Shown here: in pieces, positions 1 to 64,000 of the stretch
How positions within the stretch are numbered: position 1 is the first letter of the stretch
How the letters are laid out: every line of letters begins with the position of its first letter
Assembly: GCF_021021435.1 (NCBI RefSeq)
Contig: NZ_JAINWI010000004.1
Location: 124,001-188,000, forward strand
Length of the DNA stretch: 64,000 bases
Source of the DNA: Seohaeicola saemankumensis
Lineage (GTDB): Bacteria > Pseudomonadota > Alphaproteobacteria > Rhodobacterales > Rhodobacteraceae
Direction of reading: 5' to 3'
Translations under genes and position numbers: made by a program
The notes under the pieces: model-generated
What the model was told of the DNA's origin: nothing
What the model saw: only the letters and a program-made list of their open reading frames with translations
The model's database searches: none

Positions 1-1373
1 AGAGCCGCCGCAAGTCCCGCTGAAAAACCCAACGGACGGCGCAAACGGGGCAAGACCAGCAAACGCAGGCGCGATAGGCCTGACATTCCCAGACTATCCG
101 CGAGCGGTCCATAGTCACGGACAATATCCCGAAGTGCAGGCACCAGAACACGCAGGGCAAAGGGAAGGGCGGCCAAGGCGTTCACCAAAGACGTCAATAC
201 AAATGCCCAGCGTGCTGGATCGCTGAACGGATTAATCAGCAGGAAAAGGCCCGTGCCGATTACCAAGGGCGAGACTGCGACACCTATAAGGGCAATCGCC
301 TCGGTCCTGTGGCGGGCAAGTGCCAGATAGGCCAGACAAAGCGCCAATATGATCGCAAACAAGGTAGATGACAGCGCCATGACGACGGACACGATAGCGG
401 CGCGCCAGACCTGAACGGGCAAGTCCAACAGACCCGGAAGGCCGCGCCAGATAACAGCGGCGAGGGGGATTAACAGGAACAGCGCCGCACACACAAGCGC
501 CAAGGCATCCAGAATGCGCAAGTGCCAAACCTCGGCCTCCCAACGGCGGAAGGGTCGGTCCAATCCACGTCCGAATCCGTTGATATGACCAAACCTGAAG
601 GCCAGCAAAGCCGCGACAGTGACAACCGCCATCTGGATGACCGCCAATACCGCCGCGCGTCCGAGATCAAAGTCGAATCGAAAAGCCTGATAGATCGCAA
701 GTTCCACCGTCGTCGCACGTGGACCGCCGCCCAGCGTCAAGGCGACCGCAAAGCTGCTGAGGCAGATGGCAAAGATCACCATCGCAGCCCCCGGCAATGT
801 CGTCCGTAACATCGGCATTTCCAACTGGCGAAACACGTCTGAAGGCCCAAATCCAAGGCTTGCCGCAAGACGGAACCGTTCGGACGGTATGCCTTGCCAG
901 CCTTGCAGCAGAAAACGTGTCGCAAGTGGCAGGTTAAAAAATACATGCGCCAGCACAACGCCGTGCAACCCATAGATCTGGACAGGTGGAAGACCGATCC
1001 CGCCTAGCGCCTGATTGACGATACCGGCACGACCGAAAACAGCCAGAAGGCCAAGCACGGCGACGATGACAGGCAGTATGAAAGGTGCGCCCATCAGCGT
1101 GACCAGAAGCCCGCGCCCGCGAAACCTTCGCCGCGCCAGCGCACGCGCCACCGGAACGGCCAGCACAACGCTGAAGAGGGCCGATAACAGCGCCTGAAGC
1201 ACGGTAAAGCGCAAGGCGGCCCAGTCCGATGGTCCGGGCATGCTGCCGCCTCCCGCACGCCAGAACACAGCCAGCAAGGGCAGCAGGACAACACTTGCAA
1301 CAAGTGCCGCCGCCACCCATCCCGGCCAATGGCCCGAGTGACGCAAGCCTAGCGGGACAGCGCGCGCAGCCAT
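1..1373 (-). CDS. thiP: Thiamine ABC transporter permease ThiP (3' end beyond window)
   Basis: Inner-membrane permease of the thiamine/TPP importer. About 457 codons are visible and the gene continues off the left edge; the family is usually about 520-540 residues. I read it by hand from the reverse strand. The ATG at 1373-1371 overlaps the last 25 bases of thiB and opens a frame beginning MAARAVPLGLRHSGHWPG. A hydrophobic first segment follows (around WVAAALVASVVLLPLLAVF). The first half has the binding-protein-dependent permease EAA region (RLAASLGFGPSDVF) and the second half repeats it (YGPLADSLGMSGLSRLRLL), the tandem two-domain layout expected of ThiP. Downstream of thiB and the TPP riboswitch; thiQ is expected just outside. 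Identity is strong from context and layout; the exact start is inferred. Confidence 0.9.
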   Translation of the reverse strand, partial: MAARAVPLGLRHSGHWPGWVAAALVASVVLLPLLAVFWRAGGGSMPGPSDWAALRFTVLQALLSALFSVVLAVPVARALARRRFRGRGLLVTLMGAPFILPVIVAVLGLLAVFGRAGIVNQALGGIGLPPVQIYGLHGVVLAHVFFNLPLATRFLLQGWQGIPSERFRLAASLGFGPSDVFRQLEMPMLRTTLPGAAMVIFAICLSSFAVALTLGGGPRATTVELAIYQAFRFDFDLGRAAVLAVIQMAVVTVAALLAFRFGHINGFGRGLDRPFRRWEAEVWHLRILDALALVCAALFLLIPLAAVIWRGLPGLLDLPVQVWRAAIVSVVMALSSTLFAIILALCLAYLALARHRTEAIALIGVAVSPLVIGTGLFLLINPFSDPARWAFVLTSLVNALAALPFALRVLVPALRDIVRDYGPLADSLGMSGLSRLRLLVLPRLRRPLGFSAGLAAA

Positions 1374-2326
1374 TCGTCCAATGCCAGATCCCGCAGCGCC
1401 CCGGCTTGGTCTATCGGTGCAAGAATGGCCGTTTCAGGCTGGATCAGGGTCGAAAACCCGTCCGGCAAACCTCCATCGGGTAGCACCACGGGATACATCC
1501 AGTTTGTCGTCGGGATCACGGACTGGAAGGCATCGCCGAGCATGAAGCGCAGGAACTGATCAGCCAGTTCAGGCTGATCGGTGGCCGCCAGTTTACCCGC
1601 AACCTCTATCTGCATGTAGTGGCCTTCCGAGAACGGCAACGCGACCTTGCTGTCGTCCTCTTCGGCGATCAGATGATAGGCGGGCGAGGTCGTGTAGGAC
1701 AGAACAAGATCGGCCTCGCCTTCCAGAAACAGCCCATAGGCTTCGGACCAACCGGGTGTGACCGTCACGATATTGTCGGCCAGTGCTGCCCAGATTTCTT
1801 CGGCCTCGTCCCCGAAAACGGACTTGACCCACATCAGCAACCCCAAACCAGGGGTAGATGACCTTGGGTCCTGAATGACGATTTTCTGCTCGCTTTCCGC
1901 CAGTTCGCGAAAGCTGGTCGAATGGGCTTCGCCGCGATTGCCGACAAACGCGAAATAACCCCAGTCATAGGGCAGAAACAGCGGGTCGTTCCATTCCAGT
2001 GGAAGATCCAGATCGGTCTCGATCGTATGGGCGACGAAAAGCCCCGTTTCACGCGCGGCCGAGATCAGGCCGGTATCCAGACCCAGCACGATGTCCGCAT
2101 CGCTACGGGCACCCTCAAGCTTGAGCCGCCCCAGAAGTGCGGCACCGTCACCTGCACCGACAAGGTTCAGAACACAGCCGCATTCGGTCTCGAATGCTTG
2201 CTTGATCGCAGGACCGGGGCCCCATTCAGACAGGAAGCTGTCATAGGTGTAGACGGTCAACTGTGGTGTTTGGGCCAATGCCGGACTTGCCGCCAAAAGC
2301 GCTGCAATTACCAGATGGGGCTTCAT
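1349..2326 (-). CDS. thiB: Thiamine-binding periplasmic protein ThiB
   Basis: Substrate-binding protein of the thiamine importer, 325 residues, close to the family norm. Residues 1-19 (MKPHLVIAALLAASPALAQ) form a clear Sec signal peptide with an AxA-type cleavage site. The mature part begins with the ThiB-like TPQLTVYTYDSFLSEWGPGP and contains the DIVLGLDTGL segment near residue 80 and SWSEAYGLFLEGEADLVLSY-like ligand-lobe sequence in the middle, typical of iron/thiamine-type binding proteins. It is the first gene after the TPP riboswitch and overlaps thiP by 25 bases, so its expression should fall when thiamine pyrophosphate is plentiful. SD-like AGGAGGAA lies immediately upstream of the ATG. 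Confidence 0.93.
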   Translation of the reverse strand: MKPHLVIAALLAASPALAQTPQLTVYTYDSFLSEWGPGPAIKQAFETECGCVLNLVGAGDGAALLGRLKLEGARSDADIVLGLDTGLISAARETGLFVAHTIETDLDLPLEWNDPLFLPYDWGYFAFVGNRGEAHSTSFRELAESEQKIVIQDPRSSTPGLGLLMWVKSVFGDEAEEIWAALADNIVTVTPGWSEAYGLFLEGEADLVLSYTTSPAYHLIAEEDDSKVALPFSEGHYMQIEVAGKLAATDQPELADQFLRFMLGDAFQSVIPTTNWMYPVVLPDGGLPDGFSTLIQPETAILAPIDQAGALRDLALDEWLRALSR

Positions 2327-2370
2327 TCATTCCTCCTACGATCCGGCAGCGGGTCAAGTCTGGAGGTGGT

Positions 2371-2465
2371 CCATCCCTTCCCTCCGCCGGTCCTAACCGG
2401 TTCAGGTTCAACGGGTTCGCCAACCGGCATCTCAGCGCAACAACAGGTCACGCACCCCGAGGTGG
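2371..2465 (-). promoter_or_regulatory. TPP (THI-box) riboswitch controlling thiBP
   Basis: Reading the minus strand, the leader of thiB contains the conserved TPP aptamer elements in order: CGGGGTGC, then GCTGAGATG (the CUGAGA pyrimidine-sensing loop), then GAACCCGTTGAACCTGAAC, then a variable stem (CGGTTAGGACCGG), then GGAGGGAAGGGATGG. The outer P1 stem can form between CCACCTC at 2465-2459 and GGGATGG at 2377-2371 with one mismatch. The thiB start is about 45 bases further on, and the SD sits directly before the start codon, so control of translation initiation is more likely than termination. Class assignment is from established aptamer knowledge; the mechanism is inferred. Confidence 0.92.
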
Positions 2466-2559
2466 AGCCAGCCTAGTGCTGCATCAAAGCCCCTTCAAGG
2501 CAAAACCGCTTGAGGCAAGGACAGCGCAACGCTAGACCAAGCGCAAAGGAGCGCTGCAC

Positions 2560-3675
2560 ATGAGTATGAACAGCTTTGGCCATCTATTCCGCGTAACAAC
2601 ATGGGGTGAAAGCCATGGGCCCGCATTGGGTGCCACCGTCGATGGCTGCCCTCCGGGAGTGCAAATTGACGAGGCGATGATCCAGCAGTGGCTGGACATG
2701 CGAAAACCCGGCCAGAACAAATATACGACCCAGCGCCGCGAGGCGGACGAGGTGCGAATCCTGTCCGGTGTGTTCGAAGGACGAACAACAGGCACGCCCG
2801 TCCAGTTGATGATCGAGAATACCGATCAACGGTCCAAGGATTACGGTGACATCTCCGAAAAGTTCCGCCCCGGACATGCGGATATCACCTATTGGCAAAA
2901 ATACGGTATCCGCGATTATCGCGGCGGCGGGAGGTCCTCGGCGCGCGAGACTGCCGCACGCGTCGCGGCAGGCGGTCTGGCACGCGCTGCATTGGTCCTG
3001 CTGGCACCCGAGGTGCAGATTAGCGGCTATATGACCCAGATCGGCCCGCACGGAATCGACCGCGACCGGTTTGATTGGAACGAGATTGCCCGCAACCCGT
3101 TCTGGACGCCGGATGCACAGGCTGCCATGGTATGGGCCGATTATCTGGACGAATTGCGCAAGTCGGGTAATTCGGTCGGGGCGATTGTCGAAGTTGTGGC
3201 GCGCGGGGTTCCTGCGGGTCTGGGTGCGCCCGTTTACGGCAAGTTAGACACTGATCTGGCGGCCGCGATGATGTCGATCAACGCCGTCAAAGGCGTCGAG
3301 ATCGGCGAGGGCATGGCGGCTGCCATGCTGACGGGCGAGGAAAATGCCGACGAGATATTCCTCGGCAATGATGGCAAACCTGTCTATTCCTCGAACCACG
3401 CGGGCGGCATCCTTGGGGGGATTTCGACGGGGCAGGACATTGTGGTGCGCTTTGCTGTAAAGCCTACCTCGTCTATTCTGAAGCCACGCCAGACCATCAC
3501 CAAGGGCGGTCAACCTGCCGAGATCATCACCAAGGGTCGCCACGACCCCTGCGTCGGGATCAGGGCAGTGCCGGTCGGCGAAGCGATGATGGCCTGTGTG
3601 ATCCTTGATCATATCCTGCTTCATCGCGGACAGATCGGCGGCGCAGTAGGCGAGACCCGCGGGCGCATCGGCTAG
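2560..3675 (+). CDS. aroC: Chorismate synthase
   Basis: Last step of the shikimate pathway: FMN-dependent elimination of phosphate from EPSP to give chorismate. 371 residues, family length. Family signatures are visible: [18 protein letters not shown] near residues 17-34, the glycine/arginine-rich [19 protein letters not shown] near residues 123-141, and [17 protein letters not shown] near residue 330. Start ATG at 2560 is preceded by AAAGGAG with good spacing. Divergent from thiB; the 90-odd bases between the riboswitch and aroC must hold both promoters. A TTG-started transporter gene follows after two bases, so the two are probably cotranscribed. Confidence 0.98.
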
Positions 3676-3677
3676 AA

Positions 3678-4622
3678 TTGGGCGCGATCCTTATCATCAC
3701 CTTCCCGATCTTTGCGCTGATCGGTGTCGGCTATGGTGCCGTGCGTATGGGACTGTTCGCGTCCTCGGACATGAAGGTTTTGGGCAAGTATGTGCTGAAC
3801 ATCGCGCTGCCTGCCCTCCTGTTCAATGCGGTGGCATCGCGCGAGTTGGGCGATGTCTTGAACCTTGGCTACATACTTGTCTTCGCCTTCGGGGGTTTGT
3901 TGACCATCGGTGTGGCCTTCGCATGGTTTACCCTTCAAGACACCGGACCCGCACGGCGTGCGATTGCCACGATGGGAGCTGCCTGTCCGAATTCCGGCTT
4001 TGTCGGCTATCCCGTCATGCTGCTGGTTTTTCCCGATCTGGCTGGCGTGGTTCTGGCCCTGAACATGGTGGTCGAGAACTTTCTGCTGATCCCGCTCTGC
4101 CTGATGCTGCTAGAAGCATCGCGCGACCGGCAGGGGAAATCCCTCATGCGGATCGCGGGCCAGATCATTCTGAACGTGCTTCGCAGGCCGATGGTCATTG
4201 GTTTGATGCTGGGCCTTGTCGTGATGCTGACGGATTTGCCTGTGCCGCAGATGGTGACCCGCTTGATGGACGTTCTGGCAGCGTCGTCCAGCGCCCTTGC
4301 GCTGTTCGTGATCGGCGGGTCACTTGTCGGACTGCCCGTCATCGGACAACGCTCGCTGGCCGTGCAGATCATGGCTGCGAAACTGCTGTTGCATCCCGGC
4401 CTGACGACTATCGTTCTTGTCTGCCTGCCCTTGACCGGACTTCCGATCCTGTCGGGCGACATGGCGACAGCGGTTATCCTGTCCACCGCCATGCCGATGT
4501 TCGGTATCTATACGCTTCTTGCGCAGGACTACGGACACGAGGGTATCGCATCGCTCGCCCTTCTGGGGGCCACGGTTGGTGCGTTCTTTACTCTCAGCGC
4601 GTTGCTGGCTGTGCTGACCTGA
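3678..4622 (+). CDS. AEC family carrier (auxin-efflux-carrier-like permease)
   Basis: Integral inner-membrane protein of 314 residues with about ten hydrophobic segments. The opening PIFALIGVGYGAVRMGLF and the N/P-rich middle segments (ACPNSGFVGYPVML, NMVVENFLLIPLCLMLLE) are typical of the AEC/MdcF-like family, members of which move small organic acids such as malonate. The C-terminal half repeats the fold (ALFVIGGSLVGL, AMPMFGIYTLLAQDYG). The only start giving the full first helix is TTG at 3678, two bases after the aroC stop, and no convincing SD is visible, so translation may depend on aroC. Substrate cannot be judged from sequence. Confidence 0.82.
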   Translation: MGAILIITFPIFALIGVGYGAVRMGLFASSDMKVLGKYVLNIALPALLFNAVASRELGDVLNLGYILVFAFGGLLTIGVAFAWFTLQDTGPARRAIATMGAACPNSGFVGYPVMLLVFPDLAGVVLALNMVVENFLLIPLCLMLLEASRDRQGKSLMRIAGQIILNVLRRPMVIGLMLGLVVMLTDLPVPQMVTRLMDVLAASSSALALFVIGGSLVGLPVIGQRSLAVQIMAAKLLLHPGLTTIVLVCLPLTGLPILSGDMATAVILSTAMPMFGIYTLLAQDYGHEGIASLALLGATVGAFFTLSALLAVLT

Positions 4623-5042
4623 TCACGCGCTGGCAGCTTCAAGCGCCGTATCCATCAGGGCCTTGATCTCGGCCCGCCCGGTCTGCGCCACGATGCGCCC
4701 CAGTTCCCGATCGCCGCGCAGCACCACAAGGGTCGAGCGGCGCGGGATCTTGAGGTCCTGTACGATCTGGGAGCGACCATACTCATCCCAGTCCACGTCG
4801 ATGAAGGTAATCTTCTCCTCATAGGCGGGGCTTTCGGCCTTGAGCGCTTTTAAGACGCGTTCCTGCGCGGCGCAGGTGCTGCACCAACTGGCTTTGAAAT
4901 CCAGAAACACAGTTTCATCGGCAGCCAGCCGCGCGGCTAGCAAGTCGGGTGTATAGGGCAGACCAGTGGCGCGCACGGCCAAAGGCATAGCTAGGGTCAC
5001 AATCGTCGTCGACGTAAGAGCAATGAAATCGCGGCGGTTCAT
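4623..5042 (-). CDS. Thioredoxin-fold protein with Tat-like leader
   Basis: Extracytoplasmic thioredoxin-family protein of 139 residues. The chosen ATG at 5042 has GAAGGAAA upstream and yields an N-terminus MNRRDFIALTSTTIVTLAMP that resembles a twin-arginine or Sec leader anchoring the protein. The redox motif WCSTC (Cys54 and Cys57) sits in the FLDFKASWCSTC context of the DsbD C-terminal/thioredoxin family, and a cis-Pro-like IPRRST follows. It lies 28 bases after ccdA, which would supply electrons across the membrane. A longer reading frame to 5081 exists but lacks an SD. Likely role: periplasmic disulfide reduction; the target is unknown. Confidence 0.85.
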   Translation of the reverse strand: MNRRDFIALTSTTIVTLAMPLAVRATGLPYTPDLLAARLAADETVFLDFKASWCSTCAAQERVLKALKAESPAYEEKITFIDVDWDEYGRSQIVQDLKIPRRSTLVVLRGDRELGRIVAQTGRAEIKALMDTALEAASA

Positions 5043-5070
5043 GTTGTTTCCTTCATCGTGGTGAATAGGG

Positions 5071-5784
5071 TTAAATGGCAACGGAAAGGTCTACAAACCA
5101 AGCTGGCAGAACGCCCAGCAACCAGGCATCCAGCAGGTGATGCAAGCGCAGAAGCAGTGCGACACCGACAGCGATAAAGACAGCCCCCATGAAAGGACGG
5201 GCATTCTCGGCAATCCGGCGCATCAACGGCTGGTGCGTTACCAGGGCAGCGCGAGCACCATAGCCCAGCGTCAGGATCAAGGTCGAAACGCCGGCAGCAA
5301 AAGCCGCCATGATTGCCGCAGCCCAGAGCAAGCTCTCGCCCTGCGCGGCGAGCGCGATAGCGCCGCCCAATGTGGGGCCGATACAGGGCGACCATACCGC
5401 ACCCAGTAGCAGGCCACCCCCGAACTGGCCTTGCAGGCCGGTGCTATCCATCCGGTCCATGCGGGCATCCGCACCGCTTGCCAGACCAGTTGTTGCTATC
5501 GAGAAGGCCATACCGAAACGGGGCGCCAGCAGGATCAGCCCGAAGCCGATCATCAGGATCGCACCGGCCTGCGCGATCAGTTCCTCGGTCAGGCCAAGCG
5601 CAAATCCGAAGGCCGATACAGTGATCCCCAGAACGACAAAAGACAGGCTCATCCCTGCGGCCAATGCGACGGGTCCAAGCGCACTTGCCTGCAAGTCCCC
5701 GGCCAGCACGATGGAAAGCACCGGCAAGACGCAGGGGTTTATCAGGGTCAATAGCCCCGCCAGATATCCAAGGAACAGCTCCAT
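5071..5784 (-). CDS. ccdA: CcdA-type thiol-disulfide transmembrane electron carrier
   Basis: Membrane protein of 237 residues with six predicted helices and the two conserved cysteines of the CcdA/DsbD-beta family: Cys18 in LTLINPCVLPVLS and a second in GAVWSPCIGPTLGG around residue 130. It passes reducing equivalents from cytoplasmic thioredoxin to a periplasmic partner, here most simply the thioredoxin-fold protein encoded next. The start MELFLGYLAG at 5784 is chosen because family members begin at the first helix; an upstream ATG at 5841 would add 19 polar residues. Neither start has a strong SD. No ccm genes are adjacent, so the pair may serve a purpose other than cytochrome c assembly. 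Confidence 0.87.
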   Translation of the reverse strand: MELFLGYLAGLLTLINPCVLPVLSIVLAGDLQASALGPVALAAGMSLSFVVLGITVSAFGFALGLTEELIAQAGAILMIGFGLILLAPRFGMAFSIATTGLASGADARMDRMDSTGLQGQFGGGLLLGAVWSPCIGPTLGGAIALAAQGESLLWAAAIMAAFAAGVSTLILTLGYGARAALVTHQPLMRRIAENARPFMGAVFIAVGVALLLRLHHLLDAWLLGVLPAWFVDLSVAI

Positions 5785-5864
5785 CCCGCGATCTAGGCGC
5801 GCGGGATGACTTTTGTCATTACACGTTGACCTGAAACGCAATCACGTCAGCGTGGGAACTTGCT

Positions 5865-6776
5865 TCAAACCGCAGGTTTCTGGCGTGACAGTTGCACCGC
5901 CAGAATACCGCCCGCAATGATGATCACACCAACCACATCGGCAAGACCTAACGACTCGCCCAAGAGAACCGCAGCAATCGCGACACCGAAGAACGGGTTC
6001 AGGAAGTGGAAGGTCGCCGCCTTCACCGCCCCGATCTGGTTCACTAGCGTGAACCAGACCCATGTTGCGGCCAGACCGGGAATAAGGGTGGTGTAAAGGA
6101 AAGCGACAACAAGCTGCCAGTTCCATGTGACCTCAACAGTCTCCAGTGCCACCGACGCCACGGCCAGAACTGCCGCACCCACGAACATCTGCAAGCCGAC
6201 GATCATCATGACATTGCCACCCGATGACGCGCCGCGCACTGACAGGGTTGCGACTGTCAGGGCTGCCGCCCCAAGGACGCAGAGTGTCAGCCCGTAAAGA
6301 TCGACACCGGCATCCAGCCTTGCGCCCATGATCAGCCCGACCCCGAGAAAGCCCAGCACAAGCCCGATCAGGCCAAGTCGCGGCAGGCGTTCGCGAAAGA
6401 TTGCCCATCCCGCGAAGGCCACCATCAATGGCATGCTGGACGCGATGATAGATGCCAGCGACGCCTCAACTGTCTGCATCGCTACAAAGTTCAACCCGAG
6501 ATACAGCGCATTTTGGCATATGCCGAAAATGATCGTGGCCTTCCATTGCGCGGGCGTCAGACGGAAGGTCTGGCCAAGTGCCAAAGCGATGGCAACACCG
6601 ATGATCCCCGACAGAAAAAACCGCAGGGCAAGTGACCCCAGAGGAGGCGCATACGCGACGATAACCCGTGCGGAAGTGAAGGCAGATGACCACATGAGGG
6701 CAAACAACATCCCCATGACAATTGCGCGAATATTCAACTTGCTGTCTGCCTGTCTGCCTGTCTGCCTGAGGGTCAT
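5865..6776 (-). CDS. DMT superfamily (EamA) transporter with N-terminal tandem repeat
   Basis: Ten-helix drug/metabolite transporter of about 303 residues with two EamA halves: LFALMWSSAFTSARVIVAYAPP at the start and a second half ending FFGVAIAAVLLGESLGLADVVGVIIIAGGI, the usual EamA signature. Start ATG at 6776 gives MTLRQTGRQADSKLNIR; the RQTGRQAD part is encoded by three copies of an 8-bp repeat (see repeat entry). ATG at 6716 (MGMLFALMW) is an alternative start just before helix 1. A still longer TTG start at 6803 would lie inside the hupB terminator and is rejected. Substrate unknown; many relatives export amino acids or related metabolites. Confidence 0.85.
   Translation of the reverse strand: MTLRQTGRQADSKLNIRAIVMGMLFALMWSSAFTSARVIVAYAPPLGSLALRFFLSGIIGVAIALALGQTFRLTPAQWKATIIFGICQNALYLGLNFVAMQTVEASLASIIASSMPLMVAFAGWAIFRERLPRLGLIGLVLGFLGVGLIMGARLDAGVDLYGLTLCVLGAAALTVATLSVRGASSGGNVMMIVGLQMFVGAAVLAVASVALETVEVTWNWQLVVAFLYTTLIPGLAATWVWFTLVNQIGAVKAATFHFLNPFFGVAIAAVLLGESLGLADVVGVIIIAGGILAVQLSRQKPAV
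6745..6768. repeat. Octanucleotide tandem repeat (3 copies) inside a coding region
   Basis: Plus strand reads TCTGCCTG three times in succession (6745-6752, 6753-6760, 6761-6768), preceded by a partial CTG. On the coding strand this is CAGGCAGA x3. The unit is not a multiple of three, so gain or loss of one copy would shift the frame of the DMT transporter between its two possible starts (6776 upstream, 6716 downstream). Confidence 0.9.
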
Positions 6777-6800
6777 TCTTGCGACGCATGGCCTGAAAAG

Positions 6801-6829
6801 CAAAAAGGCCGCCGTGGGGGCGACCTTTT
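6801..6829 (-). terminator. Intrinsic terminator of hupB
   Basis: On the minus strand, AAAAGGTCGCC and GGCGGCCTTTT pair (arms 6829-6819 and 6813-6803, one G-T wobble) around a 5-base CCCAC loop, followed by a T run. It lies 25 bases past the hupB stop and just before the DMT gene, so the DMT gene needs read-through or its own promoter. The A-rich flank makes it potentially bidirectional. Confidence 0.85.
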
Positions 6830-6853
6830 CGGAAAATCGTCAGGGATGCAAGA

Positions 6854-7141
6854 TCAGCCGTTAACGCTGTCTTTCAGAGCTTTCGCAATGGTCATCTTCA
6901 CAACCTTGTCAGCGTCTTTCTGCATCTGCTCACCCGTGGCGGGGTTGCGGACCATGCGCGAGGGACGCTCGCGGCAATAGATCTTGCCGATACCGGGCAG
7001 GGTTACTGCGCCGCCGCCGCCAACTTCACGGGTGATGATCGAAACAACCGCATCCAGCGCGCTGCCGGCGGTTTTCTTGTCTGCGCCCATCTCTTCAGCC
7101 AGAGCGGCAACAAGCTGGGTCTTAGTCATCGGTTTTGCCAT
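6854..7141 (-). CDS. hupB: HU-family nucleoid DNA-binding protein
   Basis: Small histone-like protein, 95 residues, that bends and compacts DNA. The N-terminal helices (MTKTQLVAALAEEMGADKKTAGSAL) are typical HU. The beta-arm region reads GKIYCRERPSRMVRNPATGEQ, close to the HU consensus with the RNPxTGE tip, though the usual GFGxF before it is replaced by LPGIGKIYCRE. ATG at 7141 is preceded by TAAGGAGACC, a strong SD. Its own promoter (7189-7217) and terminator (6801-6829) mark it as a single-gene unit. Confidence 0.95.
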   Translation of the reverse strand: MAKPMTKTQLVAALAEEMGADKKTAGSALDAVVSIITREVGGGGAVTLPGIGKIYCRERPSRMVRNPATGEQMQKDADKVVKMTIAKALKDSVNG

Positions 7142-7188
7142 TTCTTGGTCTCCTTAAACTGCCCGATCTGTTGGGGCTCATTTGCGAT

Positions 7189-7217
7189 ATTTAACTGTAT
7201 CTCGTGTCTAAACACAA
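7189..7217 (-). promoter_or_regulatory. Candidate sigma70 promoter of hupB
   Basis: Reading the minus strand: TTGTGT at 7217-7212 as -35 and TTAAAT at 7194-7189 as -10, with exactly 17 bases between. The -10 is about 48 bases before the hupB ATG. Match to consensus is moderate, and this is inference from pattern only. Confidence 0.5.
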
Positions 7218-7293
7218 CGAATAGTGGCTCAACACAAGATCAAAACGTGCCGAAAGTGGGTTTTTTCGTGGTTCAGGCGGTGTTTTTTGCCCT

Positions 7294-8793
7294 TCAGAGG
7301 AACGCGGTCTCGTCAAAACTGCGTAATTTGCGGCTGTGGATACGCGCAAGCGGCATATCCCGCAAGCGTTCCATCGCCCGAATACCGATCATTAGATGCC
7401 GTGCGACCTGTGTTTTATAGAAGTCCGAGGCCATTCCGGGCAGTTTCAACTCGCCATGTAGCGGTTTGTCCGACACGCAAAGCAACGTGCCATAGGGCAC
7501 CCTGAAGCGGAAACCGTTGGCCGCGATGGTCGCGCTTTCCATATCAAGCGCGATCGCGCGGCTCTGGCTCAGACGCTGGACAGGGCCTGTCTGATCACGC
7601 AATTCCCAGTTGCGGTTATCAACAGACGCAACCGTACCTGTCCGCATGATCCGCTTGAGGTCGTAATCCTCAAGCTGGGTTTCCTGCGCAACGGCTTGTT
7701 GCAGCGCGATCTGGATTTCTGCCAAGGCAGGGATTGGCACCCAAATTGGCAGGTCGTCATCCAGCACCTTGTCCTCGCGCAGGTAAGCATGGGCCAGCAC
7801 GAAATCGCCAAGGCTTTGGGAGTTGCGAAGACCCGCACAATGGCCAACCATAATCCATGCATGCGGACGCAGCACCGCAATGTGATCCGTCGCGGTTTTG
7901 GCGTTCGACGGCCCCACACCGATATTGACCAACGTGACCCCCGCCCCGTCAGCCCGTTTCAGATGATAGGCTGGCATCTGCGGCACCTTGTCGACAAGTG
8001 TCAGCGGGGTATCCGGATCACTGATCTCGACATTTCCAGTGCTCACGAAACTGGTATAGCCGCTTGCAGGATCGGCAAGGGCGCTGCGGGCATAGGCCTC
8101 GAATTCGGACACGTAAAACTGGTAGTTGGTAAACAACACATGGTTTTGGAAATGTACCGGATCGGTTGCGGTATAATGCGCCAGCCGCGCCAGCGAGTAA
8201 TCCACGCGCTGTGCTGTAAAGGCCGCCAGAGGCTCAGTACCATCCGGCGGCAGCTTGTAGGTTCCGTTGACGATATCGTCGTTGGTATTGCCAAGGTCAG
8301 GCACGTCAAAAACATCGCGCAGGGTAAATTCTGCAGCACCTTCCTGCGGCACTGTCATGGAAGGATCGTTCGCAACGGCAAAATGCACCGGCATCGGGGT
8401 CTCGGACAGTCCGATCTGGACCGGAACGTCGTGGTTATGGATCAAAAGGCCGATTTGCTGCTCCAGATATTTGCTGAACAGATCAGGCCGTGTGATGGTT
8501 GCCGCATGTGCGCCGGGACGCGACACATGGCCAAAGCTCAAACGACTGTCGACCTTGGCATGGCTGGATGTGACAATCCGTATCTCGGGATAGAATGCGC
8601 GGTACCTGCAACCAGGATGACCCGACTGCATCGTTTGTGCGAACCGGTCGCAAAGAAATCGCGTGGCGCCCTCATATAGACGGCCAAGATGCGCCACGGC
8701 TTCTTTCGGATCAGTAAAGCTTGCAGGTCCAGGTAAATCAGGCGTGATCACCTGCATGTCGTTCTGGTATCGCGTCATCATCTGCCCCGGCAT
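7294..8793 (-). CDS. amn: AMP nucleosidase
   Basis: Hydrolyses AMP to adenine and ribose 5-phosphate, controlling the adenylate pool. 499 residues, matching the family (about 480-500). The N-terminal regulatory domain (SFTDPKEAVAHLGRLYEGAT, then PEIRIVTSSHAKVDSRLSFG) is followed by the phosphorylase-like catalytic domain, with LVNIGVGPSNAKTATDHIAV and PHAWIMVGHCAGLRNSQSLG, and the purine/ribose site segment AIALDMESATIAANGFRFRV near residue 430. Start is uncertain: ATGs at 8793, 8781/8778 and 8757 are all in frame and none has a clear SD. Monocistronic between hupB and the paa operon. Confidence 0.93.
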   Translation of the reverse strand: MPGQMMTRYQNDMQVITPDLPGPASFTDPKEAVAHLGRLYEGATRFLCDRFAQTMQSGHPGCRYRAFYPEIRIVTSSHAKVDSRLSFGHVSRPGAHAATITRPDLFSKYLEQQIGLLIHNHDVPVQIGLSETPMPVHFAVANDPSMTVPQEGAAEFTLRDVFDVPDLGNTNDDIVNGTYKLPPDGTEPLAAFTAQRVDYSLARLAHYTATDPVHFQNHVLFTNYQFYVSEFEAYARSALADPASGYTSFVSTGNVEISDPDTPLTLVDKVPQMPAYHLKRADGAGVTLVNIGVGPSNAKTATDHIAVLRPHAWIMVGHCAGLRNSQSLGDFVLAHAYLREDKVLDDDLPIWVPIPALAEIQIALQQAVAQETQLEDYDLKRIMRTGTVASVDNRNWELRDQTGPVQRLSQSRAIALDMESATIAANGFRFRVPYGTLLCVSDKPLHGELKLPGMASDFYKTQVARHLMIGIRAMERLRDMPLARIHSRKLRSFDETAFL

Positions 8794-8861
8794 TCTGTGC
8801 CACCACTGGCGGGCAGCCTATCAGCACACCGTGACATTTCAGCACCCTGTGATCAAGGTGA

Positions 8862-9911
8862 TCAAGCAGCGTCGAAATCCAGAACCAGACGGTCACTCGT
8901 GGGCCGCGCCTGACAGGCAAGGGTAAAGCCTGCCTCAAGCTCCCAAGGTTCCAACGAATAGTTTACCGCCATCTCGGCACTGCCTTCGGCAACCTTACAG
9001 CGGCATGTGCAGCACATTCCGCCCTTGCAGGAGTAGGGCAGCTCCAGGCCCTGCCGTTCGGCTGCTGCCACGACGTTGTCGTCGTCAGCTTCGACCTTGA
9101 ACTGGCGCCGCGTTCCGTCCAGCACCACCTCGACGGTGACACCATGCACGGCGGCTGCCTCGGCCTGGGCTGACCGCGGCGCGCGCTGAACCTCGCCCGC
9201 CTGAAAGAAGCGCTCGAAATGCACGTGGTCTTTCGGAATACCCTTGGTATCAAGCATCAGCGCAACATCGTCGATCATATCGCCGGGTCCACAGATAAAG
9301 ATCCCATCCGCCCCGGCCAGATCAACTGCTCCTGCTTGCGCCAGCGCCGCAAGCTTGTTGCCCGTGATACGACCATTGAGCAGCGCCACATCCTGCGGTT
9401 CGCGGCTGAGGATATGGATCATGGTGAAGCGGTCCACATAGCGGTCCTTCAACCCGTCGAGCGCGTCGCGGAACATGATCGAGCCGGTATTCCGGTTGCC
9501 ATAGACCAGTGTGACTTCGGCCCCTTGCGCCAGCGCGTCAGCGGCCATGGCGACCATCGGCGTGATGCCGGATCCGGCGGCGATCAACACGACCCGTGTC
9601 GCGCCCCTGCAGGTGAACCGGCCTTCCGGTGGCATCACCTGTATCCTGTCTCCCGGTTTCAAGCTTTGCGCAAAGCTTGAGAACGCGCCGCCCTCGACAT
9701 GTTTGACACCGACGGTCAAAGGTTTGCCCGGCAGACTGGCGATCGAGTATGAACGCCGGATATCCTGATCTTCCACAATGGCGCGCAGGGTCAGATACTG
9801 CCCGGGCACCCATGCAAAAAACTTGTCTAAAGCTTCTGGCACATCAAAGGAAATCGCCACGGAATCGGGCGTTTCAGCACGCACCTCGCGGATGGTCAGT
9901 TCGTGGAACAT
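8862..9911 (-). CDS. paaE: Phenylacetyl-CoA 1,2-epoxidase reductase subunit PaaE
   Basis: Electron-transfer subunit of the ring-1,2-phenylacetyl-CoA epoxidase, passing electrons from NADPH to the di-iron PaaA. 349 residues from the ATG at 9911, which has AAGGA upstream; a longer frame to 9965 is less likely. Domain order: FAD-binding ferredoxin reductase with RRSYSIASLPGK near residue 55, an NAD(P)-binding lobe (LIAAGSGITPMVAMA), and a C-terminal plant-type [2Fe-2S] ferredoxin with CKGGMCCTCRCKV near residue 300. Last gene of paaABCDE. The other phenylacetate genes (paaK, paaG, paaZ, paaJ) are not in the window. Confidence 0.95.
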   Translation of the reverse strand: MFHELTIREVRAETPDSVAISFDVPEALDKFFAWVPGQYLTLRAIVEDQDIRRSYSIASLPGKPLTVGVKHVEGGAFSSFAQSLKPGDRIQVMPPEGRFTCRGATRVVLIAAGSGITPMVAMAADALAQGAEVTLVYGNRNTGSIMFRDALDGLKDRYVDRFTMIHILSREPQDVALLNGRITGNKLAALAQAGAVDLAGADGIFICGPGDMIDDVALMLDTKGIPKDHVHFERFFQAGEVQRAPRSAQAEAAAVHGVTVEVVLDGTRRQFKVEADDDNVVAAAERQGLELPYSCKGGMCCTCRCKVAEGSAEMAVNYSLEPWELEAGFTLACQARPTSDRLVLDFDAA

Positions 9912-9930
9912 GTGCGGGGTCCTTCTGTCG

Positions 9931-10425
9931 TCAGATGCATTTGAAATAGTCGAAAGGCTCGGCACAGGCGCGGCAGCGGTAATGCGCCTTGCAGGCTGTC
10001 GATCCGAACTCGCTTAGTTTTTCAGTGTCTGTGCTGGCACATTTCGGGCAAGGCACTGTCACCTCGCCGAACAGAGACCGGATCGAACCTGAAGATTTCT
10101 CGGGCGGTGCGATGCCGTATTCACGAAGCTTCTCGCGCCCATCCTCTGAAATCCAATCGGTGGTCCATGGCGGGCTGAGCAGGCGTTCGATTCTGGCCTC
10201 GAAACCTGCATCCCGCAAAGCCGCCTCGACTGCCAGTTCAATCGCCAGCACGGCGGGACAGCCCGAATAGGTTGGTGTCACTCCCGCCACGGCCACGCCG
10301 TTATCGACCCTGACCCAGCGCAATATGCCCAATTCAGCCACTGTGACGCAGGGCACTTCGGGGTCGGGGACAGCGGCTGCCGCCTCCCATGCCGCCTCGG
10401 CGCTGCCCTGCCAGCAGACAGTCAC
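9931..10425 (-). CDS. paaD: PaaD, phenylacetyl-CoA epoxidase maturation protein (MIP18-like)
   Basis: 164 residues, needed for epoxidase maturation in the family, probably through iron or Fe-S insertion. The N-terminal DUF59/MIP18-like part contains VPDPEVPCVTVAELGILRWV and a TPTYSGCPA segment with the family cysteine. The C-terminal extension has four paired cysteines (CPKC, then CKAHYRCRAC) followed by PFDYFKCI, the zinc-ribbon-like tail specific to PaaD. The start overlaps the end of paaC by four bases (ATGA), implying translational coupling. Confidence 0.94.
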   Translation of the reverse strand: MTVCWQGSAEAAWEAAAAVPDPEVPCVTVAELGILRWVRVDNGVAVAGVTPTYSGCPAVLAIELAVEAALRDAGFEARIERLLSPPWTTDWISEDGREKLREYGIAPPEKSSGSIRSLFGEVTVPCPKCASTDTEKLSEFGSTACKAHYRCRACAEPFDYFKCI

Positions 10426-11168
10426 CAGCGCGCTCCGGGATGGGCGCGGTGGACGACCTGCATTTCAGCCAGCAAATGGCCAAGAGTTTCGTTGTGGATG
10501 CCCTGCCGCCCACCACGCTGGGCATAGGCCGCTTCAGGCTGTGCCAGCAACGCCTCGGCGAACACCTCGGCCACGGTGCGATCCCATGTGGTGCGCAGAG
10601 CATCGCGCAACGGCAGGACGCCTGCCGCCTCGGCCTCTTGCGCAGCGTCCGAACTGTCGAACAGTTCGTCTACATAGATATGCAGCGCCTCGACCGCGTC
10701 GCGCATCCGTGCGGCGCTTTCATCGGTACCGTCACCCATGCGGATCACCCATTCACCCGCGTGCCGGATGTGGTAGGCCATTTCCTTTTCCGCCTTGCCC
10801 GCGACCCCGCGCACGGTCTCGTCCGTGCTGTCCAGCGCCGCCAGCCAATAGGGGCGCATGAACGCCGCAAAGTAGAACTGGCGCAGCATCGTATGGGCAA
10901 AATCCTCGTTGGGGCGCTCGACCAGCAGACAATTGCGATATTCCCGCTCGTCGCGCAGATAGGCCAGATCATCCTCAGACCGGCCTTTGCCTTCCAACTT
11001 GCCCGCGTGATCATAGAGCGTCCGCGCTGTGCCGATCAGGTCCAGCCCCATATTGGGCAGGGCCAGATCCTCTTCCAGCATCGGCGCATGGCCGCACCAT
11101 TCGGATATGCGGTGGCCAAGGATCAGATGATCGTCGGCTATTTCCAGCAACGCTTCGAATTCAGCCAT
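10422..11168 (-). CDS. paaC: Phenylacetyl-CoA epoxidase structural subunit PaaC
   Basis: Ferritin-like subunit lacking the di-iron site; it pairs with PaaA to form the catalytic core. 248 residues, family length. Opens with EFEALLEIADDHLILGHRISEWCGHAP, the family N-terminus, followed by LEEDLALPNMGLDLIGTARTLYDHA and YRNCLLVERPNEDFAHTMLR. Contacts PaaB by family knowledge. Starts one base into the end of paaB (shared position 11168) and overlaps paaD, so it is embedded in the operon. Confidence 0.95.
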   Translation of the reverse strand: MAEFEALLEIADDHLILGHRISEWCGHAPMLEEDLALPNMGLDLIGTARTLYDHAGKLEGKGRSEDDLAYLRDEREYRNCLLVERPNEDFAHTMLRQFYFAAFMRPYWLAALDSTDETVRGVAGKAEKEMAYHIRHAGEWVIRMGDGTDESAARMRDAVEALHIYVDELFDSSDAAQEAEAAGVLPLRDALRTTWDRTVAEVFAEALLAQPEAAYAQRGGRQGIHNETLGHLLAEMQVVHRAHPGARW

Positions 11169-11452
11169 TACATATGCCCCACATCGTCAGGGATCTCGTA
11201 GAAGGTCGGATGCCGATAGATCTTGTCGGCGGTCGGCTCGAAATTCTCGGCTGTCTGGTCAGGGTCAGATGCTGTGATCGCTGCCGAAGGCACAACCCAG
11301 ATCGAATTCCCTTCGCCGCGACGCGTATAGACATCGCGTGCCGATTGCAGGGCCATCACCTCGTCTGCGGCATGCAGGCTGCCGACATGTTTATGCGCCA
11401 GACCATTGCGTGGACGGATGAACACTTCCCAAAGCGGTGTTGTCGCAGTCAT
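11168..11452 (-). CDS. paaB: Phenylacetyl-CoA epoxidase subunit PaaB
   Basis: Small structural subunit (94 residues) that bridges PaaAC units. The protein begins MTATTPLWEVFIRPRNGLAH and includes KHVGSLHAADEVMALQSARDVYTRRGEG, the diagnostic PaaB sequence. ATG at 11452 follows GAAGGAGCAGGCG, a good SD; a longer open frame extending to 11707 runs backward across the paaA 3' end and is not coding. About 70 bases separate it from paaA, and that gap holds a dispersed repeat element. Confidence 0.95.
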   Translation of the reverse strand: MTATTPLWEVFIRPRNGLAHKHVGSLHAADEVMALQSARDVYTRRGEGNSIWVVPSAAITASDPDQTAENFEPTADKIYRHPTFYEIPDDVGHM

Positions 11453-11462
11453 CGCCTGCTCC

Positions 11463-11521
11463 TTCTTCTTGCATGAAATATCCCGGGGGAGTCCCACAGG
11501 GACGGGGGCAGAGCCCCTATT
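11463..11521 (+). repeat. Dispersed intergenic element, copy A
   Basis: Core TTCTTCTTGC-ATG-AAATATCC at 11463-11483, followed by short hairpins GTCCC-ACA-GGGAC and GGGG-CAGAG-CCCC. It lies between paaA and paaB. Two more copies with the same core and orientation are at 31737 and 48293. Confidence 0.7.
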
Positions 11522-11525
11522 TGTG

Positions 11526-12509
11526 TTACTCGGCTGCGATCTTGCGCGCGCGGCGCTTTTCGGCATGGGCAAGGGCTGCCTCGCGGACCCATGCGCCATC
11601 TTCCCACGCCTTTTTGCGGGCCTTGATCCGGTCGCGGGCCATCGGACCGTGGCCTTTGACCACCCGCCAGAATTCATCCCAGTCGATGGGGCCATGATCG
11701 TAACCACCCTTTTCCTCGTTCCATTTCAGGTCGGGGTCAGGCAGTGCCAGGCCAAGATATTCCGCCTGCGGTACGGTGGCGTCTATAAATTTCTGGCGCA
11801 ATTCGTCGTTGGTAAAGCGCTTGATCTTCCACGCCATCGACTGGTCGGAATGCTGGCTATCCGCATCATGCGGGCCGAACATCATCAGCGATGGCCACCA
11901 CCAGCGGTTCAGACTGTCCTGCGCCATCGCCTTTTGTCCGGGCGTGCCTTGGGCCAGTGTCATCACAATCTCGTAGCCCTGACGCTGGTGAAAGCTCTCT
12001 TCTTTACAGACACGGATCATCGCGCGGGCATAGGGGCCAAAGGAACAGCGGCAAAGAGGAATCTGGTTCATGATCGCCGCGCCATCGACCAGCCAACCGA
12101 TGGTGCCCATATCAGCCCAGTTCAACGTCGGATAGTTGAAGATCGAGGAATACTTGGCTTTGCCCGACAGCAATTCTTCTGTCATCTCCTCGCGGCTGAC
12201 ACCCAGCGTTTCGGCGGCGGAATAAAGGTAAAGGCCATGCCCGCCCTCGTCCTGTACCTTTGCCAACAGGGCGGCCTTGCGGCGCAGGCTTGGCGCGCGG
12301 GTGATCCAGTTGCCTTCGGGCAGCATGCCGACAATCTCGGAATGCGCATGCTGGCCGATCTGACGCACAAGCGTGCGGCGATAGCCCTCGGGCATTTCAT
12401 CCTTGGGTTCGATCTTTTCCTCGGCATCAATACGTTGCTGGAAACGTGCCAGAAATTCCGGCGTTTCCTCGGTCCGGCCATCGGCACCGATCAATCCTTG
12501 TGAATACAT
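11526..12509 (-). CDS. paaA: Phenylacetyl-CoA 1,2-epoxidase catalytic subunit PaaA
   Basis: Di-iron oxygenase that epoxidises the aromatic ring of phenylacetyl-CoA. 327 residues. Iron-ligand motifs are visible: DEGGHG at residues 87-92 and EESFHQ at 170-175, embedded in a four-helix ferritin-like fold. The C-terminus carries the conserved [22 protein letters not shown] at 12509 has GGAGGAACTTCC upstream. First gene of paaABCDE, with a strong promoter overlapped by an inverted repeat, so the operon is probably repressed unless phenylacetyl-CoA is present. Confidence 0.96.
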
Positions 12510-12533
12510 GGAAGTTCCTCCGTTCGCGCAATC

Positions 12534-12561
12534 ATTATATGTTACGAAAATCTTATATCAA
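12534..12561 (-). promoter_or_regulatory. Promoter of paaABCDE (TTGATA-N16-TATAAT)
   Basis: On the minus strand TTGATA (12561-12556) and TATAAT (12539-12534) are separated by 16 bases: a near-consensus sigma70 promoter ending about 25 bases before the paaA start codon. It is interleaved with the 12541-12576 inverted repeat. Confidence 0.75.
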
Positions 12562-12576
12562 ATCACTTTTTGTAAC
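12541..12576. promoter_or_regulatory. Inverted repeat, likely operator of the paa operon
   Basis: GTTACGAAAA (12541-12550) and TTTTTGTAAC (12567-12576) are inverted copies with one mismatch, spaced by 16 bases (arm centres 26 bases apart). One arm fills the spacer between the paaA -10 and -35, and the other lies just upstream of the -35. This geometry fits a repressor. The binding protein (a PaaR- or PaaX-type regulator) is not encoded nearby. Confidence 0.65.
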
Positions 12577-12613
12577 GCTTGCTTTCCTGCGTTGACCGAC
12601 ACATCTATCGCGG

Positions 12614-13471
12614 ATGGAAAAAACACTTTTATCCTTTGGACATGGCTACTCGGCGCGGGCGCTTGCAAGGCGGCTTTTGCCTCAGGGTTGGACCGTGTTC
12701 GGTACGACTCGCAACCCCGATAAGGCGCGCGCTTTGCGGGCAGAAGGCGTGACCCCGATTCTCTGGCCGGACGGTGATGTCAGGGTGGCTTTGTCGAAGG
12801 CAAGCCATGTGTTGTGTTCTGCCGGCCCCGAAGCCGAGGGTGATCCCGTTCTGGCCCTTTTCCGCGAGCATATCGCGCGGGCCGCGCCGCGTCTGACATG
12901 GGTCGGCTATATGTCGACAACTGGCGTTTATGGCGATTTCGATGGTGACTGGGTTGACGAAGACACCCCCCTTGCCCCTTCAACTCGTCGCGGGCAATTG
13001 CGTCTGGCCGCTGAACGAGAATGGCAGTCCATTGATGGGTTGCCCCTGCATATTTTCCGGCTGGCCGGTATTTATGGTCCCGGAAGAGGCCCATTCGAGA
13101 AAGTCCGCAACGGCACGGCGCGCAGGATCATCAAACCCGGTCAGGTTTTCAGCCGCATCCATGTCGATGACATCGCGCAGGTGCTTGAAGCGTCGATCGA
13201 CAGACCGGAGAGTCGCGCAATTTATAACCTGTGCGACGACGATCCGGCCCCGCCGCAAGACGTGATCGGCTACGCCGCCGAACTACTGGGACTGCCTCAG
13301 CCCGAGGAGGTCGCCTTCGAGAAGGCAGACCTGACACCGATGGCGCGCAGTTTCTACGCCGAGAACAAGCGGGTCAGGAATGACCGGATCAAATCGGATC
13401 TCGGTATTAAGCTGATCCATCCAGATTACCGCCATGGCCTGAGGGCCTTGCTTGCCGAGGAAACATCGTGA
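12614..13471 (+). CDS. NAD(P)-dependent epimerase/dehydratase-like SDR (YeeZ-like)
   Basis: 285 residues with an N-terminal Rossmann segment LLSFGHGYSARALARRL, an atypical SDR glycine motif (GHGYSA), and the extended-SDR cues YMSTTGVYGDFDGDWVDEDTP and FRLAGIYGPGRGP near residues 95-160. The C-terminal RIHVDDIAQVLEA and YNLCDDDPAPPQDVI match NAD-dependent epimerase relatives of E. coli YeeZ. Divergent from paaA, sharing its control region. It overlaps the ExoD-like gene by four bases (GTGA). Substrate unknown. Confidence 0.8.
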   Translation: MEKTLLSFGHGYSARALARRLLPQGWTVFGTTRNPDKARALRAEGVTPILWPDGDVRVALSKASHVLCSAGPEAEGDPVLALFREHIARAAPRLTWVGYMSTTGVYGDFDGDWVDEDTPLAPSTRRGQLRLAAEREWQSIDGLPLHIFRLAGIYGPGRGPFEKVRNGTARRIIKPGQVFSRIHVDDIAQVLEASIDRPESRAIYNLCDDDPAPPQDVIGYAAELLGLPQPEEVAFEKADLTPMARSFYAENKRVRNDRIKSDLGIKLIHPDYRHGLRALLAEETS

Positions 13472-14100
13472 CCCTGATTTCTCCCTTGACGCCAGAAGAA
13501 GGCCGACCGGACCCCGAGATACAGGTGTCATTGACGGCACTTCTGGCCGCCATCCGGCCAAAAGCCAATGAGGAGTGGCTGACGCTTGGGGAAATTCTGT
13601 CCCGTATCGGGCAGCGGTCTTTCGCCGCAAGCTTGCTGGTGATCGCGCTTTTGATGGTCTCGCCGCTTTCGGCAATTCCCTTTTTGCCGTCACTCGTGGC
13701 GGTCGTGATCCTTCTGATCGCAGGTCAGGCCATTCTGGGACGTCATCACCTCTGGCTGCCACGTATCCTGATGCAACGCAGTGTTTCCGCCGAAAAACTG
13801 GCGCGCGCCGTGGACTGGCTGGCCAGACCGGCAGCATGGATAGACGCGCATCGCAGCGGGCGCTGGGTCGTTCTGACGCTCTGGCCGATGTCGTCACTGG
13901 CCTATCTGGTGATCATCGCAGTTGCCCTGACATGGCCGCCTTTGTCTTTCGTGCCGTTTTCGACGACGCTGAGCGCGGTAGGTATGGCCATGCTGGCCGC
14001 AGGGCAAACGCTGCGGGATGGCATTTTCGTCCTGTTCGGCTATGCCTATCTGACTCTGCTGATCACTGGCGTCAGCGTGGCTGTAGCAGGCGTTCTATAG
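13468..14100 (+). CDS. ExoD-like membrane protein
   Basis: 210 residues with hydrophobic segments at about 52-87, 130-155 and 170-205. GEILSRIGQRSFAASLLVIALLMVSPLSAIPFLP is a recognisable ExoD opening (the name comes from rhizobial exopolysaccharide mutants; the molecular role is unclear). The start is GTG at 13468, which overlaps the preceding stop and has GAGGAAAC as SD. Cotranscribed with the SDR before it. Confidence 0.82.
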   Translation: MTLISPLTPEEGRPDPEIQVSLTALLAAIRPKANEEWLTLGEILSRIGQRSFAASLLVIALLMVSPLSAIPFLPSLVAVVILLIAGQAILGRHHLWLPRILMQRSVSAEKLARAVDWLARPAAWIDAHRSGRWVVLTLWPMSSLAYLVIIAVALTWPPLSFVPFSTTLSAVGMAMLAAGQTLRDGIFVLFGYAYLTLLITGVSVAVAGVL

Positions 14101-14103
14101 CGC

Positions 14104-16029
14104 CTAACCGTGCCGCGACAGAACCTCGACACCCAGAACCTGCAGGACTTTTGCCTCGATATCTGCAGCGTTCAAGCCTGCCGTGGCATACATATCCTCT
14201 GGGTTGGCATGGTCTATAAACGTATCTGGCAACACCATCGCGCGGAACCGCAGGCCGGTATCAAAGACACCTTCATCTGACAGAAGCTGCGCGACATGAC
14301 TGCCGAAACCGCCAACTGCCCCTTCCTCAATCGTGATCAGTGCCTCGTGGTCCTGCGCCAGTTGCAGGATCAGGTCTCGGTCCAGCGGCTTGGCAAAGCG
14401 GGCATCGGCCACGGTCGGCGTGACACCCCGCGCCGACAGGGCCTCACAGGCGGTCCTAACCTCGGACAGGCGCGTGCCGAATGACAGGATGGCTACGCGT
14501 TTGCCTGTCTGGATCATACGGCCTTTGCCGATCTCGAGCGTCTCGCCGCGCTCGGGCATCGTCACGCCGGTGCCATCGCCCCGCGGAAAACGGAAGGCAA
14601 TGGGACCGTCATCATGCGCCGCAGCCGTTGCAACCATATGCACCAGTTCTGCCTCGTCCGCAGCGGCCATTACGACAAAGCCCGGCAGGTTCGCCAGAAA
14701 TGCAACGTCGAATGCACCCGCATGGGTCGCGCCATCGGCACCGACCAAACCGGCACGATCAATCGCAAAACGAACCGGCAAACGCTGGATCGCCACATCA
14801 TGCACAACCTGATCGTACCCACGTTGCAGGAAGGTTGAATACATGGCGCAGAAGGGGCGCATCCCGCCCGCCGCCAATGCCGCCGAGAACGTCACGCCGT
14901 GCTGTTCGGCAATACCCACATCGAAACAACGCGACGGGTAGCGCTCGGCAAACAGGTTCAGGCCGGTACCGTCCGGCATTGCTGCTGTCACCGCGCAGAT
15001 ACGGCTGTCGCGTGCAGCCTCATCCAACAAGGCCCGCGCGAAAACCGAGGTATAGCTAGGTGTGTTGGACGGTGCCTTTTTCTGCTCGCCAGTCAGTACA
15101 TCGAACTTGGCGGTGGCATGGCCACGATCGCGCGCAGCCTCGGCAGGGGCATAGCCTTTGCCCTTCTTGGTGATCACATGGATCAACATCGGGCCCGTCG
15201 CGCGGGCCTTGACCGTCCGCAATACAGGCAACAACTGATCCAGATCATGTCCGTCGATGGGGCCGATATAGGAAAAGCCCAAAGCCTCGAACAAGGTGCC
15301 GCCTACCGCGAAACCCTTGAGCAGGTCCTTCGCGCGCTTGGCCCCTTCACGGAAAGGCGGCGGCAGCAGACTGACCGCACCCTTGGCCGCCGCCTTGAAC
15401 TCCTGAAACGGCTCGCCCGCATAAAGGCGGCTCAGGTACGAGGACAAAGCCCCCACCGGCGGGGCAATCGACATCTCGTTGTCGTTGAGGATCACGAAAA
15501 GCCGTTTCTTCAGGTGACCCGCGTTATTCATCGCCTCGAACGCCATGCCCGCTGACATCGACCCGTCACCGATCACCGCAATCGCATCACCCAGCCCGCT
15601 ATCTATGCTGCCACCCAGATCACGCGCCACGGCAAAGCCCAGTGCCGCACTGATCGAGGTCGAGCTATGGGCCGCGCCAAAGGGATCGTAGGGCGACTCG
15701 GACCGCTTGGTAAAACCGCTCAATCCGTCTTTCTGGCGCAGGGTACGGATACGGTCGCGCCGTCCTGTCAGGATCTTGTGCGGATAGCATTGATGGCCCA
15801 CGTCCCAGATCAGCTTGTCCCGCGGCGTATCGAACACAGCATGGAGCGCCACCGTCAGTTCCACAACACCCAGACCGGCGCCCAGATGCCCCCCCGTGAC
15901 CGACACAGCCGAGACCGTTTCCGCGCGCAGTTCATCAGCGACGCGCCGCAACTCTTCGTCCGAGAAACGCTTGAGGTCGGCAGGCAGATGGACCTGATCC
16001 AGCAGCGGTGTTTGGGGTGTGTTCGTCAT
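14104..16029 (-). CDS. dxs: 1-Deoxy-D-xylulose-5-phosphate synthase
   Basis: Thiamine-diphosphate enzyme condensing pyruvate and glyceraldehyde 3-phosphate, the first step of the MEP isoprenoid pathway. 641 residues, family length. Visible features: [18 protein letters not shown] near residue 75, the TPP motif [18 protein letters not shown] near residue 155, and the transketolase-type pyrimidine domain [20 protein letters not shown] near residue 370. ATG at 16029 follows GGAGGGG. Directly downstream of ispA, so precursor and polyprenyl synthesis are in one operon with xseB. Confidence 0.98.
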
Positions 16030-16055
16030 ATCGACCCCTCCGGGGGTTTTTCGTC

Positions 16056-16922
16056 CTAGCTGTCGCGGGCAATAACGAAGCGTGCCGCATCCCGCAAGCT
16101 GTCCGCCTCGGGGCCGTAAACGGACAACGCCACTATCGCGCGATCAATGAGGTCGCTTGCGCGCTGTTGCGCGCCTGCAAGACCCAAAAGCGAGACAAAG
16201 GTGGCCTTTCCCGCATCCGCATCTTTCTGAAGCCGTTTGCCCGCAATATCCTCGTTGCCCGTCACATCCAAGATGTCGTCTGCAATCTGGAAAGCAAGGC
16301 CCAGCGCTTGCGCATAGTGCCGCAAGGGTGCCGTATCAGCGCGCGCCATGAGGGGCCCCGCCGTAGCAGACCACTGGATCAGGGCACCGGTCTTGCCGTC
16401 TTGCAATGCGATGATCTGGTCCAGCGTCAGCGGGGTCGCAGCAGTCTCGGCCGCGATGTCCAGTGCCTGACCCAGAACCATGCCCTGCGCGCCTGCGGCT
16501 TGCGCCATCGTCAGCACCAGATCGGCGCGCACTGCGGGATCGCGATGGCATTCCGGCCGCGCCAGACATTCGAAAGCCAGGGTCTGCAAGGCATCACCGG
16601 CCAGCACAGCGGTCCCTTCGTCCCATTTGATATGGACGGTTGGCCGGCCACGTCGCAGATCGTCATCATCCATGCAGGGCAGATCGTCGTGCACAAGACT
16701 GTAGGCATGGACCATTTCGATCGCTGCGGCGGGCCAGATCGCTTGCGCTGGCGGCACACCGTGCAAGCGCGCCCCTTCCATTACCAGAAAGGCGCGCAAC
16801 CTTTTCCCGCCCTGACAGGTATAGCGCATGGCAGGGGCAACGGGGCCTTCAAGCGGCGCCATCACATCATCCAGATGCGCCTGCACCTGTGCTGCAACAT
16901 CGTCTAGTCTTGCGCGGAACAC
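16056..16922 (-). CDS. ispA: Polyprenyl (farnesyl/geranylgeranyl) diphosphate synthase
   Basis: Condenses IPP with allylic diphosphates. 288 residues. First aspartate-rich motif DDLPCMDDD at residues 79-87 and second DDILD at 215-219; [10 protein letters not shown] near residue 38 binds IPP. In this family the residues before the first motif (here [11 protein letters not shown]) set product length; a farnesyl product is likely but not proven. The start is GTG at 16922, immediately after the xseB TAA with no gap. dxs follows 26 bases after its stop. Confidence 0.93.
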
Positions 16923-17165
16923 TTACAGCCCTTCAACAGGCGTGGTGCCGACTGGCTGGCCTTCACCATCCAGTGTGATCGCGGCAACCTTCTCCTCGGC
17001 TTCTTTGAGCTTGGCCTCGCAACGCTTCTTCAGCTCGGCCCCCCGCTCGTAAAGATTGATGGATTGATCCAGCGCGACATCGCCACGCTCAAGCTGCGCC
17101 ACGACAGTCTCAAGCTCTTTCATGGCTTCTTCGAAGCTCATCTCGGATACGGGCCTGTCTGTCAT
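16923..17165 (-). CDS. xseB: Exodeoxyribonuclease VII small subunit
   Basis: 80 residues from the ATG at 17165 (MTDRPVSEMSFEEAMKELE). The SFEEAMKELETVVAQLERGD segment and the following LYERGAELKKRCEAKLKEAEEKV coiled-coil helix are diagnostic of XseB. It binds XseA, encoded elsewhere, to form the single-strand-specific nuclease. First gene of xseB-ispA-dxs, an order widely conserved in proteobacteria. The longer frame reaching 17222 has no supporting start signal. Confidence 0.95.
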   Translation of the reverse strand: MTDRPVSEMSFEEAMKELETVVAQLERGDVALDQSINLYERGAELKKRCEAKLKEAEEKVAAITLDGEGQPVGTTPVEGL

Positions 17166-17275
17166 GCAATCCTCGTCAAATCGGGTTGTAGTGACCATAA
17201 CGACGCCTCCGCCAAGGTTCAACAGGCCAGCAGCTCAAGTCACCTGACCAGTTGACCGGACATGTCAGCCTGCCC

Positions 17276-18256
17276 ATGATCGCCCGCATGGATATCGTCA
17301 CACCCCATGCCCAGCAACACCCTGATCAGGCCGCCGCAGCATTGGCGCACCTGTCGGAACTGATTGCGACAGACCCTGCATTACAGACTGCCGAGGTGGG
17401 ACGTATATTGCGGCTTGTTCCCAAACGCAGGGCCATCGTAGCGGGTTGGCTGCACGGGTCACCGGCCGTGTTCCGGTTGTCTCTGCATCCTGATGAAACG
17501 GCCGGATTTGCACGACAGTGGAAAGAACTGCAACGGGCCCAGAGCTTCATGGCGGCAGGGCAGCACCGGATCGCGGCACCGCTCGCCTTGGCAGCGGAAG
17601 GACAGGTGCTGGTCGTCAGCCTTGCTCCCGGCCATCCGATGCTGGAACTGGTCTGGGGACTGGAACCGCCCGAGCGTCTGGCACATCTGCGAGCAGCGGC
17701 GCAGTGGTTGTCTTGCTATCAGGCACCCACAACCGAGCATTCGCCTGTTTTGTGGAAGGGCTGGTTCAAAAAGGCCGAAGCGGCACTGGCCCGTCAAACG
17801 CATGCGTCCTTGCAGGAAATGGAAGCCCGCGTCTTGCGGCGGATGAAGGCGCTTGGCCGCCGTTTGCAAGAGCAGGAAAGCTGGCGCACGGCCATCGGGC
17901 ATGGCGACTTCCACCCCAACAACCTCATTGTGTCGGAAGGCGTGCTGAACGGAATCGACCTTGGCGGGTCAAGCCGCATCCCGATTTACAAGGACATGGC
18001 GCGGTTCCTGACGCATATGGCGCGGCGCGGCACTACCATTTCAAGCGAGCGGCGCTTTGGCGTGGATGCCGCCACCTATGCGGCTTTTGTCGATGCCTTC
18101 GCACTGGACCGGCGCGAGGCAGAGCTATGCCTGCCCTTCATGATCTGTTTCGAGACCCTGATCAGGGTCGAACATCCCGATATGCCACCTGCGCGGGTCA
18201 ATCACGCCCTGACAATGGCCAAGGCTTTGCAGGCCGATATCAAAGCGGTTCTGTAG
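17276..18256 (+). CDS. Phosphotransferase-fold (APH-like) protein
   Basis: About 326 residues, aminoglycoside-phosphotransferase/choline-kinase fold. The catalytic loop is IGHGDFHPNNLIV near residue 210, and the metal-binding region is LNGIDLGGSSRIPIYKDMARFL, where the usual D-[FWY]-E is replaced by D-L-G. N-lobe is short, with RAIVAGWLHGSPAVFRLSLHPDE. The start is ambiguous between TTG 17252, ATG 17276 and ATG 17288; no clear SD. Divergent from xseB. Substrate unknown; antibiotic resistance should not be inferred. Confidence 0.72.
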   Translation: MIARMDIVTPHAQQHPDQAAAALAHLSELIATDPALQTAEVGRILRLVPKRRAIVAGWLHGSPAVFRLSLHPDETAGFARQWKELQRAQSFMAAGQHRIAAPLALAAEGQVLVVSLAPGHPMLELVWGLEPPERLAHLRAAAQWLSCYQAPTTEHSPVLWKGWFKKAEAALARQTHASLQEMEARVLRRMKALGRRLQEQESWRTAIGHGDFHPNNLIVSEGVLNGIDLGGSSRIPIYKDMARFLTHMARRGTTISSERRFGVDAATYAAFVDAFALDRREAELCLPFMICFETLIRVEHPDMPPARVNHALTMAKALQADIKAVL

Positions 18257-18269
18257 CACAAAGCAGGCG

Positions 18270-19205
18270 TCAGCCGCCTTTTGCCATCAGGATATCCACA
18301 TGCGTCGCAACCGACAGCGCGAGCGCGTCAAGATCATAGCCGCCCTCGAGCACGGATACGATCCTTCCGTCGCAAACCTCACCGGCCAGATCACAAAGAC
18401 GGTTGGTCAGCCATGCGAAATCCTCGGTCGTCCACCGCAATTGGGCCAGAGGGTCGTCCTTGTGCGCGTCAAAGCCTGCCGAGATCAGGATCAGCTCGGG
18501 CTTGAGCGCGCGCAGGATGGGAAACACCCGACCCTCATAGGCTGTCCGCATCGCGGCTCCGCCGCTGTCAGGCTCAAGCGGGATGTTGAAGATCGTATCA
18601 TGCGTCCCGCGTTCATCCTCTGCGCCGGTGCCGGGCCAAAGCGGTGACTGATGGGACGAGAAAAACACCGCGCGCGGTTCGTTCCACAAAAGATCCTGCG
18701 TTCCGTTACCGTGATGAACATCGAAATCCACCACCGCGATACGCGACAGGCCATAAGTGTCCAAGGCATGTTTAGCAGCGATCGCTACTGTCCCGAAGAG
18801 ACAGAACCCCATCGCAGTCTCGCGCTCTGCGTGGTGTCCGGGCGGGCGGGCGGCCACGAAAGCATTTTTCACGTCACCCGTCATCACAGCATCAACAGCG
18901 GCAACAGCGCCGCCAACCGCCCGACGCGCTGCCTCGACCGAGCCGCGCGACATATGGGTGTCGGCATCAATCTGGTTCCAACCCGATGCAGGCTCTGATG
19001 ACGTGATCCGGTCGATATAGGTTTGTGGATGGCAACGCAGGATGTCCTCATCCCCGGCCAATGGCGCTTGAAACCGGACCAGACTGGCAAAGCGGCCGCC
19101 CTGCAAGGCGCGCTCGACATATGCCAGACGCGCCACCTGTTCCGGATGTCCCGGAGGCGTCACGTGTCCCGAAAAGGCTTCATGCGTCCAAAGCCCTGTT
19201 GTCAT
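18270..19205 (-). CDS. Histone-deacetylase-family (acetylpolyamine amidohydrolase-like) protein
   Basis: Zinc amidohydrolase of the arginase/deacetylase fold, 311 residues. Motifs in order: RPPGHHAERETAMGFCLF (catalytic His pair) near residue 120, VVDFDVHHGNGTQDLLW (zinc Asp and His) near residue 155, SAGFDAHKDDPLAQL (zinc Asp) near residue 245, and LEGGYDLDALA with the active-site Gly-Gly-Tyr. Natural substrate in bacteria is uncertain; acetylated small molecules or polyamines are possible. Downstream of petR with about 57 bases between. Confidence 0.9.
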   Translation of the reverse strand: MTTGLWTHEAFSGHVTPPGHPEQVARLAYVERALQGGRFASLVRFQAPLAGDEDILRCHPQTYIDRITSSEPASGWNQIDADTHMSRGSVEAARRAVGGAVAAVDAVMTGDVKNAFVAARPPGHHAERETAMGFCLFGTVAIAAKHALDTYGLSRIAVVDFDVHHGNGTQDLLWNEPRAVFFSSHQSPLWPGTGAEDERGTHDTIFNIPLEPDSGGAAMRTAYEGRVFPILRALKPELILISAGFDAHKDDPLAQLRWTTEDFAWLTNRLCDLAGEVCDGRIVSVLEGGYDLDALALSVATHVDILMAKGG

Positions 19206-19262
19206 GGTATACTTCCCCTGTTCATCTTTCCAAAAACACTCGATCCCGACCTCTGGCTGCGA

Positions 19263-19964
19263 TCAATCCGGTGCGAGCATGTAACCGGCCCCACGCACGG
19301 TTTGCAGATAGCGCGGCTGTTTGGGATCGGCTTCGATCTTGCGGCGCAGACGTGTGATCTGCACATCGACCGCGCGCTCTTGCGCCTGATCACGGTCGCG
19401 GCCCAGATCCTCGACAAGCTGCATGCGGCTGACCGGTTCACCCGGACGGGCCGAGAATATCCGCATTAACTGCGCCTCGGTTGCGGTCAGGCGGATCAGC
19501 CCGTCACCTTGCCACATTTCTCCCCGCTCGATGTCATAGCGCACGGCCCCCAATTGCAACACCTTCGGCGCCGTATTCACAGGAGCGGCCTCAGGCATGC
19601 GGCGCAAAATGGCGTTGATCCGCAACAGCAGTTCTTTCGGCTCGAAAGGTTTGGCAAGATAATCGTCTGCCCCCGCCTCAAGCCCAGCGATGCGATCCGA
19701 CGTGTCGCCTTTGGCCGTCAGCAACAGGATCGGCGTCTGCATGGTTTCACGCAAGCTACGGGTCAGGCTGACGCCGTCCTCGCCGGGCATCATCACATCC
19801 AGCACGATCATGTCAAACTCCAGCCCTGACAGGACACGCCGTGCATGCCCGGCATCCCGTGCAGCCGACACCATGAACCCGTGCCGCATCAGGAACTTTT
19901 GCAGCAGCCCGCGAATTCTTTCGTCATCGTCCACAATCAGCAGATGGGAATCCTGTCTGCTCAT
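19263..19964 (-). CDS. petR: OmpR-family response regulator (PetR type)
   Basis: 233 residues: receiver domain with VDDDER at residues 11-16 and phospho-acceptor Asp56 in VLDVMMPGEDG, then a winged-helix DNA-binding domain (LTATEAQLMRIFSARPGEPVSRMQLVE and DVQITRLRRKIEADPKQPRYLQTVRGAGYML). No sensor kinase is adjacent. It overlaps petP by four bases. The MarR-then-OmpR pair matches the petP-petR arrangement known from Rhodobacter, where PetR is needed for cytochrome expression; the role here is inferred from that match. Confidence 0.9.
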   Translation of the reverse strand: MSRQDSHLLIVDDDERIRGLLQKFLMRHGFMVSAARDAGHARRVLSGLEFDMIVLDVMMPGEDGVSLTRSLRETMQTPILLLTAKGDTSDRIAGLEAGADDYLAKPFEPKELLLRINAILRRMPEAAPVNTAPKVLQLGAVRYDIERGEMWQGDGLIRLTATEAQLMRIFSARPGEPVSRMQLVEDLGRDRDQAQERAVDVQITRLRRKIEADPKQPRYLQTVRGAGYMLAPD

Positions 19965-20461
19965 ATGCCGCTTTCCTTCAGGGCCTGATACTTCCGGCGC
20001 AATTCGGTATCCATCATCGATTCCAGAACCTGCCTGAAACCCGCAACAGCTTGCGGGCCTGCCGCTCGATAGGCGGCCCGCATCCGTGCGCGCTGCGCGT
20101 CCGAGAGTTTGCGCTCCAATGCGGCGCCAGCCTCGGTCAGGTAGAGATGACGCTCGCGCTTGTCAGATTTGCCTACTTTGCTTTGCACAAGCCCGTCTTC
20201 TACTAGCGTTCTAAGGACACGGTTCAGCGATTGTTTGGTCACGCCAAGCAGGATCAGCAAGTTGTTCACCGTCGTTCCCGGCGCGCGGTTGATGAAATGG
20301 ATCGCGCGATGATGCGCCCGCCCATAAGCCAGTCCGGCAAGAATGCGGTCGGGATCAGCAGTAAAACCTCGATAGGCGAAAAACATTGCCTCGATCCCTT
20401 GCCGCAACTGTTCGTCCGTCAGGAACAGAAGCGTTTCACCACCTGGTGCGTCTGACATCAT
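19961..20461 (-). CDS. petP: MarR-family regulator (PetP type)
   Basis: 166 residues from the ATG at 20461, which has AAGGGGGGAAGG upstream; the longer frame to 20521 lacks an SD. Winged helix around residues 65-120: VNNLLILLGVTKQSLNRVLRTLVEDGLVQSKVGKSDKRERHLYLTEAG. Translationally coupled to petR. Divergent from ilvE over 205 bases. The name rests on the petP-petR gene pair and family resemblance. Confidence 0.87.
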   Translation of the reverse strand: MMSDAPGGETLLFLTDEQLRQGIEAMFFAYRGFTADPDRILAGLAYGRAHHRAIHFINRAPGTTVNNLLILLGVTKQSLNRVLRTLVEDGLVQSKVGKSDKRERHLYLTEAGAALERKLSDAQRARMRAAYRAAGPQAVAGFRQVLESMMDTELRRKYQALKESGI

Positions 20462-20557
20462 GCCTTCCCCCCTTGGTTTGGACTGGTATGGTTCAGCTTT
20501 TGCTGTCGCGATCCGTTTCAAAACCGCACAGGATCAAGGCAGTTTAAGTCAGTCTTG

Positions 20558-20586
20558 TTGACATTCCAAGAAGTAACTGGTAGCGA
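20558..20586 (+). promoter_or_regulatory. Candidate promoter of ilvE
   Basis: TTGACA at 20558-20563 is a perfect -35. The hexamer 17 bases later (20581-20586) is TAGCGA, a weak -10. About 80 bases lie between it and the ilvE start. No leader peptide or attenuator was recognised. Confidence 0.4.
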
Positions 20587-20666
20587 ATCGCAGTTTCCGC
20601 GCAACTTTATGTCCGATGTGGACGTAATTCACGCAACTTTCAAAAAAGCACGCTAGGGAGTGACAC

Positions 20667-21533
20667 ATGGCTGGGTATGACGATCGCGACGGCAAGATCT
20701 GGATGGACGGGCAGTTGGTAGACTGGCGCGCGGCCAATGTGCATATCCTGACCCATGCCATGCATTATGCAAGTTCGGTTTTTGAAGGCGAGCGTTGCTA
20801 TAACGGCAAGATCTTCAAAAGCCGCGCACATTCCGAGCGCCTGCATTTCTCGGCAAGCTGTCTGGATTTCGATATCCCCTATTCCCTGGATGAGATCGAA
20901 GCAGCCAAGAAAGCTGTGCTTGAGGCCAACGGCCTGACCGACGCCTATGTGCGTCCGGTTGCATGGCGCGGCGCTGGCGAGGATATGGGTGTTTCCTCCG
21001 CGCACAATCCGGTGCATCTGGCCATCGCGGTCTGGGGATGGGGCAATTACTATGGCGATGCCAAGATGAAGGGCGCGAAGCTGGATATTTCCAAGTGGAA
21101 GCGCCCCTCGCCCGAGACCATCCCCGTGCATGCCAAGGCGGCAGGGCTTTACATGATCTGCACCACGTCGAAACACACGGCCGAAGCCAAGGGGTGCTCT
21201 GACGCGTTGTTCATGGATTATCGCGGCTATGTGGCCGAAGCGACAGGTGCCAACATCTTTTTCGTCAAGGATGGCGAGGTTCATACGCCGCTGCCGGACT
21301 GCTTCCTAAACGGTCTGACCCGCCAGACAGTGATAGGCATGCTCAAAGACAAGGGCATCACGGTGCATGAGCGGCACATCATGCCCGAAGAGATGGAGGG
21401 CTTCCAGCAGTGCTGGCTGACCGGCACTGCCGCCGAAGTCACACCCGTGGGGCAAATCGGCGATTACAATTTCGAGGTTGGCGCACTGACCCGAGACATC
21501 GCCGAAAGCTACGAAAAGCTTGTGAGAAGCTGA
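20667..21533 (+). CDS. ilvE: Branched-chain amino acid aminotransferase
   Basis: Class IV PLP aminotransferase interconverting branched-chain amino acids and their 2-oxo acids. 288 residues. Early motif HAMHYASSVFEGERCYNGKIF (residues 30-50), the PLP lysine probably Lys157 in VHAKAAGLYM, and EATGANIFFVKDGEVHTP followed by GLTRQTVIGML in the C-terminal half are all family features. ATG at 20667 has AGGGAG upstream. Monocistronic, with its own terminator right after the stop. Confidence 0.95.
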   Translation: MAGYDDRDGKIWMDGQLVDWRAANVHILTHAMHYASSVFEGERCYNGKIFKSRAHSERLHFSASCLDFDIPYSLDEIEAAKKAVLEANGLTDAYVRPVAWRGAGEDMGVSSAHNPVHLAIAVWGWGNYYGDAKMKGAKLDISKWKRPSPETIPVHAKAAGLYMICTTSKHTAEAKGCSDALFMDYRGYVAEATGANIFFVKDGEVHTPLPDCFLNGLTRQTVIGMLKDKGITVHERHIMPEEMEGFQQCWLTGTAAEVTPVGQIGDYNFEVGALTRDIAESYEKLVRS

Positions 21534-21554
21534 TCCTTTCCTTCGGCCGAATAG

Positions 21555-21583
21555 AAAGGGACGCCGCTGCGCGTCCCTTTTTC
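21555..21583 (+). terminator. Intrinsic terminator of ilvE
   Basis: AAAGGGACGC (21555-21564) and GCGTCCCTTT (21571-21580) are a perfect 10-bp stem around CGCTGC, followed by more T. The A/T flanks make it work for the convergent SDR gene as well, which ends at 21588. Confidence 0.93.
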
Positions 21584-21587
21584 AATG

Positions 21588-22364
21588 TCAGTCCGGCTTC
21601 ATCCCACGTTGAAGCTTGGCCATACCGCCGATCCAGCGGTCGTAATTCTCGACCTTGGCGCGCATGTAATCTGCGACAGCGGGATGGGGCAGGATAACAA
21701 AACGCTCATCCCGGATACCGTCAATGGCCGCCTCCGCGACAGCCTCGGCGCTCAGGACTCCATCACCCAGTTGGGGACCGTCGGGGATACCTTCAAGCAT
21801 TGGTGTTGCCACACCCTGAGGGCAGAGCATCGACACACGGATACCATCGTCGCGATGCCCGATCGCAAGGCTTTCGGCAAAGCCCACAGCCGCGTGTTTG
21901 GTCGTTGAATAAACGGCTGACCCGACTTGCGACAACAGACCCGCAGCTGAAATCGTATGAAGAAAATACCCGCCGCCCCGCGCCTTCATGCGCGGGATCA
22001 GAACCCGCGCTGCATGGACGTGAGCCATGACATTCACAGCCCATGCGCGGCCCCATACCTCTGGATCGGCAAAGGCGATGTTCTCGAATGTGCTGTCCAT
22101 ACCGGTCGCGATTCCAGCGTTCGAGCACATGATATCCACAGGGCCATGGGCCGTCTCGACATGGTCGATCAGGCGGGCGATCTGGTTAGCGTCCGAAACA
22201 TCACAAATGAGCGCCTCATCTACCCCTTGCGGGGTATCATCGGGCAAACGCAGATCCGCAATAACCACTCGCGCAGCGCCTGCGCGCGTCAGGGCTTGCG
22301 CCAATGCCAGTCCGATACCCTGCGCTCCGCCTGTAACAAGCGCGACCTTGCCGGTGATCTCCAT
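21588..22364 (-). CDS. SDR family oxidoreductase at the end of an ABC importer operon
   Basis: Classical short-chain dehydrogenase, 258 residues: TGGAQGIG cofactor motif at residues 11-18, NAG at 82-84, catalytic Ser139 and the Tyr152-X3-Lys156 motif (YSTTK). Acidic D37 after the second strand (VVIADLR) suggests NAD(H) preference. It begins four bases after the permease gene, so it is almost certainly cotranscribed with the importer and may oxidise an imported hydroxylated compound. No finer assignment is possible. Confidence 0.85.
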   Translation of the reverse strand: MEITGKVALVTGGAQGIGLALAQALTRAGAARVVIADLRLPDDTPQGVDEALICDVSDANQIARLIDHVETAHGPVDIMCSNAGIATGMDSTFENIAFADPEVWGRAWAVNVMAHVHAARVLIPRMKARGGGYFLHTISAAGLLSQVGSAVYSTTKHAAVGFAESLAIGHRDDGIRVSMLCPQGVATPMLEGIPDGPQLGDGVLSAEAVAEAAIDGIRDERFVILPHPAVADYMRAKVENYDRWIGGMAKLQRGMKPD

Positions 22365-22368
22365 CAGG

Positions 22369-23253
22369 TCAGCCCGGGGTCATCCCGCGCATCCGCTCGG
22401 ACCGGCGGCGCAGAAGTTCCACGGTGGTCAGCAAGGCGATCGAGATTACAACCAGAATGGTCGCAACGGCCAGAATGGTCGGGCTGATCTGTTCGCGCAG
22501 ACCGATGAACATCTGCCAAGGCAGTGTTTTCTGACCGGCGGAACCGACAAGGAGCACCACAACGACCTCGTCAAACGAGGTGATGAAAGCGAACAGACCA
22601 CCCGAAATCACACCCGGCAGGATCAGCGGCATCTGGACCCGGAAGAATGTTGTAACCGGATTAGCGCCCATATTAGCCGCAGCCCGCGTCAGCGAGTTGT
22701 CAAAGCTCGACAACGTCGCGGTAACAGTGATGATCACGAAAGGTATCCCCAATGCAGCATGCGCCAGCACCACCCCCGCATAGGTTCCTTGCAGCCCTAG
22801 GTCCGAGAAGCCGAACGGGCGCGAGTAGAAAAAGAACATACCGGCAGATGTGATAATCAAGGGAACGATCATCGGTGAAATCAGCAATGCGGTGATCTGC
22901 TTGCGGAATGGCACATGCGGTTGCGTCAAACCGATCGCGGCCAAAGTGCCCAAGGTCACCGCAAGAAGCGTGGCCAAAGGCGCGATGATCAACGAGTTGG
23001 TCAGCGCCTGTATCCACGAATAGTCGCCATTCGCGCCCATGAAGTCCCGATAGTGCTTTAGCGAGTAACCCTCGGGATCAAGCCGCAGCATTTCCGGCGT
23101 GAAGGTAAAGAAATTTTCGGCGTTGAAGGATAGTGGGATGATGATCAGGATCGGAAAGATCAGATAAAAGAAGACCAGCCCGCAGATGAGGCGGAAGGTG
23201 TAAAACCAGATGCGCTGGCCGGTAGTTGCGTAAATTGGAAGTCTCGAGGCCAT
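22369..23253 (-). CDS. ABC transporter permease, PotC type
   Basis: 294 residues, six predicted membrane helices and the EAA loop SSFDNSLTRAAANMGANPVTTFFRVQMPLI near residue 195, the contact to the ATPase. The large loop after helix 1 (FNAENFFTFTPEMLRLDPEGYSLKHY) is typical of the second permease of spermidine/putrescine-type importers. Starts five bases after the other permease gene. Part of the 27012-21588 operon: ATPase, binding protein, two permeases, SDR. Confidence 0.9.
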   Translation of the reverse strand: MASRLPIYATTGQRIWFYTFRLICGLVFFYLIFPILIIIPLSFNAENFFTFTPEMLRLDPEGYSLKHYRDFMGANGDYSWIQALTNSLIIAPLATLLAVTLGTLAAIGLTQPHVPFRKQITALLISPMIVPLIITSAGMFFFYSRPFGFSDLGLQGTYAGVVLAHAALGIPFVIITVTATLSSFDNSLTRAAANMGANPVTTFFRVQMPLILPGVISGGLFAFITSFDEVVVVLLVGSAGQKTLPWQMFIGLREQISPTILAVATILVVISIALLTTVELLRRRSERMRGMTPG

Positions 23254-23258
23254 ATCAG

Positions 23259-24533
23259 TTATCCCAGCTTCACGTTATCGACGCCGACAAGCTTGTCGTA
23301 GATGTAGTAGAGGACCAGAATGACCACCAACATCAGCGTTCCCAATGCTGCAGCCAGTCCCCAGTTTCCGGATACGGCGAACTGGAAATAAATCCGGTTC
23401 GAGATGAAAGTGCCATCTGCGCCACCTACAAGCTCCGGCGTGATGAAATAGCCGACAGCCAGAATGAACACCAAGAGAGCGCCCGCGCCGATACCTGCCG
23501 TGGTCTGCGGAAAGTATACGCGCCAGAACGCAGTCCAGTTCGAGGCGCCCAAGGATTTCGCCGCGCGCAGATAGGAGGGTGGGATCGTTTTCATCACGGA
23601 GTAGAGCGGCAGGATCATAAACGGCAGCAGGATATGTGTCATCGCGATGATCACACCTGTCTGGTTGTTGATAAGCGGTAGCCGTTCGGCAAAGCCCAGC
23701 CATACCCAGAAATTGTTGATGACCCCTTGATCCTGCAGCAGGATTTTCCAAGCCGAGGTTCGGACCAGTAGTGAAGTCCAGAAGGGCAGCAGCACCAGTA
23801 TCAGCAACAGGTTCGAGGTTCGCACGGGCAGGTCTGCGAGCAACCAGGCGACGGGGTAGCCCAAGGCCAGCGTACAGAATGTGATCAGCAAGCTCAGGCC
23901 CAGCGTACGCAGCATCAGCTTTTGATAGATGCGTTGATCGGGGTCTTTGAACCGAATTCCCTCCGAAGTGCGTTCAGCGTCGAAGGCAGCAAGGAAATAA
24001 CTGGTCGTATAATACCCCGAGTTGGCTTTGATCGAGGCCCAGTATTCGATATTGCCCCAGTCATCATTCAGGTCCAGAAATTTTTCCTTGAACGGACCAT
24101 CGTTCTCAAGATCCCAGCGAGAAACCGGCCGTCCTGCACTGCGGAAAAGTGATGAAAATCCGGGGGATTCGTAATTGAAGCGGCGGCCAAGCTGTGTATG
24201 TGACCTATTCTCGAAGGCAGCCGCCAAATCGATCGCCATACCGCGATAAACCTCTTCGGGCGGTGTTTCACCCGAACGCGGATCCCAATCCTTTATCGAA
24301 GCGACAACATTCGGCATCAGGTCGGGGATATAATCAACGCCCGCTGTATTCTGCACAGAGCGCATCAGCATCGAGCCGATAGGCGCAACGAATGAGACCA
24401 TGACAAAGACCAGAAGCGGGGCGATCAGGATCAACGCCCGTATCTTCTGTTTTCGCAAGGCCTGATTCAGGCTCTGTTTCAGCGGTTTTCCGTCTGCAGA
24501 CAGAACCGGAGCGTCAAGCGATGCGTCGGACAT
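23259..24533 (-). CDS. ABC transporter permease, PotB type
   Basis: 424 residues, longer than a typical PotB (about 280-310) because of an inserted periplasmic domain of roughly 150 residues between helix 1 and helix 2 (from about residue 50 to 205, including GETPPEEVYRGMAIDLAAAF and NIEYWASIKANSGYYTTSYF). The core has the EAA loop MKTIPPSYLRAAKSLGASNWTAFWRVYFP near residue 320. Start ATG at 24533 (MSDASLDAPVLS) has GGGGAAAC upstream. Such extended PotB forms are common in Rhodobacteraceae. Confidence 0.88.
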   Translation of the reverse strand: MSDASLDAPVLSADGKPLKQSLNQALRKQKIRALILIAPLLVFVMVSFVAPIGSMLMRSVQNTAGVDYIPDLMPNVVASIKDWDPRSGETPPEEVYRGMAIDLAAAFENRSHTQLGRRFNYESPGFSSLFRSAGRPVSRWDLENDGPFKEKFLDLNDDWGNIEYWASIKANSGYYTTSYFLAAFDAERTSEGIRFKDPDQRIYQKLMLRTLGLSLLITFCTLALGYPVAWLLADLPVRTSNLLLILVLLPFWTSLLVRTSAWKILLQDQGVINNFWVWLGFAERLPLINNQTGVIIAMTHILLPFMILPLYSVMKTIPPSYLRAAKSLGASNWTAFWRVYFPQTTAGIGAGALLVFILAVGYFITPELVGGADGTFISNRIYFQFAVSGNWGLAAALGTLMLVVILVLYYIYDKLVGVDNVKLG

Positions 24534-24620
24534 ATGTTTCCCCGTCAGTATAACTGGCACCTGTTATCCGATGCCTTTTCTGGCCTTGGCAAAATCGGTC
24601 TACTACCGGCTTAGCGAAGG

Positions 24621-24645
24621 CCCGCGCAGCGGCAAACCGCGCGGG
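24621..24645 (-). other. GC-rich hairpin between binding-protein and permease genes
   Basis: CCCGCGC (24621-24627) and GCGCGGG (24639-24645) form a perfect 7-bp stem without a T run. It lies 44 bases past the binding-protein stop, the usual place for an RNA-stabilising or partially terminating hairpin that raises binding protein over permease. A similar hairpin follows the second importer's binding protein. Confidence 0.65.
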
Positions 24646-24688
24646 AAGTGGAAGAGAGCCGCAAAGCGCTCTTCCTCAAGTGCTACGA

Positions 24689-25792
24689 TTACTGCAGTAG
24701 CCATGCCTGGAATTGAGCATCCAGATCGTCACGGTAGCTGGCCCACCATTCGAAGTTGAACACGAAAGTGTTCACCGAGTTGGCAGGATCGGTGGGCATG
24801 TGCGGCTTCATGTCGACGCCAAGTTCGGCATGCTGACCCACCAGCGGTGCGGAGGATGCGCGTGCGGGACCGTAAGAGATATAGGCGGCCTGATCAGCAA
24901 GACGCTGGGTGTCGGTCGCGAACTCGACGAAATCCATCACACGGGCCAGACGGTCTTCAGGCAGACCGGCGGGAATGATCCAGCCGTCCAGATCGAACAT
25001 CTGCCAATCCCACAGCATACCGATCGGCTGGTCCTGCTCGACGATGGCCGAGAACAGACGACCGTTATAGGTCGAGCCCATCACGACTTCACCATCTGCC
25101 AGAAGCTGCGGGGTTTCCGCGCCGGCCGACCACCAGATCGTGTCGTCCTTGATGGTTTCCAGCTTTGCCAGCGCCTGTGCTACGCCTTCAGGTGTTTCGA
25201 GGGTGTCATATACATCCTCGATTGCGACGCCATCGCAGATCAGCGCCCATTCCATGTTACCGATCGGGCGCTTTTCGAGCGAGCGCTTGCCGGGGAATTT
25301 TTCGGTGTCGAACACATCGCAAACCGACGTGGGGGCTTCGGACACCAGATCAGTGCGGTAGCCGAAGGTGGTCGAGAACACGATCTGCGGGATGAAGCAG
25401 TCACCGATCAGTGTATCGCCGAAATCCTCGGACGCGGGCGTACCATCGGGGGCTGCGGCCAGCATCTCGTCGGGGTTGATCTCCATCGCCAGACCTTCAT
25501 CGCACAGGCGCAAGCCATCGGCGGCGGTCACGTCTACCAGATCCCATGTGATGTTGCCTGCTTCGGACATGGCCCGCAGCTTGGTCACCGCCTCGGCCGA
25601 GCTTTCGTCGGTGATGACGTTCAGGCCGGGATTATTGGCAACATAGGGTTCGATATAGGCTTTGACCTGGCTGTTCTGATAGGCCCCGCCCCAGGATACA
25701 ACTGTCATGCTGTCGGCCATGTTATCTTGTGCAAAAGCGGCTGCCGCCACCATCGTGGCCCCGGTGGCCAGAAGAGTTGTCTTGAGTTTCAT
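24689..25792 (-). CDS. Polyamine-type periplasmic substrate-binding protein (PotD family)
   Basis: 367 residues. The ATG at 25792 has AAGGAGTG upstream and gives a signal peptide MKLKTTLLATGATMVAAAAF ending in AQD; the frame reaching 25888 is not used. The mature protein opens MTVVSWGGAYQNSQVKAYIEPYV and contains GEVVMGSTYNGRLFSAIVE and FDLDGWIIPAGLPE, typical of the PotD/PotF-related cluster. The ligand could be a polyamine, a modified polyamine or another small cation and cannot be set from sequence. Middle of the five-gene importer operon. Confidence 0.88.
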   Translation of the reverse strand: MKLKTTLLATGATMVAAAAFAQDNMADSMTVVSWGGAYQNSQVKAYIEPYVANNPGLNVITDESSAEAVTKLRAMSEAGNITWDLVDVTAADGLRLCDEGLAMEINPDEMLAAAPDGTPASEDFGDTLIGDCFIPQIVFSTTFGYRTDLVSEAPTSVCDVFDTEKFPGKRSLEKRPIGNMEWALICDGVAIEDVYDTLETPEGVAQALAKLETIKDDTIWWSAGAETPQLLADGEVVMGSTYNGRLFSAIVEQDQPIGMLWDWQMFDLDGWIIPAGLPEDRLARVMDFVEFATDTQRLADQAAYISYGPARASSAPLVGQHAELGVDMKPHMPTDPANSVNTFVFNFEWWASYRDDLDAQFQAWLLQ

Positions 25793-25866
25793 ATTACACT
25801 CCTTGTTTAAGCCCGTTGTTCTGCGCGCCTTATCCCACGGGCTGGGCAAAGGCACCTTTCCAGCGC

Positions 25867-27012
25867 TCAGGCGTCGAGCGCGCGGCAATCTTCCGGAAGC
25901 CAGCCGATTTCAATCTGCTGCCCCGGTTTCAGACGCACCTGATCGGGTGCGTTTCTCGTCTTGACGACGAAATCTTCGTTTCCGGCTACCCGCAGACGGG
26001 TGCGGAAGATGTCGCCCATATAGATGAATTCCAGCACTTCGGCCTTGAGGGTATGGGCGCCGGGTTGCAGGCGGTCCTTGTTGAACTCGACCCGCTCGGG
26101 ACGGATCGAGACCCGTGTACGTTCTCCGACCTTAGTCACGTTGACGGGTTTGGCGTCGATCACCTCGCCACCATCCAGCTTGACGATGCAGGTATCGCCT
26201 TTGATCTCCTGCACGACACCTTCCATAGTGTTGTTCTCACCGATGAATTGCGCGACGAAGCTGTTTTGCGGCTGTTCATACAGCACATCGGGCGATGCAA
26301 GCTGCTGGATTCGTCCGTCATCGAACACGGCGACACGGTCCGACATCGTCAGTGCTTCGGTCTGGTCATGGGTGACATAGACCGTGGTAATGCCAAGATC
26401 ATGCGCCAGACGCGTGATCTCGAATTGCAGGGTTTCACGAAGCTGCTTGTCCAGCGCGCCCAGCGGCTCGTCCATCAGGACCAACTCTGGCTCGAAAACC
26501 AGCGCACGGGCCAGTGCGATCCGCTGCTGCTGGCCCCCTGACAGTTGCGCAGGACGACGTCCGCCGAACTTGCCCATTTGCACCATATCAAGGGCACGCT
26601 TGACCTTCTCTTCCCGCTCGGACTTGCCGACTTTGCGGACTTCCAGAGGAAAAGAAAGGTTTTCGGCCACGGTCATATGCGGAAACAAGGCATAGTTCTG
26701 GAACACCATCCCGATGCCACGTTTGTGGGGCGGAATATTGTTGATCGGCTTACCGTCCAGAAGGATTTCTCCGTGCGTGGCCGTTTCGAAACCTGCCAGC
26801 ATCATCAGGCAAGTGGTTTTGCCAGAACCGGAAGGTCCGAGCATGGTGAGAAACTCACCCTTGGGCATGGTCAGGTTAAGGTCTTTGACGACCAGAGTTT
26901 CCCCATCATAGCTTTTTTGCACACGCTCAAAAGCCACGAACGCATCGTTCGCACTTGATCCAGCCAAAGCAGGCTCCCCGTTTGTTGTTGTTGCACGATC
27001 TGCGCCGCGCAT
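25867..27012 (-). CDS. ABC transporter ATPase, PotA type
   Basis: 381 residues. Walker A GPSGSGKTT at 59-67, Q-loop VFQNYALFPHMTV, signature LSGGQQQRIALARAL, Walker B PELVLMDEPLGALD and the H-loop VYVTHDQTEAL are all intact. The C-terminal TOBE/OB-fold region (KVGERTRVSIRPERVEFNKD) completes the PotA/MalK layout. About 25 non-conserved residues precede the domain. First gene of the operon; its promoter should lie in 27013-27078, after the upstream gene's terminator. Confidence 0.92.
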   Translation of the reverse strand: MRGADRATTTNGEPALAGSSANDAFVAFERVQKSYDGETLVVKDLNLTMPKGEFLTMLGPSGSGKTTCLMMLAGFETATHGEILLDGKPINNIPPHKRGIGMVFQNYALFPHMTVAENLSFPLEVRKVGKSEREEKVKRALDMVQMGKFGGRRPAQLSGGQQQRIALARALVFEPELVLMDEPLGALDKQLRETLQFEITRLAHDLGITTVYVTHDQTEALTMSDRVAVFDDGRIQQLASPDVLYEQPQNSFVAQFIGENNTMEGVVQEIKGDTCIVKLDGGEVIDAKPVNVTKVGERTRVSIRPERVEFNKDRLQPGAHTLKAEVLEFIYMGDIFRTRLRVAGNEDFVVKTRNAPDQVRLKPGQQIEIGWLPEDCRALDA

Positions 27013-27072
27013 TCGTCTAAGACTAAAACGTGCTGTCCTGTTGGTTGCAACCCTTTTGCAGTCCTAATTTGT

Positions 27073-27100
27073 CAAAACGCCAAACAGCAGGCCGTTTGGC
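27073..27100 (-). terminator. Terminator after the class III aminotransferase gene
   Basis: On the minus strand GCCAAAC (27100-27094) pairs with GTTTGGC (27085-27079) across an 8-base loop, followed by GTTTTG. It separates the aminotransferase gene, which stops at 27143, from the importer operon that starts at 27012. The T run is short, so termination may be partial. Confidence 0.6.
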
Positions 27101-27142
27101 TTTCTATAGCCCCAATTATAGGCAAATTGCCTGACAGCACTG

Positions 27143-28513
27143 TCAGCCGAGCTCCTCGGAAATGGCTTTTGCCGTTTTTTCCACCACCTGATCGGCCTCG
27201 GCTTCGGTCAAGCAGAAGGGCGGCGCGAATCCCAGAATGTCGCCCTGTGGCATGGCGCGCCCGATGACACCGTGGCCTAAAAGTGCTGCTGCAACGCGTG
27301 GCCCGACCTTGTCGGAGGCATCAAACAGTTTTCTGCCGTCACGGTCGCGGACGAACTCGACGGCGCAAAGCATACCCTCGCCACGCACCTCGCCGACATT
27401 GGGATGATCCGCCAATGCAGCGCGCATCTGCGCATTCAGATAGGTTCCGACTTCGCCTGCGTTCCGGATCAGGTTTAGGTCATCCAGCAGCTTGAGATTG
27501 GCAACCCCTGCCGCCGCCCCTACCGGATGCGCCGAATAGGTCCAGCCATGACCGATCGGTCCGTTCTCATCGGTGCCCTGCTCCAGCACCTTCCACATCT
27601 TGTCACCTACAATCGAACCCGAAAGGGGCGCATATGCAGAGGTCAGGCCCTTGGCGATGGTGATCAGATCAGGTTTGATACCGTAGTGATCCGATCCGAA
27701 CATGCTGCCCAAGCGGCCAAAGCCGGTCACGACCTCATCCGCGATCAACAGGATATCGTGCTTTCGAAGAACCTCCTGAATGGCAGGCCAGTATCCTTCT
27801 GGCGGGGGAACGATCCCGCCAGTGCCCAGAACCGGCTCGCCGATGAAAGCGGCAATCGTGTCTGCCCCTTCACGCGCGATCAGCGCCTCAAGTTCGGCCA
27901 CCAGATGGGCGGTGAATTGCGCCTCGCTCATGTCGTCATGAGGACGGCGGAAGTAATAGGGCGCGTCGGTATGGATCACCTGCGCCAGAGGCAGGTCAAA
28001 CTTCTTGTGGAACAGCTCCAGTCCGGTCAAAGATCCAGTCACCAGCCCCGATCCGTGATAGCCACGCCAGCGGCTGATGATCTTCTTCTTCTCGGGTCGT
28101 CCGAGAATGTTGTTGTAATACCAGATCAGTTTGACGTTGGTTTCATTCGCATCCGACCCCGACAAACCGAAATAGACCTTGGACATCCCCTCGGGCGCGC
28201 GGTCCAGTATCATCTTGGACAGTGTGATGCTCGCCTCGGTCCCGTGACCGACATAGGCATGGTAATAGGCCAATTCGCGCGCCTGATCGGCAATTGCCTC
28301 GGCAATCTCCTGACGTCCGTAGCCGACATTGACACAGTAAAGCCCCGCGAAAGCATCCAGCAGGCGCGTCCCGTCACGGTCGGTGATGTGACAATCCTTG
28401 GCTGTCGTGATGATCCGCTGCGGGGCATTACCACGCGCGAATTCAGCAAGATGGGTCGACGGGTGAAAAAAGTTGTCGCGGTCCCATTGGGCCAATTGGT
28501 CATTTGTCAGCAT
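27143..28513 (-). CDS. Class III (omega) aminotransferase
   Basis: PLP enzyme of 456 residues. [13 protein letters not shown] at 118-130 (phosphate binding), Asp259 in [13 protein letters not shown] contacting the pyridine nitrogen, and PLP lysine Lys288 in [16 protein letters not shown]. Relatives act on diamines, beta-alanine, GABA, taurine or 2,4-diaminobutyrate. Divergent from the DoeA-like hydrolase operon over 192 bases that contain a palindrome on each side, so it is probably co-regulated with that operon; a DoeD-like role (diaminobutyrate transamination) is a hypothesis. SD AAGGAAG before the ATG at 28513. Confidence 0.87.
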
Positions 28514-28548
28514 TTCCAGCTTCCTTAGGCGGTGTTCTGAGAATTCAT

Positions 28549-28560
28549 GTTGTGCACAAC
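28549..28560. promoter_or_regulatory. Palindrome GTTGTGCACAAC, candidate GntR operator (left)
   Basis: A perfect 12-bp palindrome about 36 bases upstream of the aminotransferase start. Its core TGTGCACA recurs at 28657-28664. TTGT-NN-ACAA-like palindromes are typical of FCD-type GntR regulators, and such a regulator is encoded at 31061 in the divergent operon. Confidence 0.6.
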
Positions 28561-28614
28561 CTTTACAGCTATGCGTGTAACGTCAATCATATATGCCTAT
28601 TTTTTATAGTATTT

Positions 28615-28646
28615 CCTAAAAACGACAGGGGCATTTCGTTTTTAGG
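28615..28646. promoter_or_regulatory. Perfect 11-bp inverted repeat in the divergent control region
   Basis: CCTAAAAACGA (28615-28625) and TCGTTTTTAGG (28636-28646) are perfect inverted copies separated by 10 bases. It lies between the two TGTGCACA palindromes, about 60 bases before the DoeA-like start. It may be a second operator, a promoter-overlapping site or an RNA hairpin. Confidence 0.6.
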
Positions 28647-28655
28647 ATGGTCAAG

Positions 28656-28667
28656 ATGTGCACAAAT
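28656..28667. promoter_or_regulatory. Palindrome ATGTGCACAAAT, candidate GntR operator (right)
   Basis: Shares the 8-bp core TGTGCACA with the site at 28549-28560; the two cores are 106 bases centre to centre. It lies about 40 bases upstream of the DoeA-like ATG. Confidence 0.55.
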
Positions 28668-28705
28668 TTGTTGATCTGCGGAAAATACCAGCAAGGAAAG
28701 CACGT

Positions 28706-29905
28706 ATGTCCGTTCCGCCAATCCCTTTTGCAGACCTTCCATTCTCGGCCGAGGAATATAGCCGCCGCCTTGATCTGACCCGCACGGCAATGGCCGAACG
28801 CGGTATCGACGTGTTGTTTGTCGAAGACCCGTCGAACATGTCTTGGCTGACAGGCTATGATGGCTGGTCGTTCTATGTGCATCAGGGTGTGATCATCACC
28901 CATGACCGCGATCCGGTGTGGTGGGGGCGCAATATGGACGCGAACGGCGCCAAGCGCACAGCATGGCTGCCTCACGATCACCTGCGCCCCTATGATGATA
29001 CCTATGTGCAATCCAACGAGCGCCATCCAATGCAGCATCTGTCCGCGCTGCTATGCGAGATGGGGTTTGAAGCGGCCTGTATCGGCGTCGAGATGGAGAA
29101 TTACTATTTCTCTGCCAAGGCCTATGTCACCATGCTGACAGAGTTGCCTCGTGCCACTTTGGTCGATGCGACCGCCTTGGTGAACTGGCAGCGTGCCGTC
29201 AAGTCTCATGAGGAAATTACCTTCATGCGCCGCGCGGCGCGGATCGCCGAAAAGATGGTGGACACCGCAATCGAACGCGCTCGCCCCGGCGTTCGCAAAA
29301 ACGACTTGGTGGCCGAAGTGATGCGCGAGGCGATCATCGGCGTCGGCGAGGATTGGGGCGACTACCCTGCAATCGTGCCGATGTGCCCCTCGGGGGCCGA
29401 TGCCTCTGCGCCGCATATCACGTGGAACGGCGGAGAGTTCGAGAACGACCAATGCACCTTTTTTGAACTGGCAGGCGTCTATCGGCGCTATCATACACCA
29501 TTCTGCCGCACGGTTTATCTGGGCACACCGACAGACGAGGTGAAACGCGCCGAGGCCGCACTGATCGAAGGGCTTGAGGCAGGCTTGCAAGCAGCACGCG
29601 CCGGCAACCGTGCCTGTGATATCGCCGATGCCTTGGCCCGCCCTCTTGAGGCTGCGGGCATCCAGCGCGGTGCGCGCTGCGGCTATCCCATCGGGATCAG
29701 CTATCCCCCCGATTGGGGCGAACGCACGATCAGCCTGCGGTCGGAAGACCAGACCGTGCTGCAACCCGGTATGACGTTTCACTTCATGCCCGGTCTATGG
29801 ATGGATACATGGGGGATCGAGATTACCGAATCTATCCTGATCACCACGGATGGTCCGGCTGAAACCTTCTGCAACCGTCCACGGCGGATTTTTGTGAAGA
29901 CATGA
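28706..29905 (+). CDS. doeA: M24-family hydrolase, ectoine-hydrolase (DoeA/EutD)-like
   Basis: 399 residues, the length of known ectoine hydrolases. Start ATG 28706 with AAGGAAAG upstream. N-terminal creatinase-like domain includes DPSNMSWLTGYDGWSFYVHQ near residue 45 and WWGRNMDANGAKRT; the C-terminal pita-bread domain includes GYPIGISYPPDWGERTISL and MTFHFMPGLWMD. In M24 peptidases the metal ligands are Asp-Asp-His-Glu-Glu. Here several are changed (FFELAG, TPFCRT, GYPIGIS, HFMPG), as in metal-free members such as creatinase and DoeA. Known DoeA opens ectoine to N-acetyl-2,4-diaminobutyrate. First of a three-gene coupled operon. The symbol is by resemblance only. Confidence 0.78.
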   Translation: MSVPPIPFADLPFSAEEYSRRLDLTRTAMAERGIDVLFVEDPSNMSWLTGYDGWSFYVHQGVIITHDRDPVWWGRNMDANGAKRTAWLPHDHLRPYDDTYVQSNERHPMQHLSALLCEMGFEAACIGVEMENYYFSAKAYVTMLTELPRATLVDATALVNWQRAVKSHEEITFMRRAARIAEKMVDTAIERARPGVRKNDLVAEVMREAIIGVGEDWGDYPAIVPMCPSGADASAPHITWNGGEFENDQCTFFELAGVYRRYHTPFCRTVYLGTPTDEVKRAEAALIEGLEAGLQAARAGNRACDIADALARPLEAAGIQRGARCGYPIGISYPPDWGERTISLRSEDQTVLQPGMTFHFMPGLWMDTWGIEITESILITTDGPAETFCNRPRRIFVKT

Positions 29906-31068
29906 CAACACTCACGCGCACCCGCGACATTCTAGGGGATCTGATCGGATTTCCGACAGTCTCAGCTGACAGTAATCTGGACTTGATCGACCACATGGCC
30001 AACCTGCTGTCGGATGCGGGTGCGCATGTCGATCTGTTCCACGACGACAGTGGCACCAAAGCCAATCTGTTTGCCACAATCGGACCGGATCGGGAGGGGG
30101 GGATCGTTCTATCTGGCCATTCCGATGTGGTCCCCGTGACCGATCAGGACTGGACAAGCGATCCGTTTCGCATGGTCGAAAGGGATGGCGCGCTTTACGG
30201 GCGCGGCGCTTGCGACATGAAGGGTTTTATCGCCGCGGCGCTGGCAATGGCCCCTGACTATGCCGCACGAAACCTCAAGCGCCCCATCCATCTTGCCTTT
30301 ACCTATGACGAGGAAGTCGGATGCCTTGGCGCGCGATCTCTTGTGCCCGCTTTGCAATCACGCGGAATACGCCCCGCGATGGCCATCGTCGGAGAGCCGA
30401 CAGATATGCGGATCATCGAAGGCCATAAGGGCTGCTGTGAATACACGGTCGAATTTCGCGGGCTGGAAGGCCATGGCTCGAACCCTGATCGCGGCGTGAA
30501 CGCGGTAGAATACGCTGTGGCTTATGTCGCGCGGCTGATGGAGTTGCGCCATCAGTTGCGCCATCGCACCCCTGTCGGCAGCAGGTTCGAGCCGCCCTGG
30601 ACAACGATCAATATCGGTCGTCTTGCTGGCGGTGTTGCCCATAATGTCATCGCCAGCCGCGCCGAACTGGATTGGGAAATGCGCCCCGTTCAGGATTCGG
30701 ATACCGATTTCGTCAAAAAGACACTGGCAGATTATTGCAATGACGTCCTGCTTCCTCAGATGCAGGCCGTCTGTCCCGAGGCCGATATCACAACATATAT
30801 CATCGGCGAGGTCTGCGGGCTTGAGCCCATGGACGAGAACGAGGCGAGGCGGCTGGTTGCCGAACTGACAGGAGCCAATGGTGCGGATGTAGTCGCATTT
30901 GGCACCGAGGCAGGCTTGTTCCAGCAGATGGGTCTATCGGCCGTGCTTTGCGGGCCGGGCAGTATCGAACAGGCGCATAAAGCGGACGAGTTTGTGTCTC
31001 TATCCCAATTGGATCAATGTCTTTCAATGCTTCACGGGCTGGGTGACAGGTTGACCCGCTATGTCTGA
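29902..31068 (+). CDS. M20-family deacetylase (ArgE-like)
   Basis: 388 residues, acetylornithine-deacetylase-like zinc amidohydrolase. Metal and catalytic residues are in place: His73 and Asp75 in SGHSDVVPV, Asp105 in GRGACDMKG, Glu137-Glu138 in TYDEEVG, and EPTDMRIIEGHKG then VEFRGLEGHGSNPDRGVNA for the lid domain. Overlaps the hydrolase gene by four bases (ATGA) and the GntR gene by eight. In this context it would remove an N-acyl group from the hydrolase product, the step that the unrelated AstE-like DoeB performs in known ectoine pathways. It could instead be a true N-acetylornithine deacetylase. Confidence 0.83.
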   Translation: MTTLTRTRDILGDLIGFPTVSADSNLDLIDHMANLLSDAGAHVDLFHDDSGTKANLFATIGPDREGGIVLSGHSDVVPVTDQDWTSDPFRMVERDGALYGRGACDMKGFIAAALAMAPDYAARNLKRPIHLAFTYDEEVGCLGARSLVPALQSRGIRPAMAIVGEPTDMRIIEGHKGCCEYTVEFRGLEGHGSNPDRGVNAVEYAVAYVARLMELRHQLRHRTPVGSRFEPPWTTINIGRLAGGVAHNVIASRAELDWEMRPVQDSDTDFVKKTLADYCNDVLLPQMQAVCPEADITTYIIGEVCGLEPMDENEARRLVAELTGANGADVVAFGTEAGLFQQMGLSAVLCGPGSIEQAHKADEFVSLSQLDQCLSMLHGLGDRLTRYV

Positions 31069-31720
31069 TCACTCCGATGCGCGTAGTCGTTTTCTACGCC
31101 TGCATGACGCGCTGCGAACGCGGATCTGCATGCTTGACTATCCGCCTGGCACCCGCCTGTCCGAGGAAACCCTTGCAGCCGAATTCGGCACCTCGCGCAC
31201 ACCGCTCCGGCGGGTTCTCGCACGCCTTGAGGACGAGGGGCTTGTCATCTCGCAGCACGGCGTGGGTACGATCGTCACAGACGTCGACGCAGAGGAGATG
31301 GCGCGCACCTACGATCTGCGGCGTGAACTGGCAGGGCTTGTCGGGCGGCTGTCACCGGTGCCCGTTTCGGACGAAATCATCAAAGAGGCCGCGGACTTTC
31401 TCGACGCGGGGAAAATCTTGCTGAAGCAACCCGACACCCGTGCGCTGGCGGAGTTGAATATGGACTACTTCCATTTCGGCACCTCGCTGACCAATAACTT
31501 GGCGCTGCGCGAAATGTCCGAGCGGCTGTATTACCGCACGGCAAGGATCTGGCTGACCGCAACGCCGCGTCTGGACCTTGCCGAAGAAACGGCAATCTTC
31601 GTCTCGGAATTGCGTGACAGTTTTCAGGCGCTTGTGGCAAGGGACGGGCAGGCAGCCGCAGATGTGCGTCGCGCCCATATCTCGCTTTGTATCGCCCGAT
31701 TGAACCGGCACATGGCGTGA
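31061..31720 (+). CDS. GntR-family regulator, FCD type
   Basis: 219 residues: N-terminal winged helix (residues about 12-75; RICMLDYPPGTRLSEETLAAEFGTS and PLRRVLARLEDEGLVISQHGVGTIV) and an all-helical FCD effector domain behind it (DLRRELAGLVGRL through MDYFHFGTSLTNNLALREM). The start overlaps the deacetylase gene by eight bases. Being the last gene of the operon it most likely regulates, it is the natural candidate for binding the TGTGCACA palindromes at 28549 and 28656. Confidence 0.88.
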   Translation: MSDHSDARSRFLRLHDALRTRICMLDYPPGTRLSEETLAAEFGTSRTPLRRVLARLEDEGLVISQHGVGTIVTDVDAEEMARTYDLRRELAGLVGRLSPVPVSDEIIKEAADFLDAGKILLKQPDTRALAELNMDYFHFGTSLTNNLALREMSERLYYRTARIWLTATPRLDLAEETAIFVSELRDSFQALVARDGQAAADVRRAHISLCIARLNRHMA

Positions 31721-31736
31721 CCGGCACGCCCTGTAT

Positions 31737-31757
31737 TTCTTCTTGCTTCAAATATCC
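31737..31757 (+). repeat. Dispersed intergenic element, copy B
   Basis: TTCTTCTTGC-TTC-AAATATCC, 16 bases after the GntR stop and between convergent genes. A small inverted repeat (CCTGA at 31766-31770 and TCAGG at 31780-31784) follows it. Same orientation as copies A and C. Confidence 0.65.
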
Positions 31758-31806
31758 AACACGGCCCTGACACATAAGATCAGGCCGGATTAGAGTCTTT
31801 TCCGGT

Positions 31807-33204
31807 TCAGTTGGCCGCGACCATCAGGCCGTCGTTTTTCAACTGTTGATGCGCTTCATCCAACGATTTGCGGGCGCGTTCGATCAGGATATCGGCCTCG
31901 TCACGGGTCATGACCAAGGGCGGGCTGATGATCATCCGGTCACCGACATGGCGCATGACCAGATTGTTGGCAAAGCACCTCTCGCGCACGATATAGCCCA
32001 CGGTTCCGGGCTCAGACGCAAACTTGGCGCGGCTTTCTTTGTGGGGTGTCAGGGCGATGGAACCCATCATACCCACGATCTTGGCCTCGCCGACAAGCGG
32101 GTGATCCGTCATCGCGGTCCACAACTCTTTCATATAGGGGCCGATATCGTCGCGGACATGTTCGACGATGCCTTCCTCTTCGATGATGTTGATGTTTTCA
32201 AGCGCGACCGCTGCAGTTACGGGATGGCTGGAATAGGTATAGCCGTGATTGAATTCGCATGCCCCAATGACGCTGGCCACCTCGTCGCAGACGATCGAAC
32301 CGCCAATCGGCTGATATCCCGAAGACAAACCCTTCGCGATTGTCATGATATGCGGCCTGATGTTCACGGTCTGGCTTCCGAACCAGTTGCCAGTGCGCCC
32401 GAAACCGCAAATCACCTCGTCCGCGATCAGCAGGATCTCGTACTTGTCGCAGATGCGCTGGATCTCGGGCCAGTAGCTGTCTGGCGGCACGATCACACCG
32501 CCCGCGCCCTGGATCGGCTCGGCGATGAAGGCAGCGACCTTGTCTTCGCCCAGATCGTGGATCGCCTGTTCCAATTGGCGCGCGCGCTCTAGCCCGAACT
32601 CCTCGGGGCTCATGTCGCCGCCTTCGGACCACCAGTTGGGCTGGTCGATATGATAGACATCGGGGATCGGCAAGCCGCCTTGCGCGTGCATACCGGACAT
32701 GCCCCCCAGCGACGCGCCCCCAAGGGTCGAGCCGTGATAGGCATTCTTGCGGCTGATGATCACCTTCTTGTCCGGCTCGCCCTTTTGTGCCCAATAGGTG
32801 CGGACCATGCGGATGTTGGTGTCATTCGCTTCAGAGCCTGATCCGGCATAAAACACGTGGTTCAGATCGCCGGGCGCGATTTCCGCCAATTTCTGGCTGA
32901 GTGCGATGGCAGGCACATGGGTCGTCATGAAAAAGGTATTGTAATAGGGCAACTCCTTCATCTGACGGGCCGCGACCTCGGCCAGACGCTCGCGCCCGTA
33001 ACCGATATTCACGCACCACAGGCCGGCCATGCCGTCGATGATCCTGTTGCCATCGCTATCCGTGATCCAGACACCATCGGCGCGGGTGATCACCCGCGCG
33101 CCGCGTGTCGCCAATGCCTCTTGCGTCGTAAAAGGGTGCATGTGATGCGCGGCGTCCAACGCCTGAAGTTCATGCGTTGGCATATGATTGGTGATCACAG
33201 TCAT
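31807..33204 (-). CDS. Class III aminotransferase, putrescine/diamine type
   Basis: 465 residues. YAGSGSEANDTNIRMVR at 119-135, Asp262 in LLIADEVICGFGRTGNWFG, PLP lysine Lys291 in MTIAKGLSSGYQPIGG. The opening LQALDAAHHMHPFTTQEAL and WCVNIGYGRERLAE are typical of the omega-amino-acid:pyruvate/putrescine:pyruvate aminotransferase (SpuC-like) branch. Promoter TTGACA-N16-TATTCT (33301-33274) carries a TGATCAAATTC site in its spacer; the same site lies upstream of potF. Probably transaminates putrescine taken up by potFGHI, so 4-aminobutanal is the expected product. Confidence 0.87.
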   Translation of the reverse strand: MTVITNHMPTHELQALDAAHHMHPFTTQEALATRGARVITRADGVWITDSDGNRIIDGMAGLWCVNIGYGRERLAEVAARQMKELPYYNTFFMTTHVPAIALSQKLAEIAPGDLNHVFYAGSGSEANDTNIRMVRTYWAQKGEPDKKVIISRKNAYHGSTLGGASLGGMSGMHAQGGLPIPDVYHIDQPNWWSEGGDMSPEEFGLERARQLEQAIHDLGEDKVAAFIAEPIQGAGGVIVPPDSYWPEIQRICDKYEILLIADEVICGFGRTGNWFGSQTVNIRPHIMTIAKGLSSGYQPIGGSIVCDEVASVIGACEFNHGYTYSSHPVTAAVALENINIIEEEGIVEHVRDDIGPYMKELWTAMTDHPLVGEAKIVGMMGSIALTPHKESRAKFASEPGTVGYIVRERCFANNLVMRHVGDRMIISPPLVMTRDEADILIERARKSLDEAHQQLKNDGLMVAAN

Positions 33205-33273
33205 GGTGGGCCTCGCTTGGTCAAGAAATCGGTCAGGGCGACCCTGTGGCGGGTCACATCGCTGTTGGCAACT

Positions 33274-33301
33274 AGAATATGATCAAATTCTGAAGTGTCA
33301 A
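33274..33301 (-). promoter_or_regulatory. Aminotransferase promoter with operator in its spacer
   Basis: Minus strand: -35 TTGACA (33301-33296), 16-base spacer, -10 TATTCT (33279-33274). The spacer holds TGATCAAATTC on the plus strand (33280-33290), identical over 11 bases to 34096-34106 before potF. Likely bound by the adjacent GntR regulator. Confidence 0.6.
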
Positions 33302-33306
33302 TCGAA

Positions 33307-33981
33307 TCAGTTTGAATGCTCGCGCAAATCCAGCATCTCGCGGATCTGCTCCATTCCCTGCAGCATATCCTCGCGCATGGCCTTCGCAGCGCCTTCGGAA
33401 TCACCGGTCCGCATGCATTCCAGCATATCCTTATGCTTGTCCGGCAGGTTCTGGGTTCCGATCCGGCCGATCACCACCCGCAGGGATGGCCCGAACCTGA
33501 GCCACAAACGTTCGGCCATTTCTGCAAGGATCGGCGCCTCTGCAAGATTATAGAGAAAGGCATGAAAACGATAGTTGTTCTGCAAATAGGCGCGCAGATC
33601 TCCGGCGACTATCGCGCGGTCCAGCTTCTTGTCGATCTCAGTCAGCTGGTTCAGGTCAGACGGTGTTGCGCGTTCTGTGGCGCGCAACCCCAGATGGGAT
33701 TCAAGCCATTGTCTTGCAAATATAATTTCAGATATATTGGCGGCTGTAAGTTCCGGAACACAAACACGCCGATTGCCCTGAAACACCAACGCACCCTCGG
33801 CTGTCAGACGGCGGATTGCCTCGCGGACCGGGGTCATGCCCGCGTTCAGGCGGTCCGCCACACCCTGAATCGTCAGGGCCTGCCCCGGCGCTATTTCGCC
33901 AAACAGGATCTGGTCGCGCAACTGGCGATAGATCACCTCATGTGCAGGCGGGTTCGAGGCCGCATCTGTAAGAGTGGTCAT
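33307..33981 (-). CDS. GntR-family regulator, FCD type
   Basis: 224 residues from the ATG at 33981 (MTTLTDAASNPPAHEVIYRQLRD); ATGs further upstream (for example MEDGARK) are in frame, but the wHTH starts just after the chosen one. Winged helix VIYRQLRDQILFGEIAPGQALTI and LNAGMTPVREAIRRLTAEGALV, then an FCD domain with HLGLRATERATPSDLNQLTEID and FHAFLYNLAEAPILAEM. It sits between the diamine aminotransferase gene (next downstream, same strand, 102 bases away) and divergent potF. Both neighbours' control regions carry the same 11-bp site. Confidence 0.87.
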   Translation of the reverse strand: MTTLTDAASNPPAHEVIYRQLRDQILFGEIAPGQALTIQGVADRLNAGMTPVREAIRRLTAEGALVFQGNRRVCVPELTAANISEIIFARQWLESHLGLRATERATPSDLNQLTEIDKKLDRAIVAGDLRAYLQNNYRFHAFLYNLAEAPILAEMAERLWLRFGPSLRVVIGRIGTQNLPDKHKDMLECMRTGDSEGAAKAMREDMLQGMEQIREMLDLREHSN

Positions 33982-34093
33982 TTTCCGTGCACCGTCTTCC
34001 ATTCTGCCACTTTTCCCTGCGCTAGCCCAAGACACCCGCTTGCGAGTTTAGCGGTGTCGTGAAAACATTACCATATTGCCTAGAGGCAGAAAC

Positions 34094-34106
34094 TTTGATC
34101 AAATTC
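34094..34106. promoter_or_regulatory. Palindromic TTTGATCAAA site upstream of potF
   Basis: CTTTGATCAAATTC: the 10-bp core TTTGATCAAA is a perfect palindrome, and TGATCAAATTC (34096-34106) is identical to the site in the aminotransferase promoter. It lies about 47 bases before the potF start codon. Confidence 0.55.
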
Positions 34107-34152
34107 CAGAACGGGGACGGAAGATCCTCAATCTATGATAGGGAGTTACTTG

Positions 34153-35238
34153 ATGAGACATCACTTGCTGACCATGACTGCGACTATCGCGCTCATGGCA
34201 GGCGCTGCATCGGCGCAGGAAGTTCGCGTCTACAACTGGTCCGACTATATCGACGAAGCCTTGCTGGCAAAGTTCGAGGCCGAAACCGGTATCAAACTGA
34301 TCTATGACGTCTTCGACAGCAACGAGGTTCTGGAAACCAAGCTGCTGGCCGGCGGTTCGGGCTATGACGTTGTTGTGCCTTCCGGAACATTCCTGCAGCG
34401 TCAGATCCAAGCGGGCGCCTTCCAGGAGTTGGACAAGTCCAAGCTGCCCAATTTGGAAAACATGTGGGACGTGGTTTCGTCACGGACCGAGCAGTATGAC
34501 CCCGCCAACGCCTATTCGATCAATTACATGTGGGGCACCACAGGTATCGGTGTGAATGTTGGCAAGGTCACCGAGATCCTTGGCGAGGACGCGCCAATCG
34601 ACAGCCTGTCGCTGATCTTTGATCCCGCCAATGCCGAGAAACTGGCAGCCTGCGGTATCATGATGTTGGACGCGCCTGCAGAAATGATCCCTGCCGCGCT
34701 CCAGTTTCTGGGCGAGGACCCAAACAGCCACGACCCCGAGGTCATCGCCAAGACCGAGCCGGTGTTCATGGCGATCCGTCCACATATCCTGAAGTTCCAC
34801 AGCAGCGAATACATCAACGCGCTTGCAAATGGTGATATCTGCGTGGCGCTTGGCTGGTCGGGCGACATCCTTCAGGCCCGTGACCGCGCAGCCGAGGCCG
34901 ATAACGGGATCGAGATTGCCTATAACGCGGCCAAGGAAGGTGCACAGATGTGGTTTGACCAGATGGCCATTCCCGTTGATGCACCCAACGTTGAAGGCGC
35001 CCATGCTTTCCTGAATTTCATCATGGACGCCGAGAACATGGCTGCGGCATCGAACTATGTCTACTACGCGAACGGAAACCTCGCCTCGCAAGAGTTTCTG
35101 GTGGAAGACGTGATCGGCGATCCCGCAATCTATCCCTCCGAGGAAGCGCTGAACAACCTGTTCACGACGACACCTTGGGATGCGGGCGTCCAGCGCACTG
35201 TGACCCGCCTTTGGACCAAGATCAAATCGGGCACCTAA
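34153..35238 (+). CDS. potF: Putrescine-type periplasmic binding protein (PotF)
   Basis: 361 residues from the ATG at 34153, with AGGGAG upstream; signal peptide MRHHLLTMTATIALMAGAAS cut before QEVRVYNWSDYIDEALLAKF. The VYNWSDYID opening, GTTGIGVNV, and CVALGWSGDILQARDRA are characteristic of PotF rather than PotD. First gene of potFGHI-oxidase, with a GntR site at its promoter. Captures putrescine or a close diamine in the periplasm. Confidence 0.92.
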   Translation: MRHHLLTMTATIALMAGAASAQEVRVYNWSDYIDEALLAKFEAETGIKLIYDVFDSNEVLETKLLAGGSGYDVVVPSGTFLQRQIQAGAFQELDKSKLPNLENMWDVVSSRTEQYDPANAYSINYMWGTTGIGVNVGKVTEILGEDAPIDSLSLIFDPANAEKLAACGIMMLDAPAEMIPAALQFLGEDPNSHDPEVIAKTEPVFMAIRPHILKFHSSEYINALANGDICVALGWSGDILQARDRAAEADNGIEIAYNAAKEGAQMWFDQMAIPVDAPNVEGAHAFLNFIMDAENMAAASNYVYYANGNLASQEFLVEDVIGDPAIYPSEEALNNLFTTTPWDAGVQRTVTRLWTKIKSGT

Positions 35239-35250
35239 GACCCGGCAACA

Positions 35251-35279
35251 AAGGCTCGCGCGGCTAACGCGCGGGCCTT
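35251..35279 (+). other. GC-rich hairpin after potF
   Basis: AAGGCTCGCGCG (35251-35262) and CGCGCGGGCCTT (35268-35279) pair over 12 bp with one wobble; loop of five bases. There is no T run, so it more likely stabilises the potF 3' end or terminates partially than stops transcription fully. It sits 13 bases after the potF stop and 26 before potG. Confidence 0.7.
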
Positions 35280-35304
35280 CACAATATTCAGGACAGGGTT
35301 CGGC

Positions 35305-36429
35305 ATGGCACAGACCGTTTTCGCCCCGTGGGATGATCCGCAGGCAAAGCCTCTCATCCAGTTCAAGAACGTGACCAAGCGGTTCGGCGATTTCACAGCT
35401 ATCGAGAACCTGACGCAGGATATCTACGAACGAGAGTTCTTCGCGCTTCTGGGTCCGTCCGGCTGCGGCAAGACAACACTGATGCGGATGCTTGCCGGTT
35501 TCGAGAATACCAGCGAAGGGCAGATATTGATCGCAGGGCAGGACATGGCCAATGTCCCTCCAAACAAGCGCGCTGTGAACATGATGTTCCAGTCCTACGC
35601 GCTGTTCCCGCATCTGAGTATCTGGGAAAACATCGCTTTCGGTCTGAAACGTGAAGGCAAGCCCAAAGACCAGATCGCCGCGCGCGTTGACGAGATGTTG
35701 CGGCTGACGCGGCTCGAAAAATTCGCCATGCGCAAACCGCACCAGATTTCGGGCGGCCAACGCCAGCGTGTGGCCTTGGCACGCAGCCTTGCAAAAGCCC
35801 CCAAACTGCTGCTGCTGGACGAGCCATTGGGCGCGTTGGACAAGAAGCTGCGTCAGGATACTCAGTTCGAGTTGATGGACATTCAAGAGAAGACAGGCAC
35901 CACTTTCGTCATCGTGACCCATGATCAGGAAGAGGCGATGACAGTCTCCAGCCGCGTGGCTGTGATGGATGAAGGCCAGATCATTCAGGTCGCGACCCCT
36001 GCACAAATCTACGAGGCACCGAATTCTGTCTATGTGGCGGATTTCATCGGTGACGTGAACATCATCGACGGTGTCGCCACGCCGGAGGGTGATGCCTATC
36101 ACATCGCTTGGGCTGAAGGTCAGGCACCGTTCACGGCCAAGACAGCGACACGCTTTTCCGAAGGTCAACGCTGCTATCTTGCCATCCGGCCCGAGAAGGT
36201 GGGGATCTCGGCGGATCGTCCTGCAGATATGGCGAATGCTGTGCAAGGACAGATCATCGACATCGCCTATCTGGGCAATATCTCAACCTATCATGTGAAG
36301 CTTGCCAACGGTCAGATGATGAAGGCACAGACGGCCAATACGCGCCGCCTGTCGCGCCGTAGCTTCACTTGGGAAGATCGGGTCTGGCTGTCATGGACGG
36401 ACACTGCTGCCGTCGTGCTGGAGAATTAG
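35305..36429 (+). CDS. potG: Putrescine ABC transporter ATPase (PotG)
   Basis: 374 residues. Walker A GPSGCGKTTL near residue 49, Q-loop MFQSYALFPHLSI, signature ISGGQRQRVALARSL, Walker B PKLLLLDEPLGALDKK, H-loop VTHDQEEAM, and a C-terminal TOBE-like region (RCYLAIRPEKVGIS). Preceded by potF and a hairpin, followed by potH after four bases. The N-terminal 20 residues (MAQTVFAPWDDPQAKPLIQF) match the PotG family extension. Confidence 0.93.
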   Translation: MAQTVFAPWDDPQAKPLIQFKNVTKRFGDFTAIENLTQDIYEREFFALLGPSGCGKTTLMRMLAGFENTSEGQILIAGQDMANVPPNKRAVNMMFQSYALFPHLSIWENIAFGLKREGKPKDQIAARVDEMLRLTRLEKFAMRKPHQISGGQRQRVALARSLAKAPKLLLLDEPLGALDKKLRQDTQFELMDIQEKTGTTFVIVTHDQEEAMTVSSRVAVMDEGQIIQVATPAQIYEAPNSVYVADFIGDVNIIDGVATPEGDAYHIAWAEGQAPFTAKTATRFSEGQRCYLAIRPEKVGISADRPADMANAVQGQIIDIAYLGNISTYHVKLANGQMMKAQTANTRRLSRRSFTWEDRVWLSWTDTAAVVLEN

Positions 36430-36433
36430 GGCA

Positions 36434-37324
36434 ATGCGGCGCTTCATCCTGATCGCAGTGCCGTTCATCTGGCTGATGGCGCTGTTTCTGGTGCCTTTCG
36501 CTATCGTGCTCAAGATATCCTTGTCTGATATCGCGCTTTCCATTCCGCCATATACACCCCAACTGGACCTTACCGAGGGTTGGGCCGGTATCAAAGCGTT
36601 TTTCGCGGAACTGGACTTTGAAAACTATGTCTTTCTGACGCAGGATCAGCTTTATTGGAAAGCCTATGTCTCCTCGCTCCAGATTGCCCTGATCTCGACC
36701 ATTCTGACGCTGCTGGTTGGATATCCAATCGCCTATGGCATGGCCCAGGCCCCCGATGAATGGCGCGCAACCCTTCTGCTGCTGGTCATATTGCCGTTCT
36801 GGACCAGCTTTCTGATCCGCGTCTATTCGTGGATGGGCATACTATCGAACGAGGGGTTCCTGAACCAGTTTCTGCTCTGGACAGGTCTGATCTCGACGCC
36901 GCTTGTGATCCTGAACACGAATACGGCTGTCTATATCGGCATCGTCTATACCTATCTGCCCTTCATGATCCTGCCGATCTACGCGGCCCTCGAGAAGATG
37001 GACGGTTCGCTTCTGGAAGCGGCAGAGGATCTTGGCTGCTCACGCCTGACCGCCTTCTGGTTGGTCACCATACCGCTGTCCAAGTCGGGGATCATTGCGG
37101 GCTGTTTTCTGGTCTTCATTCCGGCGCTGGGCGAGTTTGTCATCCCCTCGCTTCTGGGTGGCTCGGATACATTGATGATCGGCAAAGTGCTCTGGGAGGA
37201 GTTCTTCTCGAACCGTGACTGGCCTGTTGCCTCTGCAGTGGCCGTTATCCTGCTGCTGATCCTGATAATTCCCATCGTGCTGTTCCAGCGCAACGAACAG
37301 AAGCAGCGAGAGATGGATCAATGA
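36434..37324 (+). CDS. potH: Putrescine ABC transporter permease (PotH)
   Basis: 296 residues with six helices. First helix FILIAVPFIWLMALFLVPFAIV; periplasmic loop LDFENYVFLTQDQLYWKAYVSSLQ; coupling EAA loop ALEKMDGSLLEAAEDLGCSRLTAFWLVTIP near residue 195. Overlaps potI by four bases (ATGA). Typical PotH length and layout. Confidence 0.93.
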   Translation: MRRFILIAVPFIWLMALFLVPFAIVLKISLSDIALSIPPYTPQLDLTEGWAGIKAFFAELDFENYVFLTQDQLYWKAYVSSLQIALISTILTLLVGYPIAYGMAQAPDEWRATLLLLVILPFWTSFLIRVYSWMGILSNEGFLNQFLLWTGLISTPLVILNTNTAVYIGIVYTYLPFMILPIYAALEKMDGSLLEAAEDLGCSRLTAFWLVTIPLSKSGIIAGCFLVFIPALGEFVIPSLLGGSDTLMIGKVLWEEFFSNRDWPVASAVAVILLLILIIPIVLFQRNEQKQREMDQ

Positions 37325-38139
37325 GACGGTTTTCATGGTTCAACGCCACTTCGCTGACGCTGGGATTCGCGTTTCTATACCTGCCGATGATCATCTTGAT
37401 TATCTACAGCTTCAACGCATCCCGACTGGTGACAGTCTGGGCGGGCTTCTCGACACAATGGTACGGGACCCTATTACAGAACCAGTCTTTCCTTGATGCG
37501 GCATGGGTCACGGTCAAAGTGGCTATCGCCTCGTCCACGATCGCAACGGTTCTGGGCACAATGGGCGCCTATGTTCTGGTGCGCGGGGGGCGCTTTATGG
37601 GGCGTACCGTGTTTTCCGGCATGATCTACGCACCGCTGGTGATGCCGGAAGTCATCACCGGTCTGTCACTTTTGTTGCTCTTCATCGGGATCGGGCTTGA
37701 TCGCGGTATCTTCACCATCGTTCTGGCGCATACGACCTTTTCGATGTGCTTCGTGTCGGTAGTTGTGTCCTCGCGGCTGGTCAGTTTTGACAAGTCACTA
37801 GAAGAAGCAGCACTTGATCTAGGTTGCTCGGCCTTCGATGCGTTCCGCCTTGTGACCTTGCCGATCATCGCACCTGCGGTCATTTCAGGCTGGCTATTGG
37901 CGTTCACGCTGTCGCTTGACGATCTTGTCATTGCGTCCTTCACCGCAGGACCATCTGCCACGACCTTGCCGATCAGGATATTCTCGGCCGTGCGGTTGGG
38001 CGTGTCACCAGAAATCAATGCTCTATCGACGATCATGATCGCCATTGTCACGATAGGGGTGATCACGGCGTCGATCCTGACCAAACGCAGCAGTCTTGCC
38101 AAACAGAATGACGAACAGGCGGCCGCCCGCACCTCATGA
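37321..38139 (+). CDS. potI: Putrescine ABC transporter permease (PotI)
   Basis: 272 residues. Helix 1 LTLGFAFLYLPMIILIIYSFN followed by ASRLVTVWAGFSTQWYG, the family signature; EAA loop SFDKSLEEAALDLGCSAFDAFRLVTLP near residue 165; last helix IGVITASILTKRSS. Overlaps both potH and the oxidase gene by four bases, so all four later genes of the operon are translationally coupled. Confidence 0.93.
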   Translation: MRRFSWFNATSLTLGFAFLYLPMIILIIYSFNASRLVTVWAGFSTQWYGTLLQNQSFLDAAWVTVKVAIASSTIATVLGTMGAYVLVRGGRFMGRTVFSGMIYAPLVMPEVITGLSLLLLFIGIGLDRGIFTIVLAHTTFSMCFVSVVVSSRLVSFDKSLEEAALDLGCSAFDAFRLVTLPIIAPAVISGWLLAFTLSLDDLVIASFTAGPSATTLPIRIFSAVRLGVSPEINALSTIMIAIVTIGVITASILTKRSSLAKQNDEQAAARTS

Positions 38140-39470
38140 CGCGCATTTTTCCTGCCTATGCCTATGGGGAAGGCCCTGTCGCGGACTGCTACTGGGCGCA
38201 AACCGTCGCAGTTAGCCAAGCAGATTTTCTGGCTGCGACAGGCGATTTGTCCACCGAAGTCGTGATCATCGGCGCAGGTTTTACTGGCCTGTCAGCAGCG
38301 CTGCATCTGGCACAGGATGGTGTCGATGTGGTTGTTGTTGACGCGATTTATCCGGGATGGGGTGCATCAGGGCGCAATGGCGGTTTTTGTTGTCTTGGCG
38401 GTGTAAAGGCCAGCAGCAAGGAAATCGCAAAGCGTTTTGGTGGTGCCGCCCTGACAGGCTGGCGTCAGGCTGAAAAGGATGCTGTCGCATTGGTCAGGGA
38501 CATCCTGACTACGCACGGGATCGAGGCCGACACCCATTCGAACGGCGAAACCATCCTTGCGCATAATCAAAGCAATGCCCGAGCCCTGCAGGGTGATGTC
38601 ACACGCATAAAGGCCGAATACGGAGTTGATGCCACATGGCATGACCCTGCCGCGTTGAAGGATCTGGGAATGTCGGGTCCTTTTCATGGCGGGCTGACCA
38701 TACCGGTGGGTTTCGGTCTGAACCCACGCAAATACATCGCGGGACTGGTCAGTGCGGCGCGCAATGCCGGTGCACGGGTCTACGGCGATAGCGCGGTGCA
38801 GAGGATCGCGCAAAGGGATGGCTATATCGTCGTTGGAACAGGTCAGGCTACGATCCGCGCGAAGCGTTTAATACTGGCAACAAACGGCTATTCTGCCGAG
38901 GATCTACCCCGCTGGATGGCTGGTCGTTACCTTCCTGCACAGTCTAACGTGTTGACCACGCGCCCCCTGACCCAAGCCGAACTTGATGCAGCAGGGTGGA
39001 CCAGTCGGCAAATGGTCTATGACACCCGCAATCTGCTGCACTACTTCCGGCTGATGCCCGACAATCGCTTTCTGTTCGGAATGCGTGGCGGGTTGCTGGC
39101 CTCGCCCGAGGCAGAAGCAGGAATCGCCAGACGTGCCCGCGCCCATTTTGAAACGATGTTTCCAGCCTGGAAGGACGTTGAAACCCCCTATAGCTGGAGC
39201 GGGATGGTCTGCTTCTCGTCTAATCGGGTGCCCTATTGCGGACCGATCCCCAGTCTCACTGGTGCGTTCGCAGGTTTTGCCTTTCACGGTAACGGCGTGG
39301 CAATGGGCACCTATACCGGCGCTTTGCTGGCCGATCTGGTGCAGGGCAAGACCACAAGTCTGCCTTATCCCGCAGTCATGCAGGCCAGTGCGCCACGCTT
39401 TCCGTTGGGACGGTTCCGGCGCGCGCTATTGCCTGCGGGCTATGCGCTTGCCGGGCTGCGCGACCTTTAG
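38136..39470 (+). CDS. puuB: FAD-dependent amine oxidase, gamma-glutamylputrescine-oxidase-like
   Basis: 444 residues of the DAO family. Dinucleotide motif VVIIGAGFTGLSAALHLAQDG near residue 47; the following VVVVDAIYPGWGASGRNGGFCC is the PuuB-type FAD loop; C-terminal CGPIPSLTGAFAGFAFHGNGVAMG completes the FAD site. Coupled to potI by four-base overlap, which ties it to an imported diamine. No gamma-glutamylputrescine synthetase (puuA), puuC or puuD is in the window, so the true substrate may be gamma-glutamylputrescine made elsewhere or another amine. Symbol by resemblance. Confidence 0.78.
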   Translation: MTRIFPAYAYGEGPVADCYWAQTVAVSQADFLAATGDLSTEVVIIGAGFTGLSAALHLAQDGVDVVVVDAIYPGWGASGRNGGFCCLGGVKASSKEIAKRFGGAALTGWRQAEKDAVALVRDILTTHGIEADTHSNGETILAHNQSNARALQGDVTRIKAEYGVDATWHDPAALKDLGMSGPFHGGLTIPVGFGLNPRKYIAGLVSAARNAGARVYGDSAVQRIAQRDGYIVVGTGQATIRAKRLILATNGYSAEDLPRWMAGRYLPAQSNVLTTRPLTQAELDAAGWTSRQMVYDTRNLLHYFRLMPDNRFLFGMRGGLLASPEAEAGIARRARAHFETMFPAWKDVETPYSWSGMVCFSSNRVPYCGPIPSLTGAFAGFAFHGNGVAMGTYTGALLADLVQGKTTSLPYPAVMQASAPRFPLGRFRRALLPAGYALAGLRDL

Positions 39471-39476
39471 GCCTGA

Positions 39477-40400
39477 TCAGCCTTGCGGCGTCATTCCCGA
39501 ACGCGCCTTCTCGCGCTTCAGACCCAGCACATGTTCGCGCCAGATGATCATGACGCCTGCCAAGATCACCAATGCCGCGCCGACCAGCATCTGGACTGTC
39601 GGCACCTCGTCGAAAATGAAATATCCGATCAGAATCGCAAACAGCATCGAAGCATAGTCAAAAGGCGCCACCACGCTGGCATCTGCAAAGCGATAGGCCG
39701 AGGTCAGGAATATCTGGCCAAGCCCGCCCAGAAGCCCCGCTATAATCAGCAACATGGCTTCAAATGGCAGCGGCACGACCCAACCGAAGGGCAAGGTCAG
39801 CAACGACAGACCTGTTGCTGTCAGCGAGAAGAAAAACACGATGGCCGATGTCTGTTCGGTCTGCACCAGCTTGCGGACATAGATCTGCGCCAATGCAGCG
39901 CATACTGCCCCCATCAGAACCAGCATGGCGCCGAGGGCCGCAGCGCTTTCAACGGTCGGTCCGGAAAGTATCGAGAGACGCGGAGCCAGTACAACCACCA
40001 CGCCCACCATACCCAGCGCCACGGCAAACAACCGGAACGCGCGCACCTCTTCGTTCAGAAACATGGCCGCAAACACGACCACAAGCAGCGGGGCGGCGTA
40101 GCCGATGGCGGTCACCTCGGGCAGAGGAAGCAATCCGAGCCCTGCGAAACCCAAACCCATGGCGGCAGTTCCGACAAAACCGCGCCAAAAATGTCCCAGT
40201 GGTGAGGCAACACTGAGTCCTGTCCGCAAATCTCCACGCATCCAAAGCCAACCCAGAATGACCGGCATGGCAAAAAATGACCGAAAAAACACCGCCTGCC
40301 CCGCCGGGACATGATGCGCGGTTGCCTTAATCATCGAGGCCATCGTTATGAAAAGAAGAACCGAGCAGATCTTTAGGGTAATTCCCTGTAATGGTTGCAT
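39477..40400 (-). CDS. DMT superfamily (EamA) transporter
   Basis: 307 residues from the ATG at 40400 (MQPLQGITLKICSVLLF); the frame extends upstream to 40520 without support. Ten helices in two EamA repeats, first with SMIKATAHHVPAGQAVFFRSFFAMP, second ending VVAPFDYASMLFAILIGYFIFDEVP and VGAALVILAGVMIIW. Convergent with the oxidase gene. RarD/YdcZ-like substrate unknown. Ends six bases after the puuB-like stop with no terminator seen between them. Confidence 0.85.
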   Translation of the reverse strand: MQPLQGITLKICSVLLFITMASMIKATAHHVPAGQAVFFRSFFAMPVILGWLWMRGDLRTGLSVASPLGHFWRGFVGTAAMGLGFAGLGLLPLPEVTAIGYAAPLLVVVFAAMFLNEEVRAFRLFAVALGMVGVVVVLAPRLSILSGPTVESAAALGAMLVLMGAVCAALAQIYVRKLVQTEQTSAIVFFFSLTATGLSLLTLPFGWVVPLPFEAMLLIIAGLLGGLGQIFLTSAYRFADASVVAPFDYASMLFAILIGYFIFDEVPTVQMLVGAALVILAGVMIIWREHVLGLKREKARSGMTPQG

Positions 40401-40702
40401 AAATCTGCATTCCTTCTGAGCGGCACGGGGATGCTGAACTGTGTGGGGCAAAAGGTCAATGCTGCTGATAGACATCTTGCGCGATAGATTACTGGCGGCT
40501 CGCGTTTGGATTGAAATCAACTATCGGCGGAAAACATCCAGCCACTCGGCAGGTTCCCGCCTATCTACTCACATTTTCTTGTTCGGACAAAGAGTAAACA
40601 ACCCTTGCGAATAAACGGGATCAGGCTCATTTGTGCCGAGATCGTTGCTGTGCAGGTGCATTGCTCTCTCCAGCGACGACCCCGTAACGAAAGGATGGGA
40701 CT
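40401..40702. other. 302-bp divergent intergenic region
   Basis: Lies between the DMT gene and the outer-membrane barrel gene. No ORF with an SD, RNA gene or long repeat was found. The last 20 bases hold the barrel gene's SD (AAGGATGGG). Both promoters must be here, but no convincing -10/-35 pair was identified. Confidence 0.5.
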
Positions 40703-41296
40703 ATGAAACTTACACGTACACTTATCGCCGCTTTTGGCGCGACTGTAATTGCGGCACCCGCATTTGCTGGCTCGGCAGCTCCGGCCGCAATGGAACCGAT
40801 GATTGAAGCACCTGCGCCCGTCGCAATGACCATGGGTCGCGACTGGACTGGCGGTTATGCCGGTCTGCAGCTCGGCTATGCGGATATCGGCACTGACTCG
40901 GCAACTGGCCTTAGCGGTGATGACGTTATTGGTGGTCTGACTGCAGGTTATGACTGGGACTTCGGGAATTATGTACTTGGTGTGGGCGCTGACGCCGACA
41001 TCGCGGACATCGCCGTTGGTGGTGTGACGCTGGAGCGCGTTTATCGCCTGAAAGTCCGTGGTGGTTATGATCTGGGCAACGGTCTGCTGTATGCGACTGC
41101 CGGTGGTGTTGGCGCAGACATTGATGGTCTGGGCTACGATACCGGTTACTTCGTTGGTGCAGGCTACGAGCACATGGTCACGGACGCGATCTCGCTGGGC
41201 GGTGAAGTGCTTTACCACGAGTTTGACACTTTCAACGACACAGCTATCGATGTCGATGCAACGACCTTCCAGGTTCGTGCAAACTACCGTTTCTAA
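40703..41296 (+). CDS. Small outer-membrane beta-barrel protein
   Basis: 197 residues. Signal peptide MKLTRTLIAAFGATVIAAPAFA, then a short Ala/Pro linker and a domain opening DWTGGYAGLQLGYADIGTD, with alternating hydrophobic strands (GYDWDFGNYVLGVGADAD, RLKVRGGYDLGNGLLYATAGG) and the C-terminal FQVRANYRF ending in Phe, the BAM recognition signature. This matches the 8-stranded porin-like/Omp25-type family. Residues 22-45 are unusually Ala/Pro/Met rich. Strong SD and a perfect terminator suggest abundant expression. Function unknown. Confidence 0.87.
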   Translation: MKLTRTLIAAFGATVIAAPAFAGSAAPAAMEPMIEAPAPVAMTMGRDWTGGYAGLQLGYADIGTDSATGLSGDDVIGGLTAGYDWDFGNYVLGVGADADIADIAVGGVTLERVYRLKVRGGYDLGNGLLYATAGGVGADIDGLGYDTGYFVGAGYEHMVTDAISLGGEVLYHEFDTFNDTAIDVDATTFQVRANYRF

Positions 41297-41324
41297 TTGA
41301 TTTGACCTTCACGGGTCTTGTCAG

Positions 41325-41352
41325 AAAGGGCGCCCTGATGGGCGCCCTTTTC
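41325..41352 (+). terminator. Intrinsic terminator of the barrel-protein gene
   Basis: AAAGGGCGCCC (41325-41335) and GGGCGCCCTTT (41340-41350) form a perfect 11-bp stem with a 4-base loop and T run. The A-rich left flank could also serve convergent dgkA, which stops at 41390. Confidence 0.95.
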
Positions 41353-41389
41353 CATTATGTGCCGCTCGAAACCAGATGACGAATTAAGT

Positions 41390-41770
41390 CTATAAATATA
41401 AAATCTCGAATAACGTTGCAGAGAAATATACTCCGTTTGCTATGATTATGAGGAATACCGCAGCTGAACCGACATCTTTCGTCTTTTTGCCAAATTCCGA
41501 CCATTCGGGTGAAATTTTGTCGACGATCATTTCAACTGCTGTATTCAGCGCCTCTATTACCAAGACAGCTAAAAACAATAGAACGAACAGCAATAGACGG
41601 CTAGCACTCGCCCCCGCGACAATCAAAATGGTCAGGCCCAGCGCGCCACCCAGTAGTTCCAGCCGGAAAGCGACCTCTTTCCAGAGGCATCTTAGACCGG
41701 CCAGAGAATAGCCAAATGCCGCGATCACATGGGCAGGGCCCTTGGTCTGCTTCGGCTTAGCGGGTTTCAT
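41390..41770 (-). CDS. dgkA: Diacylglycerol kinase
   Basis: 126 residues from the ATG at 41770 (MKPAKPKQTKGPAH) with GGGG six bases upstream; ATG at 41776 is equally possible. Three membrane helices; family motif VIEALNTAVEMIVDKISPEW near residue 85 contains the catalytic glutamates and Asn, and FRLELLGGALGL precedes helix 1. Recycles diacylglycerol to phosphatidic acid in the inner membrane. Base composition at the 3' end is A/T richer than neighbours. Confidence 0.93.
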   Translation of the reverse strand: MKPAKPKQTKGPAHVIAAFGYSLAGLRCLWKEVAFRLELLGGALGLTILIVAGASASRLLLFVLLFLAVLVIEALNTAVEMIVDKISPEWSEFGKKTKDVGSAAVFLIIIANGVYFSATLFEILYL

Positions 41771-41809
41771 ATCCATCCCCACAGCAAGCAAGCTGAACGC
41801 GGCACCAGT

Positions 41810-42307
41810 TCACCGGCGGGGCAAAACCCAGTTCGGTCGCGGGAAATGGCAGGTATATCCATTGGGCAGACGTTCCAGATAATCCTGATGCTCCGGTTCC
41901 GCCTCCCAGAAATCGCCGACGGGCTCGACTTCTGTTACCACTTTGCCAGGCCAGATGCCCGACGCTTCAACATCTGCGATCGTGTCGATGGCTTCCTCGC
42001 GCTGGGCATCGTTCACAAAGTAGATCGCCGAGCGGTAGGACAGCCCGATATCATTGCCCTGACGGTTCAGCGTGGTGGGATCATGGATCTGGAAGAAGAA
42101 CTCCAGCAGTCTGCGATAGGTGATCCGGTCGGGATCAAAGAAAATCTCGATCCCTTCCGCATGGGTGCCGTGGTTACGATAGGTTGCATTGGGCACGTTG
42201 CCGCCGGTATAGCCGACACGCGTTTTGGTAACCCCGGGCAATTTCCGGATCAGATCCTGCATCCCCCAAAAGCATCCCCCTGCCAGAACGGCGCGTTCCT
42301 CATTCAT
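41810..42307 (-). CDS. msrA: Peptide methionine sulfoxide reductase MsrA
   Basis: 165 residues; catalytic Cys12 in the GGCFWGMQ motif. [36 protein letters not shown] is the family core. Reduces methionine-S-sulfoxide in proteins. It has no obvious recycling cysteines at its C-terminus beyond Cys12, so it probably needs an external thiol. Overlaps msrB by four bases, so the two stereospecific repair enzymes are translationally coupled. Confidence 0.95.
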
Positions 42308-42753
42308 CTGATGTCCTCCACCTGATCCAGATATTCGCCATATCCCTCGGCTTCCATATCGTCACGATGGACAAAGCGCAAAGAAGCTGAGTTGATGCAA
42401 TAGCGCAGACCTCCACGGTCGCGCGGGCCGTCCGGAAAGACATGGCCGAGATGGCTGTCGCCGTAGGTGCTGCGGACTTCGACCCGCTGCATTCCAAGAC
42501 TGTTATCGGACAATTCCGTGACATGGGCAGGCTCGATCGGTTTGGTAAAGCTGGGCCAGCCACACCCGCTGTCATATTTGTCAGAGGATGCAAAAAGCGG
42601 CTCGCCCGAGACAACATCGACATAGATCCCCGGTTCCTTGTTCCGCAACAGCTTGCCTGTGCCCGGCCGTTCTGTGCCGCTTTCCTGTGTGACCCAGAAT
42701 TGTTCGGGTGTCAGGCTGGCCACAACATCTTGGTTTCGTTCATATTTCGGCAT
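42304..42753 (-). CDS. msrB: Peptide methionine sulfoxide reductase MsrB
   Basis: 149 residues from the ATG at 42753 ([14 protein letters not shown]), with GGAG upstream. Conserved [27 protein letters not shown]-like [17 protein letters not shown], and catalytic cysteine in [13 protein letters not shown]. Zinc-binding CxxC pairs found in many MsrB proteins are absent, so this is the zinc-free form. Reduces methionine-R-sulfoxide. Upstream partner of msrA. Confidence 0.95.
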
Positions 42754-42865
42754 CACGGTCTCCATGCAGTCAAGTCTTGCCTGTGAAAACTGCGCTTTGC
42801 AGGCAGGCTTTCAAGGGATACGGCTTATTCATCTTGCAACAAATACTCAAAACAAAGTGACGATT

Positions 42866-43900
42866 TTACCAATCCATCACGACTTTGCCGGCATCGCCAG
42901 AAAGCATCGCGACAAAACCGTCCTGATAGTCGTCAATCCCGATCCGGTGCGTGATCAGGCCGCTCAGATCAAGCCCGCCCCGCACAAGAGCGATCATCTT
43001 GTACCAGGTCTCGAACATTTCGCGCCCGTAGATACCCTTGATGTGCAGCATCTTGAAAATCACCTCGTTCCAGTCCACGGCAAAGCCTTGCGGCGCGATC
43101 CCGAGCAGCGCGACCTTACCACCATTGTTCATGAAATGGATCATGTCGCGCATTGCAGGCGGTGCGCCCGACATTTCAAGACCGATATCAAAACCCTCGG
43201 TCATCCCGATCCGCGCCATCACGGAATCGAGCCCCTCGTCATCCGCCTTGACCACGTGCTGCACACCCAGACGGCGGGCCAAATCAAGACGGTAGGGATT
43301 GATGTCCGTGATCACGACACGCTGCGCGCCGGCCCTTTGCGCCACCAAGGCCCCCATAATCCCGATAGGGCCTGCACCTGTCACAAGAACGTCCTCGCCC
43401 ACCAGATCAAAACTGAGGGCGGTGTGCACCGCATTGCCGAAAGGATCAAAGATAGCAGCGACCTCATCGGGGATTTCAGGTGGAATAGGAACGACATTCG
43501 CTTCGGGGATAGAGAGATATTCGGCAAAGCTACCGGGTCTGTTGACCCCGACGCCCTTGGTATTGCGGCATAGATGCCCGCGCCCTGCGCGGCAATTCCG
43601 GCAGATCCCGCAGACGATGTGGCCCTCGCCCGAAACCCGAGTGCCAACGGCGTATTTGCTCGCCGCAGAGCCTGTTTCGACGATCTCGCCCACGAATTCG
43701 TGGCCGACAACCATCGGCACGGGAATCGTTGCTTGCGCCCATGCATCCCATTTCCAGATATGCACATCAGTGCCGCAAATCGCGGACTTCCCGACCTTGA
43801 TCAGCACATCGGACGGGCCCGGCTCGGGAACCGGAACGCGTTCCATCCACAGACCCGGTTCTGCGCGCGCTTTGACAAGCGCCTTCATCTGGTTGCTCAT
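42866..43900 (-). CDS. tdh: L-threonine 3-dehydrogenase
   Basis: 344 residues, medium-chain zinc dehydrogenase. Catalytic zinc site [15 protein letters not shown] near residue 40 and [12 protein letters not shown]; structural zinc cysteines in [18 protein letters not shown] motif [16 protein letters not shown] near residue 170. The HIWKWD sequence is specific to TDH. Converts L-threonine to 2-amino-3-ketobutyrate, the substrate of the enzyme encoded immediately upstream. Overlaps kbl by four bases. Confidence 0.96.
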
Positions 43901-45093
43901 GCGATGACCCCCATATCGCGGCCAACGGATTCAAACGCATCAATGGCACGGTCAAGCATGTCCCGACTAAGGGCGGCAGACATCTGGGTGCGTATACGAT
44001 CCTGTCCACGCGGCACGACCGGAAAGGAAAAAGCAGTCACAAACACGCCCTTTTCATGCAAACGGGCCGCCATATCGCGCGCCAGTTTCGGGTCGCGCAG
44101 CATCACAGGGATGATCGCGTGCTCGCCCGGTAGCAACTCAAAGCCAAGCGCACCCATCCTTGCGCGGAAATAGGCTGCGTTCTCCCACAAGGTCGCGCGT
44201 AGTGCGTCGCCTTGTTCGAGCATATCGAAAACCTTGAGACTTGTTGCCGCGATCACAGGTGCCAGAGTGTTCGAGAACAGATAGGGGCGCGAGCGCTGCC
44301 GCAACCAGTCCACAACAGGTGCGCTGGCCGCAGTATAACCACCGGAAGCCCCGCCCAGCGCCTTGCCGAGTGTGCCTGTGATGATATCGACCCTGTCTAT
44401 GACACCACAGGCCTCTGGCGTGCCGCGACCTGAAGGGCCGACAAAGCCCACCGCGTGACTATCATCAACCATGACCATCGCATCATATTTGTCCGCCAGA
44501 TCGCAAACCTGCGCGAGCTTGGCCATGTAACCATCCATCGAGAAAATTCCATCCGTCGCAATCAGACGGTGGCGCGCGCCTGCGGATGCCTGCAACTGCG
44601 CCTCCAGATCGGGCATGTCGGAATTTGCGTAGCGCAGCCGTTGCGCCTTGCACAGCCGCACACCGTCAATAATGCTGGCATGGTTAAGCGCGTCGGATAT
44701 GATCGCATCCTCTGGACCAAGTAGTGTCTCGAACAGGCCGGTATTAGCATCAAAACAGCTGGAATAGAGTATGGAATCCTCCGTTCCTAGGAAGGCCGCA
44801 ATCCGCGCCTCAAGCGCTTTGTGCTCTTCCTGCGTGCCGCAGATAAACCGAACCGACGCCATGCCGTAGCCGTATCGCTCAAGGGCTGTCCGCCCTGCCT
44901 CGATCAGATCGGGATGATCCGCTAGCCCGAGATAGTTGTTGGCGCACAGGTTGATTGCCTGCCCGTCGTCGGCCAAAACAACCTCACCGGATTGACGGGA
45001 CGCGATGACCCTTTCGGCCTTGTACAGACCCTCATCGCGCAGCCCGTCCAGTCGTTCTGCCATATCCTCGTCAAACCGATCCGCCGCACGCAT
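43897..45093 (-). CDS. kbl: 2-Amino-3-ketobutyrate CoA ligase (glycine C-acetyltransferase)
   Basis: 398 residues, PLP enzyme of the alpha-oxoamine synthase family. Opening [57 protein letters not shown], and the PLP lysine in [16 protein letters not shown]. Cleaves 2-amino-3-ketobutyrate with CoA to glycine and acetyl-CoA. GGGAGA precedes the ATG. First gene of kbl-tdh, so the operon degrades threonine to glycine. Confidence 0.96.
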
Positions 45094-45172
45094 TGTTATC
45101 TCCCTGTTCTTTCATCCCGTCAGCTTAGCACGCGATGGGGCGGGCCTCACGCAGCTTTCGGTCTGGTGCCGG

Positions 45173-47182
45173 TCAGGTTTCGCCGGTTGCCACACGTGGG
45201 CGGCCGCTGGTCTCGACAGTCAGAACCGCTTCGATGAAAAGATCGCGCGCCTCGATCTCGGCGCGGCGAATGTCGCGCGAGCAGGTCGTTCGTATATCTG
45301 CAGCACCTGCAGACCGCGCCTGTTCTTCAGCCTCACTCCGCAGGATGTCTTCAAGTCGCGCCATTGCCGCTTCGGAATCTCCGAAGTCTTCTGGACCTGA
45401 TTCAAGGTGCACACGGTACTTTCCCTCGGTTGGGGCTGTAACAGTGCCGCTTTTCCGAAAAGTCACCATACCCACGACAGCGCCGATCGCATTCGCAACA
45501 TCGGCATGTTCAGGCAGGATCATGCTGGTATTCAGCCGCGCCCCGACCGCGGGATAGTAGCTTGAGGCAGACGCACCCAACCCGATGACCTTCACGGCAA
45601 GACCAGCGTGAAGGGCAACCAGACCGCGATGCCCCGACAAGCCCCGCTGGGTTAGCACATGGTTTGCCAGGTCGGCAGGCGGCAGGCCAAAATTCTTATG
45701 CTCCTCGGTAAAAGCGGTTTCTAGCAAAGCCACAGTGGTTTGATGGGTCAGGCGTTTCACAATCATATGTGCCATTTCAACGGCGTCGCGGGCCAGTATC
45801 TCGCCAGCGCCTGTTCGCCGGCAACCAAACAGGCGCAAGGCCTTTTCCGCCGCCTTCCGATCCCACGACTCCAAACCACCCAATACATGGCTTGCATCAG
45901 ACGGTGTGACACCGGCGATCTGGACCAGACCCCGCGCCACCAGTCTTTGCAGTGCCTGCCCTTCAAGCCGCGTCTTCAGGATCGAGCCTATCGGATGAAC
46001 CGCCCGCCCGATCCGGTCCAGCAAGGCAAGATCGCGTTCACCCAATCCTCCGCTTTCAATATCCGGAATGGCACGGACGAACCGGCCGTCATGTTCGCTT
46101 GGAACAGCACTGCGCAACTGGGCGTCCAGCGCATCATGGACAGTATCGGGGTCATCCATGGCGATCAGACTGACAGGCAGCAGGCGACGCGGCCCCAAAG
46201 TCACACCGCCCTCCAACCCGTCCGAGACAAAATGCACCTCGCTGTCCCCCCCCAGACCGAAGGTCCGCATGGCAACCGCCTCTACCATGGTTCTGTAGGG
46301 TCCGACACGAGCACCATTCGGATCAATTGCGGGTCTACCTTGGCGCAAAACGGCGATATCAGTGGTTGTTCCACCAATGTCGGATACCATCGCCTCGTCG
46401 GCTCCAGTCAGCCAGCGCGCGCCAACAATGCTTGCCGCAGGGCCACTCAAAATCGTTTCGATCGGCCGTGCCTGGGCCTGCACGGCCGACATCAGCGCAC
46501 CATCGCCGCGAACAACCATCAAGGGTGCGTCGATCCCGATCTCGGCCAGCACATCCTCGGCCCTTCCGATCAGACGATAGGTCATACCGATCAGGCGCGC
46601 GTTCAACACTGCGGTCAGCGCCCTTTTGGGTCCGTTCAAGCGTGCCGACAAATGATGCGAGCAACTGACCGGACGACCCGTGATGCGCGAGATCAGCGCA
46701 GCGGCGCGGTTCTCATGGTCAGGATTGCGTGTGGCGAACTGTGCCGCGACCGCGAAACCGGATACACCGCTCACCTCATTCAACCAAGCCTGCAACGCGG
46801 GCAAATCCAGCGGGGCAACCTCGACTCCGGCGTGGCAATGCCCGCCTGACAGGACAAGAACCGGATCACCACGCAACGCATCGGCAAGTCCGTGCGTTTC
46901 AAGATCGCGCGCGTTGAAGCCGATATAGACCAGACCAACGCGCCCGCCCTGGCCTTCGACCAAGGCATTCGTCGCAAGCGTAGTCGACAGCGACGCCATT
47001 GCTATCTCGCTTGGCTGGACATCGGCCTGTGCCAGCACGGCGCGTACGGCTTCACCGATGCCAAGGGCAAGATCGCTGCGGGTTGTCAGCGCTTTGGCGG
47101 ATGCGATGACATGCGCTTCATCCTTGATCAGCACAGCATCGGTATAGGTTCCGCCTGTATCCACACCCAGCAGCAGCGCCAT
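45173..47182 (-). CDS. Hydantoinase/oxoprolinase A-type protein (HyuA family)
   Basis: 669 residues of the ASKHA-fold ATP-dependent hydantoinase A/oxoprolinase family. N-terminal LLGVDTGGTYTDAVLIKDE (phosphate-binding loop), TLATNALVEGQGGRVGLV, VSDIGGTTTDIAVLRQGRP near residue 265, and a C-terminal LNTSMILPEHADVANAIGAVVG. Strong SD AAAGGAGAG. No HyuB gene lies beside it, although most family members work as an A+B pair. May act on hydantoin-like or lactam substrates. Stands alone between kbl and queG. Confidence 0.83.
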   Translation of the reverse strand: MALLLGVDTGGTYTDAVLIKDEAHVIASAKALTTRSDLALGIGEAVRAVLAQADVQPSEIAMASLSTTLATNALVEGQGGRVGLVYIGFNARDLETHGLADALRGDPVLVLSGGHCHAGVEVAPLDLPALQAWLNEVSGVSGFAVAAQFATRNPDHENRAAALISRITGRPVSCSHHLSARLNGPKRALTAVLNARLIGMTYRLIGRAEDVLAEIGIDAPLMVVRGDGALMSAVQAQARPIETILSGPAASIVGARWLTGADEAMVSDIGGTTTDIAVLRQGRPAIDPNGARVGPYRTMVEAVAMRTFGLGGDSEVHFVSDGLEGGVTLGPRRLLPVSLIAMDDPDTVHDALDAQLRSAVPSEHDGRFVRAIPDIESGGLGERDLALLDRIGRAVHPIGSILKTRLEGQALQRLVARGLVQIAGVTPSDASHVLGGLESWDRKAAEKALRLFGCRRTGAGEILARDAVEMAHMIVKRLTHQTTVALLETAFTEEHKNFGLPPADLANHVLTQRGLSGHRGLVALHAGLAVKVIGLGASASSYYPAVGARLNTSMILPEHADVANAIGAVVGMVTFRKSGTVTAPTEGKYRVHLESGPEDFGDSEAAMARLEDILRSEAEEQARSAGAADIRTTCSRDIRRAEIEARDLFIEAVLTVETSGRPRVATGET

Positions 47183-47231
47183 GGGTCTCTCCTTTCATGT
47201 TTCCTTGATGCGGTGTAGCGCCCGGCTGCCT

Positions 47232-48281
47232 CTATACCATCCCGTTTGCGGCAGGTTTGAGTCGCATCACAGCCCAGCGCGCCGCGTCAGCGACTTCAGA
47301 TGCGGGATCTTCCGTCAATTTCTGCGCTGCATCAGTCAGCGACGGATTGCCCGAATTGCCAATGGCATAAAGCACGTTACGGATAAACCTGTCCCGCCCG
47401 ATGCGCTTGATCGGAGAGCCGGAAAAGAACAACCGGAAACCGGCGTCATCCAGCAACACTAACGCCGCCAATGACGGGGCCTCCAGTTCCGGCCGCGCGT
47501 GATAGCCGATTTCGCGGGCCGCGACTGCAAACTTGTTCCACGGACAAACAGCAAGGCAATCATCACAACCATAGATGCGATTGCCCATCAAGGGCCGCAA
47601 GACTTCGTCGACCGGGCCTTTATGCTCGATTGTCAGATAGGAAATGCAGCGCCTTGCGTCCAGTTGGTAGGGCTTGGGAAAAGCGTCCGTCGGACAGATA
47701 TCCAGACAGGCGCGGCAGGAGCCGCAGTGATCCACCTCGGCTTGATCGGCGGGTAGATTGAGGGTGGTGAAGACCGATCCGATAAAGAACCAGCTTCCCA
47801 AATTCCGGCTGACCAGATTTGTATGTTTGCCCTGCCAGCCCAGCCCGGCAGCTTGCCCCAAGGGCTTTTCAGGAACGGGGGCCGTGTCCACAAACACTTT
47901 AACCTCACCGCCTGATTGCCCGATCAGCCAGCGCGCCAATCGTTTCAGGCGCTTCTTGACCAGATCGTGATAGTCCCGGTTCTTGGCATAAACAGACACT
48001 GTTCCGGCGTTATTTTGTAAAAGCGTTTCCATCGGATCAACGTCTGGCGTGTAGCTTTCGCCCAACACGATCACGGATCGCGCTTCCGGCCACAGTGCTG
48101 CAGGATTACCCCGCCAATGGCTGCGGTCGGCCAACCATTCCATCTGCCCGTGGTAACCGGCTTCAAGGAAGGCCGTCAGACGCGGCGGCACTTCCGGTAC
48201 ATCCCAAGGCCGGCAGATATGGCAGGCGTCAAACCCTTCAAGGCGGGCCCGCGCGATCAAGCGGGCCTTCACATCCTCCAT
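47232..48281 (-). CDS. queG: Epoxyqueuosine reductase
   Basis: 349 residues, cobalamin and [4Fe-4S] enzyme reducing epoxyqueuosine in tRNA to queuosine. Two cluster motifs: [12 protein letters not shown] near residue 190 and [11 protein letters not shown] near residue 245; the central [24 protein letters not shown] and [10 protein letters not shown] are family hallmarks. C-terminal HEAT-like tail ([27 protein letters not shown]). ATG at 48281 ([16 protein letters not shown]); the frame reaching 48350 crosses a repeat element and is rejected. Confidence 0.95.
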
Positions 48282-48292
48282 CGGGCAGTCGC

Positions 48293-48358
48293 TTCTTTTT
48301 GCACGAAATATCCTCGAGGGTAGGCCGCAGGCCAGGAGGCGGAAAGCCACCTTTCTAC
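48293..48358 (+). repeat. Dispersed intergenic element, copy C
   Basis: Core TTCTTTTTGC-ACG-AAATATCC at 48293-48313, then small hairpins GGCC-GCA-GGCC and GGC-GGAAA-GCC. It lies between queG and the GST gene. Same orientation and architecture as copy A. Confidence 0.7.
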
Positions 48359-48368
48359 ACTGGATATC

Positions 48369-49034
48369 TCAGAAATCGAGATCGGCATAATGTGCTGGAG
48401 GCGGGAAGCCCGGAACCTGATCCGCAAGGATCGAGCGGAAAGCAGGCCGTGACTTGATGGTTGCGTACCAGTCCTTGACGGATTGCGAGCGGTTCCAATC
48501 GACGTCGCTGATGTAATCCAGTGCCGACAGATGAGCGGCGGCGGCGAAGTCAGCCAGCGACAGGGAGCCGCCAGCCAGCCAGCGTCTATGGTCCAGCAGC
48601 CATGCCATGTAATCAAGGTGGAACTTGATCGCCTTGGCACCGTCTTTGACGTTACGGCTGTCAGGGAATCCGCGCGACATGATTTTCTTGTTCACACGCT
48701 CGTAAAGAAGTTTGGAGGTCACTTCGTTATGAAATTTGTCGTCGAACCATGCCACCAGACGGCGCACTTCGTAGCGCTCGTCACGTCCGCGGGGCATCAA
48801 GGCCGGTTCGGGATAAGCCTCTTCGAGATATTCGCATATCGCAGCACTTTCCGACAGGGTTTTGCCGTCGATCTTGAGAACCGGCACTTTCGCTGCCGGA
48901 TTGCGGCGCAGGAAGTCCGGCGAGGGTTCCCAGTAACGCTCTTCGACCAGTTCGCATTCGATACGCTTTTCCGCAAGGCTTAGCCGGACTTTCCGGCAGA
49001 ACGGAGAGAGAGGAACATGGAAAAGCCGCGCCAT
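48369..49034 (-). CDS. Glutathione S-transferase family protein
   Basis: 221 residues: N-terminal thioredoxin-like domain with LFHVPLSPFCRKVRLSLAEK (Ser/Cys near residue 12-14) and the cis-Pro region AAKVPVLKIDGKTLSESAAICEYLEE, then an all-helical C-terminal domain with GGSLSLADFAAAAHLSALDYI. The SPFC motif suggests a beta- or omega-like class with a cysteine-based chemistry. Substrate unknown. No cotranscribed partner is obvious; mtgA lies upstream on the same strand. Confidence 0.88.
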   Translation of the reverse strand: MARLFHVPLSPFCRKVRLSLAEKRIECELVEERYWEPSPDFLRRNPAAKVPVLKIDGKTLSESAAICEYLEEAYPEPALMPRGRDERYEVRRLVAWFDDKFHNEVTSKLLYERVNKKIMSRGFPDSRNVKDGAKAIKFHLDYMAWLLDHRRWLAGGSLSLADFAAAAHLSALDYISDVDWNRSQSVKDWYATIKSRPAFRSILADQVPGFPPPAHYADLDF

Positions 49035-49096
49035 GAGAAGTTGTTGCCTTCAATTCTAGGGTTGCCCCCCCTGCATGCCTTGCCGCGAAGGGATTT

Positions 49097-49825
49097 TCAA
49101 TCCTCGAAACAGGAAGCACGCCCATCGTTGGCAATCAGTTGCGCCCCGTCCTGAATGACTGCGATGCGCCTGCGTTGGGCCGCGGTCGGCACAGCAGCCG
49201 ATCGTGCCTTGGGCGCAGGCAGTACCATGGCAAGGCGTGCGGCCTGATCAGCCGTCAGACTTTCCGGTCCAGTATTGAAGTATTGGTACGATGCCGCGTG
49301 GACACCGAAAACGCCTTCGTCGAATTCCGCAATATTCAGATAGACTTCCAGAATGCGGCGCTTGGGCCATGTCAGTTCGACAACCGGCGTCAACAACGCC
49401 TCCAGCATTTTCCGGCTCCATGATCGGCCATGCCAGAGAAACGCATTTTTGACAACTTGCTGGCTGATCGTGGATGCGCCCCTCGTTGCCCCGGAATCGA
49501 TCGCGGTCTTTATCGCGTCAAGATCGAAACCCATATGGAGACAGAAGTTCGCGTCTTCCGCAGCAACGACTGATCGCAACATGACCGGCGCGATATCGTC
49601 GGCATCGACCCATTCACGCTCTATCTCGCCGAGATATCGTTTCTCGGACTGCATATAGAGCGTAGTGAGAGGATTGATCACGCGGTAGGAGACGACCCAA
49701 AGCAAAATCAGGGCAAACGCAACCAGAATGCCACGTAAGAGACCCCGACGCAGCGCGCGCAGAGGAGCAACCCGCCAGAGGGAGGGGGACTTTTTCGTGC
49801 GGGATGTTGTTTTCTTGCGTGCCAC
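49097..49825 (-). CDS. mtgA: Monofunctional peptidoglycan glycosyltransferase
   Basis: About 242 residues, GT51 family. A single N-terminal membrane anchor (RGILVAFALILLWVVSYRVI), then VMLRSVVAAEDANFCLHMGFD with the catalytic glutamate, GASTISQQVVKNAFLWHGRSW and RRILEVYLNIAEFDEGVFGV. Polymerises lipid II into glycan strands at the inner membrane. The start is GTG at 49825 (VARKKTTSRTKK) or TTG at 49843; neither is strongly supported. Confidence 0.92.
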   Translation of the reverse strand: MARKKTTSRTKKSPSLWRVAPLRALRRGLLRGILVAFALILLWVVSYRVINPLTTLYMQSEKRYLGEIEREWVDADDIAPVMLRSVVAAEDANFCLHMGFDLDAIKTAIDSGATRGASTISQQVVKNAFLWHGRSWSRKMLEALLTPVVELTWPKRRILEVYLNIAEFDEGVFGVHAASYQYFNTGPESLTADQAARLAMVLPAPKARSAAVPTAAQRRRIAVIQDGAQLIANDGRASCFED

Positions 49826-49867
49826 AGCGTCAGCTATAGGCAAGGCAGAGCCGTTGTAAAAGCCCGC

Positions 49868-50776
49868 TCATGCAACCAGCAGCATCGCTTCGTATGACTT
49901 GGCAATACTGCGGACAGATTTCCAATGATCCTGACGGGTCTGTGTAGCCAGTTCAGGGAAGAGATTGAGTATCTCCGTCCTTGTGTCGTTGGCACCGGAA
50001 ATCAGGTAATCACCGGGATGAAGGCTTTCAGTTGCAGCGCCTTCGGCAAAAATTACCTCATGGCGATCCATCAGAACATGGACATAGGTTACTTTTTCGC
50101 AGGGGGCAGCGCAGATGGTATCGCCGTTGACAAGATGCTTGGCTGGCACAAGCACCTCTGGTTCGGCAAAATACATCTCTGCCCGCCAACCGGTTACCAG
50201 AATCCTGTGATTGGGTGACACAAGCAGGGCGCGCGTATTTCCATGCACTTCCGGCATAAAGCGGATCGGCGCGAGACGCCCGCGCCCGTCTACCGTCACC
50301 CGCCCGACCCAACGCACCGGACGCATGCCGCTGTCGCGCGTTAAAAGCAGATCACCTTCTGTCAGGGTTTCAACAGGTTTCGGGCCTTTCGAGGTAAAGA
50401 TCATCGTTCCCGCAACAAAGCAGGGTACGGGCGGCAATTCGTATTGTGTTGACGTGTTCACAAAAGTCGATGAGCGGAAGTTGGAAGAAACCAGCACAGA
50501 ACCGTCTGTTGGCATGAACACCGCAGACGCGCCTGCACGGTAGAAAGTGACACCTCTGATGGTCACATTCTGGTTGTTGATACGCACGGTAATCGTATCT
50601 CCCATCCAGACGCTGGTGACGGCGAAACCACCGATAGTATCGCCTTGTCCTGTTCCAATGGATCCGTTGTCATTCTGGTCTGTCGCGGCCAGGTTCACAG
50701 GGTTCAATATTGTTCCGCGCCCCGGAGGATTGCCGGGGTCCATCACAAAGAAAGCGAAACTGTAGTTCAGGGGCAT
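49868..50776 (-). CDS. Hint-domain protein with unknown N-terminal domain
   Basis: 302 residues from the ATG at 50776 (MPLNYSFAFFVMDPGNPPGRG). Residues 1-115 form a beta-rich domain of unrecognised family (NPVNLAATDQNDNGSIGTGQ, VTIRGVTFYRAGAS). At residue 119 begins a Hint (hedgehog/intein) domain: CFVAGTMIFTSKGPKPVETL with the nucleophile-position Cys119, LLTRDSGMRPVRWVGRVTV, then LVSPNHRILVTGWRAEMYF with the block-B-like His, and LVPAKHLVNGDTI. About 80 residues follow. It lacks a Sec signal. The family is common in Rhodobacteraceae; its function is not established. Confidence 0.8.
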   Translation of the reverse strand: MPLNYSFAFFVMDPGNPPGRGTILNPVNLAATDQNDNGSIGTGQGDTIGGFAVTSVWMGDTITVRINNQNVTIRGVTFYRAGASAVFMPTDGSVLVSSNFRSSTFVNTSTQYELPPVPCFVAGTMIFTSKGPKPVETLTEGDLLLTRDSGMRPVRWVGRVTVDGRGRLAPIRFMPEVHGNTRALLVSPNHRILVTGWRAEMYFAEPEVLVPAKHLVNGDTICAAPCEKVTYVHVLMDRHEVIFAEGAATESLHPGDYLISGANDTRTEILNLFPELATQTRQDHWKSVRSIAKSYEAMLLVA

Positions 50777-50850
50777 TCGGCCACTCCACGTGTCTGGTAT
50801 AATCACCTTTAACGAGAGTATTTGTTTCAATTACATCGCAATTATGGCCA

Positions 50851-50886
50851 AAAAAGAAAAAGCCCAGCGTATTAACGCCGGACTTT
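50851..50886 (-). terminator. Intrinsic terminator of gltB
   Basis: Minus strand AAAGTCCGGCG (50886-50876) and CGCTGGGCTTT (50869-50859) pair with two wobbles around a 6-base loop and are followed by a T run. It lies 34 bases after the gltB stop. Confidence 0.85.
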
Positions 50887-50919
50887 CAATTACTTAAATT
50901 TTCTCGCCCTAAAGACGAC

Positions 50920-53900
50920 TTATTCCGCAGGCACTGACTTTTCGCTGACGGTCAGAGGGTGTGGAATATGAACCAACATCTCTTTCGGGCAGACTTGGAT
51001 GAAGTGCCCAAGCTCGGCTTCCCAATGCTGCAGGATGTCGGCAGCACGGCGGCTGCCGGTCTCGCTCAGGTGTCTCTCGACCAGAGATTTCAACTGGTCA
51101 ACCCAGTAGGGCACCGTCACAGGACAGGTCACCAGGGTTTCAAGGTTCATCATCTTAGCGGCGAGGCCATCGGGATCATACAGATAAGCCATGCCGCCGG
51201 TCATACCTGCCCCGAAGTTGGCGCCAATCCCGCCAAGGATCACCGCGACACCGCCGGTCATGTATTCACAACCATTGCTACCACAGCCTTCGATCACGAC
51301 TTTCGCACCAGAGTTACGGACCGCGAAACGTTCGCCAGCGCGCCCAGCCGCGAACAGAAAACCATCTGTCGCGCCATAAAGCACGGTGTTGCCGATGATC
51401 GTGTTCTCGGACGCGATCAGAGGGCTGGCCATTGGCGGACGCACAACAATCGTGCCACCCGAAAGGCCTTTGCCGACATAGTCATTCGCGTCGCCCGACA
51501 CTTCCAGCTTCAAACCGGGCGCTGCAAAAGCACCAAGACTCTGCCCCGCCGATCCCGTCAGTTTGACGGTCAGGTGATTTGGCTGCAGCGCGTTACGCAT
51601 TCCGAACCGCTTGACGATATGGCTCGAAACGCGCGTTCCCACAGTACGGTCCGTATTCTGCACCGCGTAGGAGAGTTGCATCTTCTCGCCTTCCTCAAGG
51701 AAACGCGCAGCATCACGCACGATCTCAGCATCCAGCGTGTCAGGCACGACGTTACGTGGCTTGGCGCGGTCATAGACGATATCACCCGCACCATCGACGG
51801 TGATCAGCAACGGGTTCAGGTCCAGATCGTCCAGATGCGCGGAACCACGGCTGACCTGCGACAGCAGATCGGCGCGACCGATCACGTCATCCATGCTGCG
51901 CGCACCGATACTGGCCAGAATCTCGCGCACTTCCTGCGCGTAGAAGGTGATCAGGTTGACCACTTTATCAGCATTGCCGGTAAACTTGGCGCGCAGCGCT
52001 TCGTCCTGTGTGCAAACACCCACGGGACAGGTATTGCTCTGGCACTGGCGCACCATGATGCAGCCCATAGCAATCAGGGCAGCAGTACCAATGCCGTATT
52101 CCTCGGCCCCCATCATCGCCGCCATGACAATATCGCGTCCCGTCCGCAAACCACCATCGGTCCGCAGCGTGATCCGGTCGCGCAGGTTGTTCATCGACAG
52201 AACTTGATGCGCCTCTGTCAGACCCATTTCCCACGGCAGGCCGGCGTATTTGATCGACGTGGCGGGCGATGCACCTGTGCCGCCGTTGTGACCCGAAATC
52301 AGGATGATATCGGCCTTGGCCTTAGCCACACCTGCAGCAATTGTACCTACGCCCGACTGTGCCACCAGCTTTACGGTGACCTTTGCGCGTGGGTTGATCT
52401 GCTTGAGGTCATAGATCAACTGCGCCAGATCCTCGATCGAATAGATGTCGTGATGCGGCGGTGGGCTGATCAGGGTCACGCCCTTGGTCGAGTGCCGCAG
52501 ACGCGCGATCAGGTCGGTGACCTTCATGCCGGGCAACTGCCCACCCTCACCGGGCTTGGCACCTTGGGCAACCTTGATCTCAAGTTCCTCGCACTGGTTC
52601 AGGTATTCGGCGGTCACACCGAAACGACCCGATGCCACCTGCTTGATCTTGGCGCTGGGGTTGTCGCCATTGGGCTCGGGTAGGAAATGTGCCGGATCTT
52701 CGCCACCTTCGCCGCTGTCGGATTTGGCCCCGATGCGGTTCATCGCAACGTTCAGGGTTTTATGCGCCTCAGGCGACAACGCGCCAAGCGACATGCCTGG
52801 CGTGACAAAACGCTTGCGGATGGACGTGATGCTTTCCACCTCTTCAATCGGGATCGCAGACCCCAACGGCTTGATCGCCAGCAGATCGCGCAGATGGATC
52901 GGCGGCATCGCCTGCATCTTGGCGGAATACTGCTTCCATATCTCAAAGCTGGCCTTGTTGCAGGCCGTTTGCAGCAGATGCATCGAGGTCGCTTCCCAAG
53001 CGTGCGTCTCGCCGGATTTGCGCGCTTTGTAGAAGCCGCCGATCGGCAGAACGTCCTGTCCACCGCGCCAGCCTTTAACATGCACTTCTTCGGCTTTGCG
53101 CTGGATACCGGTTACCCCGATGCCGCTGATCCGGCTGGTCATTCCGGGGAAATACTCGGCGCACATGGCGCGCGACAGGCCGACTGCCTCAAAGTTAAGA
53201 CCGCCGCGATATGAGGACAGAACCGAGATTCCCATCTTGGCCATGATCTTGAGAAGACCCTGATCAATCGCCTCGCGGTAACGGCGCATTGCCTGCGTCA
53301 GCGTGCCATCAACCAATCCGCGCGCGATACGGTCGGCGATGCTGTCTTCGGCCAGATAGGGGTTCACGACAGTCGCACCGCAACCGATCAGGACCGCAAA
53401 ATAATGGGGGTCTATACATTCAGCAGAACGAACATTCAGAGAGCAGAAGGTTCTGAGACCCTTGCGTGTCAGGTGCGAATGCACCGCACTGGTCGCAAGG
53501 ATCATCGGCATCGCAACGCGGTCGGCTCCCTGCTTGTGATCGGTCAAGACCAGATGCCCCGCACCCGAGCGCACGGCATCTTCGGCCTCGGCGCGAATAC
53601 GCTCCAAGCCCTTGCGCAGAGCGTCATGGTCATCGCCGGCAGAGAAGGTGCAGTCGATCTCGACAAGCGGCGCATTGAAGTTGCGCGTCACCTCATCCCA
53701 TTGGGCATTGCCGACAAAGGGGCTGTCCAGCACGAGAATCTCGGTCTGTGCTGAGCTTTCGTCGAGCACGTTCTTGAGGTTGCCGAAACGAGTCTTCAGG
53801 CTCATCACACGGAATTCGCGCAAAGAGTCGATGGGCGGGTTTGTTACCTGGCTGAAGTTCTGGCGAAAGAAATGCGACAGTGGGCGGTATTTCGACGACA

Positions 53901-55458
53901 GGACAGCCGCAGGTGTATCATCCCCCATCGAGGCCAGCGTTTCCTTGCCATCCTCGGCCATTGGCGCAAGGATCTGCTCAAGCTCTTCGATGGTGTAGCC
54001 TGCCGCGATCTGGCGCTTGCGAAGTTCCGCACCGCTGAACATCGCTGTCTCGGTGACTCCGGCAAGAGCCTCGTCCAGCTCGTTGATCTTGCCGACCCAT
54101 TCGCCAAATGGCTGGGCTGCCGCCAGACGGTCCTTGATCTCGGTATCGTGGAACAGCTTTCCTTCTTTCATGTCCACGGCAATCAGCTGACCCGGCCCAA
54201 GCGCACCTTTTTCGCGCACGGTCGCTTCCTTGATCGGCACCATTCCAGCCTCGGACCCAGCAATCAGCAGGCCATCGCCCGTCACGACATAGCGCATCGG
54301 GCGCAGGCCGTTCCGGTCAAGACCCGCGCAGACCCAGCGACCGTCGGTCATCGCAAGTGCGGCAGGACCGTCCCACGGTTCCATCACCGAGTTGCAATAG
54401 GAATACATGTCGCGCCAGCTTTCAGGCAGTTCAACCGCCTGCTTGGACCACGACTCGGGCACCAGCATGGTTTTCGCCATCGGCGCAGAGCGGCCAGCGC
54501 GCACCAGCACCTCGAACACGGAGTCGAGTGCGGCGGAATCCGAGGACCCTGACTGAACGATCGGCTTGATGTCTTCCGCAAGATCCCCGAACGCGCCCGA
54601 TGCCATCCGGATTTCGTGCGATTTCATCCAGTTGACGTTGCCGCGCAGAGTGTTGATCTCGCCGTTATGGGCCAGCATGCGGAACGGTTGTGCCAGCCAC
54701 CATTGCGGGAAAGTATTGGTGGAATAGCGCTGATGATAGATCGCAAAGGCGGATTCGAAACGCGGGTCCAGAAGGTCGGGATAGAATTCCGCAACTTGTT
54801 CGGCCAGCATCATGCCTTTGTAGATGATCGACCGACAGGAAAGGGAGCAGATATACATGCCCTGGATACCGGCAGCGATGGCGGCTTTCTCGATCCGGCG
54901 GCGGATCACGTATAGCTCGCGTTCAAAAGTCTCCTCGTCGACACCTTTGATATTCGAAATCAGGATTTGCTCGATTTCGGGGCGTGTCGCGTTGGCTTTC
55001 TCGCCCAGGCAGGTGACATCGACCGGCACATGGCGCCAGCCATAGATGTAATATCCCATCCGCAGAACCTCGGTTTCCACGATGGTCCGGCAAGTTTCCT
55101 GTGCGCCGAAATTTGTGCGCGGCAGAAAGACCTGACCGACAGCCATCAGGTTATCGGTTTTGGGTTCGTGGCCTGTGCGGCGGATCTGGTCGTAAAAGAA
55201 GGGAACGGGGATTTGCACGTGGATACCCGCGCCATCGCCGGTTTTACCGTCCGCATCCACGGCACCGCGATGCCAGATCGCTTTCAGAGCGTTGATCCCG
55301 TTCTCGACCACTTTGCGCGACGGCTTGCCGTCAATCGACACGACAAGCCCCACACCGCAGGAAGAATGCTCTTCTTCCTCGGCATAAAGACCGTTTTCAG
55401 CCATCCACTTGCGCTTGGCTTCTTCAGCGGCGGCCCAGCTTTCATCATACTTGGTCAT
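50920..55458 (-). CDS. gltB: Glutamate synthase (NADPH) large chain
   Basis: 1512 residues, family length. Ntn-type glutaminase domain begins after a short propeptide at Cys34 in HSSCGVGLVVSIDGK; FMN/TIM-barrel domain includes GEGGEDPAHFLPEPNGDNPS and IKQVASGRFGVTAEYLNQ; the [3Fe-4S] cysteines are in CIMVRQCQSNTCPVGVCTQ near residue 1130; the C-terminal beta-helix repeats glycine-rich turns (GNTVLYGATDGFLFAAGRAGERF). Makes glutamate from glutamine and 2-oxoglutarate. It follows gltD by 97 bases and is the last gene, with a terminator after it. Confidence 0.98.
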   Translation of the reverse strand: MTKYDESWAAAEEAKRKWMAENGLYAEEEEHSSCGVGLVVSIDGKPSRKVVENGINALKAIWHRGAVDADGKTGDGAGIHVQIPVPFFYDQIRRTGHEPKTDNLMAVGQVFLPRTNFGAQETCRTIVETEVLRMGYYIYGWRHVPVDVTCLGEKANATRPEIEQILISNIKGVDEETFERELYVIRRRIEKAAIAAGIQGMYICSLSCRSIIYKGMMLAEQVAEFYPDLLDPRFESAFAIYHQRYSTNTFPQWWLAQPFRMLAHNGEINTLRGNVNWMKSHEIRMASGAFGDLAEDIKPIVQSGSSDSAALDSVFEVLVRAGRSAPMAKTMLVPESWSKQAVELPESWRDMYSYCNSVMEPWDGPAALAMTDGRWVCAGLDRNGLRPMRYVVTGDGLLIAGSEAGMVPIKEATVREKGALGPGQLIAVDMKEGKLFHDTEIKDRLAAAQPFGEWVGKINELDEALAGVTETAMFSGAELRKRQIAAGYTIEELEQILAPMAEDGKETLASMGDDTPAAVLSSKYRPLSHFFRQNFSQVTNPPIDSLREFRVMSLKTRFGNLKNVLDESSAQTEILVLDSPFVGNAQWDEVTRNFNAPLVEIDCTFSAGDDHDALRKGLERIRAEAEDAVRSGAGHLVLTDHKQGADRVAMPMILATSAVHSHLTRKGLRTFCSLNVRSAECIDPHYFAVLIGCGATVVNPYLAEDSIADRIARGLVDGTLTQAMRRYREAIDQGLLKIMAKMGISVLSSYRGGLNFEAVGLSRAMCAEYFPGMTSRISGIGVTGIQRKAEEVHVKGWRGGQDVLPIGGFYKARKSGETHAWEATSMHLLQTACNKASFEIWKQYSAKMQAMPPIHLRDLLAIKPLGSAIPIEEVESITSIRKRFVTPGMSLGALSPEAHKTLNVAMNRIGAKSDSGEGGEDPAHFLPEPNGDNPSAKIKQVASGRFGVTAEYLNQCEELEIKVAQGAKPGEGGQLPGMKVTDLIARLRHSTKGVTLISPPPHHDIYSIEDLAQLIYDLKQINPRAKVTVKLVAQSGVGTIAAGVAKAKADIILISGHNGGTGASPATSIKYAGLPWEMGLTEAHQVLSMNNLRDRITLRTDGGLRTGRDIVMAAMMGAEEYGIGTAALIAMGCIMVRQCQSNTCPVGVCTQDEALRAKFTGNADKVVNLITFYAQEVREILASIGARSMDDVIGRADLLSQVSRGSAHLDDLDLNPLLITVDGAGDIVYDRAKPRNVVPDTLDAEIVRDAARFLEEGEKMQLSYAVQNTDRTVGTRVSSHIVKRFGMRNALQPNHLTVKLTGSAGQSLGAFAAPGLKLEVSGDANDYVGKGLSGGTIVVRPPMASPLIASENTIIGNTVLYGATDGFLFAAGRAGERFAVRNSGAKVVIEGCGSNGCEYMTGGVAVILGGIGANFGAGMTGGMAYLYDPDGLAAKMMNLETLVTCPVTVPYWVDQLKSLVERHLSETGSRRAADILQHWEAELGHFIQVCPKEMLVHIPHPLTVSEKSVPAE

Positions 55459-55555
55459 AGGTTCAACCTTTCATCCTGTGCCGGGTCGGGCGTCTGGCCC
55501 TGTCGGAGATCAAATTCTTTGCTGTGCAAGGGCACTTCGTCCTTGCGAAAGCCGA

Positions 55556-56992
55556 TTACTCTGCCGCGACTGCGCGGGCGCCGGTGTTGAGGTAATCCAG
55601 AACCGCCTGCGCCGAGTCGCGCCCGTCGCGGATCGCCCAAACAACCAGACTGGCACCGCGCACGATGTCGCCCACGGCATAGACACCATCAAGGCTAGTT
55701 TTGCCGCTTGTGTATTCGGCGCGGATCGTGCCCCAGCGGGTCACATCAAGACCGTCCACACCCCAAAGCTTGGGCAAATCCTCGGGTTCGAATCCAAGCG
55801 CCTTGATCACCAGATCGGCCTGCTCGACATAGTCGGCGCCCTCGATCACCTCGGGTGACTGGCGACCGGACGCATCAGGCGCGCCCAGACGCATCTTTTG
55901 CACCATAACACCCGTCACCGGATCACCGACAAAGCCTTTGGGCGCGCTCAGCCATTCAAAAACAACGCCTTCTTCCTCGGCGTTCTGCACCTCGCGCTGG
56001 CTGCCGGGCATATTCGCGCGGTCACGACGGTAGAGACACTTCACCGATGTTGCACCCTGACGGATCGCTGTCCGCACGCAGTCCATTGCCGTATCGCCGC
56101 CGCCAATCACAACGACGCGCTTGCCTGTGGCGTTCAATTCGCCACTGTCGAATTCAGGCACATCATCGCCAAAGCTTTTGCGGTTACTGGCGGTCAGATA
56201 ATCAATGGCGCGCACGATCCCGTCGGATTCAGAACCCGGACCTTCCAGATCGCGTGTCTTATAGACACCGGTTGCGATCACAACAGCGTCATGCTTTCCG
56301 CGAATGGCGTCAAAGCTGATATCTTCACCGACATTGCAGTTCAGCACGAATTCCACGCCACCTTGTTCAAGCTGGTCATTGCGACGCGTCACAACGTCTT
56401 TCTCAAGCTTGAAACCGGGAATGCCATAAGTCAGCAATCCGCCCGCACGGTCGTAGCGGTCATAGATTGTCACCTGCACACCGGCGCGGCGCAGCACATC
56501 TGCTGCGGCCAGACCGCCGGGACCGGCACCGATAATGCCGACCGATTGATCCCGCTCCATCGCAGGAACAATCGGTTTGACCCAGCCCTCTTCCCAGGCC
56601 GTGTCGGTAATGTATTTCTCGACTGCGCCGATGGTAACTGTGCCGTGCCCAGATTGCTCGATCACGCAATTGCCTTCGCACAGGCGGTCCTGCGGGCAGA
56701 TCCGTCCGCAGATCTCGGGGAATGTGTTTGTCGCCTGACTGATCTCGTAGGCTTCCTGCAAACGCCCCTCGGCTGTCAGACGCAACCAGTCGGGTATGTT
56801 GTTGTGCAGCGGGCAATGGGTCTGGCAGTAGGGCACACCGCATTGACTGCAGCGACTGGCCTGCTCTTTTGCCTTTGTATCGGCGTATTCGGCGTAGATC
56901 TCGTTGAAATCCTCACGCCGTGCAGCCGCTTCACGCTTCTGCGGCATGTCACGGTCTACAGAGATGAATTTCAGCATAGGTTGCTTGGCCAC
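55556..56992 (-). CDS. gltD: Glutamate synthase small chain
   Basis: 478 residues. N-terminal double-cluster region with Cys48, Cys51, Cys56 and Cys60 in RCSQCGVPYCQTHC; CGRICPQDRLCEGNCVIEQ for the second cluster; FAD motif IGAGPGGLAAADVLRRAG near residue 155; NADPH site VVVIGGGDTAMDCVRTAIRQG near residue 290. Feeds electrons from NADPH to GltB. The start is GTG at 56992 (MAKQPMLKF), supported by the conserved N-terminus; ATG at Met6 is the alternative. First gene of gltD-gltB. Confidence 0.97.
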   Translation of the reverse strand: MAKQPMLKFISVDRDMPQKREAAARREDFNEIYAEYADTKAKEQASRCSQCGVPYCQTHCPLHNNIPDWLRLTAEGRLQEAYEISQATNTFPEICGRICPQDRLCEGNCVIEQSGHGTVTIGAVEKYITDTAWEEGWVKPIVPAMERDQSVGIIGAGPGGLAAADVLRRAGVQVTIYDRYDRAGGLLTYGIPGFKLEKDVVTRRNDQLEQGGVEFVLNCNVGEDISFDAIRGKHDAVVIATGVYKTRDLEGPGSESDGIVRAIDYLTASNRKSFGDDVPEFDSGELNATGKRVVVIGGGDTAMDCVRTAIRQGATSVKCLYRRDRANMPGSQREVQNAEEEGVVFEWLSAPKGFVGDPVTGVMVQKMRLGAPDASGRQSPEVIEGADYVEQADLVIKALGFEPEDLPKLWGVDGLDVTRWGTIRAEYTSGKTSLDGVYAVGDIVRGASLVVWAIRDGRDSAQAVLDYLNTGARAVAAE

Positions 56993-57007
56993 GACGAAAC
57001 TCCGATC

Positions 57008-57069
57008 AGGTCTGGGTCGCGACCTTGTAAACGAGGTCTGAAACGATTAAAAGTCAGCAATACTGACCT
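57008..57069. promoter_or_regulatory. Cluster of AGGTC/GACCT half-sites in the gltD leader
   Basis: AGGTC at 57008 and 57034, and GACCT at 57021 and 57065, alternate in orientation just upstream of gltD. A short perfect hairpin GTCAG-CAATA-CTGAC (57053-57067) overlaps the last half-site. It could be an operator array or a leader structure; no regulator can be named. Confidence 0.35.
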
Positions 57070-57208
57070 TTATTACGATTTATTGACGTGAGCGCGAATT
57101 GATAACGTTTTTTTCACTCATTTTAAGTCCGTATCGGACCTAAAGCATCTGTTTCCCCTTTCTCACAAGACCTTATAGAATAGCGGTTCAAGTCTCGAAG
57201 GACGTTCA

Positions 57209-58012
57209 ATGCCTCTCTTCCATCTCTTCCTTGTTGCCGTGATCCAGGGCCTGACCGAGTTTCTACCGGTTTCTTCATCTGGTCACCTGATTCTTCTACC
57301 GGCGCTCACCGGAATGCAGGATCAGGGTCAGGTTATAGATGTCGCCGTTCATGTCGGAACGCTGCTGGCTGTGATTCTCTACTTCTGGAGTGATGTCCGG
57401 ATGGCCCTGTCCGGCATTCCCCGCCTGATGCGTGGCAAGGTCGATACCCAAGGTGCATGGCTGGCCATGTGTCTGGCGATTGCGACAGTTCCTGTGGTGA
57501 TCGTGGGCCTTATCCTCAACCTAACGGGGCTGGACGAGATGATGCGCGGGGTGGCTGTCATCGGCTGGACGATGCTGATTTTCGGGTTGGTGTTATATTG
57601 GGCAGACCAAAGCGGAACCAGTCACAAGACTGCCGCGCAATGGTCGATCCGAGATGCAGTGATCATGGGTCTGTGGCAGGTGATCGCGCTGATACCGGGC
57701 ACGTCGCGCTCTGGTATCACGATCACAGGCGGGCGTTTATTGGGCTATGCCCGACATGATGCGGCACGGTTGTCCATGCTGATGTCGATTCCGACGATCA
57801 TGGCATCTGGTGTACTGCTTGGCGCGAAAGTTGCGGTCAGCGCAGATGTGGCTGCCGCGCGCGACGGTGCCATTGCCGCAGCGTTCGCATTCTTTGCAGC
57901 CCTTCTGGCACTCAGCCTGATGATGCGCTTGCTGCGGACAGTCAGTTTCACGCCATACGTGATCTACCGCGTTGCGCTGGGTATCGTGCTGCTGGTTTAT
58001 GCCTATCGCTGA
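57209..58012 (+). CDS. uppP: Undecaprenyl-diphosphatase
   Basis: 267 residues, integral membrane BacA/UppP family. Catalytic region EFLPVSSSGHLILLPALTG at residues 17-35 and PGTSRSGITITGGRLLGYAR near residue 165. Recycles the undecaprenyl-diphosphate carrier used for peptidoglycan and LPS sugars; confers bacitracin tolerance in the family. ATG at 57209 has CGAAGGACG upstream. Divergent from gltD over 216 bases. Confidence 0.95.
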   Translation: MPLFHLFLVAVIQGLTEFLPVSSSGHLILLPALTGMQDQGQVIDVAVHVGTLLAVILYFWSDVRMALSGIPRLMRGKVDTQGAWLAMCLAIATVPVVIVGLILNLTGLDEMMRGVAVIGWTMLIFGLVLYWADQSGTSHKTAAQWSIRDAVIMGLWQVIALIPGTSRSGITITGGRLLGYARHDAARLSMLMSIPTIMASGVLLGAKVAVSADVAAARDGAIAAAFAFFAALLALSLMMRLLRTVSFTPYVIYRVALGIVLLVYAYR

Positions 58013-58018
58013 CAGTTG

Positions 58019-59002
58019 TCAGGACTGCCGCAAGTTCTTGGCAGAAGCCTTGATCGCCGCGTATTGTCCAGAAGGGCGATAGGGCCAGAGGTAATCCGGC
58101 AGGACCGCCTCCAGCGACACCGGTTCTATGCCAAGATCGGCAAAGCCTTTCGCACCCTCCCCGACCACATTGTCACGCGCAAGATTGCGAACCTGATCAC
58201 GGGTGATCTGTGCGGGCACCAAACCGAGTGTGATCTTGTTCAACATGTCAAAGCCGAAACCCATCAGGCGGGCAACCGGAAACGGGATGTTGATGATCAT
58301 ACGGCGCCGCTGGATCACCTCCAGCATCTGGCCCATCAGTGCGCGGAATGTCGATACGTCCGGCCCGCCCAACTCGTATATTCCGGGGGCGGCTTTACCC
58401 TGCACCGCCAATGCAGCGGCGCGTGCAACATCATCTACATAAACCGGCTGGAACAGCGTTTCTGCACCGACCACGGGCAGAATAGGGCCCAATTGCGCCA
58501 TACGGGCAAAGCGGTTGAAGAACTGGTCTTCCGCGCCGAAAATGATCGAAGGGCGCAAGATGACCGCATCCGGCATATGCTTCAGCACGGCCTGCTCGCC
58601 CAGCGCTTTTGTGCGGGCATAAGCACTGTTGGAACCGACATCAGCGCCGATGGCCGAGATATGCACCATACGGGTGATTCCCGTTTCGGCTGCGATCCGG
58701 GCCACACGGCCAGGACCTTCGGCCTGAACTGCATCAAAGCGGTTTTTACCAGCTTCGGCCAGAATGCCCACGCAATTGACTACGGCATCGGATCCCTGCA
58801 TCACGGCGCGCACACTGGCTTCGTCACGGATGTTGCACAGAACGGGCTCGACCTGACCCGGAGTGCCATAGGGTTTCACATGCATCGCCTCGTTCGGGCG
58901 ACGAACCGCGACACGCACGCGCCAGCCTTCTTTCGCCAGACGGCGCGCAATGTAGCGGCCTACAAAACCTGATCCGCCATAAATGGTGACGAGTTTCGAC
59001 AT
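58019..59002 (-). CDS. NDUFA9-like NAD(P)-binding protein
   Basis: 327 residues, atypical extended SDR. The Rossmann motif is [22 protein letters not shown] at the N-terminus; [20 protein letters not shown] and [22 protein letters not shown] (with YxRTK in place of YxxxK), then [23 protein letters not shown]. These are typical of the complex I NDUFA9 (39-kDa) subunit family, which in alphaproteobacteria occurs as a separate gene. Start ATG at 59002 has GGCTGCATC upstream. The frame can be read back to 59389 through the tRNA antisense, which is spurious. Confidence 0.85.
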
Positions 59003-59111
59003 GATGCAGCCTCCGGCCCTGAAATCCTGCCTGTTCCTACCCCCAGTCTGCGCTTTGGACAAGGCGTTACAGGGTCGCGGCCTGCTGACACTTGCGACGC
59101 TTTCGCCGGTT

Positions 59112-59127
59112 GTCGGAAAAATCCGAC
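59112..59127. other. Short perfect inverted repeat upstream of tRNA-Leu
   Basis: GTCGGA-AAAA-TCCGAC (59112-59127) with flanks able to extend by one pair. It lies between the NDUFA9-like start and the tRNA promoter. Without a T run it is not a standard terminator. Confidence 0.45.
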
Positions 59128-59136
59128 GAATCCTCG

Positions 59137-59165
59137 TTGACACCGATTTGCGGCACAGATAAACG
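59137..59165 (+). promoter_or_regulatory. Candidate promoter of tRNA-Leu
   Basis: TTGACA at 59137-59142 is a perfect -35. TAAACG (59160-59165) after 17 bases is a loose -10; the tRNA starts 20 bases later. Strong -35 elements are usual for tRNA genes in this group. Confidence 0.5.
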
Positions 59166-59184
59166 CCGGTTTCACGACACCTGT

Positions 59185-59270
59185 GCCCAGGTGGCGGAAT
59201 GGTAGACGCGCTAGCTTCAGGTGCTAGTGTTCGCAAGGACGTGGAGGTTCGAGTCCTCTCCTGGGCACCA
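59185..59270 (+). tRNA. tRNA-Leu (anticodon CAG)
   Basis: 86 bases including an encoded CCA end. Acceptor stem GCCCAGG pairs with CCTGGGC (59261-59265 and before), anticodon stem CTAGC/GCTAG flanks the loop TTCAGGT with anticodon CAG (decodes CUG). The T arm is GAGGTTCGAGTCCTC with the standard TTCGAGT. A long variable arm (TGTTCGCAAGGACG) marks it as class II, as expected for leucine. The encoded CCA is noted because it is read directly in the sequence. Confidence 0.97.
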
Positions 59271-59293
59271 TTCCCTCCGCGAAGGGAATGATA

Positions 59294-59905
59294 ATGACGA
59301 ACCATCTTTACAAGAACGATCTGCCCAACAATCTGGATCTTGGTCCAATCGTAGCTATCGACTGCGAAACGATGGGGCTTAACCCGCATCGTGACAGACT
59401 ATGTGTTGTGCAGCTTTCGGGCGGTGACGGCCACGCGCATATCGTGCAGATCGGGATTGGCCAGACAGAAGCGCCTAATCTGGCGGCGCTTTTGCAAAAC
59501 CCCGATATTCTCAAACTGTTCCATTTCGGTCGTTTCGATATTGCCGCGATGTACAATGCCTTCGGTGCGCTGGCGCAGCCTGTCTATTGCACAAAGATCG
59601 CCAGCAAGCTGGTCAGGACATTCACAGACCGTCACGGGCTAAAATACCTGTTGCAGGATCTGGTGGGCGTCGACGTGTCAAAGCAGCAGCAACAAAGCGA
59701 TTGGGGGTCGGTCGATCTGTCGAATGCACAGTTGGATTACGCTGCATCCGACGTGCTTTATCTGCATCGCCTCAAGGATGCTCTGGACAAGATGCTGGTG
59801 CGCGAGGGGCGGGACGAGATGGCAAAAGCCTGTTTTGAATTCCTGCCGATACGCGCGAAACTGGATCTAGCAGGCTGGCCGGATATGGACATTTTCGCAC
59901 ATTGA
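59294..59905 (+). CDS. RNase D-like 3'-5' exonuclease (DEDDy)
   Basis: 203 residues. DEDD catalytic acids are visible: Asp23 and Glu25 in AIDCETMGL, Asp in [12 protein letters not shown] near residue 80, and the DEDDy Tyr-Asp in [16 protein letters not shown] near residue 150. It contains only the nuclease domain and none of the HRDC domains of full RNase D (about 370 residues). ATG at 59294 is chosen over 59288 because AAGGGA then has proper spacing. Starts 23 bases after the tRNA; overlaps kdsD. Confidence 0.87.
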
Positions 59906-60873
59906 TGGACAAAGCACAGATATTTCTGGACACCGCACGCCGCGTGATCCGCACCGAGGCCGAAGGGCTTGCACAACTGTCCGATGGTCTTGGCAACGAG
60001 TTTGCCCAAGCGGTCGAGCTGATGCTGGGCGCGCGCGGGCGGGTTATCGTATCGGGCATGGGCAAATCCGGCCATGTCGCGCGCAAGATCGCGGCAACGC
60101 TGGCCAGTACCGGAACGCCGGCGCAATTCGTCCATCCTGCCGAGGCAAGCCATGGCGATCTGGGGATGCTGACAGCCAGTGATGTCTTGCTGATGCTGTC
60201 GAATTCGGGTGAAACGCCGGAACTGGCGGATATGATCTCCTATTCTCGCCGCTTCAATATTCCGATGATCGGGGTCGCGAGCCATGCAGATTCTACGCTG
60301 CTAAAGCAATCCGACGTGGCAATCACCCTGCCCCGCGCCGCCGAGGCTTGCGGCACTGGTGTCGTGCCCACGACCTCGACGACAATGACGCTGGCGCTGG
60401 GTGATGCCCTTGCCGTGGCCCTGATGGAGCATCGCCAGTTCCAGCCCGAGGATTTCCGGAATTTCCATCCGGGCGGCAAGCTGGGTGCACAACTCAGCCG
60501 TGTCAGCGACCTCATGCACCGTGACTCTGCCCTTCCGCTTGTCTCTGGCGACACGCCGATGGGGGAAACTCTGCTCGAGATCAGCCGCAAAGGTTTCGGT
60601 GTTGTTGGCGTTACAGACAGTGCGGGCCTATTGTCCGGTATCATCACCGACGGCGACCTGCGGCGCCACATGGATGGTCTTTTAGCTTTGACCGCTGCAG
60701 ATGTGATGACCCCCTCGCCACGCACCATCAGCCCTGATGCACTGGCCGAGGCAGCAGTGGGCGTGATGAACGAGCGCAAGATCACATGTCTTTTCGTGAT
60801 TGATCCGGCAGAGGCTGGCAAGGCGGTCGGTTTGATCCATATCCATGACTGTCTGCGCGTGGGTCTGGGCTAA
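59905..60873 (+). CDS. kdsD: D-arabinose 5-phosphate isomerase
   Basis: 322 residues: N-terminal SIS sugar-isomerase domain (VIVSGMGKSGHVARKIAATLASTGTPA near residue 50; LMLSNSGETPEL near residue 98) and two C-terminal CBS domains (from VSDLMHRDSALPLV, and VMTPSPRTISPDALAEAAVGVM). Converts ribulose 5-phosphate to arabinose 5-phosphate, the Kdo precursor for LPS. The ATG overlaps the preceding TGA by one base. Starts the kdsD-lptC-lptA-lptB block. Confidence 0.93.
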   Translation: MDKAQIFLDTARRVIRTEAEGLAQLSDGLGNEFAQAVELMLGARGRVIVSGMGKSGHVARKIAATLASTGTPAQFVHPAEASHGDLGMLTASDVLLMLSNSGETPELADMISYSRRFNIPMIGVASHADSTLLKQSDVAITLPRAAEACGTGVVPTTSTTMTLALGDALAVALMEHRQFQPEDFRNFHPGGKLGAQLSRVSDLMHRDSALPLVSGDTPMGETLLEISRKGFGVVGVTDSAGLLSGIITDGDLRRHMDGLLALTAADVMTPSPRTISPDALAEAAVGVMNERKITCLFVIDPAEAGKAVGLIHIHDCLRVGLG

Positions 60874-60876
60874 GCC

Positions 60877-61482
60877 ATGGCCCAGCGCGATGATCTGCGG
60901 TCCCGCATCATCAACTGGCTGAAGATACTTCTGCCCTTGGCAGCACTTGGCCTGCTGTCGACCGTTTTTCTCCTGTCGCGCACATTGGACCCTACCAATT
61001 CCATTCCCACAAGTCGCGCCGATCTGGAATCGCGCACCGGCAATCAGCAGATTTCAAGCCCTTCCTTTGCAGGCAAAACCGACGAGGGCCATCTGGTTGC
61101 CTTTGTTGCAACCAAGGCAAGTGTGGACCCCGATCAATCGGACAGGGTCATCGCCGACACGATGGCGGCGCAGATCGACATGGTTGACGGGGGACGGATC
61201 AATATCACATCGGATACGGGAACCGTCGAGGATCTGGCAGGTCTGGCCATTCTTGAGGGCGATGTCGTGCTGACCAGTTCAACCGGTTACCGGATCGAGA
61301 CAGAACTTCTGACAACGCGGATGCGGGAAATCGCGGCGGAATCAGGTGGTGCCATCACGGGAAACGGGCCCCCCGGCCAGATTGACGCCGGAAAAATGAC
61401 GATGACATCCGATGCACAGACGGGCGATATCCATTTGCTTTTCACAAATGGCGTCAAGCTGATATATGATCCTTCAAACTAA
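60877..61482 (+). CDS. lptC: LPS export protein LptC
   Basis: 201 residues. Single N-terminal membrane helix (WLKILLPLAALGLLSTVFLLS) followed by a periplasmic beta-jellyroll: LESRTGNQQISSPSFAGKTDEGH, then MAAQIDMVDGGRINITSDTGTVED. Bridges LptB2FG in the inner membrane to LptA. Starts three bases after kdsD stops. Confidence 0.87.
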   Translation: MAQRDDLRSRIINWLKILLPLAALGLLSTVFLLSRTLDPTNSIPTSRADLESRTGNQQISSPSFAGKTDEGHLVAFVATKASVDPDQSDRVIADTMAAQIDMVDGGRINITSDTGTVEDLAGLAILEGDVVLTSSTGYRIETELLTTRMREIAAESGGAITGNGPPGQIDAGKMTMTSDAQTGDIHLLFTNGVKLIYDPSN

Positions 61483-61495
61483 GGAATTTCCAGTC

Positions 61496-62008
61496 GTGCA
61501 GCTTCGTCGTCAGCTATTGTTCATCCCTGCCCTCGTTCTTGCCATTACTGGCCTGCCAGCGGTGATTTTGGCACAAACCACAAATCTGGCTTTCGGAACC
61601 ATTCAGCAGGACACATCGCTGCCGGTCGAGGTTACGGCCGAAAGTCTGTCTGTCAGCCAGACGGATGGAACTGCGATCTTTACTGGTAATGTGGTGATCA
61701 TTCAGGGCGAGATGCGTCTGGCCGCCCCTCGGGTTCTTGTTGTCTATGGGCAGGCGACCGATGCACAGGAGGCTCGGATCGCGCGGCTTGAAGCGACAGG
61801 CGGCGTAATCCTGATCAGCGGCCCGGACGCCGCCGAGGCAGAGCGGGCTGATTACAACGTCGATGATGGCGAGGTGGTCATGCGGGGCAATGTTCTGCTG
61901 ACGCAAGGTGCCAGTGCGCTTACCTCGGACCTGATGACAGTGGATCTAGCTGGCGGAACCGCGCAGATGGACGGGCGGGTGAAGACGATCCTGCGCGGGG
62001 CGGATTGA
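61496..62008 (+). CDS. lptA: Periplasmic LPS-bridge protein LptA
   Basis: 170 residues from the GTG at 61496, which has AAGGAATT upstream; the frame could be read from 61466 but that ignores this SD. Signal peptide [21 protein letters not shown] ending AVILAQ. OstA-type core: [41 protein letters not shown], and [27 protein letters not shown]. Carries LPS across the periplasm between LptC and LptD. Confidence 0.9.
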
Positions 62009-62010
62009 AC

Positions 62011-62769
62011 ATGACCAAACCACATTTGACTGTCACGCAGGGAACATCGGGCCTGCGGGTCAACCACCTTCGGAAAAGCTATAAAAAACGCGTGGTGATC
62101 CGCGATTTCAGCATGGAGCTGAACCGCGGTGAGGTGGTTGCGTTGCTCGGACCGAACGGATCAGGCAAATCGACAACTTTCTATGCGATCGCCGGTCTGG
62201 TCTATCCCGAAGGCGGCGAGGTCACGATCGACGGACGGGATGTGACCAACCTGCCAATGTACCGGCGCGCCAATCTGGGGATCGGATATCTGCCACAGGA
62301 AATGTCGATTTTCCGCGGGCTGTCTGTGGAAGACAATATCGCAGCGATCCTCGACATAACCGAAAAGGACAGACACAAGCGGCGCGAGCGACTGGAAGAG
62401 CTGCTGTCCGAATTCTCGATCGAACATCTGAGGCGCGCCCCTGCGCTTGCGCTTTCCGGCGGGGAACGCCGCCGTGTCGAAATCGCGCGCTGCCTTGCAG
62501 CAAATCCGCGGTACCTGCTGCTTGATGAACCCTTCGCAGGTGTAGACCCGATCAGTGTGGGCGATATCCGTCATCTTGTGTCGGATTTGAAAACGCGCGG
62601 AATCGGCGTTCTGATCACAGATCATAACGTGCGTGAAACGCTCGAGATCGTCGATCGCGCCTATATTCTGCATGATGGCATGGTGCTGATGTCGGGAACA
62701 CCTGAAGAAGTCGTCCATAACGAAAATGTCCGTCGCGTCTATCTTGGCGAGGGCTTCCGCATTTCCTGA
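62011..62769 (+). CDS. lptB: LPS export ABC ATPase LptB
   Basis: 252 residues. Walker [12 protein letters not shown] near residue 42, Q-loop [18 protein letters not shown], signature [16 protein letters not shown], Walker [19 protein letters not shown]-loop [12 protein letters not shown]. The [11 protein letters not shown] and [10 protein letters not shown] sequences are typical of LptB. ATG at 62011 lies two bases after the lptA stop. Drives LPS extraction with LptFG, encoded elsewhere. Confidence 0.96.
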
Positions 62770-62973
62770 TGTTTTGACGGATTGGCGACGGTCCGCACAG
62801 CCAGTGCATGTCCCGGCAGATTTCTTCTGATTGACAGACCCCCATACAATCCACTCCAATGGAAGGATGACAGTTGTACATGGCACCTCGTTCCTTATCC
62901 TTGCCTTGTCAAAGCGACGAGGCACGAGGCAGATTTCGCAACCGTCAGGTTCCATCAGTCGGGTATGACCGGA

Positions 62974-62992
62974 CCGGAGCCATGTGCTCCGG
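62974..62992 (+). other. Hairpin in the hpf leader
   Basis: CCGGAGC (62974-62980) and GCTCCGG (62986-62992) form a perfect 7-bp stem with a 5-base loop, 32 bases before the hpf start. It lies in the 254-bp gap between lptB and hpf, where other proteobacteria carry rpoN. There is no T run, so a leader regulatory structure is more likely than a terminator. Confidence 0.5.
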
Positions 62993-63023
62993 AACGGCCT
63001 CCGGCATGTCGTGCAAAGGAGAC

Positions 63024-63593
63024 ATGATGCGCTATCAAATCAGTGGCAAGCAGATCGATATCGGCGAGGCCCTACAATCCCATGTAAAAGACGAGATGGG
63101 CGTCGTAATGACGAAATATTCGCAGCGCCCGACCGATGCGACGATCATATTCTCTAAATCAGCACATGAATTTGTATGCGAGGCGACTGTCCATCTGTCC
63201 AGCGGTCTGACTGCTGCGGCAAAGGCGCATGCCACCGAAATCTATGCCGCTTTTGATGCCTGCAACGAGAAAATGGACAAGCAGTTGCGGCGTTACAAAC
63301 GGCGCCTGAAGGATCATCATCGCGAATGGACCGAGCCAGTTGAACTCATGGGCGCGTCCTCGTATATCCTCGCGGCTGAGGGGAATGATGAGGATTCGGA
63401 GCCTGACACGCTGCAGCCAATGATCATCGCCGAAATGGAGACGAAAATTCCGTCTTTGTCGGTGGGTCAGGCGGTGATGCAGATGGAGCTTGCTGGCGCA
63501 CCGGTTCTGGTATTCCGGAATGAAGGAAAAGACGGTGTCAATGTTGTATACCGTCGGGATGACGGCAATATCGGCTGGATTGACCCGCGCTAG
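63024..63593 (+). CDS. hpf: Long-form ribosome hibernation-promoting factor
   Basis: 189 residues, the long HPF/RaiA form. N-terminal domain MMRYQISGKQIDIGEALQSHVKDEMG with SAHEFVCEATVHLSSGLTAAAKAHATEIYAAFDACNEKMDKQLRRYKRRLKDHH binds the 30S subunit; the C-terminal domain (LSVGQAVMQMELAGAPVLVFRNEGKDGVNVVYRRDDGNIGWIDPR) drives 100S dimerisation. AAAGGAG upstream; ATGs at 63024 and 63027 are both plausible. Confidence 0.95.
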   Translation: MMRYQISGKQIDIGEALQSHVKDEMGVVMTKYSQRPTDATIIFSKSAHEFVCEATVHLSSGLTAAAKAHATEIYAAFDACNEKMDKQLRRYKRRLKDHHREWTEPVELMGASSYILAAEGNDEDSEPDTLQPMIIAEMETKIPSLSVGQAVMQMELAGAPVLVFRNEGKDGVNVVYRRDDGNIGWIDPR

Positions 63594-63632
63594 GGGGTGT
63601 AAGGCACCCTGCAACCGGAGCAGTGAACACGC

Positions 63633-64000
63633 ATGAAGATTTCGTCCATCCTCAGGCCCGAGGCAGTGAAAGTCATATCCTCGACCACGAGCAAGAAACG
63701 TCTTCTTCATGATCTTGGAGAAATGGCGGCATCTGTCTACAAGATTGATGCCGCCACCGCTGTCGAAGCCTTGATGGAACGTGAGACACTGGGCCCCACC
63801 GGTGTGGGACACGGGGTGGCCTTGCCACATGCGCGGATACCGGGGCTGGAATCTGTCCAGGGAGCCTTCATTCTTCTTGAAAAGCCGATCGACTTTGATG
63901 CGGTGGACCGCGCGCCTGTAGATATCATCTTTGGCCTGTTCGCCCCTGAGGATGCAGGAGTCGAGCATCTTAAGGCGCTGGCCCTTGTGTCACGGACACT
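63633..64000 (+). CDS. ptsN: PTS IIA-Ntr protein PtsN (3' end beyond window)
   Basis: The first 122 residues are visible; the gene continues off the right edge (family about 154). MKISSILRPEAVKVISSTTSKKRL opens a typical PtsN, and the phosphorylatable His66 lies in GVGHGVALPHARIPGLES. Terminal phospho-acceptor of the nitrogen PTS, regulating potassium and nitrogen balance. It follows hpf by 39 bases, the conserved hpf-ptsN order. Confidence 0.93.
   Translation, partial: MKISSILRPEAVKVISSTTSKKRLLHDLGEMAASVYKIDAATAVEALMERETLGPTGVGHGVALPHARIPGLESVQGAFILLEKPIDFDAVDRAPVDIIFGLFAPEDAGVEHLKALALVSRT

Follow-up and report, generated by a model that had tools for sequence, protein, structure and literature searches.

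Do two identical short palindromes between a pair of divergent genes mark the ends of a repression loop, and if so, which protein would close it? The question is raised by a 192-bp intergenic region of the window (the whole 64-kb stretch of DNA analyzed here), where an original prediction had placed two palindromic cores at 28551-28558 and 28657-28664, 106 bp apart. An exact search of the 64 kb returned the word TGTGCACA at these two positions only, with a start-to-start distance of 106 bp; in 15-base context the left word reads TCATGTTGTGCACAA and the right word TCAAGATGTGCACAA. The cores lie within two putative operators, to which no strand is assigned: operator 1, TTGTGCACAA (28550-28559), on the upstream side of an aminotransferase gene, and operator 2, ATGTGCACAA (28656-28665), on the upstream side of a hydrolase gene. 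Each core had been said to lie near a divergent start, and indeed, measured from its first base, the left word is 38 bp away from the start of the aminotransferase gene (28513, minus strand), and the right word is 49 bp away from the ATG of the hydrolase gene (28706, plus strand), a start picked by homology. At the scale of the whole 64 kb the pair is unremarkable, as two or more copies of TGTGCACA were found in 41 of 100 shuffles. When the intergenic region itself was shuffled, two identical 8-bp palindromes appeared in 4 of 1000 sequences and an inverted repeat with arms of at least 11 in 2 of 1000. The local chance of the palindrome pair is thus low, although not nil, and therefore the comparison across loci had to decide. 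Elsewhere in the window genome there is one further perfect TTGTGCACAA (G000:C8:76517-76526, L112), near open reading frames without Pfam families; with one mismatch allowed, 90 places matched vs. 44 for the reversed control, base composition being uncorrected in this count.

The divergent gene on the left encodes a class-III aminotransferase (27143-28513, minus strand), which may have a DoeD/Atf-like role, and is co-directional with genes for an ABC transporter of the spermidine/putrescine (PotABCD) type (22369-27012, minus strand). Approximately 3 kb left of the transporter genes lies a gene of the histone deacetylase family (Pfam Hist_deacetyl, 18270-19205), the product of which may be an acetylpolyamine amidohydrolase. 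Rightward, an M24 hydrolase gene (28706-29905, plus strand) is followed by one for an ArgE-like M20 deacetylase (29902-31068, plus strand) and by the gene of a GntR regulator with an FCD domain (31061-31720, plus strand), the proposed binder of both operators. The best NCBIfam model for the hydrolase is the ectoine hydrolase DoeA/EutD (TIGR02993), with a score of 574.2 bits, below the cut-off of 613. With an ectoine-hydrolase-like gene below the model cut-off and then an ArgE-like deacetylase gene (28706-31068), the pathway would be either a modified ectoine route or one for a neighboring substrate. After the rightward genes, on the other strand, a second FCD GntR gene (33307-34035, minus strand) is found with a second aminotransferase gene; it adjoins genes for another ABC transporter (34135-37324) and for an FAD-dependent oxidoreductase (38136-39470), and likely regulates this neighboring transporter/oxidoreductase set.

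As predicted, the gene at 31061-31720 encodes a GntR protein with an FCD domain, both domains being above their Pfam cut-offs (GntR 64.4 bits, cut-off 27; FCD 40.0 bits, cut-off 24.3). Among FCD GntR proteins, the VanR subgroup has six effector-domain helices and the FadR subgroup seven. In a single-chain model (pLDDT 88, 12 sequences), six helices follow the DNA-binding domain (residues 77-94, 104-122, 126-141, 147-170, 173-192, and 196-218), which would place the protein, as modeled, in the six-helix VanR subgroup. Foldseek matches of the model include Brucella 7u5q, Escherichia coli McbR and Atu1419 of Agrobacterium fabrum. Atu1419 was third by E-value, with a phmmer value of 5.9e-6 and 22-24% identity, and its TM-scores (0.51-0.64) are lower than those of Brucella 7u5q (0.77-0.79) and E. 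coli McbR (0.82). DNA contacts of Atu1419 include Glu34, Arg45, Thr46, and Arg49 (PMC7797058); the window family has Glu35, Arg46, Thr47, and Arg50 at the same intervals, it being intervals and not aligned residues that were compared, and Glu35, Arg46, and Arg50 are invariant in 12 sequences of the family. The predicted operator, TTGT-GC-ACAA, with a profile of 84 sites, fits the GT...AC boxes 2-3 nt apart by which palindromic operators are described in a study of the FadR subfamily (PMC4494728).

In orthologous control regions the palindromes are conserved, a point on which the original prediction had been made to depend, and their presence tracks the gene of the 31061 protein. One hydrolase-protein scan, in which the GntR gene was not used for selection, gave 30 loci. 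TGTRYACA was present upstream of the hydrolase in 13/13 loci with an FCD GntR gene nearby and in 0/17 without one, absence meaning here absence from the fetched stretch. In each of the 13, one or more strict sites lie no further than 450 bp 5' of the hydrolase match, and no TGTNNACA occurs in the 450 bp upstream of this match in the 17 others; these include L051, the hydrolase of which is only 41% identical and which was dropped from later tables. L031 and L032 have one TGTGCACA each, located elsewhere. On such comparative grounds, the 31061 protein appears to be the best supported candidate for binding the palindromes.

It is very unlikely that another binder, either the second FCD GntR (33307-34035) or the MocR-type EnuR, uses them. 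The former is encoded close by, but as a separate gene it was seen in 11 of the 47 loci with a site pair (window included; many stretches may stop short of it) and is found in two of the 16 loci without a 31061 homologue, L034 and L042, both of which lack sites; it therefore does not explain the sites and was rejected as their binder. Ectoine genes are elsewhere under the control of EnuR, in whose consensus TTGT and ACAA arms are likewise found (PMC8739950), but these five-base arms are separated by 6 bp, whereas the palindromes of the window, TTGTGCACAA and ATGTGCACAA, are contiguous and thus differ from the EnuR operator ATTGT-N6-ACAAT. Moreover, the 31061 protein has FCD in place of the aminotransferase-like sensor domain, and no match to a Chelatococcus EnuR-like protein was found in the window genome at 1e-45. 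With this site shape and this search result EnuR was likewise rejected as the binder. At 1e-100 the EnuR-like search gave zero matches in 394 genomes; at 1e-45 it gave 10 of 38 GntR-positive and three of 36 GntR-negative genomes, with proteins of 29-40% identity that may be other MocR proteins. As a control the query plasmid itself was recovered, the test being weak for the family as a whole.

For homologues of the regulator, two sets of genomes from the family (248 and 394) and one from the class (385) were searched, giving 20, 38, and 8 positive genomes, respectively; the three sets overlap, with the window's own genome in each, and 45 stretches were fetched. Site pairs were counted in 47 of the 50 loci having both the hydrolase and a GntR homologue (window included), 42 with both sites strict and five with one degenerate site. 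The degenerate sites of L036, L057, and L081 score 2.9, 5.0, and 1.3, and so do not exceed the highest-scoring chance site of a locus lacking the regulator (5.2, L033). L095 was taken out by hand and counted as unpaired, although the score rule would have passed its pair; its second site is degenerate (score 2.6) and the spacing is 73 bp, near seven turns. This exclusion leaves the strict-pair analysis untouched. In L094 and L097 no site was found, and the regulators of L094, L095, and L097 are the most distant of the set, with 41-44% identity to the window regulator. A further nine GntR loci, whose stretches contain no hydrolase, did not enter the count of 50. Strict pairs do occur in two of them, L086 (104 bp) and L092 (83 bp); no pair was found in L066 and L073, and no strict word in L056, L062, L096, L098, and L099, of which L056 lacks one despite 60% identity and the stretch of L062 stops just 5' of the gene. 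Genome G020 has two GntR homologues: L056, beside transporter genes and without strict sites, and L068, beside the hydrolase and with a pair at 105 bp.

The spacings of the 47 pairs fall into classes of 82-87 bp (12 loci), 93-97 bp (4 loci), 103-108 bp (29 loci), and 125 and 129 bp (2 loci), clustering near 8, 9, 10, and 12 helical turns. The distance to a multiple of 10.5 bp is at most 2.1 bp in 43 of the 47 pairs, where a uniform spread would give 40%; spacings of 87, 97, 108, and 129 bp are 2.5-3 bp off a whole turn. In the Rayleigh test at 10.5 bp, R was 0.74 for all 47 pairs (p = 7e-14) and 0.78 for the 42 strict pairs (p = 3e-14; 40/42 within 2.1 bp), these and the following p-values being a guide only and overstated, since the loci share ancestry. 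With representatives of less than 80, 70, and 60% identity, p was 5e-9 (n = 31), 5e-7 (n = 25), and 3e-4 (n = 10), respectively, and over 500 random draw orders of the representatives in the 60% set the median p was 6e-4 and the worst 0.03. Without the 103-108 class the signal persisted (n = 15, p = 2e-4; at 70% identity n = 10, p = 0.009). In each strict, representative or class-removed set the mean phase is approximately 0.4 bp or less from a whole turn; the optimum is not sharp, the fit being about equally good for any period between 10.25 and 11 bp. On the regulator tree there were at least eight changes of turn class, with 22 of the 42 inner branches weakly supported and two pairs of identical rows in the tree. 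The helical-turn argument, which had been drawn from one 106-bp pair at about ten turns, is thus extended, phase being kept across the family and through several changes of length.

The distance between the sites does not follow the length of the intergenic region (143-598 bp, n = 45, gene starts by homology), as Pearson correlation was -0.20 (p = 0.19) and Spearman correlation 0.11 (p = 0.48). Such independence is the criterion given for "common" double sites in the FadR-subfamily study (PMC4494728), and it suggests that the palindrome pair acts as a unit. The spacing also persists over six types of divergent partner, namely the aminotransferase (13 loci), a transporter ATPase (10), EutB (9), an EhuB-like protein (8, one of them at only 30% identity), an AsnC-type regulator (4), and EutC (1); for two loci no partner type was assigned. 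EutB was above its cut-offs in both proteins scanned (L030 and L078), EutC of L090 was above the PRK08291 cut-off and below that of TIGR02992, and EhuB of L087 was above its cut-off. The EhuB-like partner of L060 had no model match at 1e-80, the sole threshold used. The EutB, EutC, and EhuB partners point to hydroxyectoine, ectoine or a close relative as the substrate. This assignment stays provisional, as the hydrolases scanned, those of the window and of three relatives (580.6, 583.1, and 610.7 bits), are all below the ectoine hydrolase cut-off of 613.

By comparison, then, the sites follow the regulator, occur as pairs and keep their helical phase; binding, bridging, repression, and the inducer are what we infer. 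In the mechanism proposed here, the 31061 FCD GntR would bind both TTGTGCACAA-type palindromes, one at each divergent promoter, and the dimers on the two sites would be bridged, either as a tetramer or by contact between two dimers. Bridging would close a short DNA loop of approximately ten turns and silence both directions, with the leftward promoter serving the uptake and transamination genes and the rightward promoter the hydrolase-deacetylase-regulator operon. As the regulator gene lies in the rightward operon, the regulator would also control itself. A compound of the pathway would release it from the DNA, and by analogy with EnuR this could be an intermediate of ectoine breakdown. We consider it likely that the palindromes serve such looped double-operator repression by the 31061 protein, of the kind proposed for Atu1419.

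The same regulator might instead block each adjacent promoter from an independent operator, with no loop formed. In the window a TTGACG hexamer (28581-28586, minus strand), by consensus match the probable -35 element of the leftward aminotransferase promoter, has its first base 27 bp upstream of operator 1, and with a 17-bp spacer the leftward -10 element would overlap operator 1, by two bases. In favor of this reading, the expected -10 falls partly within operator 1 in loci with a -35-like hexamer; furthermore, Atu1419 binds each of its palindromes alone (PMC7797058), and in the study of the FadR-subfamily divergons 71 of 100 cases with a regulator gene and double sites behave as independent (PMC4494728). 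By the criterion given in the same study, however, independent sites separate as the intergenic region grows (PMC4494728), and here the spacing does not; nor is there an evident reason why independent sites should stay in helical phase when their spacing changes by 10-21 bp. We therefore regard two independent operators as unlikely. It is still harder to believe that the divergent promoters, with polymerases or -35 elements back to back, determine the phase and a bridging repressor does not. A TTGACA-like hexamer (at least 5/6) does lie 26 or 27 bp upstream of the operator 1 10-mer in 17 of 47 loci, window included, while at random positions an equally good hexamer occurs anywhere in a 20-bp range in 7%. 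Yet the phase is much the same with this hexamer (16/17 loci within 2.1 bp of a whole turn) as in the 30 loci without it at that offset (27/30), such hexamers are rare on the operator 2 side (five hits over 30 offsets in 47 loci), and the start of the divergent gene is as far as 200-446 bp from operator 1 in ten loci.

Between the two operators lies an inverted repeat, TCCTAAAAACGA-N10-TCGTTTTTAGGA (28614-28647, no strand assigned), with the right arm 13 bp from operator 2. The perfect repeat with 11-bp arms that had been reported at 28615-28646 is present, although the arms are one base pair longer, 12 bp each (28614-28625 and 28636-28647), with 10 nt between them. A right arm like TCGYTTTT (at least 7/8) exactly 13 bp from operator 2 was found in 23 of 47 loci, and the good copies have an arm gap of 9-11 nt. 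The suggestion that the repeat is a second operator stands only in part. Its sequence is without the palindrome, and it was rejected as a third GntR operator; among the 16 loci without the GntR gene examined for it, L039, which also lacks the palindromes, has a good copy at the hydrolase promoter (14/16 positions, 0/200 shuffles), and L033 and L050 have weak ones. A site for another protein does fit. The repeat is centered close to where the -35 of the rightward promoter is expected; a TTGACA-like match of at least 5, sought 20-39 bp upstream of operator 2, was found in none of the 23 right-arm loci and only in three of the 24 others. The repeat is probably a separate element, to which a second regulator would bind at the hydrolase promoter near the -35; a RegA/PrrA-like site was considered for it and set aside.

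The alternative reading as an RNA hairpin in the leader seems rather improbable to us. The repeat folds as RNA to -13.9 kcal/mol (z -2.87), its arm gap varies between 9 and 11 nt, and the single sigma-70-like match of the promoter scan, the rightward TTTACA-N17-AATCAT at 28562-28590, would place it in the hydrolase leader. That match is nevertheless at chance level (one found, 0.5 expected), and the alignment shows TTTATG or TTGATG in place of its first hexamer in L024-L028; in addition, the right arm holds its 13 bp to operator 2 as described, no terminator-like site was found, and the inferred leftward transcript would begin to the left of the repeat. Of the whole account, the protein-site reading of the inner repeat is the least secure. 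The idea that the repeat marks a wide regulon was discarded, as AAAARCGA-N9-11-TCGYTTTT was present in 12 of 295 genomes (the window's included) vs. 7 for the reversed control, with no clear enrichment, and a laxer pattern gave four places in the window genome vs. two for the control. By eye, the pattern matches in L105, L110, and L111 could be terminators. The one in L111 (1501-1525), a hairpin flanked by genes homologous to those of the second aminotransferase and the transporter ATPase, could be a site or a terminator. In L100 (from 1501; genome G165, without a listed GntR match) an TGTGCACA word lies slightly downstream of the match.

Taken further, the comparison suggests that (hydroxy)ectoine-type catabolism has an undescribed FCD GntR repressor, different from EnuR and acting by a closed loop, the operators of which were shifted by whole-turn jumps (8, 9, 10, and 12 turns) while the partner changed among six types; our confidence in this broader claim is about evenly balanced. 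If true, the loci would amount to a naturally occurring set of loop lengths, all for the same repressor. That repression by a loop depends on helical phase is usually demonstrated with a single model promoter into which bases are inserted; here the insertion experiment seems to have been run by dozens of related genomes, which kept the in-phase lengths, so that looping by an FCD GntR repressor becomes directly testable. The result also points to a non-EnuR regulator of ectoine-type catabolism, both in Rhodobacteraceae and in some further Alphaproteobacteria (the Roseibium loci L038, L040, and L041, and L093 of another family), and provides paired TTGTRYACAA as a motif for finding the regulon of the 31061-type regulator. 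The mechanism itself is of a known kind; what stands out is the series of whole-turn spacings.

Lac repressor, which loops DNA by bridging two operators in a manner dependent on helical phase, shares the proposed bridging and its phase dependence, but the protein family is unrelated. No FCD regulator of ectoine genes was found in the open-licence literature searched, as judged by titles and the starts of abstracts, and a 2026 study links EnuR, AsnC and, in Bacillota, PucR to ectoine catabolism (PMC13188858). EnuR, the known repressor of ectoine catabolism, resembles the window protein in its GntR superfamily, ectoine catabolic genes, and TTGT/ACAA arms; it is, however, of the MocR/GabR type with PLP and 6 bp between the arms of its consensus ATTGT-N6-ACAAT, whereas the window protein has FCD (PMC8739950). 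The FadR-subfamily divergons also have a GntR site pair between divergent operons, one with the regulator gene, and a nearly constant inter-site distance, with no helical-turn classes reported in the part of that study available (PMC4494728). Atu1419 is likewise an FCD GntR, of the VanR type, with a short TGT..ACA palindrome and two sites in one control region. It is a tetramer, each dimer of which sits on an ATGTATACAT palindrome, and looping was proposed between palindromes 190 bp apart (PMC7797058). The distances of 190 and 109 bp given there (PMC7797058) correspond to 18.1 and 10.4 turns, the second not being whole. Unlike the window system, Atu1419 governs hydroxycinnamate degradation from sites 190 bp apart, and its tetramer is established (PMC7797058).
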